64,000 bases of DNA from Octadecabacter algicola (lineage in GTDB: Bacteria; Pseudomonadota; Alphaproteobacteria; Rhodobacterales; Rhodobacteraceae), in assembly GCF_021532625.1 (NCBI RefSeq), contig NZ_JAKGAR010000001.1, positions 1,297,366 through 1,361,365 of the forward strand, in the 5' to 3' direction. How positions within the stretch are numbered: position 1 is the first letter of the stretch; each line of letters starts with the position of its first letter. The notes under the pieces were generated by a model. The model made no database searches. It was not told the origin of the DNA and saw only the letters and a list, made by a program, of their open reading frames with translations. A program made the translations under genes and the position numbers. This document shows, one piece after another, positions 1 through 64,000 of the stretch.

Positions 1-516
1 AGTATGGCACATACGTTTGCGAAAGGCTTCGGCCGCCGCGCCGCGACCGCCACGGCGATAATGGCGGTAGGCCAATTGAATGTTTCGTTCGGTTGCGCAG
101 TCAGATTTCACAAGTCCGACCATATCCACAACGCCCGCCAACGACCGCACGGCATAGGCCCCACGTGAATACCCCGCCAACACAATCGTATCGCCAGCTC
201 GGTAGCGCGATGCCAACACACCATACGCCCGTTTGATCTGCCTATTGATGCCGCGACCTTGCATGACGTCCAATGTCGCGCGCCATTCTTTCCATTGGAT
301 GCCAGGTTCGTAATAGACTGTCAGGTTCGCCCCGGTCCCAGCCTCACGTAATAGCTTGTAAAGCTGGCCCGCGTGGGTCTCATACCCATCTTCGAGCGAT
401 GACATCGTACCATCCAGAATGATTACATGAGTGGCTGGCCCCCGTTTGCGGATGCCCCCTGTCTCACTATGACCGTGCCGACCAAATAGTGATCGGACAA
501 ACCTAGTCAGCGACAT
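1..516 (-). CDS. DUF2235 alpha/beta-hydrolase-like protein, N-terminal part
   Basis: Reading leftward from ATG at 516 the frame stays open to the window edge, giving 172 residues; the C terminus lies outside. An early beta-strand/turn HVIILDGTMSS (about residues 33-43) and the nucleophile elbow GYSRGAYAVRSLAG (about 110-123) match the DUF2235 family, whose GxSRGA serine is the catalytic nucleophile. The family includes type VI secretion phospholipase effectors (Tle1) but most chromosomal members are uncharacterised. No signal peptide is visible. A purine-rich stretch (AAAGGGGC) lies just before the ATG. Family assignment is fairly sure; substrate is unknown. Confidence 0.75.
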   Translation of the reverse strand, partial: MSLTRFVRSLFGRHGHSETGGIRKRGPATHVIILDGTMSSLEDGYETHAGQLYKLLREAGTGANLTVYYEPGIQWKEWRATLDVMQGRGINRQIKRAYGVLASRYRAGDTIVLAGYSRGAYAVRSLAGVVDMVGLVKSDCATERNIQLAYRHYRRGGRGAAAEAFRKRMCHT

Positions 517-732
517 AAGCGCCCCTTTGAGGTGTCAGCATCAATCCAGATGTCTCAAGTGTATTGTCGGCTTCGTGCATGGGTCCAGCATCTCCCAAGA
601 CGACATCACTGTCTATCAACGAAACCGAGAACACCTAAGAATACCAGATGGGTCATATTCATTGCGCCGTTTCCAAACCGCCGCCATGATAGCCCTGACA
701 TCAGGTCACCATCCCGTATCGAAAGGCCCCAT

Positions 733-1329
733 ATGGATCGTGTAAAGTTCACCCAAATGAAAGACGGCGACGCCGAAGACTATGCTTTTCTGACGAAACA
801 TGAAGTCGAATACACCAAGGGCACCGCGGACCGCCTCTTGAGCGCGCTGGTCAGCTTGGACGAAAGCCTGTCGGGATATCAGATCACCCGCCTTGGCCAC
901 TCCTTGCAATCGGCTACCCGCGCAGAGGCCGATGGCGCAGATATCGACTGGATTGTCGGCACGCTCCTGCACGACATTGGTGACATCTTCGCCCCTTACA
1001 ATCACGATGAATACGCCGCGACGATCCTGCGCCCATTTGTGCGCGAACAGGTCACATGGGTCGTCGAAAAGCACGGTGATTTCCAGCTGGTGTATTACGG
1101 CGAACATGTGGGCGCAGACCCTGAAAAACGCCAAGCCTACGCAGGCCACCCCTATTTTGAGGACTGCGCGACCTTCTGTGAACGCTGGGATCAGTCGTCA
1201 TTTGACCCCGACTACACGCACAAGCCTATCGAATATTTCGCCCCCATGGTGAACACAGTCTTCGCCCGTGAACCCTATGATCCTGCCGTTATTCGCGAAG
1301 GGGAACGTGAACCACTTATCAGGGGCTAA
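733..1329 (+). CDS. HD-domain protein resembling PhnZ/TmpB diiron oxygenases
   Basis: 198 residues from ATG 733. A longer reading from 532 exists, but its first 67 residues look non-coding. HD-domain metal-ligand candidates are H56 (in RLGHSLQSA), H80-D81 (in LLHDIGD), and H91 or H112. A C-terminal stretch ERWDQSSFD resembles the RxWDD region of PhnZ. The whole layout, with an early histidine in an LxHxLQSA setting followed by LLHDIG, resembles PhnZ/TmpB, mixed-valence diiron enzymes that cleave 2-amino-1-hydroxyethylphosphonate-type substrates, rather than nucleotide phosphohydrolases. No PhnY-like hydroxylase lies next to it, so the substrate is inference; a generic HD phosphohydrolase remains possible. 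Confidence 0.65.
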   Translation: MDRVKFTQMKDGDAEDYAFLTKHEVEYTKGTADRLLSALVSLDESLSGYQITRLGHSLQSATRAEADGADIDWIVGTLLHDIGDIFAPYNHDEYAATILRPFVREQVTWVVEKHGDFQLVYYGEHVGADPEKRQAYAGHPYFEDCATFCERWDQSSFDPDYTHKPIEYFAPMVNTVFAREPYDPAVIREGEREPLIRG

Positions 1330-1625
1330 TGCCCCGAGCATGGGGGAGGCAAAACAGGGTCCATGCGTAGACGGAATTTCTGGGTAAGTGGTGCCTACAT
1401 ACGGGTCGATAGGGATACGTATTACCATGCACCCTGTTTTGCGGGGGTGCAGCCCATCCCGCTGCATCCCCAAGTTGTTTCTGCAACGGGAACTACTAAC
1501 AAACCGTTAACATTTGTTCATATTCCATTAACCGGTGCCAAATTTCTTGGTTTCCGCCCGCTGCCGCTTTCCCTTTCCGTCCCCTTTGGCTATTTCATGC
1601 CCAACTTGATGAAAGGCACACCCCC

Positions 1626-4600
1626 ATGCCCATGGAAAAGAAATTTGACGCTCACGAGGCCGAGGCCCGTATCACCGACCGCTGGCTGTCCGCTGACGCC
1701 TTTAAGGCTGGTGCTAATGCCAAACGTGATGACACTTATTGTGTGATGATCCCCCCGCCTAACGTCACTGGCGTTTTGCACATGGGCCATGCCTTCAACA
1801 ACACGCTTCAAGACATCCTTGTGCGCTGGCACCGGATGCGCGGGTTCGACACCCTTTGGCAGCCGGGAACGGACCACGCGGGCATCGCCACGCAAATGGT
1901 TGTGGAACGTAAGCTTGCCGAAAACGGTGAACCCAAACGCACCGAATTGGGGCGTGAAAAATTCCTAGAAAAGGTCTGGGAATGGAAGGGTGAATCCGGC
2001 GGTCAGATCATCAATCAGCTGAAACGTCTTGGCGCATCCTGCGATTGGTCCCGCGAAGCGTTCACCATGTCTGGCGCGCCCGGTGCCCCTGCCGATGCGC
2101 AAGGCAACTTCCACGACGCGGTCATCAAAGTCTTTGTTGAGATGTACAACAAAGGCCTGATCTATCGCGGCAAACGTCTGGTCAACTGGGACCCGCATTT
2201 CGAAACAGCGATCTCTGATCTCGAAGTCGAAAACATCGAAGTCGACGGCCACATGTGGCACTTCAAATATCCTCTCGCGGGTGGGGCGACCTACACCTAC
2301 GAAGAGAAAGATGAAGACGGAAACGTAATACTTAGCGAAACACGTAACTATATCTCAATCGCGACGACGCGCCCTGAAACCATGCTTGGTGACGGCGCGG
2401 TTGCGGTGAACCCAAGGGATGAACGTTACGCGCCAATCATCGGAAAACTATGTGAAATTCCGGTTGGCCCGAAAGAGTCCCGTCGTCTCATCCCGATCAT
2501 CACCGATGACTATCCAGATATGGAATTCGGTTCTGGTGCGGTGAAAATCACCGGTGCGCACGACTTCAACGACTACATGGTCGCCAAGCGCGGCGGCATC
2601 CCGATGTACTCCCTGATGGACACCAAAGGTGCCATGCGCGCCGATGGGAAGCCCTACGTTGAAGAAGCAGCCACAGCCCAAGCCATCGCCAACGGCGAAC
2701 AGGAATTCGACGAAGCGATGATCGCTGCAATGAACCTTGTGCCCGATGCTTACCGCGGCCTCGACCGGTTTGAGGCTCGTGAAAAAGTCATCGCAGACAT
2801 CACCGCCGAAGGCCTCGCCGTCATGCACGACGTGACCCGCACGGTGAAGAACGACGACGGCGAAAAGGTCGACGTGACCGAGACCGTCCCGATGGTCGAG
2901 AACAAGAAAATCATGCAGCCGTTTGGTGACCGTTCCAAGGTCGTCATCGAACCCATGCTCACGGACCAATGGTTCGTTGAAACCGACAAAATCGTCGGCC
3001 CTGCCCTCGATGCCGTTCGCGATGGCACAGTTAAGATTTTGCCAGAGTCTGGCGAGAAAACATATTACCACTGGCTGGAAAACATCGAACCATGGTGCAT
3101 CTCCCGCCAGCTCTGGTGGGGTCACCAAATTCCGGTTTGGTATGGGCCGAAACTGGATTCCTTGAAAGACGATAGAGAACTCGCAGCGGAGCTTGCTCGG
3201 CTTTCAGAAGGAAAAGCGCCCAAAGAGAAAATTGCATTCTGCGCATCTTCTTACGATGAAGCACGGGCGATAGCTCAAGAATACTATGTCGGTGTACTTG
3301 CTCCAATGGGTGTCCAAGCGATCATTCCCGCTTCAGTGGTTGCGATGGAAGAAAGGGTCTTTAAAGATTCACATGGGCAATGGTTCCACCTGGATCGCGA
3401 CCCCGACGTCCTCGACACATGGTTCTCCTCCGGCCTCTGGCCCATCGGCACCCTCGGCTGGCCCGAGCAAACCGAGGAACTGGCGAAATACTTCCCAACA
3501 TCCGATCTGATCACCGGACAGGACATTCTGTTCTTCTGGGTCGCTCGGATGATGATGATGCAGCTCGCCGTCGTCGACGACATCCCCTTCGACACCATCT
3601 ACCTCCACGGCCTCGTGCGCGATGCCAAGGGTAAGAAGATGTCGAAATCCACGGGCAACGTCATCGACCCGCTCGACATCATCGACGAATACGGTGCCGA
3701 CGCGCTGCGCTTTACAAACGCCGCCATGGCGTCCCTTGGCGGTGCGCTAAAGCTCGATACGCAACGCATCGCGGGGTATCGAAATTTCGGAACCAAACTC
3801 TGGAATGCCTGCCGTTTTGCCGAAATGAACGGGGCCTTCGGGGCAGATCGCGCCCATACCGGACCCATATCGGACCCATACCCGACCCATATCACGCAAT
3901 CCGTGAACAAATGGATCATCGGAGAGACCGCGACGGCACTGGCAGACGTCAACGCCGCGCTTGATACTTACCGTTTCAACGACGCTGCCGACACGCTGTA
4001 CAAATTCGTTTGGGGCAAGGTTTGTGACTGGTACGTAGAGCTGTCCAAGCCATTGTTGATGGACGGATCGGACGAAGAAAAGCAGGAAACTCAACAGGTT
4101 ATGAATTGGGTCTTGAACCAGTGCCTGATCCTGATGCATCCGATCATGCCGTTCATCACCGAAGAACTATGGGCGCTGGATGGGAACACCAACCTCCTCG
4201 TTCATCAGGACTGGCCCGAATATGGCGCTGATCTGATTGACAAAAATGCCGACGCCGAGATGTCATGGGTGATCCAGATCATCGAAAACATTCGCTCAAC
4301 TCGCGCGCAGATGAACGTGCCTGCAGGCCTTTACGTGCCGTTGATTCAGACAGAAGCTGATGACGCCGCAAAAGCCGCTTGGGCGGGCAATGAAGCCCTG
4401 ATCAAACGTCTTGCGCGGGTTGATAGCCTGACTGTTGGTGCGGCCCCTAAGGGGTCCATGATGGTTGGAACCAAGGGCGCGACCTTTGCGCTGCCATTGG
4501 CCGACATCATCGACGTGGACGCAGAAAAAGCGCGTATCACCAAGTCTTTGGGCAAAGTTGAAAAAGAGGCTGGCGGTTTGCGCGGGCGCTTGGGCAACCC

Positions 4601-4718
4601 CAAGTTTGCCGAAAACGCAACTGTTGAAGTGGTCGAGGAAGCTAAGGCAAACCTCGCTTTGCGCGAAGAAGAAATCGCGCAGCTGTCCGCCGCTTTGGCC
4701 CAGCTCAACGAAATCTAA
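1626..4718 (+). CDS. valS: valine--tRNA ligase
   Basis: 1030-residue class I aminoacyl-tRNA synthetase that charges tRNA-Val. The ATP-binding HIGH-type motif is HMGH at residues 52-55 within [13 protein letters not shown], and the KMSKS loop is at 671-675. The sequence between carries the editing domain, and the C terminus ends in a coiled-coil tail (about 960-1030) typical of ValRS. Start at ATG 1626; a second in-frame ATG at 1632 is equally possible. The stretch from about 510 to 580 is longer than in many homologues. Three GACCCATA-type repeats near 3860-3890 encode a short Pro/Thr-rich patch. It stands alone as a monocistronic housekeeping gene. Confidence 0.97.
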
Positions 4719-4734
4719 CTGGGGGGGGTGGTTC

Positions 4735-4899
4735 CTAGCGAACCACCCGTTCCACCGCACGCATCATGCCGAGCGATTTGTCGTAGACCAGCGTCAGAAT
4801 GCGGCGGCCAGAAACGCTCCGCGCGAGTGGCGCAACGCCACGTACGCTTAGGGCTGCGCCCGATGTGGCAAGAAATCCGCGTCGTGTAAGTTTAGGCAT
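4735..4899 (-). CDS. small protein with twin-arginine signal
   Basis: 54 residues, from ATG 4899 to TAG 4735, preceded by a good ribosome site (GGAG, 8 bases upstream). The N terminus TRRGFLATSGAAL fits a Tat signal, followed by a short basic tail ending in VERVVR. It sits convergent to valS with 16 bases between the stops. Nothing else is recognisable; short Tat-leader proteins of this type are common but uncharacterised in Rhodobacteraceae. The coding call rests on the ribosome site and the well-formed leader. Confidence 0.6.
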   Translation of the reverse strand: MPKLTRRGFLATSGAALSVRGVAPLARSVSGRRILTLVYDKSLGMMRAVERVVR

Positions 4900-4974
4900 A
4901 ATTAATCTCCTGAATTATAGGTGGTCGTTGCGTTAACTCTTTTCAAAGGGGAACAGACGGACCAAACTCCCCCC

Positions 4975-6111
4975 ATGTCCAAGACCTCAGAAAATGACCC
5001 GCGCCTGACCCCTCTTGCCGCTCGCCTTCCGGCGACGGTTCCCTTTGTCGGACCGGAAGCGCAGGAACGCGCTGCGGGTGTTCCCTTCAAAGCCCGCCTT
5101 GGTGCGAACGAAAACGCATTTGGGGCATCTCCTGAAGCGGTCCGTGCCATGCGAATGGCCGCCAAAGAGACGTGGATGTATGGCGACCCCGAAAGCCACG
5201 ATCTACGCAATGCGTTGGCCGTAAAACATGGCGTTGCCGTGGACGAGATCGTGGTCGGGGCCGGCATTGACGGATTGCTCGACAGCCTTGTGCGCCTCAC
5301 CGTGACCGAAGGTACGCCCGTCGTGACGAGCGCTGGCGCCTATCCGACGTTCAATTATCACGTGACGGGCTATGGTGGGGTGATCCACACCGTCAACTAC
5401 ACAGCTGATCACGAGGACCCCGATCACTTGGTCGCAAAGGCCCGTGAGGTAGGCGCAAAACTGATTTATTTATCTAACCCAGACAACCCGATGGGAACGT
5501 GGCACACCGCCGGAACTCTCAAGCAGATGATCCAAAGTCTCCCCGAAGGCTGTCTCTTGGTGCTGGATGAAGCCTATGTTGAACTCGGGCCCGACGGGAT
5601 CGCGCCGCCAATCAACACGGCCGATGAACGCGTCATTCGCTTGCGAACCTTTTCAAAAGCATACGGTATGGCGGGCGCGCGGGTCGGTTATGCTATCGGC
5701 CCCAAACGGCTGATCGCGGCCTTTAATCGCGTGCGCAACCACTTTGGCATGAGCCGCGTCAGCCAAGCTGGTGCATTGGCCGCTTTGGAAGACGAAGATT
5801 GGCTTGAAAAAATGCGCGCAAAGGTCTCGCAAGCCCGCGAGACGCTTTATCAAATCGCCCAGGATAATGATTTGAAGGCGGTGCCGTCGGCGACCAATTT
5901 TGTGGCAATCGATTGCGGCGATGACGGTGATTTCGCACGTACTGTACTTGCGTCGCTGATCGAACAGGGCGTTTTCGTCCGTATGCCATTCGTCGCACCC
6001 CAAGATCGCTGTATCAGAGTGTCGTGTGGGCCGAACAAGGACCTGAAGCTGTTCGCCAAGGCGCTTCCTAAGGCGTTAGCCGCCGCGAAAGACAGCACAC
6101 AAAAGGTTTAA
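4975..6111 (+). CDS. PLP-dependent aminotransferase, HisC-like
   Basis: 378 residues from ATG 4975; a GTG at 4921 would add 18 residues with no family support. Fold-type I aminotransferase of the histidinol-phosphate aminotransferase group: substrate-side RLGANENAFGASP, cofactor motif SNPDNPMGTW, DEAYVELGPDG, and the Schiff-base lysine K228 in RTFSKAYGMAGARVGY. The family transfers an amino group between glutamate and an imidazole or aromatic keto acid. No other his genes are near, so histidine biosynthesis is not proven; an aromatic or generic role is possible. Confidence 0.85.
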   Translation: MSKTSENDPRLTPLAARLPATVPFVGPEAQERAAGVPFKARLGANENAFGASPEAVRAMRMAAKETWMYGDPESHDLRNALAVKHGVAVDEIVVGAGIDGLLDSLVRLTVTEGTPVVTSAGAYPTFNYHVTGYGGVIHTVNYTADHEDPDHLVAKAREVGAKLIYLSNPDNPMGTWHTAGTLKQMIQSLPEGCLLVLDEAYVELGPDGIAPPINTADERVIRLRTFSKAYGMAGARVGYAIGPKRLIAAFNRVRNHFGMSRVSQAGALAALEDEDWLEKMRAKVSQARETLYQIAQDNDLKAVPSATNFVAIDCGDDGDFARTVLASLIEQGVFVRMPFVAPQDRCIRVSCGPNKDLKLFAKALPKALAAAKDSTQKV

Positions 6112-6166
6112 GTGATTTCCCAACCCACCGCGCTAAGATGAAGTACCATCTAGCCGGAGGATCAAA

Positions 6167-6349
6167 ATGAGCCGCCCAATTCAACGCGTCGAAAACTACA
6201 CCAACGCCTTTTTGGTAACGGCGGGAGTGACGCTCTTTATGGCGTTTTTTACCCTTGCCGCGATTAAAGGCATTGTTTGGGTTATGCTATCCGCAGCATT
6301 TCTCGACGGGCTTATCCGTATTCGCGCGGCTCGTATCAGCGCCAGCTAG
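6167..6349 (+). CDS. small inner-membrane protein
   Basis: 60 residues with one or two hydrophobic helices (about 15-32 and 35-50) and a basic C terminus (RIRAARISAS). A strong ribosome site, GGAGG, lies 7 bases before the ATG. It follows the aminotransferase by 55 bases. Its last 63 bases overlap the 3' end of the convergent class V aminotransferase gene, so either both frames are used or one C terminus is read differently. No family recognised. Confidence 0.55.
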   Translation: MSRPIQRVENYTNAFLVTAGVTLFMAFFTLAAIKGIVWVMLSAAFLDGLIRIRAARISAS

Positions 6350-7522
6350 GTCGGCCAAAACAGCGGATGCGGCCTCGAGAGCGCCTTTGCCGTGAGGAAT
6401 GCCCAGCGCCTTTAGCCCCGCATCAATGGTCCCCAAAAAACCCATAACCATGTGACCATTTACGTGGCCCATGTGACCCAATCGGAAATACGCGCTTGCG
6501 GGTGCACGGCCTAGACCGATCCCCAAAGTCACGCCCATCTTGTTTTCGCACCATTCCCGCAAGGCATCGCCCTGCCCTTCGCCCAACTTTACAGACGTCA
6601 CTGCGCGAGACCGTTGCGACGGTTCAGCGACATTGATTTCAAGCGGGCCATCTGCCCCCCACGCATCAGCTGCCGCCCAAATCGCACGCGCCAAGCCTTC
6701 GTGGCGGGCCCACACATTTGAAAGGCCTTCTTCTTTGATCATATCGAGGGCCTCGCGCAGCCCATAGATGTGGTGCGTAGGCGCGGTACCATTAAAGTAC
6801 TGATAGTATTCCTCTGCGGAGGTGCGCGGCCGCCAGTCCCAATAGCGGGACACGCGTTTCATGTCGCCCCGCACAGCGTCGGCTTTGCCATTAAACCAGA
6901 CGAACCCAATTCCTGGCGGCGTCATCAAGCCCTTCTGGCTTGCGGCGACGGCAATATCGACACCCCAATCATCCATGTGAAATTCGTCACAGCCCATGGA
7001 TGCGATGCAATCCACCATGAACAACGCGTCATGCCCCGCCGCATCAATTGCGCCACGTATTCCTTTGATATCATTTAAAACGCCTGTGGATGTATCCACC
7101 AAAACCGTCATGACGGCTTTGATCTTACCTTCGTTATCCGCCTTCAATGCGGCTTCGACCTGCGCAGGATCAACTGCGTTGCTCATACCAAAGTCGATCG
7201 TTTCTACATTCGCGCCAAGCCCGTCCGCCATTTCGCCCCAGCCAACGCAAAAACGACCCGTCGCAAGAACAAGAACAGTATCGCCTTCGCCAATCACGTT
7301 GGACAAAGCCGCCTCCCAGACGCCATGCCCGTTCCCGATATAAATAGCGACATCGTGTCTAGTCCCGGCAACGGCTTTTAGATCAGGGATCAAACCGTGC
7401 GTGATGTCGTGCAATTCACCCGTGTAAATATTCGGCGCTGCCCGATGCATCGCGCGCATCACACGGTCGGGCATTACGGAAGGTCCTGGAATGGCAAGAT
7501 AGGGCAGACCATTGGCAAACAT
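6287..7522 (-). CDS. class V aminotransferase (alanine/serine-glyoxylate type)
   Basis: 411 residues from ATG 7522; a longer reading to 7654 adds an unconserved leader. Family features: IPGPSVMPDRVMRAM at the N terminus, the cofactor-contact segment VDCIASMGCDEFHMDDWGVD, and the PLP lysine in AASQKGLMTPPG. The family (AGXT/SgaA type) moves amino groups from alanine or serine to glyoxylate and is cytoplasmic. The C terminus ends in two cysteines. It is transcribed toward the small membrane gene and overlaps it. The exact amino donor cannot be told from sequence. Confidence 0.85.
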   Translation of the reverse strand: MFANGLPYLAIPGPSVMPDRVMRAMHRAAPNIYTGELHDITHGLIPDLKAVAGTRHDVAIYIGNGHGVWEAALSNVIGEGDTVLVLATGRFCVGWGEMADGLGANVETIDFGMSNAVDPAQVEAALKADNEGKIKAVMTVLVDTSTGVLNDIKGIRGAIDAAGHDALFMVDCIASMGCDEFHMDDWGVDIAVAASQKGLMTPPGIGFVWFNGKADAVRGDMKRVSRYWDWRPRTSAEEYYQYFNGTAPTHHIYGLREALDMIKEEGLSNVWARHEGLARAIWAAADAWGADGPLEINVAEPSQRSRAVTSVKLGEGQGDALREWCENKMGVTLGIGLGRAPASAYFRLGHMGHVNGHMVMGFLGTIDAGLKALGIPHGKGALEAASAVLADLAGADTSRANTDKPVEKCCG

Positions 7523-7669
7523 GCGATACGTCCTTAACTGTGAGAAATGAGGTGTCTTTAGGGCGACACTATCCTCACCGCAGGCCGCGTCAATGCTCGT
7601 TATTGTGCCAAACCTTCCCCCCCTTAACGAATGCGCGTAAACCGAACGAAACAAGGCGACGGAACCAAG

Positions 7670-9541
7670 ATGACCGACATACCTTCAAACCAAGAACGCA
7701 CCAGTAAGGCCATGTTTGGCTGGTTGTGGAACGGCTACCTGAAAAAGCAGGCAGGATGGCTTATCTTTGCGACGGTCTTGATGATGTTCGAGGGCGCAAC
7801 GTTTGGCTCTCTGAGCTATATGATGCAGCCTATGTTCGACAACGTGTTCGTTGGCGGTGAACGCAGCAGTATTTGGATCGTTGGACTTTTGATCTTTGCG
7901 ATCTTTGCAGCACGGGCAGTGACCGCCTTGGCGCAGCGTGTGATCATGAAATACGTGTCTGAAAAATGCGCGGCCGAGATGCGCGGTGACCTAATGAACC
8001 ACCTGATGCGGCTGGATTCATCGTTTCATCAATCCCATCCCCCAGGACAATTAATCGAACGGGTGCAAGGCGACGTGCAGGCCTTGGGAACCGTTTGGAC
8101 CAGCTTGCTGACAGGGCTTGCGCGTGATCTTGTCGCTGTGACCGGTCTATTTCTTGTGGCCGCGATGATTGACTGGCGTTGGATGTTGATCGCGTTGATC
8201 GGCATGCCGATTGTTGTGTTGCCGTCTTTTGGCCTGCAAACCTTCGTGCGCCGCAAAGCATTAGCCGCCCGCAAGGTATCAGGCGATATGTCGACGCGCC
8301 TTGATGAAGTCTTTCATGGGATTTCCCAGATCAAACTGAACAGCATGGAAACGTACCAGTCCAAACGCTACGAGGGCCTAATCCGCCGTCGTATCAGCAC
8401 GGAAACCGAAGCCGCTGCAGGGCAAGGACTGATGTCCAGTACTGTCGACATCATGGCGGGCTTGGGGTTTCTTGCAGTGATCATCTACGGCGGCTCTGAA
8501 ATCATTGACGGCGAGAAAACCGTCGGGGAATTCATGGCGTTCTTTACGGCGATGGCAATCGCGTTTGATCCGCTGCGCAGGCTGGCCAAGATTGCGGGCC
8601 TCTGGCAGGCCGCAGCTGCCGCGATTGACCGTTTGCTTGATCTGTTCGATGAACAACCAACGTTGCTGTCACCTACCTCTCCCGAAGCCGCGCCGACGGA
8701 TGCTCCCAAAGTCACGTTCGACAATGTTTCCCTTAGCTATGGCGACTTGCCAGTTTTGAACGGAGCAAGCTTTGTCGCAGAAGCCGGGCAAACCACGGCA
8801 TTGGTCGGCGCATCGGGTGCTGGCAAAAGCACGCTGTTCAATGTGCTAACACGTCTCGTTGAACCGCAATCGGGCGCGGTGACATTGAACGGATCTTCGA
8901 TTGATGCGCTGGCACTGACGGATTTGCGCGGGATGGTTTCGACGGTGTCTCAGGACGCAGCCCTGTTTGATGAAACCCTGCGCGACAATATCCTGCTTGG
9001 CCGCGAAGACATCAGCGATGACGCACTAAAGGCAACGTTGTCTGACGCCCATGTCATGGATTTTCTCGACAAACTTCCAGCTGGCTTGGACAGCCCCGCA
9101 GGTCCACGTGGGTCCAACCTGTCGGGCGGACAGCGTCAACGCGTCGCAATTGCGCGCGCGCTGTTGCGAGATACGCCGATCCTGCTTCTTGACGAAGCCA
9201 CAAGTGCGCTTGATACGAAATCTGAATCCATCGTTCAGGGGGCGTTGGACCGCCTCGCAAAGGGCCGCACAACGCTGGTTATCGCCCACCGTCTGTCGAC
9301 GATCCAGAACGCCCATAAGATTGTCGTTCTCGACAAAGGTGCCGTCGTTGACCAAGGCACGCACACAGAATTGCTTGCGCGTGGTGGACTTTATGCTGAT
9401 CTGTATCGACTACAATTTCGGGACGGCAAACAGGTTGTGGACGGCACAAACCGTCCAGCCCATGTTCCAACCTCTCAACCTGCAACACGCACCAAAGGGA
9501 CTTGGCTGACACGCCTTTTCCGACGTGGAGAACCACAATGA
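7670..9541 (+). CDS. ABC exporter, MsbA-like (fused TMD-NBD)
   Basis: 623 residues from ATG 7670. Six predicted transmembrane helices in the first half are followed by a nucleotide-binding domain with Walker A GASGAGKST, signature LSGGQRQR, Walker B ILLLDEATSALD and the H-loop AHRLST. This is the half-transporter layout of lipid or multidrug exporters such as MsbA. The stop overlaps the next ATG (ATGA), so it is translationally coupled to the YgfZ-like gene. Substrate cannot be assigned; lipid A or phospholipid flipping is one possibility among several. Confidence 0.88.
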   Translation: MTDIPSNQERTSKAMFGWLWNGYLKKQAGWLIFATVLMMFEGATFGSLSYMMQPMFDNVFVGGERSSIWIVGLLIFAIFAARAVTALAQRVIMKYVSEKCAAEMRGDLMNHLMRLDSSFHQSHPPGQLIERVQGDVQALGTVWTSLLTGLARDLVAVTGLFLVAAMIDWRWMLIALIGMPIVVLPSFGLQTFVRRKALAARKVSGDMSTRLDEVFHGISQIKLNSMETYQSKRYEGLIRRRISTETEAAAGQGLMSSTVDIMAGLGFLAVIIYGGSEIIDGEKTVGEFMAFFTAMAIAFDPLRRLAKIAGLWQAAAAAIDRLLDLFDEQPTLLSPTSPEAAPTDAPKVTFDNVSLSYGDLPVLNGASFVAEAGQTTALVGASGAGKSTLFNVLTRLVEPQSGAVTLNGSSIDALALTDLRGMVSTVSQDAALFDETLRDNILLGREDISDDALKATLSDAHVMDFLDKLPAGLDSPAGPRGSNLSGGQRQRVAIARALLRDTPILLLDEATSALDTKSESIVQGALDRLAKGRTTLVIAHRLSTIQNAHKIVVLDKGAVVDQGTHTELLARGGLYADLYRLQFRDGKQVVDGTNRPAHVPTSQPATRTKGTWLTRLFRRGEPQ

Positions 9542-10272
9542 CAAACGATCGCAGCCTCATCCGTCTGTCCGGACAAGACAGCCGTGACTTCCTACAGGGT
9601 TTGATCACCAATGATGTCGCCAAGACATCAGACGGTTTGGTTTATGCGGCGTTGCTGTCCCCGCAGGGTAAATACATCGCGGACTTTTTTGTGCTCGCAG
9701 ATGGGGACGCCTTGGTGTTGGATGTGGCCTCGTCCCATGCTGCCAACTTAGCGCAAAGGTTGGCAATGTATCGCCTTCGCGCCAAAGTCGACATTGCAGA
9801 AAGCCCCAAAGTTGTGTCGCGCGGCACGGGCCCTGCCCCCGACGGCGCCTTTATTGATCCCCGTGATCCAAACATGGGATGGCGGGCCTATGGCACCGAA
9901 GACATCAGTGACGATACAAACTGGGATTCCTTACGCGTGGCCCACGTTATCCCCGAAACAGGGATCGAACTGACGCCTGACACATATATTCTTGAAACTG
10001 GGTTCGAGCGCCTAAATGGCATCGATTTCCGCAAAGGCTGCTACGTCGGGCAGGAGATCGCCGCACGTATGAAACACAAGACCGAGCTGAAAAAAGGGCT
10101 GGTTCAAGTTGAGATTGAAGGGGTGGCCCCTGTCGGCACCGAGATTACATCAAATGGTAAATCTGTTGGCACGCTATTCACCCAGAGCGGAAATCGCGCG
10201 CTTGCGCATCTTCGGTTTGGCCGTGCCACCGATGAGATGCAGGCAAGCACAGCCACGCTGCGCCTGCCCTAG
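9538..10272 (+). CDS. YgfZ/GcvT-type folate-binding protein
   Basis: 244 residues. The diagnostic YgfZ motif KGCYVGQE is present, with the conserved cysteine at C168, and the N-terminal LSGQDSRDFLQGLITNDV segment is typical of the family. YgfZ/IBA57 proteins help build or repair particular iron-sulfur proteins using tetrahydrofolate. The start ATG 9538 overlaps the stop of the ABC exporter by four bases, indicating a two-gene operon. Confidence 0.88.
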   Translation: MTNDRSLIRLSGQDSRDFLQGLITNDVAKTSDGLVYAALLSPQGKYIADFFVLADGDALVLDVASSHAANLAQRLAMYRLRAKVDIAESPKVVSRGTGPAPDGAFIDPRDPNMGWRAYGTEDISDDTNWDSLRVAHVIPETGIELTPDTYILETGFERLNGIDFRKGCYVGQEIAARMKHKTELKKGLVQVEIEGVAPVGTEITSNGKSVGTLFTQSGNRALAHLRFGRATDEMQASTATLRLP

Positions 10273-10281
10273 TCGACGCAC

Positions 10282-10845
10282 TTAGGCGCGTTCGACGTAT
10301 TCCATTGTTTCCGTGCTTACGATGATGTCTTCGTCCTGACCAACGAAAGGCGGCACCATAACGCGTACACCATTATCAAGGATGGCAGGCTTGAAAGAGT
10401 TCGCAGCCGTCTGACCTTTGACCACTGGCTCGGTCTCAACAATCTTGCAGGTCACTTTTTGCGGCAGTTGCATGTTCAAGGCTTCTGCTTCGTGGAACTC
10501 TACAACCGCGATCATCCCGTCCTGTAAGAAGGGACGACGTTCGCCCAAAAGTTCTGCAGGAAGTTCGATCTGTTCGTAGGTCTCGGTGTCCATGAACGTC
10601 AGCATTCCGTCTGTTTCGTATAGGAATTGTTGATCTTTTTGTTCCAGACGGACCTTCTCGACCTTATCGGCGGACCGGAAGCGTTCGTTCAGTTTTGACC
10701 CATTGCGAAGGTTGCGCATTTCGACTTGTGCGAATGCGCCGCCCTTACCGGGTTTCACATGATCCGTTTTCACTGCGACCCAAAGGCCACCATTATGTTC
10801 CAGCACGTTACCGATGCGGATTTCATTGCCGTTGATTTTTACCAT
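10282..10845 (-). CDS. efp: elongation factor P
   Basis: 187 residues from ATG 10845, the usual family length; a longer reading to 10872 is not needed. Three beta-barrel domains: an N-terminal KOW-like domain with the modification-site loop KPGKGGAF (lysine K34), then two OB-fold domains. EF-P binds ribosomes stalled on polyproline stretches and promotes peptide-bond formation. K34 is the position lysylated by EpmA in bacteria that carry it. Convergent with the YgfZ-like gene, with 9 bases between the stops. Confidence 0.96.
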
Positions 10846-11069
10846 GGGCCAAATGTGTCCAAATAATGTCAAAAGGTTGAAGGAAGGTTGACGCGCCCTA
10901 TATCTTGGGTTGAGACCCCGTGCAAGCCAACCAAATACTGTTCACGAAATGGGAGAGGTATGCAATAAGTGCATATCTGCTATTCCAAATTAAGAACCCC
11001 GAATCGGATAAGAATAGGCATATTGCCTCCTACGCCTGATACAAGACTAAAAACAAAGAAGGATCCAAT

Positions 11070-11402
11070 ATGCGTGATTTCGTCGACGGCACAGCGTTTA
11101 ACAATGAACAAGGCAATCGCGCGCGGAAACTCTTCGCTGCTGTGGTACTTGCTGCATTGGATGACGCAATTGCAGACGACAAGAAATACGGCAACGGCCC
11201 CGAACAGATCGCCCGCTGGGCGCGCTCTCGTGATGGCCGCGAAGTATTGTCCTGCGCAGGCATCGATCCCAACGAACGTGTTGTGACAGGTCTGATGGAC
11301 TTTGTCGGCAAAGGCGTACGTACATCCGTGGCTCTGTCACGTGAAGAAAGCGAACGTCGCGCAGTGGCTGAAGCCGCTGAAATGGAAACTCGCGCCGCTT
11401 AA
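11070..11402 (+). CDS. DUF6280-type small conserved protein
   Basis: 110 residues, mostly helical and soluble, beginning MRDFVDGTAFNNEQGNRARK. I recognise it as the Rhodobacteraceae family catalogued as DUF6280, with no known function. The ribosome site (AAGGA, 9 bases upstream) is good and a clear intrinsic terminator follows at 11430, so it forms a monocistronic unit. The family name is from memory and should be confirmed. Confidence 0.7.
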   Translation: MRDFVDGTAFNNEQGNRARKLFAAVVLAALDDAIADDKKYGNGPEQIARWARSRDGREVLSCAGIDPNERVVTGLMDFVGKGVRTSVALSREESERRAVAEAAEMETRAA

Positions 11403-11429
11403 ACACTTAGATATTTTAGACTGCCATAG

Positions 11430-11465
11430 AACGCGACCCTCTGCTCGGGGTCGCGTTTTTCTTTT
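11430..11465 (+). terminator. intrinsic terminator
   Basis: Perfect stem AACGCGACCC / GGGTCGCGTT with a short loop, followed by a T-rich run (TTTTTCTTTT). It lies 28 bases after the stop of the 110-residue gene and fits a Rho-independent terminator for it. Confidence 0.88.
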
Positions 11466-11612
11466 GCCCAGACTGGGGCGCAAGAGTTGCGACTTGAACA
11501 AGGCCTGTTTCTCACTCCACGGCACCATAAAATCAAAGATCAGAGGCGCTGTGGCGCTCATAGGTCTTCCCTCGGGCGGCATGGCTGCTAGGTAAGACCG
11601 TGGAGGGTTCTC

Positions 11613-13076
11613 ATGGCCAAGGCAATCATGATCCAAGGTGCAGGCTCCAATGTGGGGAAATCCATGTTGGTGGCAGGGCTGTGTCGCGCGGCAGTGCGAC
11701 GCGGACTGTCCGTTGCTCCGTTCAAGCCGCAAAACATGTCAAACAATGCCGCCGTAACGTTGGATGGCGGTGAGATCGGCCGCGCACAGGCCCTACAAGC
11801 CCGTGCATCGCAATTGGACCCGCATACGGACATGAACCCCGTCCTTCTTAAGCCCGAGACCGACATTGGCGCGCAGGTGATCGTTCAGGGGCAGCGGTTC
11901 GCCACGATGAAGGCCCGCGAATACGGGAGCCGCAAGTCAGAACTGATACCAAAAGTTGTGGAAAGCTACCGCAGGCTTGCCGCAGACCATGATCTTATCC
12001 TGATTGAAGGTGCGGGTTCGCCGGCCGAGGTTAATCTTCGGGCGGGCGACATCGCCAATATGGGGTTTGCGGAAGCCGCCGACTGTCCTGTGGTCTTAGT
12101 TGGCGATATCGACCGTGGCGGGGTCATTGCGCAGCTGGTTGGCACCGATGTGATCCTGCCCCCAGAAGACCGATCCCGCATCAAAGCCTTTGCGATTAAT
12201 AAGTTCCGCGGTGATCCGACGCTGTTTGCTGACGGTCTGACAGCGATAGCCGACCACACGGGTTGGATATCCTTGGGCATCGTTCCTTGGTTTGACGACG
12301 CATGGAAGCTTCCTGCTGAGGATGTGATGGATGTCGCGACACGCAAAGGCGGTGCAATCAAAGTTGCTGTTCCTCGTTTAAACCGGATCGCTAATTTTGA
12401 TGATCTTGATCCGCTAGCTGCCCAGCCGGACGTCACGGTTGAAATCATCGAGGCCGGTCGCCCCCTGCCCGCGGATGCAGACCTCGTGTTGATCCCCGGA
12501 TCAAAGTCCACGATCGCCGATCTTGCGCACTTCAGGTCCCAAGGGTGGGATATCGACTTGAACGCGCACGTAAGGCGGGGTGGCCATGTATTGGGCATCT
12601 GTGGCGGGTATCAGATGCTAGGACAACAAATAGCAGACCCGGACGGAATCGAGGGGGAAGCGACGACAGTCGAAGGCTTGGGCTTACTGGACGTCATGAC
12701 CACCATGACGGCACAAAAGCGTGTCGCATTAAGCGATGCGCACTATGACGCGACAGGAGACGCTCTGACGGGCTACGAGATCCATCTAGGGGCGACGACA
12801 GGTCCTGACATGGAAAACAGCTGGTTAACCCTAAATGGGCGTCCCGAAGGCGCGGCCAGCGACAATGGTCGTGTAAAGGGCTGCTATTTACATGGATTGT
12901 TCGCCGCTGACGGATTTCGCTCCGCTTTTATGGCGGCAGTCGGCGTCCCCATTCAAACAATGTCTTATGACGCTGGGGTGGAAACGACCCTAGATGCGCT
13001 AGCTGCACACCTTGAGGCCTGCCTAGACGTGGACCGACTATTTGACTTGGCCGAGGATGTCCCAAAAGGACCGTAA
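11613..13076 (+). CDS. cobQ: cobyric acid synthase
   Basis: 487 residues. The N-terminal dethiobiotin-synthetase-like ATPase domain has a P-loop-like GAGSNVGKS (9-17). The C-terminal class I glutamine amidotransferase domain has the nucleophile C330 in [10 protein letters not shown]. CobQ amidates four carboxylates of adenosyl-cobyrinic acid a,c-diamide in cobalamin synthesis. A GGAGG-like site precedes the ATG. No other cob genes are in the window, and no cobalamin riboswitch is visible in the 147 bases between the terminator and the start. Confidence 0.95.
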
Positions 13077-13096
13077 AGTGCGAGCGACACCCGTTG

Positions 13097-14110
13097 TTAG
13101 TCGAATTCTTGGCTCGACAACACGCGGTAAATCTCGCGACGGACCAGTTTGCGCACGTTTCGAGTGATGCGTTCGCCCAAAGGCCCTGTCAGTTCTTCGC
13201 GTACAACATCGGACACCAAATCGCGCAATGCTTCTTCGTCCAGCGCCACACCACCTGCTTCGAGAAGACCATCAAGATCATCGTCCGCATAAACGTCAGC
13301 CTCGGCACGTGCGTCCGTTTGCGGATTTTTCGGCGGGCTGTCATCGCTGGCGGCATCAATCTTGGGCTCGTCAGCGACAATACCGGCGTCATCAGGTGAT
13401 AGGTCGTCAACGGCCTTGTGGTGGAAATCCATAACCGTTTCATCGTCATGACCGCTGTCGATATCGTTTGCATCTACGGTCTCGGCGATTTCGGCATCTC
13501 TGATCTGTTCGGCAGATCGCGCGATCGTCCCCGGCCACGCAATCGTTTCAGCCATATGTTCGCTAACATCAATCTCACTGCCGTCTGGCTCGTAATCGTC
13601 TTCACCACTGCTTATTGCGGCCTCTAGCTCGGCGATGGTTGCCACCAACTCAGAGCGATCAGGTGTCTCGACTGCAATATGAACACCGTTGTCACCGTCG
13701 TCTTCGAAATCACCCATGTCAGGCTCAGGTGCATCCCAAACCATGTCTGTTAATTCTAACGGGGCAACATCGTCGTCATCATGTGCACTGTCTACAGTTT
13801 GATCCGTCTGATCGCCTTCAACTTCTTCTACAGCCGCAACTTGATCTTCATCATTATCATCTTCGGATGCATTTGATTGCTCAGTACCGCCAGCAACAAG
13901 GAAGGCTGGCGTCAAAACCAGTTTTCCAGGACGCGCGGCGCTATCCGATTCGGTAGATTTGACGTCCGCAGACGGAACCGTTGGAACTTCTTCGAGTTCC
14001 GCTGCAATCGGGGCAGTGTCACGCGTACGCGCCTTATCTCCATCACTCACCAGACGGCGGATAGACGTTAAGACATCCTCGATTTCTACGTTGGTTACCG
14101 GTTCGGACAT
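13097..14110 (-). CDS. PopZ-like acidic polar-organising protein
   Basis: 337 residues in three parts. A short N-terminal helix (EIEDVLTSIRRLVSDGDK, about 8-26) resembles the start of PopZ. A long, strongly acidic, low-complexity middle (about 30-270) is rich in D and E and likely disordered. A C-terminal helical domain (LRDLVSDVVREEL then RKLVRREIYRVL, about 295-335) resembles the oligomerisation end of PopZ/DUF2497. PopZ forms a cytoplasmic hub at the cell pole that anchors the chromosome-partition machinery. The layout supports this family but identity over the middle cannot be judged. Confidence 0.6.
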   Translation of the reverse strand: MSEPVTNVEIEDVLTSIRRLVSDGDKARTRDTAPIAAELEEVPTVPSADVKSTESDSAARPGKLVLTPAFLVAGGTEQSNASEDDNDEDQVAAVEEVEGDQTDQTVDSAHDDDDVAPLELTDMVWDAPEPDMGDFEDDGDNGVHIAVETPDRSELVATIAELEAAISSGEDDYEPDGSEIDVSEHMAETIAWPGTIARSAEQIRDAEIAETVDANDIDSGHDDETVMDFHHKAVDDLSPDDAGIVADEPKIDAASDDSPPKNPQTDARAEADVYADDDLDGLLEAGGVALDEEALRDLVSDVVREELTGPLGERITRNVRKLVRREIYRVLSSQEFD

Positions 14111-14256
14111 TGCTTATCCTGCGTTTGTACTACTGTTGCCTCAGCGGTGACTTTAACCTGACACCGTGTTTCAAACAACAGATAGTCGGGATTTGAGGCA
14201 CTAATCCTTACCCCACGCCCGGAGCGCTTAACCACAGGATTTAGCTTACAGGTTGC

Positions 14257-15621
14257 TTAGTCGCCGATAGATTGCAGCACACGATCCAAAGCCTGCCCCT
14301 GACGGGAGTGCGTCGCTGGCGCTTCTCGTACGAGGTTGTAGTAGGCTGCTGGGTCGTAGGACTGAACACCAAGGTTTAAGTGACTGGCTGTCAAAAGCCC
14401 CATCGTGGCCAACACGCGATAGCTTGCGACCACCTCATCCGCTTGGGCCGAAATCTGACTGGCTTGGGCATCAAGCAATTCCTGTTCAGCGTTCAAGACA
14501 TCAAGTGTCGTACGTGCACCAAGCGTTGCTTCTTCACGAACGCCGCGGAAAGCGGTGCGGGACGCTGTGATTTGCAGCCCCGCAGCTTCGCGGCTCGCGC
14601 GAGCGACGCGCAGGATAGCATAAGCGTTGCCCACGTTCTGATTCACCGCCTGCGTTGTCACAAGAAGGCCGGAACGCGCTGCATCACGGCGTGCTTGGGC
14701 CTGCCGGATCAAGGATTGCAATTGGCCGCCTTGGTAGATCGTACCGCCATACGTAAGGCTGAGACGGCGTGTTACGTCTCCGTCTTCATCAAGGGATACG
14801 CCTCCGCCCAAAGTCAAATCCGGCTGCAAGCCCGCTTGAGCACGACGAATATTAAGTTCAGCCGAAGCAACACCATGCTGCGCCCCAATCACATCAGGGT
14901 GGTGACGCATGGCAAAAGCCCGTGCGGCTTCAATATTGGATTCAACGCTTGCTGGGCTAACAACATCAAGACGTCCCGGTGCGCGCCCTACGGCTGCGCG
15001 AAATTCTTCATTCGCCTGTGCGAGATCCCCTTCCGCGGCAGCCAATAGACTTTGAGCGGCAGCCAAACGTGCCTCAGCAAGGGACACATCGGTGCGTGTC
15101 ACTTCACCAACGTCAAACCGGTCCCGTGCAGCACGCAATTCTTGGTTGATCACCCCAACATTGCTGCGTCTCAATGCAAGAAATTCAGAAGCACGGCGTA
15201 CTTGCATATAAGCCTCAACGGCGCGGAAAAGAATCTCCTGTTCAACCTGAACAAGCCCTTCTCGTGTCTGCAACACCAGCTCTTTTTGCGATTCTGTAGC
15301 CAGCGCACTGGCTCCGCCATCGGCAAGCAGCAAGCTCATTGAAATAGATGCAGACGCTGTAATGTCGTCGGACAGGCTGCTGGAACCCGACTCCGTCGCG
15401 GAATAAACCGCCTGCGTTTGCCAAGTGACGATTGGCCGTAGCGCGGCCAAAGACTGTGCAACGTCTTCATCAGCCGCCCGCAACAACGCACGATTCTGAT
15501 CGAGAAGCCCTGAATTGTGGTACGAATCCCGCAAGGCATCGGCCAAGCTTTCTGCACGCGCAGGAGAGACCAGAGTGACGCTCAAGAGGCAAATGGCGGT
15601 GATTAGTCTGATAGCTGGCAT
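14257..15621 (-). CDS. tolC: TolC family outer-membrane channel protein
   Basis: 454 residues from ATG 15621, giving a signal peptide (RLITAICLLSVTLVSPARA, cleavage near 23). The body has two related halves of long amphipathic helices with TolC-type ADALR start and repeated GEVTRTDV / GARTTLDVL segments. TolC proteins form the trimeric outer-membrane exit duct for efflux pumps and type I secretion. It lies 67 bases downstream of pcm on the same strand, a pairing common in alphaproteobacteria, and probably shares its promoter. Confidence 0.88.
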   Translation of the reverse strand: MPAIRLITAICLLSVTLVSPARAESLADALRDSYHNSGLLDQNRALLRAADEDVAQSLAALRPIVTWQTQAVYSATESGSSSLSDDITASASISMSLLLADGGASALATESQKELVLQTREGLVQVEQEILFRAVEAYMQVRRASEFLALRRSNVGVINQELRAARDRFDVGEVTRTDVSLAEARLAAAQSLLAAAEGDLAQANEEFRAAVGRAPGRLDVVSPASVESNIEAARAFAMRHHPDVIGAQHGVASAELNIRRAQAGLQPDLTLGGGVSLDEDGDVTRRLSLTYGGTIYQGGQLQSLIRQAQARRDAARSGLLVTTQAVNQNVGNAYAILRVARASREAAGLQITASRTAFRGVREEATLGARTTLDVLNAEQELLDAQASQISAQADEVVASYRVLATMGLLTASHLNLGVQSYDPAAYYNLVREAPATHSRQGQALDRVLQSIGD

Positions 15622-15688
15622 TTCAACGGTCCTTCGATGCTCTCGCAACTATTTATGGGGTTGTTAAATGGCGGCAGCCACCACGTTC

Positions 15689-16342
15689 TCAGAACGCGAA
15701 AGCTGCTACTTTTTCAAAGCCGGACAGGACCGGTGCAGTCGCATTGAATGCCATGCGCCAATTCATTGCTCCATCAATTTTACGCCCGACACGGACCACG
15801 CCCAATGCACCTTCTGCAAAGATCGCAACGATGCGGCCGCCTTCTTTGATTTGTGACGTAAGATCGTCAGGAATTTCTTCAACAGCGCCCTGCAACAGAA
15901 TCAGATCATACGGACCATTCTTGGCAGCCCCTTGCGCAAGCGGCCCCGCAAATACAGCAGCGTTGTCCACGCCATGGGACGACAAGTTTTGCTGAGCTTC
16001 TTCTGCGCGGGCTTCATCATCTTCGACGGCTACGACAAATTCCGCCATATGGGCCAGAACCGCAGTCGAATACCCCAAACCACAGCCCAAATCGAGAACC
16101 ACATCGGTTTTTTGCACGTCTGCAGCATCGAGAATCTTAGCCAAAGTTCGCGGTTCAAGCAAAACGCGCCCCTCACCAAGGTCGATATTCTCGCCAATAT
16201 AAGCGGCATCGCGCAACGCGTCCGGCACGTACTCTTCACGCGGTACGTCCAACAACGCATCGATGATCGGGAATTTGGTTACATCTGAAGGACGCACTTG
16301 CGTATCCACCATCAATGTTCTGCGATTTTGAAAGTCAGTCAC
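15689..16342 (-). CDS. pcm: protein-L-isoaspartate O-methyltransferase family
   Basis: 217 residues. The N-terminal MVDTQVRPSDV segment and SAM-binding motif VVLDLGCGLGYSTAVL (81-96) match the PCMT family. The family methylates isoaspartyl residues in aged proteins, but the alphaproteobacterial group linked to tolC lacks clear biochemical proof. It is the first gene of the pcm-tolC unit and reads away from the tRNA-Cys, with its promoter in the 170-base gap. Confidence 0.85.
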   Translation of the reverse strand: MTDFQNRRTLMVDTQVRPSDVTKFPIIDALLDVPREEYVPDALRDAAYIGENIDLGEGRVLLEPRTLAKILDAADVQKTDVVLDLGCGLGYSTAVLAHMAEFVVAVEDDEARAEEAQQNLSSHGVDNAAVFAGPLAQGAAKNGPYDLILLQGAVEEIPDDLTSQIKEGGRIVAIFAEGALGVVRVGRKIDGAMNWRMAFNATAPVLSGFEKVAAFAF

Positions 16343-16514
16343 GAGCTAAACTCTTTCGTTCAGTATCTGTTGCCCCAACATGCCACACCCCCCGAGGCGG
16401 AGCAACGGCCATTGCACACAAACAACCATTGCGCACAACAGTAACGTCGTTGATGTAAAACGGGCTATTGAACCCACCGGACAACGCGGCTAAACGACCA
16501 CTCAGACCACAGGC

Positions 16515-16588
16515 GGCGAGTTGGCGGAGTGGTTACGCAGCGGATTGCAAATCCGTGTACACCGGTTCGATTCCGGTACTCGCCTCCA
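16515..16588 (+). tRNA. tRNA-Cys (GCA)
   Basis: 74 bases including an encoded CCA. Acceptor stem GGCGAGT pairs with ACTCGCC; the anticodon loop is TTGCAAA (anticodon GCA); the T arm is ACCGG-TTCGATT-CCGGT. The gene is intact. Its 3' 45 bases recur exactly at 35956-36000 and, with four changes, at 22278-22321, making it the attachment target of the neighbouring elements. Confidence 0.97.
16544..16588 (+). repeat. att1: attachment site in the tRNA-Cys 3' half
   Basis: 45-base direct repeat covering the anticodon loop through CCA, identical to 35956-36000. The following T also matches. It marks the tRNA-side boundary of the island. Confidence 0.9.
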
Positions 16589-16649
16589 TTTACTTTCAAT
16601 GACTTAGAAAAATTTCGGTAAATGCGCGTCGCGTGCTCTAAACAAATGT

Positions 16650-17666
16650 CTAAACATTCTGTTTTTGTTCTGTTCGCTTTTGCTGCGCTTGGATAGCACG
16701 AATTTTCTGGCGAACCTTCTTTGTGTAGTGCTGCACCATCGCAGGGCTTTGGCCTGTGACTGCCGCCACAAGGTCATCGCCACACCCTGCTTCGACAAGT
16801 TCGCAGGCCGCATTGTAGCGCCATGAGTGGATATCGAAGTCCAACGCGCCGACGCTTTCCCTGACCTTGCGCACGGCCTGAGACGCACCCCGATAGGACC
16901 AACGGTTTGTACCGCGTTCGTTTGTTAGGATGAAAACTGAATGGCGGCTGGCGGCGTCCAAGGCTGTCTGTAGTTCTGGCAGGATCGGAACCCAGAGTTC
17001 CTTTGCCGTCTTATTCTGACGAATAACAAACCCGCCATCTTGAATATCGCCCCAGCGCATTTCCAGCACGTCACCAATGCGCTGGCCAGTGCCGACGCAC
17101 AGCTCCATCACAAGGCGTTCTCTGGTGCCGATGGGGCAGCGGGTGCGGTAAGCTTCCAAAAGCTCATGAGGCCAAGGCTCACGAGCTTTTTTGTCAGTTT
17201 TGATTTCTTGCACACCTTTGGCCGGATTATATTCCGACCACCCCAGATCGACGCAATGTTCCATGAGAACACGCAGAACGCGGAGCGAGTAGTTGGCAAA
17301 GTATGGTTTGTCTGCGTTTGCGTCTCGAAGCCTGATGACGTCCTTGCGCTGCATCTTTGCGGGATTGGCATCCCCCATGATGGATTTGAAAAAACTCAGA
17401 TACTTGTCGTAGTCCAGCGCCGTCCGAGGTTTAAGCCGCCGGTAACGCGGCGACTTATGATAGTGGTCGATCAGCGAAGAAAAGTTGCGGGACGACACAA
17501 ACTTCGACTTAGGTTTGATAGCGCCGTTAAGTATATCGGAATACTCGGCCCAAAACTCGGGTGAGCCAAACTCGTTTTTGATCTTATAGGAGGGCCAGCC
17601 ACGGCGCTGAAAATACAACCCATTCTTTTGGCGGTAGATGTGTTTTGGAAGCTCACGTTTTGCCAT
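16650..17666 (-). CDS. tyrosine-type site-specific integrase (element A)
   Basis: 338 residues from ATG 17666. The C-terminal catalytic domain shows the first arginine in GTGQRIGDVLEMRW, the HxxR box in HSWRYN, and the tyrosine in GQSPAMVQHYTKK. A SAM-like core-binding domain precedes it (about 60-150). The N terminus KRELPKHIYRQKNGLYFQRRG is typical of phage-like integrases of alphaproteobacteria. The stop lies 61 bases from the tRNA-Cys, its probable target. Its start overlaps the 57-residue ORF upstream by 14 bases. Longer upstream readings to 17801 run through that ORF in another frame. Confidence 0.92.
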   Translation of the reverse strand: MAKRELPKHIYRQKNGLYFQRRGWPSYKIKNEFGSPEFWAEYSDILNGAIKPKSKFVSSRNFSSLIDHYHKSPRYRRLKPRTALDYDKYLSFFKSIMGDANPAKMQRKDVIRLRDANADKPYFANYSLRVLRVLMEHCVDLGWSEYNPAKGVQEIKTDKKAREPWPHELLEAYRTRCPIGTRERLVMELCVGTGQRIGDVLEMRWGDIQDGGFVIRQNKTAKELWVPILPELQTALDAASRHSVFILTNERGTNRWSYRGASQAVRKVRESVGALDFDIHSWRYNAACELVEAGCGDDLVAAVTGQSPAMVQHYTKKVRQKIRAIQAQQKRTEQKQNV

Positions 17667-17826
17667 GTCGCATGTCGATCCTATCAAATTCATCGCGATC
17701 ATCACCTCTAAGAAGCTCGATCTCAATACGTCGCCCGTCGATGACCACACGGCTGACCGCCCTGCCCGCGTTCTCAAAGGCGTCGAGCATCTGTAAAGCA
17801 CGTTGCTCAGGCTTAATCGCGGGCAT
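17653..17826 (-). CDS. small ORF coupled to integrase
   Basis: 57 residues (MPAIKPEQRALQMLDAFENA at the start; ends RIDMRHGKT) from ATG 17826 to TGA 17653. It overlaps the integrase start by 14 bases, so the two are probably translated together. The protein is acidic, with a helix then a short beta segment (VSRVVIDGRRIEIELL). Such short ORFs before integrases often encode excisionase-like or regulatory proteins, but no helix-turn-helix is evident here. Confidence 0.6.
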   Translation of the reverse strand: MPAIKPEQRALQMLDAFENAGRAVSRVVIDGRRIEIELLRGDDRDEFDRIDMRHGKT

Positions 17827-18753
17827 GATCACGCCCCCAAATAATAATATTCATTTTTTGCCCGGTAGAAGCTGATTGCAGGACACTTCTCCCTATCAAA
17901 CACTGTTGTTCTAGCCTTGAAGTATGGCGCCCTGTCGCAGTGCTCTGAACCAAGTGAAATTTCCGCAAGGTTGAGTCTAGTAACGGAAAATTCGATTTGC
18001 TGATACTTGACGGGCAAGCCCTCAAGTCGTTGGTAGCCTCCACGTCCACAGTTCATCCCTTTCACTTTTGTTCGCGCGCCAAATGAGGCGAATGGGGAGC
18101 ACCCCATGCAAACCGTTCTGAGGGTGAGTTAGGACATTAGAAGTACCTTTCGCAAATCGCAGATCACGGACGCGACCACTAAATGGATAAGAGCATCTGC
18201 AACAAATGAAACATATCGTTACAGATCGTGGCCCCATTGAATGGATCTAGAGTGCTGGATGGAGTGGGCATTTGAAAAAATGGGGGATCGACGTGTTATA
18301 GCTGATCGCGACCACTAAAAAGATATACTGTCAAGATAGTGTAAGCTCCCTGCCCCAACATCATTATCGAATGAGGTTGGGGCAGGACATCGCGAGAGTA
18401 CGAGCGCACCCCTTTCTAAGGGGTGCTAGGCTCTCCTAACAAATTGAATGCCTCCGGCATCCAGCGCATCGCCAACAGCGACAGTCAACAAGGCCCGCTC
18501 CCAGAACTTGCTTAGAAGGGCGCAGAAACGGCACCTAGAGCGCCGTCGCACCTTGCGGCGAGGGGGCACCGACCAGCGGCACGACTTAAAGCTCTGAGCT
18601 ATGCTCTAAACAGGTTCACGTTCATTCGGGCGAAAAGCAGACCTGCGTTGCTACTGCACTACTCATTGACCCCAATTGAGCTATCCCAAAACTGGGATGT
18701 GAAAGATCGGTAAGACGGCTTAGTTTGGGTCGCAAGCTGTCAAAAAAGCAGAT
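17827..18753. other. gene-poor stretch with two hairpins
   Basis: About 930 bases without a confident gene. It holds an 11-bp perfect stem (CCTGCCCCAAC / GTTGGGGCAGG) at 18349-18386, a second hairpin GCACCCC / GGGGTGC at about 18405-18426, and a short minus-strand ORF ending at 18426. The rest shows nothing recognisable; it may contain decayed coding sequence. Confidence 0.5.
18426..18551 (-). CDS. possible short ORF or gene remnant
   Basis: GTG 18551 to TAG 18426, 41 residues, ending LTVAVGDALDAGGIQFVRRA. The last 25 codons have chromosome-like codon use, unlike the AT-richer surroundings, and two hairpins follow the stop. It could be the 3' tail of a lost gene; no family is recognised. Confidence 0.2.
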   Translation of the reverse strand: MRRRSRCRFCALLSKFWERALLTVAVGDALDAGGIQFVRRA

Positions 18754-19650
18754 TCAAACGTATCGGGACGCTTCAGCTTTCATAATTTCCGTCAGCACTA
18801 AGCTGAACCAGTACAAACCAGGATCAATCAGAATTGAACAAATAGTGTTTGATCCCTGCATGCCGTCAAGTTTGAAGTTTTCATTCGAAATTGCATTGTG
18901 GAAAAGTCGATTTCGACAAGACACCATGAAGCTGGAAACAGATTTGAATTCTATTGAAACCCCATCATTCGGGCTTGCAAACCCCGTATGAGAAATGTTT
19001 GCGTTCGATAAAACGAAGCTATCAAGTTGCGATCTCAGGTGTGCTCGGGCAGACGCGTCAAATTCATCAAATGAATAGTCAATCGACAGGTCGGAAAAAG
19101 AACCACTTTTAGATATTTCTTCTGAAAAATATCTAAGGATAGATAAATCTTGATCTCTCTCGTTCTTTGAAAGTGACTTGATAAATCTGACGGCATCACG
19201 AAAATCGGCGACTTTGGTGGCATAGATCAAAGGCAAAGCGACGGAGACAAGTTCAAAGACACGATAGAGGTGCAAGAAAGCCTCGACGTGCCTATGCTTC
19301 TTTTTTGCAGATAAGCAAAAGCATATCTCAGTTTTTAGCTCTTCCCAGAAGGCTCGGTTGGTGCTTGCTGACCTTGTTAAGTAAGTTCCAGCGTCTATGG
19401 CGCTTAAGTCTCCATCAAATGCCAATTCGACAATCTTTTCAGTTGTATTTCCTGAGAGCCGCCGAGATTTCTGTGAGAGGTAGCAAAACCTGTGCTTAAC
19501 AATCTTACTGCTGGGTTTATGCTCTACGTCCAGCGACCCAGTAAGCAATCTTAAACATTCAAAAACTGGGACACCATTGCTGCGTACTCCAAATGGACTT
19601 GCAAAAGTTCCCGCAGGCAGCGGCTCCAAGAGTCTAAAAGTCGAGGGCAT
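18754..19650 (-). CDS. unknown protein with HEPN-like RNxxxH motif
   Basis: 298 residues, three bases downstream of the DGQHR-like gene and so in one operon with it. No family is recognised by name. The C-terminal helix carries SCRNRLFHNAIS, with R246-N247 and H251, fitting the RNxxxH catalytic signature of HEPN ribonucleases and toxins. A helix at about 121-140 (VEAFLHLYRVFELVSVALP) would suit the preceding HEPN helix. The N-terminal 100 residues are mixed and carry no motif I recognise. Inference: an RNA-cleaving effector or toxin controlled by its partner. The motif is short, so chance occurrence is possible. Confidence 0.5.
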   Translation of the reverse strand: MPSTFRLLEPLPAGTFASPFGVRSNGVPVFECLRLLTGSLDVEHKPSSKIVKHRFCYLSQKSRRLSGNTTEKIVELAFDGDLSAIDAGTYLTRSASTNRAFWEELKTEICFCLSAKKKHRHVEAFLHLYRVFELVSVALPLIYATKVADFRDAVRFIKSLSKNERDQDLSILRYFSEEISKSGSFSDLSIDYSFDEFDASARAHLRSQLDSFVLSNANISHTGFASPNDGVSIEFKSVSSFMVSCRNRLFHNAISNENFKLDGMQGSNTICSILIDPGLYWFSLVLTEIMKAEASRYV

Positions 19651-19653
19651 ACA

Positions 19654-20682
19654 CTACTCTGAAATTGTCTGTTCAAAAAATGCAGCTTCGATTTCTCCAA
19701 CCGACGCTTCAGCGTAGGTATCTATGCTTGAAACGAAAAAGTAGGAAAGTTCGCGTCTTATCTTTCCAACATTGACCTTTGAGGGGTTGATGGCGTCAAA
19801 TGCTTGATCGAACTTTGCTATAACCTGAGCAAAGTCATCGGGCTCAATATTTCTGAGGGCCGCCAAAGATTGTTTTGCGCCAACTGTAAAGCCGATAAGG
19901 TTATTCCCCAGCCGCAACCATGTTCTTACTTCGGCTTGCGTAGAAAGTCTTCCCACCTCCTCAAGAATGGCCGAGAAACTAACATCTTCGTCAGTTAGGC
20001 TCGATTCCATAACCCGCCCAACTAATATGTCATTAAGTTTAGATTCGATTATTTTCTTATTTTGGTTGTTAACGTTATTAGTCAAATAGGCTGTGTAAGC
20101 TTCGATAATATCAGACTTTTTGAATGCTCCAGAGACCTTGATGTTCTCAGTCTCTTTTTCTGTTAGAATCGGAAAATTTACGCCTGAAATATCGATAGCT
20201 CCGCCAGTGAGCATCTCAATTTGGTGCCGCGCCGTCATCGGCTTCTGACCGTTGTTGAGCGTTATCATTCGATAGAGCAGCAGGTCATATTTCTTTGCAA
20301 TGATGACGTTAATATGAATTGGGCGATTGACATCGAACGACAAATCTTCTGACGCATCATGAAGAGTATTCAAGCGCTGCATACCGTCAAGAATATAACC
20401 TTCTTTAATATTCTCGTTTATGAATTTCTGGGCCTGCGATGTACTTAAGTCCTTCGTTGAATCTTGGCTCACGAACGCAAGTGTAATCGGCGGCATAATA
20501 CACCCAGATAGGATGTCTGACTTCAGTCTGGAGTAGAAGCCTTTTGACTGAAGTTTACGCTGTTCGCCAAATCGGTTCAGTAGTGGGTACAGTTCATCTA
20601 AAGCAAACGAATAGTTCGCCTTACCAATTGCGACAATGCTATTGATTACATTGTCACGGTCAGTGCTGAAGACTTCTATCAC
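19654..20682 (-). CDS. DGQHR/ParB-like domain protein
   Basis: 342 residues from a GTG at 20682 with AAGGG upstream. GYILDGMQRLNTLHDA places a D-G-x-Q-R signature at 99-103, and NNGQKPMT lies at 143-150; both are laid out as in DGQHR domains (DndB, DpdB) and the related DUF262/GmrS group with DGQQR. These ParB-superfamily domains act in DNA modification and modification-dependent restriction. The preceding PPITLAF strand (about 64-70) also fits. The C-terminal third is helical. It is first in a two-gene operon with the HEPN-motif protein. Codon use is AT-richer than the chromosome, suggesting transfer. Confidence 0.6.
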   Translation of the reverse strand: MIEVFSTDRDNVINSIVAIGKANYSFALDELYPLLNRFGEQRKLQSKGFYSRLKSDILSGCIMPPITLAFVSQDSTKDLSTSQAQKFINENIKEGYILDGMQRLNTLHDASEDLSFDVNRPIHINVIIAKKYDLLLYRMITLNNGQKPMTARHQIEMLTGGAIDISGVNFPILTEKETENIKVSGAFKKSDIIEAYTAYLTNNVNNQNKKIIESKLNDILVGRVMESSLTDEDVSFSAILEEVGRLSTQAEVRTWLRLGNNLIGFTVGAKQSLAALRNIEPDDFAQVIAKFDQAFDAINPSKVNVGKIRRELSYFFVSSIDTYAEASVGEIEAAFFEQTISE

Positions 20683-21006
20683 ATCGTCACCCTTATTCTA
20701 TTCTCTGCCTACTTGGTATTGTTACACAGGCACGTTGCCGAGCATATGGCGGGGAGCCTCATTTCACCAGGCACATCATGGGTGTTTGAACCAAAGAAAT
20801 TTGGGCATCGGCCAATCCTTGATTGAAGAGGGTCACTGCACATCATGTCAGAGGTCGATCGATGTCCGCTTTGGGCCGTTGGCAGCGGTGTGCCTACACC
20901 TGTGAAGCTGGACTTGCCGCAATGAAGCGAAGTTCAGCTTCGAGCCTATTTTGGCGAATACTGCGTTGTGGTTGGATGCCTGCAATGCGCAAGCCAGCAG
21001 GGAACT
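20683..21006. other. intergenic stretch, no gene seen
   Basis: 324 bases upstream of the DGQHR-like operon. It must contain that operon's promoter, but I see no clear boxes. Part of it (about 20860-20910) has words typical of Rhodobacteraceae spacers (TGTCCGCTTTGGGCC) that partly echo 21360-21385. Confidence 0.35.
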
Positions 21007-21204
21007 TCATAATCCGACTGCAGCCGCGACCACATCAAATCGCTGAATGATGTAATCTAGGCAGAGCATAATTGCCGCCAAGCCGGTGGCATTAGCAGCC
21101 GTAGAATTTCTAGTTGCACCACGGGCTGCTCGCAGAGCTAATAGTGCCGCGACACCAGTCGATACTACGACCAGAATAGTGATAATAATCTTAGCGAATT
21201 CCAT
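21007..21204 (-). CDS. small hydrophobic protein
   Basis: 65 residues with an N-terminal transmembrane helix (IIITILVVVSTGVAALLAL) and a second weakly hydrophobic segment. Ribosome site is weak. No family recognised; it could be a spurious frame in a gene-poor region. Confidence 0.35.
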   Translation of the reverse strand: MEFAKIIITILVVVSTGVAALLALRAARGATRNSTAANATGLAAIMLCLDYIIQRFDVVAAAVGL

Positions 21205-21620
21205 AACTTATCGTCCCATTTTGTATCTGTTTTTTAAAAATCAATTTGGCATGAGGATAGAACCGGCACCAGCATTAAAACGCGCATACACAATTTCGAG
21301 CTTCGCGTTCTACAATGAGTGAACCAATCCACCGCATCAAAGAACCACCGTTTTGGGGCCGAATGACCAAATCGGACATTGGGCGCTTGCACCGAAGGTC
21401 TGAAAGGCCCCGCATTGCAGTCCTTGGTCTCCCATAGGTGCCGAACGACCGCTTCAGAGAAGCTGCGGCGCAGCGTCGGACCAACTCACGAACGACAGAT
21501 TTGGGCCGATTTTCTCCGCAATGGGCAAGCTTTTCCAATAGCATAAATCGTTCTTGCGAATTATTGCGAGAAGGAACAATTTAGACATTTAAGAAATCGA
21601 ACATATTGGGGAAAACTGTG
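21205..21620. other. intergenic stretch, no gene seen
   Basis: About 400 bases. A minus-strand frame at 21275-21544 is open but reads like spacer DNA rather than protein. It probably carries the promoter for the two small genes that follow. Confidence 0.35.
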
Positions 21621-21851
21621 GTGAACGAAAGTATATTCCTATTTATAGTGGTCATCTACTTGGCTCCGCTTGCATTTATCTTATGGGCTATTTTGTCGGC
21701 AGTATTTGCGCTTAGGCGGATTGCAAGTGCATTAGAAAATCAAAGTACTGGCACATACCAGAAATCTCAAAAGGCAGTTTCGTTGCCAAAAAAACAGGAA
21801 CCTAGAATCACTAAAGGAGACGATCCAGCCTTCAAGTACATCCCTAGGTGA
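21621..21851 (+). CDS. small membrane protein
   Basis: 76 residues from GTG 21621 (in-frame TTG 21606 and GTG 21618 are alternatives; GGGGAAAA lies upstream). One strong transmembrane helix (IFLFIVVIYLAPLAFILWAIL) followed by a basic, disordered tail rich in K, S and P. No family recognised. It probably forms a pair with the gene 40 bases downstream. Confidence 0.45.
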   Translation: MNESIFLFIVVIYLAPLAFILWAILSAVFALRRIASALENQSTGTYQKSQKAVSLPKKQEPRITKGDDPAFKYIPR

Positions 21852-21891
21852 ACGAGAATTGTCCTGTGCTCACCCGAGAAGTTGAAACACG

Positions 21892-22128
21892 ATGACCGAC
21901 GAACATCCGCAAAAGAAGCGCCGATGGCCTTGGGTCGTCGGTTTCTTGATTTTACTTGCTATGTGTAGCGATGACGACGACGATAATGATCGCCCTCGAC
22001 GGTACTGCTATGACTTTTCAAACAACGAAACTCTTTGTTTTGCTAAGCCGCTACCAGCCGATCAATTTTGCTATCTTGAGGAAGACGACAAAGTCAGGTG
22101 CTATGATGAACGCAATTCCAATCGATAG
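21892..22128 (+). CDS. small anchored protein with acidic and cysteine-rich tail
   Basis: 78 residues: a basic N terminus (KKRRWPW), a short membrane helix (VVGFLILLAMC), an acidic run SDDDDDNDR and a tail with four cysteines that could form disulfides outside the membrane. Weak ribosome site. No family recognised. The cysteine LLAMC is not a convincing lipobox. Confidence 0.45.
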   Translation: MTDEHPQKKRRWPWVVGFLILLAMCSDDDDDNDRPRRYCYDFSNNETLCFAKPLPADQFCYLEEDDKVRCYDERNSNR

Positions 22129-22277
22129 AAGAAACAGAAACTGAAGCCCAATGCTTCTGGCTCACAGAAACCTGCTTCATCAACTCTGGATGCATCTAAA
22201 CATTCTCGCAATGTTCTCACTGCCAAAGCAGCCTACTCTAAGCAAAAAATCACATAAACTCAAAAAGATGCTTAGTC

Positions 22278-22321
22278 TTGCAAATCCGTGTACACGAGTT
22301 CGATTCTCGTACTCGCCTCCA
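22278..22321 (+). repeat. att2: variant tRNA-Cys 3' end
   Basis: 44-base copy of the tRNA-Cys 3' half, identical to att1 except for four bases in the T stem. The changes are paired: C51-G63 becomes G-C and G52-C62 becomes A-T, so the stem still folds. It is the junction of elements A and B. Confidence 0.9.
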
Positions 22322-22483
22322 CTAAAACCACAATATGCTGTGTGTTTTTCCTAATACCCCCATCAAGACCACAAGCCGCAAGCTGTACACAAATCGTACA
22401 CACTCCGCATGCAGTTTTCGCTGCACGTTACCCATTTTTCCGTATAGCATTAAATAGAAGGTGTTTGAGGGGAGCGGTACACG

Positions 22484-23899
22484 ATGAGCTACGGCGCAAA
22501 GACTGTAACTGTGCACAAAAAGCTAAAGCTCGACCGACGTGCTAACAGCACGAATTGGTATGCACGATTAACGCTTGAGAACGGCAAACGAGTTATCAAA
22601 AGCACTAAGACAGACGACTTAGAAGACGCGAAAGAAATTGCGTTAGCGTTATATTATGAGACGCAAGCACGCATCAAAAACCAGCTTCCTGCCCAAACAC
22701 GCAAGTTCAAACACGTTGCTGCTTTTGCCATCAAACAAATGCAGAACGAACTTGCCGCTGGCAACGGCAAGCAAGCATACAAAGACTATATCTCCGCACT
22801 GCAACGCTGGCTCATTCCATACTTTGGCACCTTAGATGTAGCAAAGATCGATTTGGCAGCACTGACTGCGTTTGACGCTTGGCGCACTGAGCAAAACAAC
22901 AAGCCGTTTTCACAAAGCGGCATCAATAACCACAACGCGGCTTTAAACAGAGTTCTGGATCAAGCCGAATTGAATGGCTGGATTGTAAAATCAATGCGCC
23001 CCACCCTGCTAAACAAGGGGACCAAAAGCGAAAGTAGAGGCAGCTTTACGGACGCTGAATACACGAAAATATACACAGCTCTGCGAACTTGGCACAAACA
23101 AACTCAGAACAGTAAAGCTGTCGCAACACGTGAAGTTCTAAGGAACTATGTACTGTTCTTGGCAAACACTGGCGTGCGACATGGCACCGAGGCGCTTGGG
23201 TTGAAATGGCGCAATATTGAGTGGGAAACAGTTAAGGACGAGCGCTATTTGATGGTGAACGTCGACGGCAAAACGCGAAAACGCAGCGCTGTCGCACGCG
23301 ACAAAGTCGAAGAATATTTGGACCGTCAGCGCAAGTTTAACGCGCTACTGACCGACGGAACCTTGGATGAGTTGATTGCGGCGCGTAGCGATGAGTTTGT
23401 TTTTACGACGCGGCTTGGCGACGTTGCGAATATCTTTAGCCTAAATCGCGCCTTCAATGCTCTTCTAGACACTCTGGACCTGAAACATGGCGCGGATGGA
23501 AAACCACGCACTTTATACAGCTTCCGACATTATTACGCGACGCGCGATCTAAAGCGTGGCGTTAGCTCGCATGCACTTAGCAGACAGCTGGGCAACAGCA
23601 CAGCGATGGTCGACAAACATTACAGCAAATATAGCCCGCTGCTTAACGCTGAAATGCACAGCGCACGCAACATGCGCAGCGAAACCAAGTCGACGCCTAA
23701 AACGGGCGCACAAAGCGTCGTTGACGTCGCGTTTACGATGCTTGCGGATGCGCAGCTAGATGAGCATGGGTTGATTGCTGTACTTGGCGTCGGTCAGAAC
23801 GGTTATTTTGCGACGGACGAAATCAAGCTCAAAGCACTTTCAGCAAAAAGTGCTGAGTTAATCACCAACGATACGTTTCTATTAATTTTGAATGGATAA
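22484..23899 (+). CDS. tyrosine-type site-specific integrase (element B)
   Basis: 471 residues. The catalytic domain is complete: arginine in NTGVRHGTEALGLKWRNI, HxxR in YSFRHYYATRDL, tyrosine in STAMVDKHYSKYS. An N-terminal Arm-type beta segment (TNWYARLTLENGKRVIKSTK) and a core-binding domain (about 80-170) precede. The tail after the tyrosine (about 400-471) is longer than usual and unassigned. It faces away from att2, whose 3' end lies 163 bases upstream. An intrinsic terminator follows directly. Confidence 0.93.
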   Translation: MSYGAKTVTVHKKLKLDRRANSTNWYARLTLENGKRVIKSTKTDDLEDAKEIALALYYETQARIKNQLPAQTRKFKHVAAFAIKQMQNELAAGNGKQAYKDYISALQRWLIPYFGTLDVAKIDLAALTAFDAWRTEQNNKPFSQSGINNHNAALNRVLDQAELNGWIVKSMRPTLLNKGTKSESRGSFTDAEYTKIYTALRTWHKQTQNSKAVATREVLRNYVLFLANTGVRHGTEALGLKWRNIEWETVKDERYLMVNVDGKTRKRSAVARDKVEEYLDRQRKFNALLTDGTLDELIAARSDEFVFTTRLGDVANIFSLNRAFNALLDTLDLKHGADGKPRTLYSFRHYYATRDLKRGVSSHALSRQLGNSTAMVDKHYSKYSPLLNAEMHSARNMRSETKSTPKTGAQSVVDVAFTMLADAQLDEHGLIAVLGVGQNGYFATDEIKLKALSAKSAELITNDTFLLILNG

Positions 23900-23922
23900 G
23901 CAGGCGCAGGGTTCGCGCCTGC
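23900..23922. terminator. bidirectional hairpin between convergent genes
   Basis: Perfect 8-bp stem GCAGGCGC / GCGCCTGC with a 7-base loop, filling the gap between the integrase stop (23899) and the convergent stop at 23930. T-runs are short, so termination strength is uncertain. Confidence 0.65.
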
Positions 23923-23929
23923 TCGATGT

Positions 23930-24352
23930 TTAAGCAGCCTTGCGCTTGTTCAACCCAGCTTCGATTGCAGCATCCAGTTCGCCGCTACGTGCGGCTGCCA
24001 AAAATGCACTCAGTGCAGTTTCGACTTCCTTCAGCGTTTTAACAAACACAGCGTTCCCGTTGCCAAGATCAAGCACTTTGCTGCCGTAGCGACACTGCAC
24101 ATACCAACCACTGTCTTGCTCAAAAAACCAAGCACGCACCTGCCGCATTTTCTCAATGGCAACTTTTTCGCCTTGCTCGTTCTTCGCCCAGCCCTTTGCA
24201 CGCACCATGTGCGTTTCTCCCTTAAGCGCCGCGGCTAGTACTTTTACTTGTTCTTCGATTGCAACGACAAGCTTTGCACGTCTTTGCTGCGTCGGATCAC
24301 TTTTGCTTACCCGCTTAACTGTCTTCAAAGTTAGTTTCGTTAGTTCCGTCAT
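23930..24352 (-). CDS. DUF6641-like protein
   Basis: 140 residues from ATG 24352, chosen for its strong site AAGGAG 8 bases upstream; a longer reading to 24424 exists. The central WFFEQDSGWYVQCRYGSKVLDLGNGNAVFV segment and the ELDAAIEAG tail match proteins I know as DUF6641, found on plasmids and integrative elements near AAA ATPases. The N terminus is a basic helix. Function unknown. It follows the AAA gene across a strong hairpin. Confidence 0.6.
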   Translation of the reverse strand: MTELTKLTLKTVKRVSKSDPTQQRRAKLVVAIEEQVKVLAAALKGETHMVRAKGWAKNEQGEKVAIEKMRQVRAWFFEQDSGWYVQCRYGSKVLDLGNGNAVFVKTLKEVETALSAFLAAARSGELDAAIEAGLNKRKAA

Positions 24353-24434
24353 TCGTTCGCTCCTTGCAAATAGATGCTGCAAGTGTGTTTTCAAAATGAG
24401 CTTTGAGCTATCGGAAATCACCATAAAACACTAT

Positions 24435-24461
24435 AAAGCCTGTACAAAATGTACAGGCTTT
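24435..24461. repeat. 12-bp perfect inverted repeat
   Basis: AAAGCCTGTACA / TGTACAGGCTTT with a 3-base loop, between the AAA gene stop (24468) and the DUF6641-like start (24352). The stem is strong enough for a terminator or attenuator, but no T-run follows. As duplex DNA it could be an operator. Confidence 0.75.
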
Positions 24462-24467
24462 GCTGGT

Positions 24468-25196
24468 TTAAACTAAGCGCAACGGCGGTTTGGTTTTTGG
24501 TGGAGGATTGGCGTTTCGGATCGTTTTATTCACGGCTGTCTGGATCGGTCGGAAGTCGACTGTCGTTGTCTTGATTGGTAGCTGAGCAGTAATTAGTTCC
24601 AACACCTTGTCTCGCCCTACATGTAATCCTGCACATGCCAATTTTGACTGAACCAGTGGAACAAAGTTGCTTGGCGCTTGCGGGCGGACTTCGAGCTGGG
24701 TGTTGAACCGACTAACTAGTGCTGGTGAAAACACTTTACTTGTCGCTATGCGATCAGACACTTTTACGTTCGTTGTTGCCAGTATCATGCTTCGCAACCC
24801 GTCAGAGTTACTCCAATCAATAAACGCCGTAAGTTCTCGCTGTTGCATCCCAGAAAGCTCGTCCAATTCATCAATAATCAAAACGGGACAGTTTGAATAA
24901 AAATGCGCTAAGTTATACCAACCTAGAAGCCATTTGCTGTTCAGTTTTTTGGCAACCTCCTTGTCCTTACAGTTCAAAAATATTAACCCGTCCTCTGTCA
25001 ACGCCGCAGTACTGCATCGTCCTTGCGCAATCGCCTTTGCAATTGTTGTCTTGCCCGTGCCGGGCAAGCCCCACAGAAGCAAATTATCGGTGTTGGCGGG
25101 ACTTAAAAAATCCCGCGCTTCATCCTCGGTAAACTTGTCAGCGAAAACACATTGCTGAAAGCTAACGGCTTCATCACGCTCCCACTTATCGCTCAT
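24468..25196 (-). CDS. AAA+ ATPase of element B
   Basis: 242 residues from ATG 25196, which overlaps the TGA of the upstream gene (TGATG). Walker A GLPGTGKT at 43-50, Walker B VLIIDELDEL at 105-114, a sensor-1-like ATTN (about 141-144) and an arginine-finger-like VSRFNT. The lid domain follows (about 185-230). It resembles clamp-loader or Holliday-branch-migration type AAA proteins of phages and integrative elements rather than IstB/TniB transposition ATPases, although the latter cannot be ruled out. It may act in replication or packaging of the element. Confidence 0.72.
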   Translation of the reverse strand: MSDKWERDEAVSFQQCVFADKFTEDEARDFLSPANTDNLLLWGLPGTGKTTIAKAIAQGRCSTAALTEDGLIFLNCKDKEVAKKLNSKWLLGWYNLAHFYSNCPVLIIDELDELSGMQQRELTAFIDWSNSDGLRSMILATTNVKVSDRIATSKVFSPALVSRFNTQLEVRPQAPSNFVPLVQSKLACAGLHVGRDKVLELITAQLPIKTTTVDFRPIQTAVNKTIRNANPPPKTKPPLRLV

Positions 25197-25993
25197 CACG
25201 CTGCCTCCAGATCAATGTTTGCCGATTCAGAAATCAACTTAGTCGCGTTTGCAGCATCTTCCTTTTGCTTGCGCTCCAATTCATCGGCGCGTTCCTTGCT
25301 GTCCTGCACGTCAAGCGCTTTGCCAACACGTGCCAGTGCCTGCTTAGTCAGCGCCGCATTATCTACAGTTGTAACAATGCCAAACGTTCCGTCCGCATTT
25401 TTCCGCACGACTGCCACACAGTATTCAGCATCTGGTTCCGCAGCGCCCATCGAAGCGATGTGGGCAGACGCAACAGGTGCTAGCTGGTCGGTGAACTTAA
25501 GTTCGGCACGAGCGCGCGCGATATAGTCGACTGGAACTTGTCCGTTTCCACTGCGACGCACTGCATCAATGCCGCCTGCTCCGATGATCCAGTCTACAAA
25601 ACTAAGGTCAGTATTTGTGTGCAGGTCCTCAGCGAATGCGATGCGAAGCACGCGAGCATATGTGCTTTCACGCTTATTGTTCAGATTACCGCAAACGAAG
25701 CGGATAACTTTGAGTTCAAGACTAGTTGCTTGGGTTGCGTGCTTCGCTTTGCTGCTGCGGGTCATCTCGCTCAGCTTGTAATCAAACAGCTCACGAACCG
25801 GCTTCGGCTCTTCTGCAGTTTTTAGTTCGACAAGTACAGCGAATGCATTGGATAGCACGTCATAGACGGCGTTATTTGCGCGGGTCAGAAGTGCATCAGC
25901 AGACTTGAAGCGCTTTTGAAGCTTTGTGAGGTCGCTAATGGCTTTGATGGCAACGTCGTTGTTCAAGACTGAGTTTTCAGTTGTGGTAGTCAT
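25196..25993 (-). CDS. unknown protein, first gene of the AAA operon
   Basis: 265 residues from ATG 25993, with a near-ideal site AAAGGAAAC just upstream; the frame continues to 26113 but without support. Mostly alpha-helical, including a central domain (KVIRFVCGNLNNKRESTYARVLRIAF, about 90-125) and an alanine- and lysine-rich coiled-coil C terminus (about 225-260). I do not recognise the family. The tight overlap with the AAA gene suggests a partner or loader protein. Confidence 0.65.
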   Translation of the reverse strand: MTTTTENSVLNNDVAIKAISDLTKLQKRFKSADALLTRANNAVYDVLSNAFAVLVELKTAEEPKPVRELFDYKLSEMTRSSKAKHATQATSLELKVIRFVCGNLNNKRESTYARVLRIAFAEDLHTNTDLSFVDWIIGAGGIDAVRRSGNGQVPVDYIARARAELKFTDQLAPVASAHIASMGAAEPDAEYCVAVVRKNADGTFGIVTTVDNAALTKQALARVGKALDVQDSKERADELERKQKEDAANATKLISESANIDLEAA

Positions 25994-26139
25994 TTTGTTT
26001 CCTTTCAAGATCGAAACAAGATTTGGGATATTTCCCTTTTCGCCGAGGCTTGATTGCCAGCGACATATACAGAATACGTCAAATATATGCGCTTTGCGGG
26101 CTACCAAAAACACACCGACCTGATATGATATAAAATCTA

Positions 26140-26156
26140 TTAACCAACTGGTTTAA
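26140..26156. promoter_or_regulatory. candidate operator between divergent genes
   Basis: Inverted repeat TTAACCA-ACT-GGTTTAA, imperfect at one base, ends 5 bases before the ATG at 26162 and lies about 150 bases upstream of the divergent operon (start 25993). The position would suit a repressor controlling both. Confidence 0.4.
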
Positions 26157-26161
26157 AACAA

Positions 26162-26989
26162 ATGATTGAAAACAGATATGCTGTTGGACGTGTGTTTTAC
26201 GTTCATGCGCCACCCTTCAAAGGCAGAAGGTCAAAAACAACAGGTGAATTCCTGTCAAAACGACTCGCTCGAATCAAACAACCGTTCGTCGGCGCTGAGC
26301 CGTGGCAGTGTTCGATTTATTACTTTTGGTGGGAGTTCTTGCGCCGTCACGAAGGCTATAAGGACTGTTGCCTGCGCGGTGGTAAGGGACAGTATCGACA
26401 GCTATTCAAAGACTTTGGTGACATTCACGCTTGTGGCGTCGAGGACTTTTGGGCGTGGTGGACGACAAAGCGCGATGATGGGCTGAAACGCGGTGAGTAT
26501 CTTTTTGCTGAACCACCTGCTCGGCAATTGCGCGCAACCGATGGGGTGTTGAACACCCAAACTACGGACACACTGCTCGTTGAAATACCACTAGAAGTCA
26601 GAACTCCGCAGTTAGTAAAAATGTTTAGGAAAATGCTCCAAGATCACAGTAGCGAAGTCCGTTCAGCCCGAAAGATTAGCCGAGCACGTTATCCTGTCGC
26701 GACCAGCGTTCCACTTCATACCCTGCACCTCTCTCTGAGAGCATTGGACACTTGGAATGAGCATCTTCACCGCAAGAAAAAATATGAGCAATGCGACATT
26801 GCTGGCATCTACGTCAACGAAGTCGTGCATGGAGAAACCATCGCAAAGTTGATGCGTGCAGACTTGCCATACAAAGATGTTGAACGTGAAGTCCGCAGAC
26901 GCAAAACGCAGGCGTTCAATCGCTATTTGACTGCCGCACAAGAATATGTCGAATACGCAAGTATCGGGAGCTTCCCTCGAAGAGGTTAG
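26162..26989 (+). CDS. unknown protein, Trp- and Arg-rich
   Basis: 275 residues. The N-terminal half is rich in aromatic residues (WQCSIYYFWWEFLRRHEGY, FWAWWTTKRDDGLKRGEYLF) and the C-terminal half is basic with helices (DVEREVRRRKTQAFNRY). I do not recognise it. Similar Trp-rich proteins occur beside DUF6641/AAA genes on integrative elements, so a DNA-binding role within the element core is a reasonable guess. Divergent from the AAA operon; the short AT-rich gap probably holds both promoters. Confidence 0.55.
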   Translation: MIENRYAVGRVFYVHAPPFKGRRSKTTGEFLSKRLARIKQPFVGAEPWQCSIYYFWWEFLRRHEGYKDCCLRGGKGQYRQLFKDFGDIHACGVEDFWAWWTTKRDDGLKRGEYLFAEPPARQLRATDGVLNTQTTDTLLVEIPLEVRTPQLVKMFRKMLQDHSSEVRSARKISRARYPVATSVPLHTLHLSLRALDTWNEHLHRKKKYEQCDIAGIYVNEVVHGETIAKLMRADLPYKDVEREVRRRKTQAFNRYLTAAQEYVEYASIGSFPRRG

Positions 26990-27007
26990 TGGATGCTTTT
27001 ATAGCCT

Positions 27008-28702
27008 TCATCCAATCAATGAAGCATTCAAGAATGGGAGCATAAAATCATAGACGTCTTCATACTTGTCTTCCGACAACAGCGACCTCTTGCTATCAGG
27101 CTCAATCAGTCTCCCAGGCGGTACAATCCTATTCAAGCTGCCCGTAGCTAATATCAGTTGACTACCGACTGGTTTGTTTTCGATCGCAAAACGTATCAGG
27201 CGCTTTGAGTTTTCGGGGTCTTGATCTTGTTGTAGTGGTGTATCAACGACGATCGGGCAGAAGCACGAAGTGGAGAATTCATCTATAGTATGAAGAACCG
27301 CATAGTAGTATGCGAGTAGCAAGCGCGGGTTAAGACTACCAGTTTCGCTAATTACTGGACGCACTTTCCCCCAGACCGATGATGGAATGTTGGTAATATT
27401 TAGCAACCCGCAAAACTCTCTTAGTTTCGCATCATAAAATTCAACTATTTTTTTCTTTCGTGAAGCCTTGGTTAGGGAATCCATCTCAGCTTTTGCATCA
27501 CTAGCAGTGACGTTTAATATGCCTATCTCCCCATCCAACACCCGTTCTTCGTCTTCAAACGATTTATCCACTAGCCGTTCGCTCTCGTCTTTCAACATAT
27601 CGGCAAGCTTCACCTCTCCTCGGGTCTCTTGAAGAATTGCCTTGATCGAAGAAATACGCTTTTCAAGACTAGGCACACTTCTTAAAACCTTCTCGATGTC
27701 TCCATCGTGCTTTGCGACCTTCGCGCGTGCCTCGATTAGGACAATACGACATGCATCAGCGTCGTTAATTAATCCAAATCGATTGGCAAAGTCGTTGTCA
27801 TGAACAGTACTGCAAACTGGACAGACGATTTCATCGTCCGAAAAATCTGTGGCAAACTTGATGTCTGAGTTGAGTTCGCTAAGAACTCGTTCAGCAATAT
27901 CGACTTCTTCCTGTGCAATCGAACGCAGTGACTGCAAGTCCGAGACTTTCGCACGAAGATCATCATAGAGCGATTGCAGAGCATTTTGCTCTTTCAGCAA
28001 CGCTTGGATGCGGTCTTTGAAGACTTCAACGTCCAAAGCAATGCCAAGCTTCTTTCGCTTGTCAGAGAACCGCTTTTTAGCCTTGAGCAATGCGCCCTTC
28101 TCATCTGAAAGCAACTTCCGCGAAGTTATTGCCTCATCCCGCTTGCTCTTTGCTATATAGTACTGGCGCGGCTTGATGCCCGTGTGGAACTCAGCAATCT
28201 CACTTTTATACGCTGGGACCATACCTAAGCCCGAAAAAGACGCCCAAGTGTCGCTCCACCCATTGTCTTGATCTACATAAAACGGCAGGAAACAGAACGC
28301 AGGAGGTGGCGTAATTGACTTTCCGCCCTTTTGTTTCAGGGAGATATGGAAGTCCAAAAGTTCACCAATTTTTGGCGCAAGTCCGGCAACTACTGAACTC
28401 GCAGTCCACAGCAGTTTCTTTGCATCATCAAAAAGAGCGAAGTAGCCTTCCTGGCGTAAGATATAATATGTTGCGCCGCCTACTGTAAAACGAAGTAGCA
28501 GTGCTACTTTTGCATTTTTCCACGCCTCTGGTGTCTTGTAAGGGTCGGCACCAAGTGCGGAGTACAGAGATTTTACTAAACTGGATTTTCCAAACTCGTT
28601 GTCTGCAACGATTGAGGTAACGTCTGGATCAAAGCTCTCAGTTCTCGCTCTTCTCTCTTGCGTCGACAGCAGCCAGAGCTTTTCGAATTTCAGCCTTTTC
28701 AT
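27008..28702 (-). CDS. SMC/Rad50-like ATPase, Lamassu or ABC-3C type
   Basis: 564 residues. An N-terminal P-loop NEFGKSS at 35-41, coiled-coil arms (about 185-280 and 320-420), a zinc-hook-like CPVC at 294-297 with H301 at the turn, and a C-terminal Walker B CPIVVDTPLQQ (482-492) give the Rad50/SMC layout in short form. It follows the DUF4297-like nuclease gene by 41 bases with AAGGA before the ATG. Nuclease plus hooked SMC ATPase is the core of Lamassu (LmuA-LmuB) and of ABC-three-component defence systems, where the ATPase senses DNA ends or replication intermediates. No middle component gene is visible. Confidence 0.72.
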   Translation of the reverse strand: MKRLKFEKLWLLSTQERRARTESFDPDVTSIVADNEFGKSSLVKSLYSALGADPYKTPEAWKNAKVALLLRFTVGGATYYILRQEGYFALFDDAKKLLWTASSVVAGLAPKIGELLDFHISLKQKGGKSITPPPAFCFLPFYVDQDNGWSDTWASFSGLGMVPAYKSEIAEFHTGIKPRQYYIAKSKRDEAITSRKLLSDEKGALLKAKKRFSDKRKKLGIALDVEVFKDRIQALLKEQNALQSLYDDLRAKVSDLQSLRSIAQEEVDIAERVLSELNSDIKFATDFSDDEIVCPVCSTVHDNDFANRFGLINDADACRIVLIEARAKVAKHDGDIEKVLRSVPSLEKRISSIKAILQETRGEVKLADMLKDESERLVDKSFEDEERVLDGEIGILNVTASDAKAEMDSLTKASRKKKIVEFYDAKLREFCGLLNITNIPSSVWGKVRPVISETGSLNPRLLLAYYYAVLHTIDEFSTSCFCPIVVDTPLQQDQDPENSKRLIRFAIENKPVGSQLILATGSLNRIVPPGRLIEPDSKRSLLSEDKYEDVYDFMLPFLNASLIG

Positions 28703-28743
28703 ACTGTTTGGTCCTTAAACTTCGGATAAGTGATTTAAAACTC

Positions 28744-29826
28744 TCAAGCTTCTTTGTTTGTATACGTTTCATATAGAACCATAGCCTTTATTCGTTCCGT
28801 CGAAATCAACGCCAATTCTTGTTGTGCATATTCAGCGACACTGCCATTGACTTGGTCGACCAAGTCAGTAAGACCAAGAAGTTGATATTGCTCCTCGTCC
28901 AGCAATTTACTTATCTTACGTCTGACTCTTCGAGTTGCTTCATTAGGATTCAACACCTCAACACGGTAAGCCCCCCAGTGCCTTCCAATCTTAACCACTT
29001 CCAAGACAGGCAAAGTCAGTTGCGGCGCAATTACCTCCCAATTGGGGCAATCAACGACTTCACTTACTGTTGCTATCCAGTTTTCCGCATCATTTCTGGT
29101 AACACCGCGATCCCTCACGACTTCATCGAAATCGCTCAGCTCACTTGTTGCTCGCGACTTGCGCGTGCATTCATCGGCGACAGCAGTAAACAATGCTGAA
29201 ACGGAAAATGAAACTTCACCAAGCTGTGCAGCAACAAAAGCCTCCAGCTTCCCTTTTGCATGAGTGTCCATATCTTCAAGACTGAGATCAGAACGCCTGA
29301 AATGAATGAGATCCGTGCGAATAACCGACTCATTCGGAAATTGCGCTTCGAGCTTTGCTTTGAGTTTTCCCAAGTCATCAACGGTGCATTCCTCCAAACA
29401 AAACTTAGCTTTATTCTGAGAGAATTTCATAGGTGCATTTGAGACAAAGGTTGTTGCTTCGACGGTGTCGCCAAATGCAACAACGTTGTCGTACATCTTT
29501 CCAATAATGGACGGCAGCATAGAATCCGACTTTTTAGATTTTCTCTGTCCTGTTAGCGAAGCGTGTGTCCACTCTCCGCTTCCTTTTGTTTTAACTTGAT
29601 AGAAGCGAACAGAGGTTGGTTCAGAACTGCTGTTGAATACGGCAACATCGTCGTGAAATTCAAAGACTACTGCGTAGTCACCATCCAGAACATGCCGTTC
29701 CAGTATCAATGCCATGCCAAACAGCGCTTGATAGCGAAAACGGGCAGTTGTTCGTGCACCACTATCCTCCCGCAAAGGGGTTTGAACCAACTTTTCTTTC
29801 AGATCGCTCAAATCGATGCACTCCAC
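28744..29826 (-). CDS. DUF4297/Cap4-like nuclease, LmuA-like
   Basis: 360 residues from GTG 29826. The N-terminal domain (about 20-180) opens with DSGARTTARFRYQALFGM, then E56, D59-D60 and FYQVKTK (75-81) give a PD-(D/E)xK nuclease core of the DUF4297 type seen in Cap4 and LmuA. The C-terminal 100 residues (about 255-360) are a helical domain that may be the ABC-3C C-terminal module contacting the ATPase. It is the first gene of the pair. The start is uncertain because the ribosome site is poor. Confidence 0.7.
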   Translation of the reverse strand: MECIDLSDLKEKLVQTPLREDSGARTTARFRYQALFGMALILERHVLDGDYAVVFEFHDDVAVFNSSSEPTSVRFYQVKTKGSGEWTHASLTGQRKSKKSDSMLPSIIGKMYDNVVAFGDTVEATTFVSNAPMKFSQNKAKFCLEECTVDDLGKLKAKLEAQFPNESVIRTDLIHFRRSDLSLEDMDTHAKGKLEAFVAAQLGEVSFSVSALFTAVADECTRKSRATSELSDFDEVVRDRGVTRNDAENWIATVSEVVDCPNWEVIAPQLTLPVLEVVKIGRHWGAYRVEVLNPNEATRRVRRKISKLLDEEQYQLLGLTDLVDQVNGSVAEYAQQELALISTERIKAMVLYETYTNKEA

Positions 29827-30022
29827 TGCTCAATGACACAACCATTGCGCGTGCAGTGAGTTTTGGCAAGTACATGCAACTCCTTCCAGCCCTTTGTGAA
29901 CTAACAAAATTTCCACTTTGGATGCGTGCTATATACACATCTCATCGAAGCTCTAAGGCTCCATTGGTAGTTAGGCGCTGCCTTTGTCCTCTAATGATAA
30001 ATATATCAAAGAGGACAACACT

Positions 30023-30163
30023 ATGAACACGAAACCAAACGCAACATCGAACAGACGCAAAGCAAAAAGCCGCGAAACGTCCCTAGATCCAAAACCACCC
30101 GTAAAACCCATCTCCGTCGCCGCTCCTAGCAAACCCAAGAAGCCAAAATACAATGGACTTTGA
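30023..30163 (+). CDS. small basic Lys/Pro-rich peptide
   Basis: 46 residues (MNTKPNATSNRRKAKSRE at the start; ends KPKKPKYNGL), very basic and disordered. Strong ribosome site AAAGAGGA 7 bases upstream. Its end overlaps the start of the 123-residue ORF by 11 bases, suggesting coupling. A TGATA/TATCA dyad lies at 29995-30008, just ahead of the ribosome site. Confidence 0.5.
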   Translation: MNTKPNATSNRRKAKSRETSLDPKPPVKPISVAAPSKPKKPKYNGL

Positions 30164-30524
30164 GCAGCAGCAAAAACTGACGCTTGTCGAACTAGTCTAC
30201 GAGACGCTTGCCGAACATGACCTTGTCCTAACAGCAGAGGATTTTAGCACCGACTGGTGCAGGAAGAGCAAAAGTTGGTACGCTGAACGAAAGCACAACG
30301 GGCGAGGGTTTAGCGTTACGGCTGCTATTGACTGCCTTGATGCGGTTAACATGAAATGTGCAATCCTAAGCTTGAGCCAGCGGCGAATGGGTGGGCTTTT
30401 AGAAGCCGAGATCAATGCACTTGGCGACATCAGTGAAGCGCTGAAAACTTACTTGGCGGAACAACATCGCATTACCGAAGTCGCACTGCGCAAGACACCA
30501 ACATCGAAAATGTTAAGAAAGTAG
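30153..30524 (+). CDS. small protein, possibly DUF6626-like
   Basis: 123 residues. The segment LVYETLAEHDLVLTAEDFSTDWCRKSKSWYAERKHNG resembles the DUF6626 group, in which an FSxxWxxKSxSW/Y unit forms a helix-turn-helix-like fold. The C-terminal helix is amphipathic. It overlaps the preceding 46-residue ORF and precedes a small recombinase by 128 bases. Function unknown; the family name is tentative. Confidence 0.5.
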   Translation: MDFEQQQKLTLVELVYETLAEHDLVLTAEDFSTDWCRKSKSWYAERKHNGRGFSVTAAIDCLDAVNMKCAILSLSQRRMGGLLEAEINALGDISEALKTYLAEQHRITEVALRKTPTSKMLRK

Positions 30525-30652
30525 TATTCTCTAACATTATTGTCTAACCACGTTTGTTTTCAATGACTTAGCTAAACTCAAAATAGTGGTCGTCCACAAA
30601 AATGTTAGAATTTACAATGCATTACAGTGAAACAATACATTTCAGGTGATGC

Positions 30653-31225
30653 ATGAAACAAGCCAAGCTACTGACAGATGCAGAACGCAAGCGCGTTGCA
30701 GCAATAATCAACGCACATCGCTACACAACGAGGAACCATGCAATTTTTGCACTCAGCTTTTATGCTGGGCTGCGTGCATGTGAGGTTGCAGCCTTGCGCG
30801 TGGGCGACGTCTTCGATGAAACTGGCACGGTACGCGATACGATCTTTCTAGAGGCAGCGCAGACCAAAGGCGACGAAGCGGCAACGGTGCTTGTGAGCAA
30901 AAAGTTGAGCAAGGAACTGTGTGCGTATGCAGCGCATTATCCTCGACATTGCAGCAATCAGAACGCCTCGCTGTTTTTCAGCGCAAAAGGCGGCGGCTTT
31001 AGCCCACAAACAATCGTCAACTTGTTCGCGCGCTTTTACAAGCTCGCAGGGATCAAAGGCGCTAGCTCGCACAGTGGTCGTCGTCAGTTTTTGACCGAGC
31101 TAGCAGACAAGGGTATCAACGCTCGTGTTATCCAAGCACTTGCGCGCCATAAGCACCTAAACACCACGATGCGCTACATCGACCTAAACGAAAACAAGCT
31201 GCGCAATGCAATTGAACTCGTTTGA
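30653..31225 (+). CDS. short tyrosine recombinase (catalytic domain only)
   Basis: 190 residues, a XerC/D-like catalytic domain without the N-terminal core-binding domain. First arginine in YAGLRACEVAALRVGDV, lysine region SAKGGG, HxxR in SSHSGRRQFL, LARHKHLNTTMRYIDLN with the tyrosine. All catalytic residues seem present. Stand-alone catalytic domains of this size occur in integrons, plasmids and element-borne resolvers. It could resolve element dimers or mobilise nearby cargo. Confidence 0.8.
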   Translation: MKQAKLLTDAERKRVAAIINAHRYTTRNHAIFALSFYAGLRACEVAALRVGDVFDETGTVRDTIFLEAAQTKGDEAATVLVSKKLSKELCAYAAHYPRHCSNQNASLFFSAKGGGFSPQTIVNLFARFYKLAGIKGASSHSGRRQFLTELADKGINARVIQALARHKHLNTTMRYIDLNENKLRNAIELV

Positions 31226-31890
31226 GGTCAAATTCGCCAAAAACGCTACATTTGACGCGGTGACGAAGTCCAAATGATAAATAAATTAGTCAGCTAAGGC
31301 TGTATGAAAAACTGAACCCAAGGTTAGCACGCCAGTCGAAATTGTGCCGCAAGTCCGTTCTGATGTGTGACGGTACGCAAACGCATTGTCAGTTATGCGC
31401 TTCAACAGTCTACCCTGCCATTGTGCGCAGGATGCTTAAAGTACGCCGCCTATGCGAGACCGTATCTTACTGTTGTCGGAATGGTTGTAGCGCAGAGATG
31501 CGTGAATGAAGTGAGACGGAAAGACAAGCTGCATTGCAGCACCCGTCATCGTGTTGGAACAGCTATGCTACACCAGCCCAACACGTGCGTTGATATCCCA
31601 ATAATAGAGATGATAGCAAAACCTGCTCTTCCAATATTTGGTTTGGGGAGTGTAGCCCATAATGTGACGAGTAAAGTTGCCAAGTTGGATTGAGCCTAAA
31701 CAGGCTTGATCCATTGGCTCTAAGTAAAGCCAAAAAAAGACAATAAAACATTATCGCATAATTATATTCTGATGATCGAAATAAATATGCATTGAAGTGA
31801 AGCTGATGCTTTGCGCAGCAAAGTTGAAGTATCACAAAGATGCTTGTGAAACCGCAAAGCGGTTACGCAATTACCACGCCAAATTGATAG
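31226..31890. other. gene-poor stretch before the restriction-modification pair
   Basis: 665 bases. An open plus-strand frame at 31367-31693 has no ribosome site and does not look like protein. The only structure seen is the first copy of the 54-base direct repeat at 31803-31856. It may hold remains of a replaced cassette. Confidence 0.45.
31803..31856 (+). repeat. direct repeat, left of the restriction-modification pair
   Basis: 54 bases starting CTGATGCTTTGCGCAGCAAAG, matching 33687-33740 at 43 of 54 positions by eye. Same orientation. Confidence 0.75.
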
Positions 31891-32889
31891 TTATTCAGCT
31901 GCTAAGCTCAAATCGAACTGGCTTTCGCAGTCCGAAAGAGCGATTTCATCTCCGCGAAGTGCGCAGATGATACTTCTGCCGATCATGTTGGCAACTGGAG
32001 GCGGAAATGCGTTTCCAATTTGACGGTACACAGAAGTTTTTTTCCCACTAAACTCCCAGGCGTCTGGAAAGCCCTGAATCCTTGCAGCCATACGCAATGT
32101 CAGACGGGGTAAATGGTCTCTTGAATGTGTAGTATTCGGCGGTTCATTCGCGATTCCTTTGCCGTCAACACCCAACTCAGCCCACTGACGTTTTGCTCTT
32201 GTTGGACCCAAATCTGCACCGCCATGTTTCTTTGAACCACCGACGATTGTTGGAGCTATAGCGTTTGCCTTCTCAAGCCAACCGTCAACGCCCGACCAAC
32301 CATCAACTGCCATTAAGTCACCCAATGCTTCGGCTACAGTGAGTTGCTTCTTAATCGGTTCGGGAAACTTAAAATTAGCTGTAAACTCTTGTTTGAGGGC
32401 AACCAACACAAAACGAGGGCGCAGCTGCGGCACTCCGTAGTCGCTAGACTTAACAAGTTCCCAAGAAACCTTGTACCCCAACCTTTCAAGATTCTCGACT
32501 ATGCCCTGCCTGTAACCCTCAAATCTTGGCGACGATAACCCTCTAACGTTTTCCAGTAGAACTGCTTTCGGGTTGCACTCTTCAACAAGCCTTAGTGCTG
32601 AGGGGAAAAGATCACGTTCGTCGTCAGCCCCCAACTGTTTGCCTGCGACCGAGAAAGGGGGACAAGGCACACCGCCAGCTAGCAAATCGACCCCTTCAAA
32701 AGGCTTTGCGTTAAAGGTTTTCAGGTCGCCTTCAACAACTTCCCAATCGGGTCTGTTTAGACGAAGCGTACCGCACGCATCGCGATCAATCTCGACGGCT
32801 GCGGCGGTCTCAAACCCAGCGCTCTCAAGTCCTAGCGCCTGCCCGCCAGCACCGGCACAAATTTCTAAAACCTTGAATTTAATCGACAT
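31891..32889 (-). CDS. DNA (cytosine-5) methyltransferase
   Basis: 332 residues from ATG 32889 (GGGGG upstream). C5-methyltransferase motifs in order: SAM-binding CAGAGG (11-16, motif I), PCPP with catalytic C76 (motif IV), ENV at 113-115 (motif VI), QLRPRF (motif VIII), target-recognition region about 190-280, then QIGNAFPPPVA (motif X). It protects host DNA from the divergent HNH enzyme. Recognition site cannot be told from sequence. Both genes lie between two copies of a 54-base repeat. Confidence 0.92.
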   Translation of the reverse strand: MSIKFKVLEICAGAGGQALGLESAGFETAAAVEIDRDACGTLRLNRPDWEVVEGDLKTFNAKPFEGVDLLAGGVPCPPFSVAGKQLGADDERDLFPSALRLVEECNPKAVLLENVRGLSSPRFEGYRQGIVENLERLGYKVSWELVKSSDYGVPQLRPRFVLVALKQEFTANFKFPEPIKKQLTVAEALGDLMAVDGWSGVDGWLEKANAIAPTIVGGSKKHGGADLGPTRAKRQWAELGVDGKGIANEPPNTTHSRDHLPRLTLRMAARIQGFPDAWEFSGKKTSVYRQIGNAFPPPVANMIGRSIICALRGDEIALSDCESQFDLSLAAE

Positions 32890-33028
32890 TATTACCCCCA
32901 AAGAGACTCTAATACATTGTAACGCCGTTAGTCTTTGACGCAAGAAGAAGTACAGTCATGTCTGGCTAGTTCAGACATTGAAGGCTACCGTTAGCCCCGA
33001 GCACATGTTGGGTAGGCAAGAGAGCGAT

Positions 33029-33670
33029 ATGAATATTGACGAGTACATCAAACTAGTAAGCAAGAAAAAGCTGAGCGTCGTCAAAACACTGATCATTACG
33101 ACGTTGTGGAGCTCCAGTAACACCTTTCCTAGAGCTTGGGTAGCTAGCTCGAGATTGCTGGATCTCACCGGACAAAAGTATTTCGACCGCCGAACCCGCG
33201 AGTTGCGTGATGAGTTAGGTTGCGACATTGAAACTCAACATATTGATGGCGAGCATCACTACCGCCTTAAATCCAACCTGCTCACGCAAGCAAATCCCCG
33301 CGCTTACTTGTCTAGCGCCGAAAAAAAGAAATTATTCATAGCGGCGGGCAATCAATGCGCGATTTGCGGGAAGCAAACTTCTGCTGGAGTTCGAGGCTTG
33401 CAAGCAGACCACAAAACACCCTTGATACGGGGCGGAACTAATGACCTCGGTAACTGGCAAGCAATTTGTAACGATTGTAACGTCTCAAAACGGAGGGCGT
33501 GCCAAGGCTGCAATGAAACCTGCTCGTCTTGCTCGTGGGCGTTTCCCGATGTGTTGGGCGTAGGCATTAGTCTGCGGCTACCCGTTTCAACTGTGCAAAA
33601 GATACAACTCCAGACCGCTGATGCTCCTAAGTGGATTGCAGACCTGATTAAAGAAAAACTAAAGGAATAG
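33029..33670 (+). CDS. HNH endonuclease, likely type II restriction enzyme
   Basis: 213 residues from ATG 33029 (AAGAGAG upstream; earlier in-frame starts at 32978 and 33005 are weaker). An N-terminal winged-helix-like half precedes an HNH domain: C110/C113 and C147/C150 zinc ligands, D127-H128 in LQADHKTPLIRGG, N142 in NDLGNWQAIC. A second cysteine cluster (CQGCNETCSSC) follows. Divergent placement next to a C5-methyltransferase, with about 140 bases between, indicates the nuclease partner of a type II restriction-modification system. Confidence 0.8.
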   Translation: MNIDEYIKLVSKKKLSVVKTLIITTLWSSSNTFPRAWVASSRLLDLTGQKYFDRRTRELRDELGCDIETQHIDGEHHYRLKSNLLTQANPRAYLSSAEKKKLFIAAGNQCAICGKQTSAGVRGLQADHKTPLIRGGTNDLGNWQAICNDCNVSKRRACQGCNETCSSCSWAFPDVLGVGISLRLPVSTVQKIQLQTADAPKWIADLIKEKLKE

Positions 33671-33686
33671 GACGCCTCAGTAAATT

Positions 33687-33740
33687 CTGATGCTCTGCAA
33701 AGCAAAGTAGAAGGATTCCAATGGTGCTTATCAAACCGCA
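33687..33740 (+). repeat. direct repeat, right of the restriction-modification pair
   Basis: Second copy of the 54-base repeat, 16 bases after the HNH stop and 67 bases before the dGTPase stop. Confidence 0.75.
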
Positions 33741-33807
33741 CGACCGCGGCGAAACGAGTTAGAGACGCAGGATTGGTTGCCGAAAAAATGCTAAGAATGA
33801 CACTCAT

Positions 33808-35100
33808 TCATAGCTCATCGCCGCTACTGCCAAACCCCGGATGGAAAAGCCGTTTGTAGAGCTTCTCTGCATAGGCGTCAGTCATTCCTGCGACATAATC
33901 ACAAACTCGTCTTTCTCGTGTCGCATCGACGCAACCATCGCTCCAAGAACCTTCGGGAATCAGTGCTTCGGGGTTTGAACTCAGCACTTCGAATAATCTC
34001 GACACAACCATTTGCCCACGGCGTTCTAACTGTTGTAGTTCTGCCTTCTTTATAACCAGCTTATACGCTAATTTTTTGATCATTTTCAGAAGCCTAAAGT
34101 GTTCGTCCGGCAAAACTGCGTTGAATCTCAAAAGAGGGTGTTCAAATTCACCAGCAGTTTCAATTCTGACGCTTGTGACGAACAAGTTCACAAGGCACGA
34201 AATCATTTGCTTCCGCTCAAAACTGTTTTCTAATAAACCCGTACAGACAAAGTCCGCTGTAAAATCCGTATTGCCATGGCTCAGTTTTCCGCCAACCTCC
34301 TCAAATGCCGTCTTCACAGCGGCTCGAATATCCTCTGAAGTAGCAAGCCCACGTGCTACGATGTCTTCGAGATCGTGGATTCCGTACGCTATATCGTCCG
34401 CGAGCTCCAATATACTGCAATCAAAAGTGTGATACTTACCTTTTGCCTTTTCAAGATCCGGTTTCTGAAACTCTGCTCGGTCATCTTCAGTAAATGCGTC
34501 AAGCGCCCAATCGACGATTTCTTTCTCTTCTGAATGGTAGCACTTAGGCGGTTCGGACTGATGAGCATTCATGTCAAACGCGTCAATTGCACAGGGGTAT
34601 TTCAACACACTAAGAAGCAACCGTCTCGTTGGATATATGCCCCTGCCCCGCTGCTTATACTTCTCAAGCCGTGCCAGAATTCTCAAAGTCTGACCGTTGC
34701 CTTCGAAACCGCCAAATTTCAACATTGATTGATGGAGCGCTTTTTCGCCTTTGTGCCCAAACGGGGGATGACCAAGATCATGTGCCAAGCCAGCAGCCTC
34801 AATCAAATCTCGGTGTGGCAGCCAGCTCTGGATCGCTGCAGGATAAAGTGCTTTGTTTTTCTGCAGTACTTCAAGAATACCGTAACCAATTTGGGCAACT
34901 TCAATTGAATGTGTAAGCCGCGTGCGGTGAAAATCCCCTTCACCAACTCCCATAACTTGGGTTTTGCCTTGCAGTCTTCGAAAGGCTGCAGAGTGCATTA
35001 TGCGAGCACGATCTCTCTGAAATTGATCACGGCGATCACCTGAACGATTTGGTTGCTCCTCGTGGAGGCGCTGTTCAAAGTCTTTAAAATTCTCTGTCAA
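33808..35100 (-). CDS. dgt: dGTPase-family HD triphosphohydrolase
   Basis: 430 residues from a TTG at 35100 with AAGGAC upstream. HD-domain ligands H64 (RLTHSIEVAQ), H107-D108 (GLAHDLGHPPFGHKGE) and a later aspartate in ELADDIAYGIHDLEDIV. The N terminus SAAFRRLQGKTQVMG is diagnostic of deoxyguanosinetriphosphate triphosphohydrolases, which split dGTP to deoxyguanosine and triphosphate. Some act in phage defence by depleting dNTPs. Its setting in a defence island supports that role, though a housekeeping dgt moved by transfer is possible. Confidence 0.88.
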   Translation of the reverse strand: MTENFKDFEQRLHEEQPNRSGDRRDQFQRDRARIMHSAAFRRLQGKTQVMGVGEGDFHRTRLTHSIEVAQIGYGILEVLQKNKALYPAAIQSWLPHRDLIEAAGLAHDLGHPPFGHKGEKALHQSMLKFGGFEGNGQTLRILARLEKYKQRGRGIYPTRRLLLSVLKYPCAIDAFDMNAHQSEPPKCYHSEEKEIVDWALDAFTEDDRAEFQKPDLEKAKGKYHTFDCSILELADDIAYGIHDLEDIVARGLATSEDIRAAVKTAFEEVGGKLSHGNTDFTADFVCTGLLENSFERKQMISCLVNLFVTSVRIETAGEFEHPLLRFNAVLPDEHFRLLKMIKKLAYKLVIKKAELQQLERRGQMVVSRLFEVLSSNPEALIPEGSWSDGCVDATRERRVCDYVAGMTDAYAEKLYKRLFHPGFGSSGDEL

Positions 35101-35165
35101 AGCAAGTCCTTACTAACATAAATTCAATGAGAAACACGTATGTGAACAAAGGCTATCATGACTTG

Positions 35166-35777
35166 TCAGTCAAAGCGCAAATGCCATGAGCCTAGATTGG
35201 TCATATGCCAAGTTCCTCCGTTGTTTGCTGGCTTGGTCTCGCCAGTGAACGAAATATGAGGGATCGAACTGTCCGAAAATAGATTTGAGTTGTCCTTACT
35301 CATGTCAATTTCCGGTTCAAGATCGTCTTCTTGCAGTCGATCTTTAGACTGTTTGCGTTCCAATTCAGAGACAGAAATTGCCTGAAGATCTGTAAGTTCA
35401 GAAAGCAGAACTTTTCGCCGATTTCCTGCATTGTCTCGACGAGTCACAATTCGAAGGTTATGCGGTCTGTTATCAGACGGGTTATGATTGACATGATCAA
35501 TGTCAAATTCTCGCGGTGCCCACTTACCCAACGTTACCGCGGCGATAAACCTATGGGTGAGAATAGATTTCCCTGCGTGCTGAAACCAATAATAGTCATT
35601 CCCCTCGCGGCTCTTACTTCCGTTCGGTGTTTCGCCCTCTACTGTGCCTAAATCGTAGTCGAACTCAATCAAGTTAATAGTTTCGTCTAAACTTGGGTAT
35701 GGAATTTCATGATCACGATGCATCTTATAGCTGTCCGTCAAAACAGCTTTAACAAACTCTACGTCTAAAAATTCCAT
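35166..35777 (-). CDS. HNH-domain protein
   Basis: 203 residues from ATG 35777. A central HNH_3-like unit, FDIDHVNHNPSDNRPHNLRIVTRRDNAGNR (about 91-120), has the D-H, N and following N/H pattern of homing-type HNH nucleases, preceded by a YYWFQHAGKSILTHRFIA beta module usual in that family. The C-terminal 70 residues are acidic and end in WHLRFD, perhaps a DNA-contact repeat. It is the last gene before att3. Free-standing homing endonuclease or part of a defence unit are both possible. Confidence 0.7.
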   Translation of the reverse strand: MEFLDVEFVKAVLTDSYKMHRDHEIPYPSLDETINLIEFDYDLGTVEGETPNGSKSREGNDYYWFQHAGKSILTHRFIAAVTLGKWAPREFDIDHVNHNPSDNRPHNLRIVTRRDNAGNRRKVLLSELTDLQAISVSELERKQSKDRLQEDDLEPEIDMSKDNSNLFSDSSIPHISFTGETKPANNGGTWHMTNLGSWHLRFD

Positions 35778-35955
35778 GCAACATACCTCTCAAATCAGCA
35801 TTAAATTAGGTAAGTATGTGCTTGGCAAAAAACAAGCTAGGGTTGATCTATAGAGCGTGACTACACCGCTCGACATCGACGTACACAAAACTGTACACAC
35901 CTAAATATTGACGCCAATTTCGCTTGATAATAAGCGATTATAGCAGTGCAATGTT

Positions 35956-36000
35956 ATTGCAAATCCGTGTACACCGGTTCGATTCCGGTACTCGCCTCCA
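35956..36000 (+). repeat. att3: far end of the island
   Basis: 45 bases identical to the tRNA-Cys 3' end at 16544-16588; the next T also matches. It marks the right end of element B. Confidence 0.9.
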
Positions 36001-36182
36001 TCTTTTCCCGAACTATTGAGTAATTGTCGGCATTTCAGGTGCTAGGCTTTGATCGCTTCGGTTCGCACCAATCGGGGACATCCAGTTTAAGATACTTTGT
36101 GGCGGGTGAACGAGATTTGAGCAGCATGACAATTATCATTTGCGTCACACACGGGCTAAGCGCCCGTCATGATGCAAACCAT

Positions 36183-37022
36183 TTACGGGCCTAGGTTGCG
36201 CCAAATGTGTTGCACCCAAGCTTTGATCTGCAGGGCTTCGTCCCAGCGGTTCGACATCTCGCGCCCATCAGGGCCGGTCATCGCGTAATCTGGTGGACCC
36301 AGTTCGCATAGGAACACACAGTTGCCTTCAGGATTGCGAGATCGCCAGCCGGCAAAACCTTCTTGCCACCAGCCTTTAAACATCTCGACCCATTTTTGGT
36401 TCTGCGGAAAGTCTAATTGCAGCTGAATCTGGCTTCGGCTGGCGACGCGACCTTGGAAACTGTCAGACCGCGCGAGAATGCGGCTCATGTGTTCGGCGTC
36501 ACGTGGGCGTAGCGGACAGGCCATTTCACGCCCTGTTACGTAGTGGGACAAATCTGCACACATCCGCATCTCGGGCACCGCGTCCAGCAGGCAGAGCGTG
36601 GAGAAAAGATCATTGGTGATGCAGTCTCGGTGGGTTTCAAACAGGATTGGCATCCCTTCTTGCTCTGACATGTCGATCCATGCGCGGATAACGGGGATCA
36701 TGCCCTCCACGCTCACAGGCATCACCTGCCCTATCACAACCACGAAAGGCGCGCCGAAGTCTTTCGCCAATTTCAAAGTCGGTCGTAGGCCTTCGATGGT
36801 TTTCGGAAAATCAACCAAGAACGGTCGAAGCCCAGCGCGGGCCATCATGGGTTCAATTCGTTTAACGTCTTCAACCGAGGTCGCGCCGAAGTCCAGCGCC
36901 ATGCCTTGGTATCCAGCATCTGCAACCATTTCGACAACAGCTTCAAAGGGCAGTTTAACACCGCTTGGGTCATGGGGCTGCATCGCCCATAGTGAGGTGT
37001 AGATATCGAGGGACTGGGTCAT
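36183..37022 (-). CDS. TIM-barrel sugar isomerase/epimerase-like protein
   Basis: 279 residues from ATG 37022, overlapping the desaturase stop (ATGA). The repeating beta-alpha pattern and segments AGYQGMALDFGA, VVVIGQVMP, ILFETHRDCITND and MCADLSHYV resemble the xylose isomerase-like TIM barrel family (AP_endonuc_2), where E and H/D residues bind a divalent metal. Substrate unknown. Translational coupling to a fatty acid desaturase-like gene is unusual and may point to a shared pathway. Confidence 0.72.
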   Translation of the reverse strand: MTQSLDIYTSLWAMQPHDPSGVKLPFEAVVEMVADAGYQGMALDFGATSVEDVKRIEPMMARAGLRPFLVDFPKTIEGLRPTLKLAKDFGAPFVVVIGQVMPVSVEGMIPVIRAWIDMSEQEGMPILFETHRDCITNDLFSTLCLLDAVPEMRMCADLSHYVTGREMACPLRPRDAEHMSRILARSDSFQGRVASRSQIQLQLDFPQNQKWVEMFKGWWQEGFAGWRSRNPEGNCVFLCELGPPDYAMTGPDGREMSNRWDEALQIKAWVQHIWRNLGP

Positions 37023-38002
37023 TCGGCTTCCACCCGCATGCTGCGTCCGTTCACTGGAACCACCCAGACTTCGTTCATCGGGTACTTGCTTTCGTCCTGT
37101 TGGCGCAACTTTTTGATGACTTCGATTTGGAACTCGATCCACCCCATGCGCCAGACCTCACCGCCGATTTGGGTTTCGATTTTGTCGTTCAGATCACGCA
37201 GCTTCCAAAATGGCACGGACGGGAATGTATGGTGGGCTGTGTGGTATGGCATTTGCCAGCACAGCCAGCGAATAAATGCATTTGTGCGCGTGCTGCGGGT
37301 GTTTTCCAAGATGTTATCTTCGTGGCTCAATCCCAAATGCTCGATTGTATTTTGAAGCTGGTGAACGGGTTTGGTCAGGATCATCGGCAAAATCCAAAAT
37401 GTCAGCCACGCCCAGCTTCCTGCAATCAGTGATCCGACAAGGATCGCGACATAAAGAGCGAGGTGGATGCGGCTTTCACGGATAACTTTGGCTTCTTCGT
37501 CGGTTCGGATAAAGGGTTCTACGATAACCCCACGCGCCCGGCGCACGACGCCAAATACGCGATTACGCCAATAGGTGACGCCGCTGAGCCATAAAAGATA
37601 GGTTGTCAGAGTGTAAGGTTCACGCACCAACTCGCCGTCGCGTTCCCAATCTTGGGTCCATTTGTGGTGGGCAAAGTGCATGACCTGATCAAAGTCGCGT
37701 GGAAAGATCATAACGAACCCGATCACACGCCCCCAGATTTCATTGACCTTCTTGGTGGCAAAGACTGTGCCGTGAGATAGTTCGTGTTGGCCTGCGTATA
37801 AAAAGTTCAACAACACCCCTAGCACAAATCCGGTCGCCAGAACCCAAACGCTCCCCATCGCCTGTGCATGAAGGATGGCAAACACGACAATGGCACCAAC
37901 ATGGCTTAGAATCTGCATCCATCCACGCAAGTCGGACCGCGCGTTGAGATCGCGTAACTCCTGCGGTTCCAACAACTTACGGCGTGAAAAGCTGGCTTCC
38001 AT
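37019..38002 (-). CDS. membrane fatty acid desaturase/hydroxylase family
   Basis: 327 residues from ATG 38002 (GAGGA upstream). The three histidine boxes of the diiron desaturase family are present: H73xxxH77 (HELSH), H109-H113 (HFAHH) and HTAHH near 235. Several membrane helices (about 30-70, 90-100, 175-215). The family introduces double bonds or hydroxyls in acyl chains or related alkyl substrates. Divergent from a LysR gene that probably regulates it. Confidence 0.85.
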   Translation of the reverse strand: MEASFSRRKLLEPQELRDLNARSDLRGWMQILSHVGAIVVFAILHAQAMGSVWVLATGFVLGVLLNFLYAGQHELSHGTVFATKKVNEIWGRVIGFVMIFPRDFDQVMHFAHHKWTQDWERDGELVREPYTLTTYLLWLSGVTYWRNRVFGVVRRARGVIVEPFIRTDEEAKVIRESRIHLALYVAILVGSLIAGSWAWLTFWILPMILTKPVHQLQNTIEHLGLSHEDNILENTRSTRTNAFIRWLCWQMPYHTAHHTFPSVPFWKLRDLNDKIETQIGGEVWRMGWIEFQIEVIKKLRQQDESKYPMNEVWVVPVNGRSMRVEAE

Positions 38003-38096
38003 GGCGTGATCCTCATGTTTTTTGCTATTCAATCACTATTCATCTAATTTTCGCATGTCTAATGATTAAATTCACCCGAAATCATGAAGTAACCAC

Positions 38097-38984
38097 ATGA
38101 GTTTACCCCCTCTTTCTGCCTTGATCGTTTTGGATGCACTGGCCCGAACAGGGACCGTTCGTGATGCAGCGGTCGCGGTTCGACTGAGCCAAAGCGCCGT
38201 AAGTCACAAACTGAAGGCCCTTGAGGCGCAACTTGGTTTTGCGTTGACCACTGCAAAGGGTCGCGGTGTTGTCCTCACATCAGATGCTCGACGTTACGTG
38301 GCGGCTATTCGGCCTGCCCTTTCGATATTGCATGAAGCGCATAGTAGTTTGGATCAGGCCAAGGGTCCCCTTGAAATCGTGGTAGCATCTGGATTTGCAG
38401 CGACTTGGCTGGCACCACGCCTGTCAGATTTTCGACAACGCCATCCCGCGATCTCACTTAGGCTGCGCAGTATTGCAGCTGGCGAAGACATACCGGAATG
38501 TGATCTTGCGATCCTGTTTACGGACCGTCCTGCTGAAGGGTCGATACATCTGTTTGATGTCACCTTCTTTCCGGTCTGTAGCCCTGACTTTCTCCACGCG
38601 CGTGCGCCGCTGACGTTGGACAGTCTCACAGCGGATATGTTGATGCACCTGAACTCGCAGGACGACTGGAACCAATGGATGGCGCAAACGGGTCAGTCGT
38701 TGGCGATCGGTGAACCCAGCATGATTTTCACAGGACTTTTAGCTATGTATGCCTCGGCTGAGGCAGGTATGGGCCTATGCCTTGGTGATGCGGTGACATC
38801 AGATCACGCCCTTCGTTCCGGGCGTTTAGTGCGGCCGTTTACGTATGAAATTCCTGTGCGCGCGTCTTATTGGGTAACACCACCGCCGAACGGCTTTACA
38901 GCGCCCGCCGCGGCTTTTGCGCGATGGTTGCGCGAAAGGTTTCCCCAAGAAACGCCAAAGGCAATCGTTGGGGCGAAGACATAA
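38097..38984 (+). CDS. LysR-family transcriptional regulator
   Basis: 295 residues. The N-terminal winged helix (LSALIVLDALARTGTVRDAAVAVRLSQSAVSHKLKALE shape, residues 5-45) matches LysR regulators of the GcvA-like group, followed by a periplasmic-binding-like effector domain. It starts 94 bases from the divergent desaturase start, the usual arrangement for a LysR protein and its target. Confidence 0.9.
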   Translation: MSLPPLSALIVLDALARTGTVRDAAVAVRLSQSAVSHKLKALEAQLGFALTTAKGRGVVLTSDARRYVAAIRPALSILHEAHSSLDQAKGPLEIVVASGFAATWLAPRLSDFRQRHPAISLRLRSIAAGEDIPECDLAILFTDRPAEGSIHLFDVTFFPVCSPDFLHARAPLTLDSLTADMLMHLNSQDDWNQWMAQTGQSLAIGEPSMIFTGLLAMYASAEAGMGLCLGDAVTSDHALRSGRLVRPFTYEIPVRASYWVTPPPNGFTAPAAAFARWLRERFPQETPKAIVGAKT

Positions 38985-39097
38985 AAGTGTCGATAAAAGT
39001 CTTTGGAAGTAACAAGGCCAACGGGAAATTCGTTGTAGAACCTGTCTGCCACGTCCCCGCCGACCAATGCTGATCCGCGATAAGCAAAGGATCGTTT

Positions 39098-39934
39098 CTA
39101 CGTTTGGTCCAATGACGCATCGATGGCTTCAAAATGAGGGAATGACCGAACATCAGACCCGTTAACCTGCCGACTTTTTGTATACGCAATGAAGCTTTCA
39201 ATGGCCGGTTCCGGCTGCCAGTCAACTAAGGCTTGGCGATAGCTTGGTCGTTCCGAGACACGCTGGAACCATGCTTCAAGATGTGGCGTCCTCCCAAACG
39301 GCCAATCCATCAACTTGAATCGATGCACGTTCGGCATCCAAGCGATGTCGCTGAGGGTGAATTCTGGGCCTTCCAAATAGGTTCGACCGTCCGACAACAC
39401 TTGGTTCAGGTGCTGAAAACCAACGTCCGTGCGCGCGATTGCGTCGTTGATGCGGTCACTGTCAAACCCGTCGGCAAAGTCTTTGCGAAACTGCTGCAGC
39501 CATTCATTCTTGTGGCCTTTTTGAAAGGCTTCGACAGCTTCTGCTGGAGGGGGCGGATCCGCGCGAAACAAGAATTCAAATGTCAACAACTTGAGGTCAA
39601 GCTGCGCCTCGTCCGCCATTGTCAGAAGTGTCTTATCCCGAACGCGGGCGAGCGGGCTATCGGCGCCCGCAATATGTCCAATTATATCGATAGACTCGAT
39701 ATATAGCCGCCCGTCTTCAACCAAGGCCGGAACCAACCCTTTAGGATGGATTTTTTGATACTCCGGCGTTGCATGCTCGTCTTTTTCGAGGTTAACAACG
39801 TGGCTTTCGAATGTGCGATCGCTTTCGAACATCGTGATCCGGACCCGCTGTGAACAGCTCGACATTGGCGCATGCCAAAGGTGAAGCCCCTTAAGGCTCT
39901 TTAGGCTGGTATCCTTTGGTTCGATCTCTGGCAC
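39098..39934 (-). CDS. glutathione S-transferase family protein
   Basis: 278 residues from GTG 39934 (AAGAGGGG upstream). An N-terminal thioredoxin-like domain with MSSCSQRVRI (residues 24-33, a serine/cysteine active-site region) and cis-proline GLVPALVEDG, ESIDI for glutathione contact, then a helical domain. Length is above the usual 210-230. It is the last gene of the catabolic operon, 12 bases after BKACE; a role in isomerisation or detoxification of a pathway intermediate is inferred. Confidence 0.82.
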   Translation of the reverse strand: MPEIEPKDTSLKSLKGLHLWHAPMSSCSQRVRITMFESDRTFESHVVNLEKDEHATPEYQKIHPKGLVPALVEDGRLYIESIDIIGHIAGADSPLARVRDKTLLTMADEAQLDLKLLTFEFLFRADPPPPAEAVEAFQKGHKNEWLQQFRKDFADGFDSDRINDAIARTDVGFQHLNQVLSDGRTYLEGPEFTLSDIAWMPNVHRFKLMDWPFGRTPHLEAWFQRVSERPSYRQALVDWQPEPAIESFIAYTKSRQVNGSDVRSFPHFEAIDASLDQT

Positions 39935-39946
39935 GGCTCGCCCCTC

Positions 39947-40885
39947 TTAGAAATTCACCCGGTCTCCGCCCTTAAGATCAAGGATCTCACGGGCTTCGTC
40001 AGGTGTAGCGACAACAGACCCGAGGTCCTCGACGATACGGCGGATCTTGGCGACTTGTTGGGCGTTGCTTTCGGCCAATTCGCCGCGATTGATAAACAGG
40101 CTATCTTCAAGGCCGACACGTACGTTGCCGCCCATTTGGCTAGCTGTCGTGGCCATCGGAATTTGCGATGCACCCGCGGCAAGAATGGACCAGCGGTAAT
40201 CATCCCCAAACAGCTTGTCGGCGGTCTGTTTCATGAACACGAGATTGTCGATGTCCGCCCCGATCCCCCCCAGAATGCCCATGACGAACTGGATGAAGAT
40301 GGGGGCCTTAAACAGCCCGATATCCATGCAGAATTTCAAGTTATAGAGATGTCCTACATCGTAGCATTCGTGTTCGAACTTGATGTCGTGGGGGGCCAGC
40401 GTTTTGGCCGCTTCTTCGATGTCGCGGAACGTGTTGCGAAAGATATTGCCGTCTGATCCCGCAACATATTCCTTTTCCCAATCAAACTTCCAATCATCGT
40501 CGCCATAGCGCTTGGCCAAGGGGTGGAACGAAAAGTTCATCGATCCCATGTTCATGGAACACATCTCGGCGCTGAATGTTGCTGCGGGTTTGATCCGATC
40601 CTGAATTGAAAGTGTGAGAGAGCCGCCAGTCGAGATATTCACAACCGCGTCGGTCGCCTGTTTGACACGCGGTAGGAACGCCGCGAAATCGTCGGGGTTC
40701 ACAGACGGGGCGCCTGTTTCATTGTCACGCGCATGAAGATGCAGGATTGATGCTCCTGCTTCGGCTGCTTCAATTGCTTCGCGCGCGATGTCGTCGTATG
40801 TGTAGGGCAACGCATCAGACATCGTCGGCGTATGAATGGCACCCGTTACGGCACAGGTGATAATGGTCTTTTTCTGGCGTGCCAT
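39947..40885 (-). CDS. beta-keto acid cleavage enzyme (BKACE/DUF849)
   Basis: 312 residues. CAVTGAIHTPTMSDALPYT, SILHLHARD (zinc-binding HxH), VNISTGGS and the late GLEDSLFI with a glutamate ligand define the BKACE family. The enzyme condenses a beta-keto acid with acetyl-CoA and cleaves it to acetoacetate and a CoA ester; known substrates include 3-keto-5-aminohexanoate and dehydrocarnitine. The start is two bases from the LivM-like stop. Neighbouring dehydrogenases would supply a beta-keto acid. Confidence 0.9.
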   Translation of the reverse strand: MARQKKTIITCAVTGAIHTPTMSDALPYTYDDIAREAIEAAEAGASILHLHARDNETGAPSVNPDDFAAFLPRVKQATDAVVNISTGGSLTLSIQDRIKPAATFSAEMCSMNMGSMNFSFHPLAKRYGDDDWKFDWEKEYVAGSDGNIFRNTFRDIEEAAKTLAPHDIKFEHECYDVGHLYNLKFCMDIGLFKAPIFIQFVMGILGGIGADIDNLVFMKQTADKLFGDDYRWSILAAGASQIPMATTASQMGGNVRVGLEDSLFINRGELAESNAQQVAKIRRIVEDLGSVVATPDEAREILDLKGGDRVNF

Positions 40886-40887
40886 GG

Positions 40888-41910
40888 TCAGGCTCCTTTG
40901 TCGTTACTATCAACCCGAACCCGATAGCTGAGTGGGAAGAGTTCAAGGTCGTATCTGTCACGGATCAGGCCCCAGACGCCTTTAGGCGCTTTGAGCATAA
41001 CCACGATGGCTACTGCCCCGAGGGCGATCAGGTAAATCGTTCCGTAATCGGCCAGCGTTTCGCGCAAGGCGAAGAACAGTAAGGTGCCGATGATGGGTCC
41101 CTCAAGTGTGCCAATGCCGCCGATCACCACGATGAAGATTACGAAAGCCGTCCAGTCATTGACGCTAAAAGCCGCATCCGGTGAAATCCGTAACTTTTGA
41201 AGAAAGATCAGCCCGCCCACTATCGCAGTGAAAGCGGAGGTTACGACGTAGACTTCGAGCTTGGTGCGCCAGATATCAATGCCGAGCCCCGACGCAGCGA
41301 TTTCGCTGTCTCGGATGGCGGTCAACGCAAGGCCGCGACGTGTGCGCAAGAAAGCGTAGACGGCTCCAATAACCACAACGGCCGCCCCGAGTGCCAACCA
41401 ATAGGATAAGGCCTCGCGCCCCGAACGGGACTCGGAAAGTGACTTAACCACACCAACAGGCAGCGACGAACCGGACCCGCCACCAAGGGCTGATGCTTGT
41501 GCAAAGGACAGGCGGAAAACCTCTGCTACGACCCATGTTCCAATGGCGAAATAAGCCCCGCGTAAACGAAAGATCAGGATGGCAATCGGCACTGACAGCA
41601 CCGCCGCCAACAGCCCGCCAATCAAGATCGCGACTATGGGATGTACGCCCCCGAAAATAGTTAACGCAAAAAGCATGTAGCCACCAAAGCCGACAAAGGC
41701 CTGCTGGCCGACAGAAACCAAACCCGCATATCCCGCCATCAGGTTCCAAAGACAGGCCAGCGACAGGTAGAGGAAGATTTCCCCCATAAGCCGCAGATCG
41801 GCACGACCGGCCCACCATGGTGCGGCGGCCAAAACGATTAAGGCCAACAGCCCAATGATCATTGCAACGCGCGATGCGCGGGTGGCTCTAGTGACGATAC
41901 GCGCGTTCAA
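40888..41910 (-). CDS. branched-chain ABC importer permease, LivM-like
   Basis: 340 residues from a TTG at 41910 that overlaps the LivH-like stop (TTGA); a longer frame to 41991 runs into the neighbour. About eight to ten membrane helices, with the LivM signatures GYAGLVSVGQQAFVGFGGY and GGIGTLEGPIIGTLLFFAL. Forms the inner-membrane channel with the LivH-like protein. Confidence 0.88.
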   Translation of the reverse strand: MNARIVTRATRASRVAMIIGLLALIVLAAAPWWAGRADLRLMGEIFLYLSLACLWNLMAGYAGLVSVGQQAFVGFGGYMLFALTIFGGVHPIVAILIGGLLAAVLSVPIAILIFRLRGAYFAIGTWVVAEVFRLSFAQASALGGGSGSSLPVGVVKSLSESRSGREALSYWLALGAAVVVIGAVYAFLRTRRGLALTAIRDSEIAASGLGIDIWRTKLEVYVVTSAFTAIVGGLIFLQKLRISPDAAFSVNDWTAFVIFIVVIGGIGTLEGPIIGTLLFFALRETLADYGTIYLIALGAVAIVVMLKAPKGVWGLIRDRYDLELFPLSYRVRVDSNDKGA

Positions 41911-42773
41911 TGGTCTATCCTCGGGAAAAGGCCGTTCGGGCGGACTGCCAAAACGACAAGAAAAGCAATATGTCCGGCCAACAGCTGCCATCCGGGATCA
42001 ATCTTTGCACCGATCGTTTGCGCGACACCAAGGATGACACCGCCCGCCAATGTGCCCCAAAGGTTTCCGAGCCCTCCGATGATCACCGCCTCAAAGCCAA
42101 AAATCAGGCGACCACCGCCAACTGACGGATCAAAGCTGGTGCGCATCCCCAAAAGAATGCCCGCGATTGCAGTGACCGCCAGCGCAAGCGCCATAGCCAG
42201 CCCAAAGATGTGCGACTTGTTGAACCCCATGATCTGGGCGATGTCCTGATTGTCGGACACAGCGCGAAACCCGCGGCCAAGGCTCGTGGCGTAAAAAACC
42301 CATTGCAGCAGGGCAATCACCGCGACCGCGATACCAAATGTCAAAAGTGGCAAAACACCAAGAGCCAATCCGCCAACCTGCAGACTTGCCGTTTCAATCG
42401 CGCCACCGTTCAATTTTTGCGGATCGGCGGTGTACCCTTCTAGAAGGGCATTCTGGATGATGACCGAAAGCCCGAAGGTAACAAGAAGCGGTGGCAAGAT
42501 GTCATCGCCAAGCGTCTTGTTCAGTAGCCCCCTTTGCAAAACATAACCAAGCCCCGCCATGACAGGGACGACAAACAGCAGCGCAACAAAAGGATGAACG
42601 CCCAACAAAACGGTCGTCGTCAACCCGAAATAGGCAGCGAGAACAATGAGATCGCCGTGGGCGATATTCACCAGACGCATGACCCCAAAAATCAAAGACA
42701 GCCCTGCCGCAAACAATGCATACAAACCGCCTAGCAGGATTCCCTGCACAATCGCATTGGTCCATTCCATCAT
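41907..42773 (-). CDS. branched-chain ABC importer permease, LivH-like
   Basis: 288 residues, eight or so helices; LivH signatures GGLYALFAAGLSLIFGVMRLVNIAHGD and GGLGNLWGTLAGGVILG. Starts inside the LivF-like stop (ATGA). Confidence 0.9.
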   Translation of the reverse strand: MMEWTNAIVQGILLGGLYALFAAGLSLIFGVMRLVNIAHGDLIVLAAYFGLTTTVLLGVHPFVALLFVVPVMAGLGYVLQRGLLNKTLGDDILPPLLVTFGLSVIIQNALLEGYTADPQKLNGGAIETASLQVGGLALGVLPLLTFGIAVAVIALLQWVFYATSLGRGFRAVSDNQDIAQIMGFNKSHIFGLAMALALAVTAIAGILLGMRTSFDPSVGGGRLIFGFEAVIIGGLGNLWGTLAGGVILGVAQTIGAKIDPGWQLLAGHIAFLVVLAVRPNGLFPRIDH

Positions 42774-43480
42774 TCCGATACCCCAAAATATGCTGCTGTG
42801 ATTTCGTCTCGACTGACGTCTTCTGTGCGCCCTTCGAGCGAGACTCGACCTTCTTGCATGCAGTAAAAACGAGACGACACACGAAGCGCCCGCGAGATGT
42901 CTTGTTCGACCAGCATCGCCGTCATCCCTTCCGAGATGATCCCCGGCAATGCTTTGTAGATGTCGCCGATAATGACCGGAGCCAATCCAAGGCTGATCTC
43001 GTCGAACAGGATCAGATCAGGATTTGAAAGGAGGGCCCTACCGATGGCGACCATCTGTTGCTGCCCACCAGACAAAGACGTGGATTTTTGCTTTCTGCGT
43101 TCTTCAAGGATCGGGAACATGCTGTAAATCTTCGCAAGGGTCCAAGGACCCGCGCGACCTACGGTTCCACCAACAAGCAGGTTTTCTTCAACGCTGAGTG
43201 ACGGGAAAAGCTGACGCCCTTCGGGGACCATTGCCAGACCGAGGTACGCGACTTGATCCGCGCGCAAGCCGCCAATGGGCTGCCCGTGAAATTGAATTTG
43301 CTCAGATTGGTTTGCCACGAGTCCAGTGATCGACCGCATCAAGGTCGTTTTGCCTGCGCCGTTTGCACCGATAATGGCCACGACTTCGCCTGCGTGAACA
43401 TCCATATCGACACCGTAAAGCGCTTGAAAATCCCCGTAGTGGGCATCAAGGCCCGCCAATGAAAGCAATGGGTCAGACAT
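42770..43480 (-). CDS. branched-chain ABC importer ATPase, LivF-like
   Basis: 236 residues. Walker A GANGAGKTT, signature LSGGQQQM, Walker B LILFDEISLGL. The sequence PEGRQLFPSLSVEENL is typical of LivF. Its start overlaps the end of the LivG-like gene by 8 bases. Confidence 0.92.
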   Translation of the reverse strand: MSDPLLSLAGLDAHYGDFQALYGVDMDVHAGEVVAIIGANGAGKTTLMRSITGLVANQSEQIQFHGQPIGGLRADQVAYLGLAMVPEGRQLFPSLSVEENLLVGGTVGRAGPWTLAKIYSMFPILEERRKQKSTSLSGGQQQMVAIGRALLSNPDLILFDEISLGLAPVIIGDIYKALPGIISEGMTAMLVEQDISRALRVSSRFYCMQEGRVSLEGRTEDVSRDEITAAYFGVSE

Positions 43481-44201
43481 CGGGATCCACCCCCAAATAG
43501 ATTTCTTTTACTTCTGCGCTATCCATGATGGCCTTAGGTTCTCCTTCAGCAATTTTCTTACCGAAATCGATGACGATGAGTTTTTCGACAACGGCGAGTA
43601 GCGCATGGACGACGTGTTCGATCCAGATGATCGTCGTACCGGAGGCATGTACATTTCGAATGGTCTCGATAAGGGCAACGCATTCGCCGTCGGTTAGGCC
43701 ACCCGCGATTTCGTCCAGCAGCAACAGCTTTGGCTTTGCTGCCAATGCCCGCGCCATTTCCAGTCTCTTACGGTCGAGCAATGACAGAGATCCTGCCCGA
43801 GTATTCGCTTTGTCGATCAGCCCCGTTGCCTCCAATACCTCCAAGACAAAGGTTTGCGCATCGCGTCCAGACAGACCCGCGCCCTGTGTCGCGCCAACGA
43901 GTGCGTTTTCGAAAACCGTCATGCCGCCAAACGGTTGCGGCACTTGGAACGACCGAGCGATCCCCATCTTGCAGCGCTTCGCGGCGGATTGGGCCGTTAC
44001 GTCCGTGCCCCCAAATTCGATCCGGCCCGCATTTGGCCGCAATGTGCCCGTGATTAAATTGAACAAGGATGTCTTGCCCGCACCGTTTGGTCCGAGGATT
44101 CCAACTGCGGAACCTTCTTGGACGTCGAAGCTGGTCTCATCGGCGACCACTACGGCGCCGAAAGACTTGCTAAGTCCTGAAATGGAAAGGATTGCGGGCA
44201 A
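43473..44201 (-). CDS. branched-chain ABC importer ATPase, LivG-like
   Basis: 242 residues from TTG 44201 with AAGGAG upstream. Walker A GPNGAGKTS, CKMGIARSFQVPQPFGGMTV as in LivG, Walker B LLLLDEIAGGL. The signature motif reads LSLLDRKRLEMA, shifted from the canonical LSGGQ, as in many LivG proteins. Confidence 0.9.
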   Translation of the reverse strand: MPAILSISGLSKSFGAVVVADETSFDVQEGSAVGILGPNGAGKTSLFNLITGTLRPNAGRIEFGGTDVTAQSAAKRCKMGIARSFQVPQPFGGMTVFENALVGATQGAGLSGRDAQTFVLEVLEATGLIDKANTRAGSLSLLDRKRLEMARALAAKPKLLLLDEIAGGLTDGECVALIETIRNVHASGTTIIWIEHVVHALLAVVEKLIVIDFGKKIAEGEPKAIMDSAEVKEIYLGVDPDV

Positions 44202-44212
44202 GATTTTTCTCC

Positions 44213-45484
44213 TTAGTTCAACAGTTGCAAGTCAGCGGTGATCGGGATTTCGGGTGCCGATGCGTTTCCTACGATCTGCAACTCGAAGCCGTCTCCCTGT
44301 CGCTGCCACTGACCGCCGACAAGCGGTGTCTTAGTGACGTTGTTGATCGGGCCGTTATCCCAGTTCACCGGGCCAACCATGGTGTTCAAATTGGTCGATG
44401 AAATAGCCGCAACAATGGCCGCAGGATCGTCCAAATCTTCGGCGCGTGCGACAACGTCGGCAACGACTTCGAACAATGCGTGCTTGAACCCAATCGGTTG
44501 TGTCCATGGACGACCAGAGGCCGCAGTGTACCCTTCGGCCAGATCACGCGAAGACGTGCCCGTTAGAGAAGACGTGTAAGGGTGATGCGGGGACCACCAA
44601 ACCTCGGTCGTTAGACCATTTCCGCGATCGCCGAGGCCTTCGATAACGGACGGGAACAACAACGCCTTACCGATCGTGACGATCTTGGGGTTAAATCCTT
44701 GCTGCGCTGCCTGAGCCCAGAACGTCGCAAAGTCTGGCGGGATCATGTTGCCAGTCACGATTGTACAACCCGCCTCTTTGAATGCGGCGATCTGGTTGGA
44801 AAAATCGTCTGAAAGCGGCTGATACCGACCTGGGTCTGTTACAGTATAGCCCGCCGCAGCCATCGCTGGCGGCAAGCCACGTTCTGGATCACCAAACGCG
44901 TTACCGTCCGCGTCATTCGGGAACAGTCCAGCAACTTGCGTTCCCATATCCGCTTTGGACCACATATCCAAAGTCGCGGCGATCCAGTCTTCAATACCAA
45001 AGAAGAAGTGATAGGTGCTTTGGAAACCTTCACCCGGCACGCCGTTGCGGCCAAAGAAATACGGCTGCCATGGACAGTCAGTCGTAACGCAAGGCACTTC
45101 GTTAATCTCGGCTTGATCTGCGACCGGGTTCACTGTGTCAGGCGTTGACGCGGCAACGATAATGTCGACCTCGTCACCAAGGATCAAGTCAGCTGCGACT
45201 TCTGCAGCACGGTTCGGGTTCGATTGGCTGTCCTTAGAAATGATTTCAATGTTGTAGGACTTGCCATTGTTTTCGATGCCTCCCGAAAACGCAGCCTGGA
45301 TACCTTCCAGAATGTAATCGTCAGCTTCCGCAAAGCCAGCCAATGGCCCTGTGCGTGGGCTAACATGCCCGACCCGCAAAGTAGGTGTCTGCGCATATGC
45401 GCGCGTCGCCGATAGGATTGCTGGCGCGGCCGCCGTTGCAGCCAACCCTCCGAGTAGTTTCCGTCTGTTTGTCTTGATAGCCAT
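44213..45484 (-). CDS. ABC importer substrate-binding protein, Tat-exported
   Basis: 423 residues. N terminus KTNRRKLLGGLAATAAAP is a Tat signal with cleavage near 31 (AYAQ). The mature part is a type I periplasmic-binding fold of the amide/urea/branched-chain group (LRVGHVSPRTGPLAGFAEAD). It delivers an unknown ligand, perhaps the compound broken down by the operon. Tat export suggests cytoplasmic folding of the protein before export. Confidence 0.88.
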   Translation of the reverse strand: MAIKTNRRKLLGGLAATAAAPAILSATRAYAQTPTLRVGHVSPRTGPLAGFAEADDYILEGIQAAFSGGIENNGKSYNIEIISKDSQSNPNRAAEVAADLILGDEVDIIVAASTPDTVNPVADQAEINEVPCVTTDCPWQPYFFGRNGVPGEGFQSTYHFFFGIEDWIAATLDMWSKADMGTQVAGLFPNDADGNAFGDPERGLPPAMAAAGYTVTDPGRYQPLSDDFSNQIAAFKEAGCTIVTGNMIPPDFATFWAQAAQQGFNPKIVTIGKALLFPSVIEGLGDRGNGLTTEVWWSPHHPYTSSLTGTSSRDLAEGYTAASGRPWTQPIGFKHALFEVVADVVARAEDLDDPAAIVAAISSTNLNTMVGPVNWDNGPINNVTKTPLVGGQWQRQGDGFELQIVGNASAPEIPITADLQLLN

Positions 45485-45507
45485 GATTGTCTCCTCCCAA
45501 AGAATGA

Positions 45508-46434
45508 TCAGTGTGGCAGTATTGCCTCTAGCTTTTTCAGATGTTGAGCGACGCGGGCTTTTGTTGCCTCTAGATCGCCTTCGTTCCAGTCTCGGAACCC
45601 TTTACCGCTCGCCATACCGTCGCGTCCCTCGTCTCGTAGTTTTTGGAGATAAGGGGACGGGTCCGGTGTCGTTTCCAAGTCAAACAAGACCTGAGCATGA
45701 ATGTCATGGGTCAGTTCAATCCCGACGAGGTCGGCATTTTCCAAAGGCCCCAAAACCGCCAAGCGACGTCCAAAGCTGGCTTTGACGACATCGTCTACAG
45801 CCTTGGCCGAACATATCCCGTTCTCAACCAATGAAATGGCTTCGCGCCAAAGAGCGTGTTGCAGGCGATTGCCGATGAAACCGGGCACGTCCTTTTCGAC
45901 CATCACCGGGGTCTTGCCCGCTTCGGCAAGCAGATCATGCATGCATTGGGCCACGCTTGGATCAGTCCATTCTGTCTTAATGACTTCGACCAACGGGATC
46001 ATGTGTGGCGGGTTCCACCAATGGGTCCCGACGGCACGGTGGCGGGTCGTTAACCCCTCCATAATTTTGCTGATCTGAATGACAGAGGTGTTTGACGCCA
46101 GAATGGCGTCTTCAGGCGCATGCTCTTCCAACTGGGCAAAGATCGATTGCTTCAGCTCCAGCTTTTCTGGTGCCGCTTCAAATACGGCTGTCGCCCCCGA
46201 GACGGCCGCTGCCAGAGTGTCCACAGGGCGGATCTTGGCCAGCACACACTCGCATTCTAGCTCATCCACGCCCATTAACTTCAGGCTTTCGGCGACGCGA
46301 TCTTTGACGGTGGCCAATGTCTCGGCCATCGGGTCCGTGATGTACACATGGCAGCCAGCCCGCGCGAACGTGAGCGCAATGCCATGCCCCATTAATCCAG
46401 CACCGATAACCGCGATATCCCGTTTATTGGTCAT
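45508..46434 (-). CDS. 3-hydroxyacyl-CoA dehydrogenase family oxidoreductase
   Basis: 308 residues. NAD-binding GAGLMGHGIA (residues 11-20), catalytic region THWWNPPHMIPLVEVI and PGFIGNRLQHALWREA. The THWWNPP form is closer to carnitine or gulonate 3-dehydrogenases than to fatty-acid FadB. It probably oxidises a beta-hydroxy acid to the beta-keto acid used by BKACE. Its start overlaps the SDR stop (ATGA). Confidence 0.85.
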   Translation of the reverse strand: MTNKRDIAVIGAGLMGHGIALTFARAGCHVYITDPMAETLATVKDRVAESLKLMGVDELECECVLAKIRPVDTLAAAVSGATAVFEAAPEKLELKQSIFAQLEEHAPEDAILASNTSVIQISKIMEGLTTRHRAVGTHWWNPPHMIPLVEVIKTEWTDPSVAQCMHDLLAEAGKTPVMVEKDVPGFIGNRLQHALWREAISLVENGICSAKAVDDVVKASFGRRLAVLGPLENADLVGIELTHDIHAQVLFDLETTPDPSPYLQKLRDEGRDGMASGKGFRDWNEGDLEATKARVAQHLKKLEAILPH

Positions 46435-47228
46435 CCTGCGGTGTATCCGCCATCAGCATAAAGAATATGCCCTGTATAAAAATCGGACGCCTTTGACGCT
46501 AAAAACAGGAGTGGACCAGACAGGTCCTCGGGTTCGCCAAGCCGTCCTTTCGGAACACGTGCAAGAAACCCGGCGCGGACTGCTTTTGCCTTTTCGTCGT
46601 CTTCGAACATCCACTGCGTGAGTGGAGACCGGAACACAGTTGGCGCGATGGCATTTACCGTGATCCCCGTCGGCCCCAATTCACAACCCAGCGACTTGGT
46701 GATGCCGTCTACCGCAGACTTGGACGCACAGTAGGCCGTGTATCCAGCAGGGTGACCAAGGAGACCCCGAGCCGAGCTGACAAGGACGATTTTGCCACCA
46801 TTTCCTTGCGCTTTCATTTGCGCGGCTGCGGCACGAGCCAATAACCAGCTTTGCGTAACATTGGCATCCATTACTGACGTAAATGTTTCGGGCGACATGT
46901 CATTGATCATCGCGATCTTGTTCATACCAGACGCCACAACAAGGATATCGAGCCCGCCAAATTCATCGACCGCTGCTTGCACAAGTTCGGCACAGATAAG
47001 TTCATCTGTAGGGCGTTTGTTTACGGCCACAACTTTGGAACCTGCACCGCGGCATTCGTCCGCAATATCATCCAACGCGTCCTGATTTCCTGCGACCAGA
47101 ACCAGATTACAGCCCGCCCCCGAAAGGACCCGCGCGGCAACCATTCCGAAGGCACCGGATGCGCCAGTAATCAGTGCGGTCTTACCTTTGACGTCGAACA
47201 TCTCAAGCGGATTGGAAATTGTGCTCAT
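46431..47228 (-). CDS. short-chain dehydrogenase/reductase
   Basis: 265 residues. Classical SDR: cofactor motif TGASGAFGMVAA (TGxxxGxG at 20-27), catalytic serine in VLVSSARG, YTAYCASKSA with the YxxxK pair. Ends YADGGYTAG. Its stop and start overlap both neighbours. Substrate unknown; sits between the cupin and the hydroxyacyl dehydrogenase. Confidence 0.9.
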   Translation of the reverse strand: MSTISNPLEMFDVKGKTALITGASGAFGMVAARVLSGAGCNLVLVAGNQDALDDIADECRGAGSKVVAVNKRPTDELICAELVQAAVDEFGGLDILVVASGMNKIAMINDMSPETFTSVMDANVTQSWLLARAAAAQMKAQGNGGKIVLVSSARGLLGHPAGYTAYCASKSAVDGITKSLGCELGPTGITVNAIAPTVFRSPLTQWMFEDDEKAKAVRAGFLARVPKGRLGEPEDLSGPLLFLASKASDFYTGHILYADGGYTAG

Positions 47229-47578
47229 TACTTCGCTCCCGGTGGGTACGGCATAACAACCAGCATCTTACAGACGTGATTGGATTTGTTTTCGATCTGG
47301 CGCACTTGGCCGGGTGGGATGGTGCAACTGTCCATTGCGCGCAGCACCTCGGTCTGGCCGTCCCATTCGATCGTCATCTCGCCTTCGAGAACGACATAGA
47401 CTTTTTCGAATGGCGTGCTGTCTGGCCCTGCCCCGCCGCCAGGCAAGAATTGGGAAAAGCCGATCCATTGATTGGTCGGGCCTCCATCTTCGAAGCCCTG
47501 TAACCGCAGCCCTGTAACATCCCAATGATTGGGCGCCTCATAGGTCTCAGCATCGTCATAACGTTTGATTAGCATCAT
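47228..47578 (-). CDS. cupin-domain protein
   Basis: 116 residues from ATG 47578 (GGAGGGGG upstream). Single cupin barrel, with motif-1 region PGGGAGPDSTPFEKVYVVLEG and motif 2 PPGQVRQIENKSN. The metal-binding histidines of motif 1 are mostly absent (none before the E), so a non-catalytic or altered metal site is likely. The stop overlaps the SDR start (TAATG). Confidence 0.8.
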   Translation of the reverse strand: MMLIKRYDDAETYEAPNHWDVTGLRLQGFEDGGPTNQWIGFSQFLPGGGAGPDSTPFEKVYVVLEGEMTIEWDGQTEVLRAMDSCTIPPGQVRQIENKSNHVCKMLVVMPYPPGAK

Positions 47579-47633
47579 TCCCCCTCCCAAAAGAACGAAG
47601 GGCATCGCCATCGGTTGGCGATGCCCAAATGTT

Positions 47634-48473
47634 CTAGAAGCGTTCGCCTGCTTCGATACGGTACGCCTGCTCTTTGTCGGTGATGGCGACCAAACGGATA
47701 ATACAACCGTCGCCGCGATCCCAGTTCCACGGGAAGAACGCGAATGTCACGCGCTTGCCTGTGACGCTATCGAGATCACCGCCAACATTTTCGATTCCGA
47801 GAATGCCGTTTGAGAACAATGTGTTGTGAACTGGCTCCCACTCAGGGAAGTCGTCTTTCCAATCGTTGCCACCAGACCATTCACGATACTCTTCTTCCAG
47901 ATGTGGTAGAATTGGACCGTTGCGCTGTGGGCCAATCGCTGTGGCGAGCGGATGATCGTTGGCTTGGGTGTCGTGACCGACAACCTTAACGCCCTTTTCA
48001 ACCATCCAATCTGCGGCAGACTGAACAAGGCCAGGGCAATACGCAAAGTAATCGCCATCCTCGTATTCTTTGTGCCAGCCAGTGTTGATGATCAGTACGT
48101 CACCCTTGCGGATCGCATGGCCACAGGCTTTCTCCAGGTCTTCGCCCGTGATGCTTTCCCACTTTTTCTTTGGAATCGAAACGACCAGTCCAGACCCGAA
48201 GAAATGCGGCAATGGCACTTCGTCAATGAAAGGCGTGCCCTGAACAACGTGCGCAGGTGCGTCGATGTGAGTTGTCACATGCATTGTCGTCGTAATGGTT
48301 TGCGATAGAACCCCAGACTTGGCCATGTAGTGTTTGCGCTCGATTGCGACGTCTTTGAAGTAAGGCCAGTTCGGGCACTGATACCCGAAACGGTGGCTCA
48401 GGTTCACGAACTCGAGCCCCATGTCGTTATCGTCGTTTGCTTGAAAATCAATTCCGCGGATCGTGATGCTCAT
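47634..48473 (-). CDS. cyclase / kynurenine formamidase-like hydrolase
   Basis: 279 residues from ATG 48473 (GGGAGGA upstream). HVTTHIDAPAHV carries the HxxTHxD/HxDxPxH metal-binding motif of the cyclase family, and INTGW and ENVGGDLDSV match its later strands. Members hydrolyse amides or cyclic esters, for example N-formylkynurenine or isatin. First gene of the operon, so it may open the ring or amide of the imported compound. Confidence 0.85.
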   Translation of the reverse strand: MSITIRGIDFQANDDNDMGLEFVNLSHRFGYQCPNWPYFKDVAIERKHYMAKSGVLSQTITTTMHVTTHIDAPAHVVQGTPFIDEVPLPHFFGSGLVVSIPKKKWESITGEDLEKACGHAIRKGDVLIINTGWHKEYEDGDYFAYCPGLVQSAADWMVEKGVKVVGHDTQANDHPLATAIGPQRNGPILPHLEEEYREWSGGNDWKDDFPEWEPVHNTLFSNGILGIENVGGDLDSVTGKRVTFAFFPWNWDRGDGCIIRLVAITDKEQAYRIEAGERF

Positions 48474-48613
48474 CTGTTCCTCCCAGTGCTCAATCAGCTG
48501 TCCCGCACAATGGTGCACATGTACTGCCAGGCGGTCAAGTATTGATTTGGATTCAGAACGCACCTAGGCTAAATCACCTGCTAACGGCGCACGCATTAAA
48601 AGAGGAACAGTTC

Positions 48614-49360
48614 TTGGACGATCAGAAAGATCATAAAAATCAAGGCATTAAAGTCATCACCCGGGCCGCCGACATTCTTAAGGCGCTGGGGCAATCTACA
48701 GCTGGACTCAGTCTCGGTCAGATCGCCTCACGGGTCGAACTGCCCCGTTCTACGGTACAGCGAATTGTTGCTGCTCTGGAATCGGAGGGTTTCATTTCAA
48801 TTGAGAAGGGCAACGCTGGAATCAGATTAGGCCCCGAAATCCAAAGTCTGGCTCAAGCGCGATCGAGTGCGATCCGCGATAGATTGCGTCCCTTGATGAA
48901 AAAGATTTCAGAGACCACCGGAGAAACCGTTGATCTGGCGGTCCTTGAAGGAAAGCGGATGCGATTTATCGATCAGGTTATTGGCAGTCAAAGACTGCGC
49001 ACTGTCTCAAGCATCGGTGAGTCCTTTCCACTTACAACGACGGCGAATGGGAAGGCAGCATTGGCGACCTTCGATCAAACAGAAGCCACCAAACGGATCA
49101 TAGAAGAATTTGAAGATCGGCCAGACACAAAGCACGATCTGACCGGCCTGCTCGCCGAAATTGAAGCAATCCGAACCGGAACCCTTGCACGCGACGAAGG
49201 CGAACACACCGATGGTGTAAGCGCCTTGGGGTTTGCAATCAGTGAACCAGGGGGTGGTGTTTATGCGATCTCCGTACCGGTCCCGACCTCAAGGTTCGCC
49301 CGCAAAGAATCCGAACTCACCACAGCTCTAGAAAAGTTTCGTTCAGGCTACACTGCTTAA
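48614..49360 (+). CDS. IclR-family transcriptional regulator
   Basis: 248 residues from TTG 48614, chosen for the AGAGGA site 8 bases upstream; the frame extends back to 48542 without a ribosome site. The N-terminal winged helix (GLSLGQIASRVELPRSTVQRIVAALE, about 33-60) and C-terminal IclR effector domain (SIGESFPLTTTANGKAAL) are clear. Divergent from the catabolic operon (140 bases between starts) and therefore its likely regulator. Confidence 0.9.
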   Translation: MDDQKDHKNQGIKVITRAADILKALGQSTAGLSLGQIASRVELPRSTVQRIVAALESEGFISIEKGNAGIRLGPEIQSLAQARSSAIRDRLRPLMKKISETTGETVDLAVLEGKRMRFIDQVIGSQRLRTVSSIGESFPLTTTANGKAALATFDQTEATKRIIEEFEDRPDTKHDLTGLLAEIEAIRTGTLARDEGEHTDGVSALGFAISEPGGGVYAISVPVPTSRFARKESELTTALEKFRSGYTA

Positions 49361-49529
49361 GCTGGACTATTAGGAAGCCCCCCAGCTAGAGCACCCAATT
49401 CCAGTTGATGCTTACGCATACGGTTCTTGTTCAAGAATTAAGAGCGATTTAGGCCCTGCCCTACGGACACGACATCCTTCGCTATTTAAGGTGCGTCTTG
49501 GAGGATTGTTATGGCTTCAGATTCCGCCT

Positions 49530-51365
49530 TTAGGCTACGCGAATTGGCTTATCTGAAACAATGTCTAGACGAATAACGTGCTCTAGATCCTCTCCCTTCA
49601 CGTCTACTAAAATGCTCAGCATAGACTCGAGAGTGAAGTATGCGCGAAGCACTCGGAAGATCAGGTATTCGGGCAGCGCAAGAATACCTTTGGGCACCCC
49701 ATTCAAGAGCGATGCTAGAACAGCCATGATCGCTGGCGCCCCCGTTGTGACAGCGACGATTGATTGCCAAATGATCGGGCTGTCAGGATTAAGTCGAAGC
49801 CCCCATTCAAGCACCCCATAGAGAATCAGCGGAACCAACATCGCACGGCGGGCAGAATTGATCAGCATATATGGCAGGATGATCTTACCGCGGAGCGTCT
49901 TGTTGGGCCCGTAAATCAAATCGCGGCATCTCGAAGAGATATGATAGATCGAACGGAACCATCTCATCCGCTGCTCACGCATATGGCTATAAGACGACGG
50001 AACCTCGGAAATATAGCGGATCCTCGGATCAACGACTGAGTGGAAACCAAGTTCGCCAATACGCAACGAAATGTCAGTGTCTTCGCCATTCATGCCCTCA
50101 ACAAATCCGCCAAGGTAACGTGGATGGTGGGTCCGATAGACAACGAACATTCCAGGGATGCCCACGACGCCATTCACCGCGCCCATAGCAACCGAGTAGA
50201 ACCCATGTTTCACCAGAACCTCGAGAAGGCGCGCACGATCAAAGAGCGCCCCGCCGGGCGGAACCGGGACCCCACCAACAACCCCGACTTGCGGGTTGGC
50301 AAAGTATGGCATCGCGCGCGAGAAATTATCCTCTCCAACCAATGTATCTGCGTCTACGCGAACGAGGAATTCAGTTTCACAGGCATCCAAGCCAGCATTC
50401 AACGCGTTCGACTTTCCAGGCTTGGGAACATTGATCACCCGCCCCTTTGCGGCCTTGCAAGCTGCGAGAGCCGCGCGCGCGATATCTTCGGTATCATCCG
50501 TTGAATTGTTGTTCATGATTAGGATGTGAACATCGCCGCCATAGTGCTGTGCCGCGACGTCCATCGCGTTGATGGTATCCTTTATGATGTAGGACTCATT
50601 GTGAGCAGGCACGATCACGGAAACAGGGGGCCTAAAGTCCGGCGTTTTGGCAGTCCAAACATCGTAAACAGCCAGCAAGTAAAGCTGCCCAAACAGCGTC
50701 GGCAAAAATAAAAATACCCCCGGCCCGATGCCCCCTAACAAGGTCCATTGCCGCAGTACTTCAACAAGCCGAATGTCCATTCCACCGACCCAGATCGAAA
50801 CAATCGTCGCGACCAGCAATGTAACGCCGATGCGCCAAAATGCGCGCCCCTGACTAACGGGAATATGTTCGATCCGAATGCGCGCAGGCATTAACCCACG
50901 TTCAAGCAATTTGAAGGAATAGATCGCAAAGCCGAAAAGCCCCGAGAGGATCGCGCTGAAATGTAACGACAGAGATTGGCCGATAACGCTGTGTGCAGCC
51001 AAATTCCCCAAATCGAAAACAGCGCATCCCGCTAGAAACGTGAGAACCATATCGAGCCCAAACAAAACGCGCCCGCGTATGTCTCCATTGCTAAATGCGG
51101 CAAATGAGACAAAGAACGAGATTAAAAAAATCCGGATCGCAATCGCATGGCGCCCTTCGTGAGGCGAAAAAACGTAATCATGGTTTGGAAAGATCCGCGC
51201 CGCGGCCTCCAAGTTGACGAGCCAAAGCTGCAGCGTTGCAAGCGCCACAAAGACCACTAACATTTTCGGGGCGTGCCACTCAGTCACGGCACCCGCAAAT
51301 CGTTTCGGCGCGCTATCTACAGAAATGAAATTGATCTGTTCGCGCTTATCATCTGCATCGCTCAT
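49530..51365 (-). CDS. family 2 membrane glycosyltransferase, cellulose synthase-like
   Basis: 611 residues from ATG 51365, overlapping the BcsB-like stop (ATGA). Several N-terminal helices (about 35-250), then a GT2 catalytic domain with PPVSVIVPAHNE, DAD in VRVDADT, GEDTD and QRMRW (the D, DxD, ED and QxxRW set of processive synthases), then three or so C-terminal helices. No PilZ domain. Processive synthesis and export of a polysaccharide is inferred. It is the third gene of an operon with an SQD1-like synthase. Confidence 0.85.
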   Translation of the reverse strand: MSDADDKREQINFISVDSAPKRFAGAVTEWHAPKMLVVFVALATLQLWLVNLEAAARIFPNHDYVFSPHEGRHAIAIRIFLISFFVSFAAFSNGDIRGRVLFGLDMVLTFLAGCAVFDLGNLAAHSVIGQSLSLHFSAILSGLFGFAIYSFKLLERGLMPARIRIEHIPVSQGRAFWRIGVTLLVATIVSIWVGGMDIRLVEVLRQWTLLGGIGPGVFLFLPTLFGQLYLLAVYDVWTAKTPDFRPPVSVIVPAHNESYIIKDTINAMDVAAQHYGGDVHILIMNNNSTDDTEDIARAALAACKAAKGRVINVPKPGKSNALNAGLDACETEFLVRVDADTLVGEDNFSRAMPYFANPQVGVVGGVPVPPGGALFDRARLLEVLVKHGFYSVAMGAVNGVVGIPGMFVVYRTHHPRYLGGFVEGMNGEDTDISLRIGELGFHSVVDPRIRYISEVPSSYSHMREQRMRWFRSIYHISSRCRDLIYGPNKTLRGKIILPYMLINSARRAMLVPLILYGVLEWGLRLNPDSPIIWQSIVAVTTGAPAIMAVLASLLNGVPKGILALPEYLIFRVLRAYFTLESMLSILVDVKGEDLEHVIRLDIVSDKPIRVA

Positions 51366-52927
51366 CCGGCCACATCCGTCAGGTTGACGCCATTTGGAAC
51401 AACTAGGATCCCCAGACCATGACGCGGCAATTCGGAACCTTCTTGGATGACTTCTGCCACCAGTTTTTGGGATATGGGATCTCGTGTGACCAACCAAACT
51501 GGCCCTGAGCTTGGAAAAGCTGCAATGCTGCGATTGGTAGACGTTAGAATGATGTTTGCGGATTCAGTATTCGGGCCGATAGCAACAGCATCCGGCAGCA
51601 ACGCCCCCAACATCGCACTCGCCACTTGGGCATCAGATGCTGATAAATCCGCGAAGGCCCAAACATTCAACCGGTCAAGCCACTCGAGTGTGGCCCGAAG
51701 TTCATCAATTGAATCGTTATATGTCGCATCGCCATGATAAAGCGCGGTTGTCGGCAATAACTCGGCAATTAGCTCTGGCCCGTTATCGCATTCACCGACG
51801 GACCGGTGTGGTGAAATCACACTAATTTCGATAACGTTTTCGCGGGTTTGCATTTCTTCAGGAAGGGGCACAGAAGCTTCAAACTTAGTGTCCTCTGGAG
51901 CAACGATTTCTTGATACACAAGGCGGTTATTGAGCGCGACTGTAACGGTCCAGCCCTGAGGGTGTATTTGCCGCCCAAGCGCGAGATGAAGTTCCAAGGT
52001 CGCAGGCACTCTTAAGGCTGGGTCATCTCGTAAATCATATCGTTCACGCCATGTTGTACCCCGATAAAAGTGACGAATGCCCGCGTTTGCGCCGCTTTGT
52101 GCTAGCTCTTTAGGCCAATCAGCACCCCCGAGGTCATCTTCCTGCGCCTCAAAAAACGGTAATGCATTACGCATATCATTGGTCGTCAGTGCATCATTCG
52201 ATTGCCCATCGACCATCACGGATTGGATGCCTTCCATCTCGAATTGTGAAGCGAGGATTAGACGCCGAATGCGTTCTTCTTGCTGCAACCAATCTGGCCA
52301 TGCAACGCGTACTAAATTGCCCCATGCATGTACCCTGTCACGTGGTGTCTCCAACTCACGATCTAAGGTCAGAGCCAAAAGGCTGGTCGTCTCAATCTCA
52401 ACGACGGCTTCCAAACCTTCGTTCCTAGAACAGGAAGAGCCCGGGCCCTCGCCTTGTAGTGAGAAAGAGACGACCAACTGGTCCCTAACAAAATCCGTCG
52501 GTGAAAGCGGAATTTGCAGGGAACGCTCGACCACGCCTGGACGCAGCAACACTTCGCCTCTCTTGGTCCCGTCAATGGAAATCCGAAGAACCCCTTCAAC
52601 GCCCTCGAGAGCCTGTAGTGTTGCATTGATTTGGAGGTATCCAGATGTAGGTCGCGCATCCAATGGAAGATTGAACTGAATGCTTTGAAAGGCCGGAAGC
52701 CCAGAAAGAATAACCGGATGGTTTGGGTTGGATCGATAGACCATCGCAATGTCTTCGCCACTCGATTCAACAGCCTTGCGGTCTTCAAAAACAAGACTTT
52801 GATCGTGTTTTAAAGTGCCAACATAGTGTTGCCCTCTTTCCAAAAGCCCCGTCGTTGAAAGCAGGAGAGCCACGCCTGCAAGGAGAATCCCTATAAGCCC
52901 AATGCCAATCATTCGCATAGTTTTCAC
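51362..52927 (-). CDS. BcsB-like periplasmic subunit
   Basis: 521 residues from GTG 52927 (ATG 52918 possible). One N-terminal membrane anchor (IGIGLIGILLAGVALLL), then beta-rich domains. Segments GYLQINATLQALEGVEGVLRISIDG and QLVVSFSLQGEGPGSSC are laid out like the carbohydrate-binding and flavodoxin-like repeats of BcsB. It is shorter than BcsB (about 750) and lacks the C-terminal membrane helix. A periplasmic guide for the growing polymer is inferred. Confidence 0.65.
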   Translation of the reverse strand: MKTMRMIGIGLIGILLAGVALLLSTTGLLERGQHYVGTLKHDQSLVFEDRKAVESSGEDIAMVYRSNPNHPVILSGLPAFQSIQFNLPLDARPTSGYLQINATLQALEGVEGVLRISIDGTKRGEVLLRPGVVERSLQIPLSPTDFVRDQLVVSFSLQGEGPGSSCSRNEGLEAVVEIETTSLLALTLDRELETPRDRVHAWGNLVRVAWPDWLQQEERIRRLILASQFEMEGIQSVMVDGQSNDALTTNDMRNALPFFEAQEDDLGGADWPKELAQSGANAGIRHFYRGTTWRERYDLRDDPALRVPATLELHLALGRQIHPQGWTVTVALNNRLVYQEIVAPEDTKFEASVPLPEEMQTRENVIEISVISPHRSVGECDNGPELIAELLPTTALYHGDATYNDSIDELRATLEWLDRLNVWAFADLSASDAQVASAMLGALLPDAVAIGPNTESANIILTSTNRSIAAFPSSGPVWLVTRDPISQKLVAEVIQEGSELPRHGLGILVVPNGVNLTDVAG

Positions 52928-52957
52928 CGATTTGTTCTGAGGTAGAGTCGACTAAAT

Positions 52958-52989
52958 CGCAGCGTTCCACCTCCAAGCGGAACGCTGCG
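52958..52989. repeat. 11-bp hairpin inside the polysaccharide operon
   Basis: Perfect stem CGCAGCGTTCC / GGAACGCTGCG with a 10-base loop, between the synthase stop (53004) and the BcsB-like start (52927). No T-run follows on the transcribed strand, so it may stabilise or partly attenuate the message rather than end it. Confidence 0.65.
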
Positions 52990-53003
52990 ACAGTGCCGAC
53001 CCG

Positions 53004-54224
53004 TTAAGCCGCTCGCGAGTTTTCCGGATCAATCACGCCAGGGCGCTGATTGTCGGTCCATGTCGAGACACAAGGGATCATTTTCCGGATGCAACGTCCT
53101 GCGTACTTTGCCGCGATGTGCTGCGTTTCATCCATTAAGCCTTCTGCCAGTGTCACAGGTTTTAGGCCCAATGAGATGAAGGTCTTGTTCGAGACACGCA
53201 GATCATTTTCTGCCGCTTCGTTGCGCGGATTGTCGACATTCGCAATCTTGGCGCCAGACGTTTCAGAAACAAGCTTAGCAAGCTCCCGCACGGTGTGCGT
53301 CTCCGTCATTTGGTTCATGATCGCGACTTTGCCATCACGCACTGGCGGGTTTGCAACAGCCAATGCAAGACATTTCACTGTATCCTGAATGTGAATGAAT
53401 GCGCGGGTTTGCCCGCCTGTGCCATGCACAGTCAATGGATGCCCAACGACAGCCTGCATCAAGAAACGATTGAGCACCGTTCCGTAATCACCGTCATAGT
53501 CAAAGCGATTGATAAGCCGCTCGTCCAAGCGAGTTTCGTTCGTCTGCGTTCCCCAAACAATCCCTTGGTGCAGGTCGGTAATACGCATTTGGTCGTTCTT
53601 TGCGTAGAACTGAAACAGCAACTGATCCATGGACTTGGTCATGTGGTACACGCTGCCCGGATTGGTTGGGTACAGGATGTGACGCTGGAATATCTTCTTG
53701 TCGTCGCCTGGGATGTAAACAGGAAGGTATCCTTCTGGGATTTCGATGCCATCGTCGTCGTAACCGTAAACACCCATTGTTCCGAGGTGAACAAAGTGCG
53801 CGTCCAAGCCGAGCTCAACGGATGCTGCAAGCAGATTGTGTGTGCCAGAAATGTTGTTGTCGACTGTGTAGCGTTTCTCGCTCACGCCTTTCATCGAATA
53901 CGGCGCGGCACGCTGTTCTCCGAAATGGATGATGGTATCGGGCTTCACTGCAGCCATAAGCTCACGAATGCGGTCAAATTCACGTGCGACATCGATCTTC
54001 TCGAACTTGATCGTGAGACCCGTTTTCTCTTTCCAAGCAAGAAGGCGATCTTCCATTGAGGCAATTGGCGTTAAGCTGTCGGCGCCCATTTTTGCATCGA
54101 TCTCTCGGCGTGACATGTTGTCCACGATAGTGATGTTGTGACCTTGTCCAGACAAGTGCAGAGCTGTTGGCCAGCCGCAAAACCCGTCGCCACCGACTAC
54201 GATGATATTTTTCATTTTTGTCAT
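53004..54224 (-). CDS. sqdB: UDP-sulfoquinovose synthase-like NAD-dependent enzyme
   Basis: 406 residues from ATG 54224 (AAAGGA upstream). Extended SDR with GGDGFCGWPT (11-20), HFGEQRAAPYSM, LGTMGVYGY and the YHMTK catalytic pair; these segments match SQD1/SqdB closely. SqdB adds sulfite to UDP-glucose to make UDP-sulfoquinovose, normally the head group of sulfolipid. No SqdX/SqdD-like transferase is next to it. It leads an operon with a cellulose synthase-like transferase, so the sugar may enter a polymer instead. Confidence 0.8.
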   Translation of the reverse strand: MTKMKNIIVVGGDGFCGWPTALHLSGQGHNITIVDNMSRREIDAKMGADSLTPIASMEDRLLAWKEKTGLTIKFEKIDVAREFDRIRELMAAVKPDTIIHFGEQRAAPYSMKGVSEKRYTVDNNISGTHNLLAASVELGLDAHFVHLGTMGVYGYDDDGIEIPEGYLPVYIPGDDKKIFQRHILYPTNPGSVYHMTKSMDQLLFQFYAKNDQMRITDLHQGIVWGTQTNETRLDERLINRFDYDGDYGTVLNRFLMQAVVGHPLTVHGTGGQTRAFIHIQDTVKCLALAVANPPVRDGKVAIMNQMTETHTVRELAKLVSETSGAKIANVDNPRNEAAENDLRVSNKTFISLGLKPVTLAEGLMDETQHIAAKYAGRCIRKMIPCVSTWTDNQRPGVIDPENSRAA

Positions 54225-54387
54225 TTTCTTAGTCCTTTCAATTGGGCCCCTCCAAGCGGCCCGTGTTGTTGATGAACAAAGAAATAAAGACTGAACGCCT
54301 AAAGGCCCCCCGCCCGAGGGTGTAGGTTACAAAAAGAGGGAATAGGTCGACTACTCGGTCGGATAGGTGGCCCGCCGAAAGGATATC

Positions 54388-56910
54388 CTAGGACGGCACC
54401 GACATCCGCACATAGAAGTCCGACTCTGCTTTGCGGGCGCAGCGCTCGAGAACGTCCAGCTGCGCGATGAGGTCAGGAACCGCCCCTTGACGCGCGTCTT
54501 TTTCTACCTTTTCCAACAAAGGCTCCAGCTCTTCAAAGCCAAAAAGCGACGCAGCGCCTTTCATTTTGTGCGCCGCCTCTGCAAGTGCCAATGGCTCTCC
54601 TTCAAAGAGGCCTTCTCGGGCCTGTGAGGCGAATTCTCCGAGCTCATTAAAGAACTGTTCCCCGACAGCGCTCGCTTGCTCAGCACCAAGTGCATCGCGC
54701 ATCTCGCCCAACGCGTCTGGGTGCTTAGCAGAAACCATGGGCACAGGATCGGCCACAGACAACTCAGCAATGATTGACCGCAAAGCATCGAGGCGAATGG
54801 GCTTGGTATGGAACGTGTTCATTCCAGCTTGTTCCGCCGCTTCGCGATACTCTTCGCGGCCGTGTGCCGTTAGCCCGATAATCCGCGTCTCAGCGTTGGG
54901 GCCATTGTCGTGCCTAAGTCTGCGTGCAGCCTCAATTCCATTCATGACCGGCATGCTGATATCCATAAATATGACGTCGAATTCTAACTGTGCAGATTTT
55001 TCGATGCAGTCAGCACCGTTGACGGCTTGGGTCACGTGGTGTCCCATTCCTTCAAGCATATCGCTTAACACTTTGCGGTTGATGCTATTATCTTCGACAA
55101 CCAGAACTTTGCATGGCTTCATGGACGGAGCGACCGGATCTTCGTCCGTTGCATCGCTATTTGGCACCTCTTCCCGGCGCTGCAAAGGGACCGTTAAGGT
55201 GAACGTTGATCCGACCCCGACCTCACTTTTCAGGCTGATATCACCGTCCATTCGACGCGCAATTTTTTGAGAAATTGACAGCCCAAGGCCATCGCCGCGT
55301 GATTGCCGCCCTTCGCTTGGGGCAAGCGCGACAAAGGCGTCGAACACTTGTTCTTGGTGTTCCGGTTCGATTCCAGACCCTGTGTCAGAAACTTTGAACT
55401 TCACCGACGAATGTTCCGGGCCGTGGATTCCGTCTACCTTCACAGTGATTTGGCCACTATCTGAAAACTTAATCGCGTTGCCGATAAGGTTTGTCAAAAT
55501 TTGGCGAATGCGATTTTTGTCCCCGTAGAAATCCATACAGACAGGATCGCCCAATTCTACGATTAGGCGTAGTTCCTTTTCACGGGCTAACGGTTCAAGG
55601 ACATCTGCCAGACCATTAACCAATTCCGGTAGACTAAACTGCTGAAGCGTGAGTTTCAGGTCGCCCGTTTCAATGCGCGTAACATCGAGCGCCTCATTTG
55701 TGTGTTCCAAAAGAATCTCGCTCGATGCGAGCGCGATGTCGGCGTAACGTTCCTGTACAGATGATAGTTTGGTCGTCTTAAGCAGATCCAACACGCCCAT
55801 AATACCGTTCAACGGCGTGCGCATTTCGTGGCTAATCAAGGTCAGGAACTGCGACTTGGCCTTGTCTGTACGTTCCGCGCGATCGCGTGCATCTACCAGT
55901 TCTTGTTCCGCAATCTTGCGTTCGCTGATGTCCCGAATGTAGGCAATGAATTTTACGCCATCCTCATCCTCGGTAGAGGTGATGTTCAGTTCGACTGGAA
56001 ACTCTTCGCCGCTTTTGCGCAACGCCGACAATTCAACCCGCCCCGCATCCACAACCCGTGGCTGACCGGTTTTGATATAACGTCGCATCCCATTGTGGTG
56101 CGCATCGCGCATATGATGAGGGATGAAAGTTTCCTCCATAGATTTTCCGATAATCTCACTTCGGCTCCAACCAAACACGTTCTCGGCTGATGCATTAAAG
56201 TCGATGATCTCACCTGCTCCGTTCGCAGTTACAATCGCGTCGAGCGACGCAGAGACTGTAGAGCTAAGCAGCTTTGCCGATGACTGAAGTGCCGCGTCAT
56301 TCTTGGCCGCTTGACGGAACATGCGGTCCAGCAACATCAAAAGAGCGCCCATCAAAACAAGCAGTACAATCGCAATGCCCCCGGTGCGCCGCAGTTGTCC
56401 AGCAAACTGGGCACGGCGTTGTTGAGATTGCTCGGCTGAAAGGCTTAGGCCAAGCAAAGCTATTCTGCGGACATTGGGGCGTAGTTCTGTGACGATCGTT
56501 AACAAATCTGCAATCTGATCATCCGTGAGTGGGTTCGAACTATCCGAAACAGATATCGCCAGTTCTTCAAACTGGCCGAGGTCACGTATCAAAGAAGTAA
56601 GCTCATCGTTTTCACCGATAATCCGCGCCGCGCGACCGGAGTTCACGATATCGAGGCGACTTAGCGTAATGTCGACCCGCAACTTTAGATCTTCGTCTGA
56701 AAAGCGCCCTGTCGCCAATTGATCTAAAAGGTCCGCATTTAGATTGGCGAATTCCGTATCAAGTTGGGAAATGCTCCATTGCGTGCTGTCACCCTGCGCC
56801 GTCGAGAGATCGCGTAGCTGTGACAAAAGATTGGTCACCATTAGACCCAACAACAAGACCAACAGGCCTAGGCCTGCCAGTATCGAGAGTCGGTACTTTC
56901 CTGAGTTCAT
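54388..56910 (-). CDS. hybrid sensor histidine kinase with REC and HPt domains
   Basis: 840 residues from ATG 56910 (a start at 56940 is possible). Membrane helix at about 8-28, a periplasmic helical sensor region, a second helix near 175-195, a PAS domain (about 215-340), HisKA with H361 in LISHEMRTPLNG, an HATPase domain, a receiver with D650 in FMDISMPVMNG, and an HPt domain with H781 in AHKMKGAA. This full phosphorelay on one chain would end on a separate regulator, most simply the divergent NarL-type protein at 57609. It is 49 bases downstream of the gene for the molybdopterin-domain-like protein. Confidence 0.9.
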   Translation of the reverse strand: MNSGKYRLSILAGLGLLVLLLGLMVTNLLSQLRDLSTAQGDSTQWSISQLDTEFANLNADLLDQLATGRFSDEDLKLRVDITLSRLDIVNSGRAARIIGENDELTSLIRDLGQFEELAISVSDSSNPLTDDQIADLLTIVTELRPNVRRIALLGLSLSAEQSQQRRAQFAGQLRRTGGIAIVLLVLMGALLMLLDRMFRQAAKNDAALQSSAKLLSSTVSASLDAIVTANGAGEIIDFNASAENVFGWSRSEIIGKSMEETFIPHHMRDAHHNGMRRYIKTGQPRVVDAGRVELSALRKSGEEFPVELNITSTEDEDGVKFIAYIRDISERKIAEQELVDARDRAERTDKAKSQFLTLISHEMRTPLNGIMGVLDLLKTTKLSSVQERYADIALASSEILLEHTNEALDVTRIETGDLKLTLQQFSLPELVNGLADVLEPLAREKELRLIVELGDPVCMDFYGDKNRIRQILTNLIGNAIKFSDSGQITVKVDGIHGPEHSSVKFKVSDTGSGIEPEHQEQVFDAFVALAPSEGRQSRGDGLGLSISQKIARRMDGDISLKSEVGVGSTFTLTVPLQRREEVPNSDATDEDPVAPSMKPCKVLVVEDNSINRKVLSDMLEGMGHHVTQAVNGADCIEKSAQLEFDVIFMDISMPVMNGIEAARRLRHDNGPNAETRIIGLTAHGREEYREAAEQAGMNTFHTKPIRLDALRSIIAELSVADPVPMVSAKHPDALGEMRDALGAEQASAVGEQFFNELGEFASQAREGLFEGEPLALAEAAHKMKGAASLFGFEELEPLLEKVEKDARQGAVPDLIAQLDVLERCARKAESDFYVRMSVPS

Positions 56911-56959
56911 TCTCACGTTAACCCCTTGGACTGAGACCACCCTAGGGTGCGATCCCTCA

Positions 56960-57454
56960 TCAATCTATGATGTTTAAGCGGGTCAATTGCCAAATACTGC
57001 GCGCATAGGTGACTTCGGTGCTGTACTTTGTGTCGCTGTCATACGGAAAAACCACCCAAAACGGCCCTTTGTCACGTACCGACATGATGTTCCCATCCAT
57101 TCTCGTTGCAATGATAGGCGCGCCGTCTTCTAAGTCGGAAATCGGCATCGTCACCGCGTAATCATTAAGTGCGACCATTTCGATTGTGGAGCCGTTTGCA
57201 TCAATGCTTTCCAACAAGGCCTTAAGCGAAACACCTGAGAAATGGGTGTCACCGTCGGTCCAAATTGTTGTCGTCGTGAACTCGACTTGATCAAACGCAT
57301 CCAGCGTTTCACGGCTAAACTCAATAATGTCCGAAGACGTCGCGCTTGGCACAACTTGAAGCGCCATCCCATCTTGAGATGCCGCACTCGACGCAAAAAG
57401 CGTAGCGAAAACAACAGAAAGGATCGATATCCGTGAGCGGGTTAGTGCAGCCAT
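56960..57454 (-). CDS. exported protein resembling a molybdopterin-binding oxidoreductase domain
   Basis: 164 residues. Signal peptide (ISILSVVFATLFASSAASQ, cleavage about 26). The mature part, FTTTTIWTDGDTHFSGVSLKALLESI, MVALNDYAVTMPISDLEDGAPIIATRMDG and GPFWVVFPYDS, matches the oxidoreductase molybdopterin-binding fold in short form, without the cofactor cysteine. Such stand-alone versions are found beside histidine kinases and probably act as periplasmic sensory partners. Confidence 0.7.
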   Translation of the reverse strand: MAALTRSRISILSVVFATLFASSAASQDGMALQVVPSATSSDIIEFSRETLDAFDQVEFTTTTIWTDGDTHFSGVSLKALLESIDANGSTIEMVALNDYAVTMPISDLEDGAPIIATRMDGNIMSVRDKGPFWVVFPYDSDTKYSTEVTYARSIWQLTRLNIID

Positions 57455-57530
57455 TTTCCGTTTCCTTTGATCACATGACTTAAATTTAGAAGAAACTCGA
57501 AAAATTAGTTTGGGGCATCGGCATAGCGAT

Positions 57531-57546
57531 CTATACTTTGGTATAG
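57531..57546. promoter_or_regulatory. candidate operator, perfect dyad
   Basis: CTATAC-TTTG-GTATAG, a perfect 6-bp inverted repeat with a 4-base spacer, centred in the 154-base gap between the divergent sensor operon and the response regulator. The size suits a LuxR/NarL-type dimer, perhaps the neighbouring regulator itself. Confidence 0.5.
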
Positions 57547-57608
57547 GTCTGCCACTTTTAGATCATATTTGATGTGCAAGTTTCGGTGGAAATTAAGGAC
57601 GATAAACT

Positions 57609-58226
57609 ATGCCTAATATTCTTCTAGCCGACGATCATGATCTCGTTCGCGATACAATCGCGGCTTACCTAAGAACCGTCGAAGAATTCAATGTTCTGAC
57701 AGCCCCCGACCTGGACGCGGCTTTGGAATTGATGGGCGGGATCGATTCTATCGATCTATTGATACTAGATTACAATATGCCCGGAATGGACGGGCTAGAT
57801 GGGCTTACGAAAGCACGCGCGGCCCACCCTGTCGCGAAGGTCGCCATTATGTCCGGCGTTGCTAACCGCGACGTGGCGAACTCTGCCATGGATCGTGGTG
57901 CGCACGGTTTCATTCCGAAATCCTTGACTGCGGACACGCTGGTAAACGCTATTAAGTTCATTCTCGCGGGTGAGCGTTATATCCCGTTTGATTTCGGGTC
58001 GAACGATCCTAAAGAGAAAGCAAGCGGTGAGTTTGCGAATTTGTCTGCTCGTGAAATGCAGACATTGGAACAATTATGCCTAGGACTGTCGAATAAAGAA
58101 ATCGCTAGAAATCTCGACATTCAGGAAGTCACTGTAAAGCTGCACGTCAAGAACCTTCTGTCAAAGCTTGGCGTCTCAAACCGCACTCAGGCGGCACTCT
58201 TCGCGAAAGAGCGCCACCTGTTCTAG
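57609..58226 (+). CDS. NarL/LuxR-type response regulator
   Basis: 205 residues (AAGGA upstream). Receiver domain with D8-D9, phospho-acceptor D54 in LILDYNMPGMDG and K103; a linker; then a LuxR helix-turn-helix (LSAREMQTLEQLCLGLSNKEIA, about 143-165). Divergent from the hybrid kinase operon, so it is its probable partner. Confidence 0.92.
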   Translation: MPNILLADDHDLVRDTIAAYLRTVEEFNVLTAPDLDAALELMGGIDSIDLLILDYNMPGMDGLDGLTKARAAHPVAKVAIMSGVANRDVANSAMDRGAHGFIPKSLTADTLVNAIKFILAGERYIPFDFGSNDPKEKASGEFANLSAREMQTLEQLCLGLSNKEIARNLDIQEVTVKLHVKNLLSKLGVSNRTQAALFAKERHLF

Positions 58227-58230
58227 GCGG

Positions 58231-58911
58231 CTACAGAAAAGTGTCATAGTCCGAAACCAAAAGATGTTTGGGGGCTTCGTCCTCTTCAATCGATGCAAAC
58301 CGCCCGATTTCCATCTTGAACTTATTGTCATTTCGATCGTCGTTGACGGTGGAAACTTCGCCAATTAGCACGTCGCCCCCCTCGCCCCAAAACGCATGCC
58401 AGACACCGGGCATCAGCGTGACACTTTCACCCGGTTCAAGTTTCAAAAGTCCGCCAGCAGGCAAGGTCTTCAAACGTCCGTCAACAGGAACAACAACGTC
58501 AGCGGATGGGTCAATTTCACCAGTCTTGTCGCTGGAAAATAATTCTAGAACCAAGGTGCCGCCACCACGGTTGATGATGTCTTCGGCTTTTACAAAGTGT
58601 TTGTGCATAGGGGACAGCTGCTTATCGCGGCTGATCATGATCTTCTCTGCATATAACATTCCATTGCCGCTTTTTAGATCAGCTTCGAGACCATTGCGGA
58701 CTGTGAACAAGAACAGTCCCAATTCGTCGAACTTGCCCTGGCCATAGTCTGTGATGTCCCACCCCATACCGCGTTCCCTGATCATAGAATGATCACTCGC
58801 CTTGAGTTCGCTAGGTGATTGATAGGCGAACGGTGGCATCACGTAGCCAAAGGACCGAATGAAGGCGTCACCCTCGGTAAGGATCGAATTTATCAGTGAA
58901 CGTTTCATCAT
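58231..58911 (-). CDS. D-lyxose ketol-isomerase-like cupin enzyme
   Basis: 226 residues from ATG 58911 (58908 also possible). Cupin-fold sugar isomerase with LSPMHKHFVKAEDIINRGGG and MPGVWHAFWGEGGDVLIGEVS, the metal-binding histidines and glutamate of the D-lyxose isomerase family (interconverts D-lyxose and D-xylulose, also D-mannose and D-fructose). Convergent with the response regulator; only four bases separate the stops. Confidence 0.82.
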   Translation of the reverse strand: MMKRSLINSILTEGDAFIRSFGYVMPPFAYQSPSELKASDHSMIRERGMGWDITDYGQGKFDELGLFLFTVRNGLEADLKSGNGMLYAEKIMISRDKQLSPMHKHFVKAEDIINRGGGTLVLELFSSDKTGEIDPSADVVVPVDGRLKTLPAGGLLKLEPGESVTLMPGVWHAFWGEGGDVLIGEVSTVNDDRNDNKFKMEIGRFASIEEDEAPKHLLVSDYDTFL

Positions 58912-59427
58912 AGTTTCTTTCGTTAAGTATCTTGCAGGCTCCGGCAGACAATTTAGCACTATGCGAGGTGGCGCCGTCGCCTTCGGCCATCAGTGATCCA
59001 CGCCCCGTCGAACCAGATCTCATGCACTGTGCCATTACACGCTTGAGCTTAGTGTGCATAGTAGGCGGCCATTTTCCTCTAACAATCGAACACTTACGAT
59101 AGATGCAACGCTTACGGTCAAGTAACTGAGCTCTACGAGGACTTGGCTTCGATCTTGGCTTCACCAATCCCAAAAAACAACAAAACCCACCGTTCTACGG
59201 GTGAGGTGTAAGTTGTTTTTGATTGCGGAAGGGCGCAACCGCCGAAGCCTACCTGCGCTGAAATGTGTCGTATGACCTTTAGTTAATAGGGGCCGAAAGC
59301 GCTCACCCTTCAGTTTTCGGGTGATGAAGTTGCCTACTAGAAGGCCCCTAGAAAGGGGCTCTCAAGCTTGGGGTCCAACAACGGCTCAAGGAACGGCGTC
59401 TCGAGGCCCAAGGGGACGAATTGTGAC
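58912..59427. other. intergenic stretch with inverted repeats
   Basis: 516 bases. At 59172-59220 an outer stem AAAAACAAC / GTTGTTTTT encloses a GC-rich core and resembles a bidirectional terminator. A small hairpin GCCCCT / AGGGGC lies near 59344-59360, just downstream of the AttH-like gene. No gene seen. Confidence 0.45.
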
Positions 59428-60597
59428 TTACAGAAGCCAGTTTGCTTCCGCTTTGGGGATCGCTTCCGAGAAGGACATTTCGTGTATGATTTCGCCGGTT
59501 GCGACCTCGACGCCGCCATCGAGAGGCACTGTCATCCTGATGTCACCGGCAAGTCGGATATAACCGGGTTGTGCGGTTTCATCATTCGGCTCTTGTTCGG
59601 TATTAAGCGCGTCACTCAAAAGGTGATTGCCCGAAATCTCGATGCGGATTTTGTCGCCATTGTAGGGCGTTTCGATCAAGAAGCCGTCCGGCCAGCCGTT
59701 CCCGGACTGCGGGCCCACGTGGATTTCACCAACAAAACTGTCCTCGAACGCACCCGTACTCAGCAAGATTTCACTGCCTTTTGCCAACATGAACTTGCAG
59801 ACGACCTTGTTGCCGTAGTCGGAGTTGTGTTCAATGTACGAAAAATTCAACGTGAATTCCCCACATTCAGCACGGCCCCAGTGCCACGCCTTGAGAACAC
59901 CTTCGATGCCGGCGTTGCCCCAATTGTGGTCATGGTAGCCCATGCCGTCTTCGATGGCGATGGTTTCGCCCGCGACTTGAATGGTACCATTCACAACGCC
60001 ACGCGGCGCGGGCACGACATGCGCGTTAAACACGGTCAGAGCTTCATCGAAGTACATCGCACCTGATCCCGCACGCCAAGATTCAACGGTCGCAACAAGT
60101 TCAAGGTCCACGACCACATCTTCATGCTCAGCGTGAAGCTGCCAATTCGGGTAGCGCCCTTTAAGCCAGTTGTTACCCAGCCTCACGTCGCAATGATCTT
60201 CGGCCGCGATGAAGTCCACGCCAGGGAATGGCACCTGAAAATCACGGTTAGTGCCATCGGGAAGTTCGACATTCAACATCATCATCGGCGGCAGATCTGG
60301 GTTGTCCAACATGATCAATGGGCGATCCATAAGGACCACTGCGGCCTTGAGCCCTAAAACGGTAAACAAATCAAAGTACCACCACTCGTAATGGCGCGGG
60401 TTTCCGTCGTTGTGATAGCCATCGTCTCGATCTGTCACGATTTCCTGGGCAGCCTGATCGTACAGGCTTGGCGCTTCGTAGTTGCCAATGACGAATTTAG
60501 GCGTTTGGGCCATCGCCACAGAGCGCAAGCCTGGCACAAGCAGAAGCCCTGCTCCGAGCGCGGTTGAAGTCAGAAAGGATCTGCGTGAGATTTCCAT
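59428..60597 (-). CDS. CrtC/AttH-like exported protein
   Basis: 389 residues from ATG 60597 (AAGGAAAG upstream). Tat signal ISRRSFLTSTALGAGLLL, cleavage about 31 (AMAQ). The mature part is a double lipocalin-like fold: RHYEWWYFDLF, MGYHDHNWGN and KAWHWGRAECGEFTLNFSY match the carotenoid 1,2-hydratase (CrtC)/AttH family. CrtC adds water to the end of acyclic carotenoids; AttH-type relatives have no known reaction. Location after Tat export argues against carotenoid synthesis. A related gene lies upstream. Confidence 0.8.
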   Translation of the reverse strand: MEISRRSFLTSTALGAGLLLVPGLRSVAMAQTPKFVIGNYEAPSLYDQAAQEIVTDRDDGYHNDGNPRHYEWWYFDLFTVLGLKAAVVLMDRPLIMLDNPDLPPMMMLNVELPDGTNRDFQVPFPGVDFIAAEDHCDVRLGNNWLKGRYPNWQLHAEHEDVVVDLELVATVESWRAGSGAMYFDEALTVFNAHVVPAPRGVVNGTIQVAGETIAIEDGMGYHDHNWGNAGIEGVLKAWHWGRAECGEFTLNFSYIEHNSDYGNKVVCKFMLAKGSEILLSTGAFEDSFVGEIHVGPQSGNGWPDGFLIETPYNGDKIRIEISGNHLLSDALNTEQEPNDETAQPGYIRLAGDIRMTVPLDGGVEVATGEIIHEMSFSEAIPKAEANWLL

Positions 60598-60738
60598 GGT
60601 CTTTCCTTTTGAAGGAGTTAGATGCCAGAGGACGACCGTCCCTGTGGCCGGTGTGTGGGGCACAGGTCGATGCCTTGATCTTTTGGGTCTGAAAAAAGTG
60701 AGTGATGCCGGGGCCTTGTGCGCCCCGGCGGTGGCTTT

Positions 60739-61749
60739 TTAGCCGTCGTACCCGTCATAGTGATCATCTTCGCGGATGGTGAAGACGATCTCGTGTAGGG
60801 CCTGTGTTTTGAACTCCTGCGTTTCGCCCGCTTTGGTGATGCGAATGGTTTCGTTCCCAAGGTAGCGGTAGGCGGGTTCCCCGTTGGGGGCGCATTCTTT
60901 CAAGGGGCGCTCGACCATAACAAGGTGGTCTTGGTCGATCTAGAATTCAATCGCGAAATCGCCCTGAGCGGCCTGCATTTTGAGGGTTTTGCCGTAGGGC
61001 AGCCCCAACTCACTCTCGCTCGCCGGGACCATATCTTCCACCGAACCGGTCATCGTTAAACCTTCGCGGTTAAAGACCGGGTCAATGACCGCGCCATCCT
61101 TTGAGAAGACAAGGCAGCTAAACTGTGGCGGGCCGTCACGCAGGATCATGACCGAGTAATCGACGGAATACTCGGGCGTGTGCAGCTTGCCCCAATACCA
61201 ATTGCGTTTCCCGGCGGACACGGGAACCTTGCCCCAATTGTGATCGCGGTAACCGCTGCCTTTGACGGGCGTTTCAACACCATCTTTCGTCAACGTCCCT
61301 TCGGCGCGCCCCTGCGGCACGGCAATAGTCCAGCCCATGGCGGCCGCCGCCATTTCTTGTGGGGTTTTACCAACCACCCAGGACGGGAAATCTTTGTAAA
61401 GTTTCAGGTGGACCCCGTGATCATTGCACAGCGCCTTCATCTCGAAGTGGTCACCTTGGTCGATGCAAAAGTCATCGCCAATACGCACATCACATTTGTC
61501 ATAGGACAGGCTGACCTGATCGTCAGAATAGCGAACCAGCTCGCTGATTTCACGACCGTCAGGTGCGAAGATATTCAGGCGAACGGTCGGTTGGCGCGGC
61601 GACACACGGGTGTCATTGGTGGACCACATCACGACGACATGGTCGCCGGTGTCCAGTTCGGCGTCGAAATACCACCATTCGAAATCCGTCTCGCGGTCTT
61701 CCATCGGGAACGGCAAATGCATTGCGTCGTGCTTCAAAAACTCCGTCAT
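60739..61749 (-). pseudogene. CrtC/AttH-like gene interrupted by an in-frame amber codon
   Basis: From ATG 61749 the frame reads 269 residues with family motifs FEWWYFDAELDTGDHVVV, SGYRDHNWGKV and NWYWGKLHTPEYSVDYSV, then hits TAG at 60940-60942. The same frame continues without another stop for 66 codons to TAA at 60739. The continuation reads as ordinary protein (VERPLKECAPNGEPAYRYLG, ending YDGYDG). It is a cytoplasmic paralogue of the 59428 gene, with no signal peptide. A single substitution at one codon explains the break. A sequencing error or suppressed stop is possible. Confidence 0.72.
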
Positions 61750-61788
61750 AATCTTCTCCTAATTACACGAGCCATTCGAGCGGGCGGA

Positions 61789-62874
61789 TCAGCCCTTTCG
61801 GCCCAAAAGCTTGTTGTATTTGGTCAAAAACAGGTCTTTGCCCTTGATCCTGCTGGTCAGGAAGTTTCCTGCGATGAAGACGCCAAGGAAGGAACTCCCC
61901 AGCTTGGGGCCTAGAGGCACAAGGATCGGCGCCCTGTTGCCCCATGGCTTGTAAGGTTTGATGCCTTCGAGCGTTTTGCCCTGAGCCAAGCCGATCAGCG
62001 CGGCCTTAAGCCATGGCAGTTGGCGGCTGATGGCCACGATGGTCATCGCATCGCCCCCATCCGCAACATCACCCGCCGCAAAGACGTTGGGCAACGTCGA
62101 TGGGCGCATCCACGGGTCGACTTTAATGCGGTTCGCGTTTGATTTTTCGACACCATTAAGCGCCTCCAGCAACTCGGAGTTCGCGCGCGATCCGATGGCA
62201 GGGAATATCAGATCAAAATCGTGCTGTGATCCATCGGTGAGCTCTAAGCTGCCCGCATATGGCTCGGTCATGCTTTCAAGGTTCTCTGCCCGTTGGCCGA
62301 GGAGGAGTGTAACGCCTGCCTTGCTCAATTTCTTAGCCAGAGAGCGACCCAGCTTTGGTGGCATAGTCGGAAACAAGGTGTCGTCGCTTGAAATCAGCGT
62401 CACCTTTTTGCCGGGCATGGCATGGGCGATTTCACCCGCAAGCTCGGTACCGACAGCACCTGCTCCGACAATACCAACGCTCTGCGCTGCTTTGAGTTGC
62501 TGATGAATACGCTGGTTGTCCGCCCAAAGACCCGCAATGTCTGCGCCATGTGGCTTGAACGGCATGGCATTGCCCGATCCAGTGGCGACAACGATCTGAT
62601 CCGCTTCAACCCGTGTGCGGTCGTCCAAGGTTACGCCAGTTGCGTCTATACCCGCTGCCTTGGCTACGACAATCCGGCCATTCTTGAGCAGCCCGTCATA
62701 AGGGATGAGCGCACGGTCCAGCAGCGAGGGATCAACAACAGCGCGGATCATTGCCGGCGAGTGAACAAAATGACTACGCGGCTCGATCAAGGTGACTTGT
62801 GCGACTTCGTCCAAGGATTTCGCAAGTTCGGAGCCTAAGTAACCGCCTCCGATGATAGCAATTTTCTGTGACAT
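61789..62874 (-). CDS. FAD/NAD(P)-dependent oxidoreductase, NDH-2/FSP1-like
   Basis: 361 residues from ATG 62874; a longer frame to 63030 adds an unsupported leader. FAD motif IAIIGGGYLGSELA (3-16), NAD motif VGIVGAGAVGTELAG (about 137-151) and the GxD flavin box FAAGDVADGG. Short single-chain pyridine-nucleotide oxidoreductase like AIF/FSP1 and type II NADH dehydrogenases; acceptor unknown (quinone or protein). Divergent from a MerR gene, and 39 bases upstream of the interrupted AttH-like gene. Confidence 0.85.
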   Translation of the reverse strand: MSQKIAIIGGGYLGSELAKSLDEVAQVTLIEPRSHFVHSPAMIRAVVDPSLLDRALIPYDGLLKNGRIVVAKAAGIDATGVTLDDRTRVEADQIVVATGSGNAMPFKPHGADIAGLWADNQRIHQQLKAAQSVGIVGAGAVGTELAGEIAHAMPGKKVTLISSDDTLFPTMPPKLGRSLAKKLSKAGVTLLLGQRAENLESMTEPYAGSLELTDGSQHDFDLIFPAIGSRANSELLEALNGVEKSNANRIKVDPWMRPSTLPNVFAAGDVADGGDAMTIVAISRQLPWLKAALIGLAQGKTLEGIKPYKPWGNRAPILVPLGPKLGSSFLGVFIAGNFLTSRIKGKDLFLTKYNKLLGRKG

Positions 62875-62953
62875 GGTGCTGTCCTGTCCGATCTCTTTGG
62901 TTGCATTTCGATTCGCAACACTACATAACGGAAGTTGAATTGGAAAACAATAG

Positions 62954-62968
62954 ACCATGGTCCATGGT
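62954..62968. promoter_or_regulatory. candidate MerR operator
   Basis: ACCATGG-T-CCATGGT, a perfect 7-bp dyad, ends 12 bases before the MerR start and lies 80 bases upstream of the flavoprotein start. Position fits autoregulation. Confidence 0.5.
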
Positions 62969-62980
62969 TTGGAGGTATTG

Positions 62981-63343
62981 ATGAAGATTGGCGAACTTTC
63001 CGAAAGATCCGGCCTGAGCCGAGACACCATCCGACTGTATGAAAAGAACGATTTGATCTCGTCCTCCGCCAGTCAAAGCGAAACCAACAACTACCGCGAC
63101 TACAGCGACGACGTCTTGTTACAGTTGAAGTTCGTAAGCTCAGGTCGGGAGGCAGGGATATCTATCTCCGATCTACGCGAACTCATGAAGGCGTTTTTCG
63201 GCAGTTGTGATCCGTCTGAAGCGGAGAATGTCATCGTCGCCAAAACTGCCGAACTCAAAGAACGGGTATCGCAGATCGAAAACGTGATCGTGTTTCTTGA
63301 TGCTGCGCTGGTAAAGGTTCGTGAAGGGCTTGATGAGACCTGA
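62981..63343 (+). CDS. MerR-family transcriptional regulator
   Basis: 120 residues from ATG 62981 with GGAGG 5 bases upstream; the frame reaches back to 62957 without support. N-terminal winged helix MKIGELSERSGLSRDTIRLYEK (1-22) and a coiled-coil dimer helix (about 85-118). No cysteine pair typical of metal sensors except C72. It probably controls the divergent flavoprotein. Confidence 0.9.
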   Translation: MKIGELSERSGLSRDTIRLYEKNDLISSSASQSETNNYRDYSDDVLLQLKFVSSGREAGISISDLRELMKAFFGSCDPSEAENVIVAKTAELKERVSQIENVIVFLDAALVKVREGLDET

Positions 63344-64000
63344 AGCGGTAGAAGACGCTTTTGGGTTTCGATCGCTTAAGGTGACACAAGATCGGCCGAG
63401 AGGTTATCCGGACACTTTAGACCGCTAGCACCCCAAAATCACAGCCGAGAACCTGTCGTTCGTTATGTGATGGCTCAATTGGGAGCGTTGCGTTGCCCTA
63501 CCGCGCTTTGATTGCGAGGCTTGGCCGGAGACACCCCGCCCCCCGATCAATGACAAAATAGCCATTGAAGCTTAGGTACGAAAAGAACTCCGTGACGAAA
63601 GAAGAGACAGAGTACGGTTGTCCGGTCAATTGAAGGTCCACCAAAAACTCCCAGTATCTGGCAGGTCAGAACATCTGTTAAACGATCAAACAAAGGGCAT
63701 TAGCCCCGCGCAATTGTTTTGCTCCCACAACGACGGAGCGCCTCCCCAGCGTTAGGGGCAGACAGATAGCTCTCAAAGCTACCTACAGTAAATTCTCAAA
63801 ACAGCGCCGCCCAATGCCTGCTGGTGACAGCAGCCGAAAACGCAGAAATACTCTGCCAATCAAAGCGGTCTCTGCAAAAGTGGCGAGTGACAGAGATTAG
63901 TTTCGTCTACGATAAAATCGGTTGCTGTCTTTGCAAGTCATGATGTTTGGTCCGTGGTCCCAAAGGATCTGACGTTAGTCCCCCAGTAGGGTTCATGCCG
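63344..64000. other. terminal stretch, no gene seen
   Basis: 657 bases to the window edge with no supported ORF on either strand, no tRNA and no clear terminator. It may contain untranslated or decayed sequence, or the start of a feature beyond the edge. Confidence 0.4.

What the first reader, a model, noticed from the sequence alone, without database searches (positions are those of the whole stretch)
18754..20682. Candidate two-gene defence module: DGQHR-like protein plus HEPN-like motif protein
The upstream protein has a DGxQR signature (99-103) and an NNGQKPMT segment as in DGQHR/DUF262 domains, which act in DNA modification or modification-dependent restriction. The downstream partner, three bases away, has RNxxxH at 246-251, the HEPN ribonuclease signature. 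I know of no described system with this pairing; it is inside a mobile element.
Basis: partly seen in the sequence, partly recalled or inferred. Interest (0 to 1): 0.75.

Follow-up and report, generated by a model that had tools for sequence, protein, structure and literature searches.

The report
Divergent Dazbog pair with HEPN effector
A small mobile DNA element in an alphaproteobacterium carries a two-gene cassette related to the known anti-phage system Dazbog, in which a DNA-modification-sensing-type protein likely controls a partner predicted to cut RNA, a reading that would give Dazbog a testable effector.

Summary
In detail: DGxQR (99-103), NNGQKPMT and RNxxxH (246-251) are present, in two genes 3 bases apart. 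The pairing is not undescribed. The upstream protein matches DzbA of Dazbog (E 1.7e-49) and has a ParB/Srx-like, DUF262-type domain rather than DGQHR. The downstream protein matches DzbB only marginally (E 2.6e-4). Of 67 genome loci of the upstream family, in Pseudomonadota, Bacteroidota, Cyanobacteriota and Bacillota, 63 have the same partner intact next door; the HEPN-type histidine is invariant in all 64 aligned partners. Canonical or related DzbB proteins share an F-x3-Y-x3-E...R-x4-H signature with this partner in 16 of 16 (0.5% of shuffles; 0 of 118 neighbour genes). DzbB is therefore probably a HEPN protein; no paper in the held library was found to say so. The pair is the only non-integrase cargo over 100 aa of a 5.7-kb element at tRNA-Cys, in tandem with a 13.7-kb element carrying Lamassu genes. 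Most likely mechanism: the DzbA-like protein senses a phage-linked cue, perhaps methylated DNA, and releases the HEPN RNase to stop the infected cell. Trigger, RNase activity and defence are inferred. Verdict: a new variant of a known kind, offering a testable mechanism for Dazbog.

The parts
19654..20682 (-). DzbA-like protein, 342 aa; DUF262/GmrSD_N-type ParB/Srx-fold domain with DGMQR (99-103) and LNNGQKPMT (142-150)
   Evidence: PADLOC DzbA E 1.7e-49; Pfam GmrSD_N 20.3 bits, below the 33.2 cut-off; AF2 pLDDT 80.3; structural neighbours BrxU, ParB/Noc, Srx, SspE
18754..19650 (-). DzbB-like protein, 298 aa; predicted C-terminal HEPN domain (about residues 99-294) with E108, Y129, E133 and RNRLFH 246-251
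   Evidence: PADLOC DzbB E 2.6e-4; conserved motif; AF2 pLDDT 86.7, Rx4H at the end of a helix; Csm6/Csx1 HEPN RNases among VIA rows
16650..17801 (-). Tyrosine integrase of element 1, next to tRNA-Cys
   Evidence: Pfam Phage_integrase 5e-17
16515..16588 (+). tRNA-Cys gene, integration site
   Evidence: ARAGORN and Rfam
16544..16589 (+). Left att repeat (3' end of tRNA-Cys)
   Evidence: 46-nt direct repeat D1
22277..22322 (+). Middle att-like repeat (87% identical), right end of the 5.7-kb element 1 and left end of element 2
   Evidence: D1; a same-genus genome (L112) has sequence like window 22278-22924 directly after its tRNA-Cys
35956..36001 (+). Right att repeat (100% identical), end of element 2
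   Evidence: D1

Best explanation
This is a divergent relative of the two-gene anti-phage system Dazbog, in which a DzbA-like DUF262/ParB-fold protein likely acts as the sensor and latch and its DzbB-like partner is predicted to be a HEPN ribonuclease effector. Shown by calls: the gene pair, its conservation as a unit across phyla, the DzbA relationship, the conserved HEPN-type residues in the partner and the same signature in canonical DzbB, and carriage on a tRNA-Cys integrative element. Inferred: the DzbA-like protein binds NTP in its DGxQR pocket and responds to a phage-linked cue, most plausibly DNA modification made by a phage methylase. The response releases or activates the HEPN protein. 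That protein would then cut RNA (target unknown) through R246/H251 and stop the infected cell before phage release (abortive infection). In uninfected cells the DzbA-like protein would hold the RNase inactive.
For: DzbA profile match 1.7e-49; 31% identity over 178 aa to a canonical DzbA, E 9e-21. Structural neighbours of the model are ParB, Noc, Srx, SspE and BrxU. 63 of 67 genome loci have the intact partner adjacent; the two proteins co-diverge (r 0.80, maximum 0.14 in 2000 permutations, 62 loci). H251, E133, Y129 and E108 are invariant in 64 of 64. AF2 puts Rx4H at the end of helix 235-249, after helices 99-117 and 121-146 and a long insert, before helix 267-294, the HEPN layout described in PMC3710099 (passages). 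The signature F-x3-Y-x3-E...R-x4-H is in 16 of 16 DzbB or DzbB-side proteins (9 seen next to a DzbA-type gene, 7 homologues of one of them), in 0.54% of shuffles and in 0 of 118 neighbour genes; it is also in a DzbB-model hit not used for it (L069, E 2e-9). Of the 16, 13 were scanned and all 13 match the DzbB model. Reviews report that phage escape points to methylase sensing by Dazbog (PMC10952713, PMC12409349 passages). The pair occurs in IMG/VR contigs, and Lamassu genes lie in the neighbouring element.
Confidence: 0.62

Rival explanations
1. Type IV restriction: the DUF262-type protein itself recognises and cuts modified phage DNA, and the partner is a structural or specificity subunit whose HEPN-like motif is not catalytic.
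For: BrxU, SspE and GmrSD share the domain and act on modified DNA (PMC10952713 passages); BrxU is the top Foldseek row for the model (prob 0.95, E 0.015).
Against: In those enzymes cutting is assigned to a DUF1524 domain, and Pfam lists none for either window protein at E<=1. The partner's Rx4H histidine is invariant in 64 of 64, which fits catalysis.
Confidence: 0.17
2. A HEPN-type toxin-antitoxin module that mainly stabilises the element: the DzbA-like protein is an antitoxin and the HEPN protein a toxin, with defence only a by-product.
For: Besides the integrase the pair is the only cargo over 100 aa of a small integrative element, an ORF antisense to the integrase apart; gene order is close and likely coupled, with gaps of -8 to +8 nt in 54 of 63 loci.
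Against: Dazbog was reported as anti-phage and needs its DUF262 gene (PMC10952713 passages). A ParB/DUF262 domain is not a usual antitoxin (recalled).
Confidence: 0.13
3. A separate, so far unnamed DUF262-HEPN system that is not a Dazbog lineage; the DzbA match reflects only the shared DUF262 domain.
For: The DzbB model match is marginal and local (E 2.6e-4, 35% of the profile). DUF262 plus HEPN also occurs in other pairs: 5 of 5 PF18735 hits in 115 genomes follow a DGxQR gene, and the three such genes scanned match NsnA and PD-T4-2_A.
Against: The DzbA match (167 bits) is far above the Pfam GmrSD_N match (20 bits); at E<=1 PADLOC lists only DzbA and DpdB (0.019) for it. The partner shares a two-part signature and gene order with canonical DzbB.
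Confidence: 0.2

Closest known systems
Dazbog (DzbA/DzbB)
   Same: Two adjacent genes in the same order; DzbA-like DUF262 protein; partner with F-x3-Y-x3-E...R-x4-H in the C-terminal part
   Different: The window's proteins are shorter (342/298 against 392/395 aa in the Pseudomonas sp. DY-1 pair); the partner hardly matches the DzbB model (E 2.6e-4) and the best DzbA stretch covers only profile positions 2-254 of 393
PD-T4-2 and NsnA-type DUF262 systems
   Same: DUF262-type DGxQR protein followed by a HEPN protein with RNxxxH (PMC10952713 passages)
   Different: Other DUF262 branch; partner is a 165-236 aa HEPN_RiboL-PSP protein that Pfam recognises; the window's proteins hit none of these models. 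The partners of L075-L078 hit no PADLOC model at E<=0.001 and that of L079 hit a CARF-HEPN model, so these pairs are filed by their DUF262 gene only
BrxU / GmrSD / SspE
   Same: ParB/Srx-like DUF262 domain with DGxQR pocket
   Different: These carry a DUF1524 nuclease domain in the same or partner protein; the window pair has no such match
Csm6/Csx1 HEPN ribonucleases
   Same: Helical HEPN domain with R-x4-H (PMC3710099 passages); rows 2, 5 and 7 of the VIA list

Membership tests
Dazbog | DzbA-type DUF262 protein | tested here: met
   PADLOC DzbA 167 bits, E 1.7e-49, best stretch residues 2-243
Dazbog | Adjacent downstream DzbB | tested here: inconclusive
   Gene order met; DzbB profile only 18.6 bits, E 2.6e-4, 35% of profile; shared two-part signature in 16 of 16 DzbB or DzbB-side proteins; hhalign P 0.0094, 0.042 realigned
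Dazbog | Protection against phages that needs the DUF262 gene | not testable with these tools
   Reported for Dazbog in PMC10952713 (passages); no assay here
HEPN superfamily | R-x4-6-H with a polar residue after R, conserved | tested here: met
   RNRLFH; R 63/64, N 63/64, H 64/64
HEPN superfamily | Helical bundle with Rx4H at the end of helix 3, insert between helices 2 and 3 | tested here: inconclusive
HEPN superfamily | Conserved acidic residue in helix 2 | tested here: met
   E133 in helix 121-146, 64 of 64
DUF262 / GmrSD_N | Pfam PF03235 over gathering score | tested here: not met
   20.3 against 33.2 bits; some homologues carry PF03235 as a precomputed domain
DUF262 / GmrSD_N | ParB/Srx-like fold with a DGxQR pocket | tested here: met
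DGQHR domain | Match to an NCBIfam DGQHR model | tested here: not met
   No such hit at E<=1
PD-T4-2 | PD-T4-2_A match | tested here: not met
   Not listed at E<=1 for the window's protein, while the three PF18735-linked DUF262 proteins scanned match it

The most novel reading that the evidence does not exclude
Dazbog is a modification-gated RNase system: DzbB, not annotated as such in the papers held, is a HEPN ribonuclease. The window's clade and canonical Dazbog, together with PD-T4-2-type pairs, form one broad class in which a type IV restriction sensor (DUF262) was rewired from cutting phage DNA to unleashing RNA cleavage and cell shutdown.
Probability: 0.42. Interest if true: 0.75.

Novelty: new variant of a known kind. 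Interest (0 to 1): 0.5.

Why it matters
Dazbog's mechanism is listed as unknown in a 2026 review (PMC12926258 passages). If DzbB is a HEPN ribonuclease held by a DUF262 sensor, the mechanism can be tested with a few point mutants, and the DUF262 fold would join the sensors that gate RNases rather than DNases. The divergent clade described here spans several phyla and is nearly invisible to the current DzbB model (4 of 64 hit at E<=0.01), so such systems are probably under-counted.

Tried and rejected
DGQHR identity: rejected, no model hit at E<=1. 'No described system': rejected after PADLOC. PD-T4-2 identity: PD-T4-2_A is not among the hits of the window's protein. Sequence search of solved structures with either alignment gave only unrelated rows. 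Foldseek of the partner model against PDB and BFVD gave no match with E<=0.001; an 'RNaseLS-like' phage protein was a non-significant row (E 3.3). Viral-contig scan with the close partner alignment found nothing. No match in phage records or E. coli genomes (DNA search). Canonical DzbB in 299 Pseudomonadota genomes: 1 hit (L069), which has the signature but no DGxQR ORF of 150 aa or more within its 3.5-kb locus; in 392 genomes of the phylum of G001: 1 marginal hit (L070) without the signature. In 5 genomes holding window-type pairs the DzbB model found nothing at E<=0.01. DzbA in 349 Pseudomonadota genomes: 2 hits, own included; in 198 of the phylum of G003: 6, G003 included (E<=1e-10). Partner profile in 385 genomes of the class: only the window's own, so 'partner without DzbA' could not be tested in bulk. 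Of 49 partner homologues, 28 share a longest-contig length with one of the 120 listed upstream homologues; the others are undecided. Empty site at tRNA-Cys: inconclusive; the right flank was found in 3 of 10 same-genus genomes, and in the closest one it lies on another contig than the tRNA. Promoter and terminator scans were at chance level.

Full report
Observation. Both ORFs, the 3-base gap and all named motifs are in the sequence at the stated places. The upstream gene (A, 19654-20682, minus strand) starts at a GTG behind an AAGGG-type site; the downstream gene (B, 18754-19650) starts 3 bases after A's stop.

The pair is a unit. A profile scan of representative genomes gave 67 loci of A. 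In 63 an intact B follows directly; in L026 the contig ends inside B; in L049 B is a fragment; in L035 no B is found; in L068 the contig ends inside A. In 54 of 63 the gap is -8 to +8 nt (longest-ORF starts). A and B distances correlate at r=0.80 (62 loci; maximum 0.14 in 2000 permutations); mean pairwise identity is 44% for A and 26% for B, so B diverges faster. Ten IMG/VR contigs carry A: 8 with intact B, one with B broken over three frames (L094), one ending inside A (L099).

Link to Dazbog. Pseudomonas sp. DY-1 plasmid p.1 carries a full canonical pair (DzbA 500 bits, DzbB 248 bits), Moritella marina a second (355 and 170 bits). The DY-1 DzbB ends in a domain with FFYVYQVFE and RNFIFH. The signature F-x3-Y-x3-E followed 60-170 residues later by R-x4-H is in 16 of 16 proteins tested. 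Nine of these lie next to a DzbA-type gene; seven are database homologues of the DY-1 DzbB whose neighbours I did not see. Thirteen were scanned and all match the DzbB model, E 5.8e-7 or better. Eleven form one sub-family, so there are about four independent groups. The signature appears in 0.54% of shuffles of the same proteins, 0 of 118 neighbour proteins and 62 of 64 window-type partners. The pattern was formalised after I had seen many of these. Of two DzbB-model hits not used for it, L069 (E 2e-9) has it and L070 (E 7.4e-4) has not. Profile-profile comparison is weak. Window-type B gives P 0.0094 against canonical DzbB (0.042 when realigned) and 0.0033 against a HEPN_RiboL-PSP alignment, both with Rx4H on Rx4H. 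Against it: P 0.34 for a second DzbB group, and the DzbB groups themselves do not match the HEPN alignment (0.34, 0.19). Reversed controls are 0.058-0.4. BLASTP of the window's B against the DY-1 DzbB aligns both halves of the signature in one alignment (E 0.029). A against the DY-1 DzbA: 31% over 178 aa, E 9e-21.

Other DUF262-HEPN pairs. In 115 alphaproteobacterial genomes PF18735 (HEPN_RiboL-PSP) hit 5, and all 5 genes follow a DGxQR gene. The three such DUF262 genes scanned match NsnA and PD-T4-2_A; four of the five HEPN partners hit no PADLOC model at E<=0.001 and one hit a CARF-HEPN model (that NsnA belongs to Menshen is recalled). PMC10952713 (passages) lists DUF262 for PD-T4-2, Menshen and Dazbog, and HEPN for PD-T4-2 among others but not for Dazbog. 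In the held library 'Dazbog' with 'HEPN' occurs in that paper only, and 'DUF262' with 'HEPN' in two. I found no statement that DzbB is HEPN; most subscription papers are not held, and I did not see the original Dazbog paper.

Mechanism. Reviews report that mutation or deletion of the DUF262 gene abolishes Dazbog protection and that phage escape implicates methylases (PMC10952713, PMC12409349; passages). Dazbog is filed under abortive infection in PMC11680222 (passages). HEPN domains with intact Rx4-6H are proposed to be metal-independent RNases (PMC3710099). Hence: A senses a modification-linked cue with NTP in the DGxQR pocket and frees B, which cuts RNA. Shown: genes, conservation, linkage, fold class of A. 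Inferred: HEPN fold of B, RNase activity, trigger, latch, cell shutdown. Against a plain '5mC triggers' rule: C5 methylase genes are 4 of 118 immediate neighbour genes, stand before two canonical pairs (L073, L086), and one lies in the tandem element here (31891-32943). I had no control for how often methylases neighbour other genes.

Anatomy of the element. The last 46 nt of tRNA-Cys (one base beyond it included) recur at 22277-22322 (87%) and 35956-36001 (100%). This defines two tandem elements. Element 1 (16589-22322, 5.7 kb) holds an integrase and the pair; no other ORF over 100 aa lies there except one antisense to the integrase, and the shorter ORFs were not scanned. Element 2 (22322-36001, 13.7 kb) holds an integrase, LmuB and LmuA, a cytosine methylase and further genes. 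In the same genus the tRNA-Cys site is used often: several genomes hold a second 44-48-nt copy of its 3' end, and one (L112) has a relative of element 2's start right behind the tRNA. No empty site could be shown.

Verdict. What is new is the divergent, cross-phylum clade and the case that DzbB is a HEPN effector.

Noticed in passing
window 27008-29826, minus strand: Lamassu-type LmuB (E 5e-204) and LmuA with Cap4 nuclease domain (E 7e-68), inside element 2.
   Followed up: partly
window 16544-36001: Two tandem integrative elements at tRNA-Cys; the 87% middle repeat and exact outer repeat suggest separate insertions. A third, short integrase ORF lies at 30653-31225 beside a weak copy (30553-30576) of the sequence just behind the left att.
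   Followed up: partly
window 31891-33670: C5 cytosine methylase followed divergently by a gene with HNH-like CxxC residues by eye (32978-33670), a possible restriction-modification pair.
   Followed up: no
window 33808-35100: 430-aa protein that looks like an HD-domain dGTPase by eye (not scanned), near the right end of element 2.
   Followed up: no
window 21606-21851, plus strand: 81-aa ORF with a hydrophobic N-terminal stretch in the right part of element 1.
   Followed up: no
L075-L079: All 5 HEPN_RiboL-PSP genes found in 115 alphaproteobacterial genomes directly follow a DUF262 gene with DGxQR.
   Followed up: partly
L073 1298-5368; L086 2-3700: Canonical Dazbog pairs directly behind C5 cytosine methylase genes; in Moritella also near an MvaI/BcnI restriction enzyme gene.
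   Followed up: partly
L092, L093: The pair lies behind a phage portal protein gene (scanned in L092), i.e. in a prophage-like contig.
   Followed up: no
L035 5004-6422: Lysobacter soli upstream gene runs into a different C-terminal part and has no recognisable partner: the one clear solo among 67 loci.
   Followed up: partly
L069 718-2076: A DzbB-model hit of about 450 aa with the DzbB signature but no DGxQR ORF in its 3.5-kb locus: possibly a DzbB-like protein without DzbA.
   Followed up: partly
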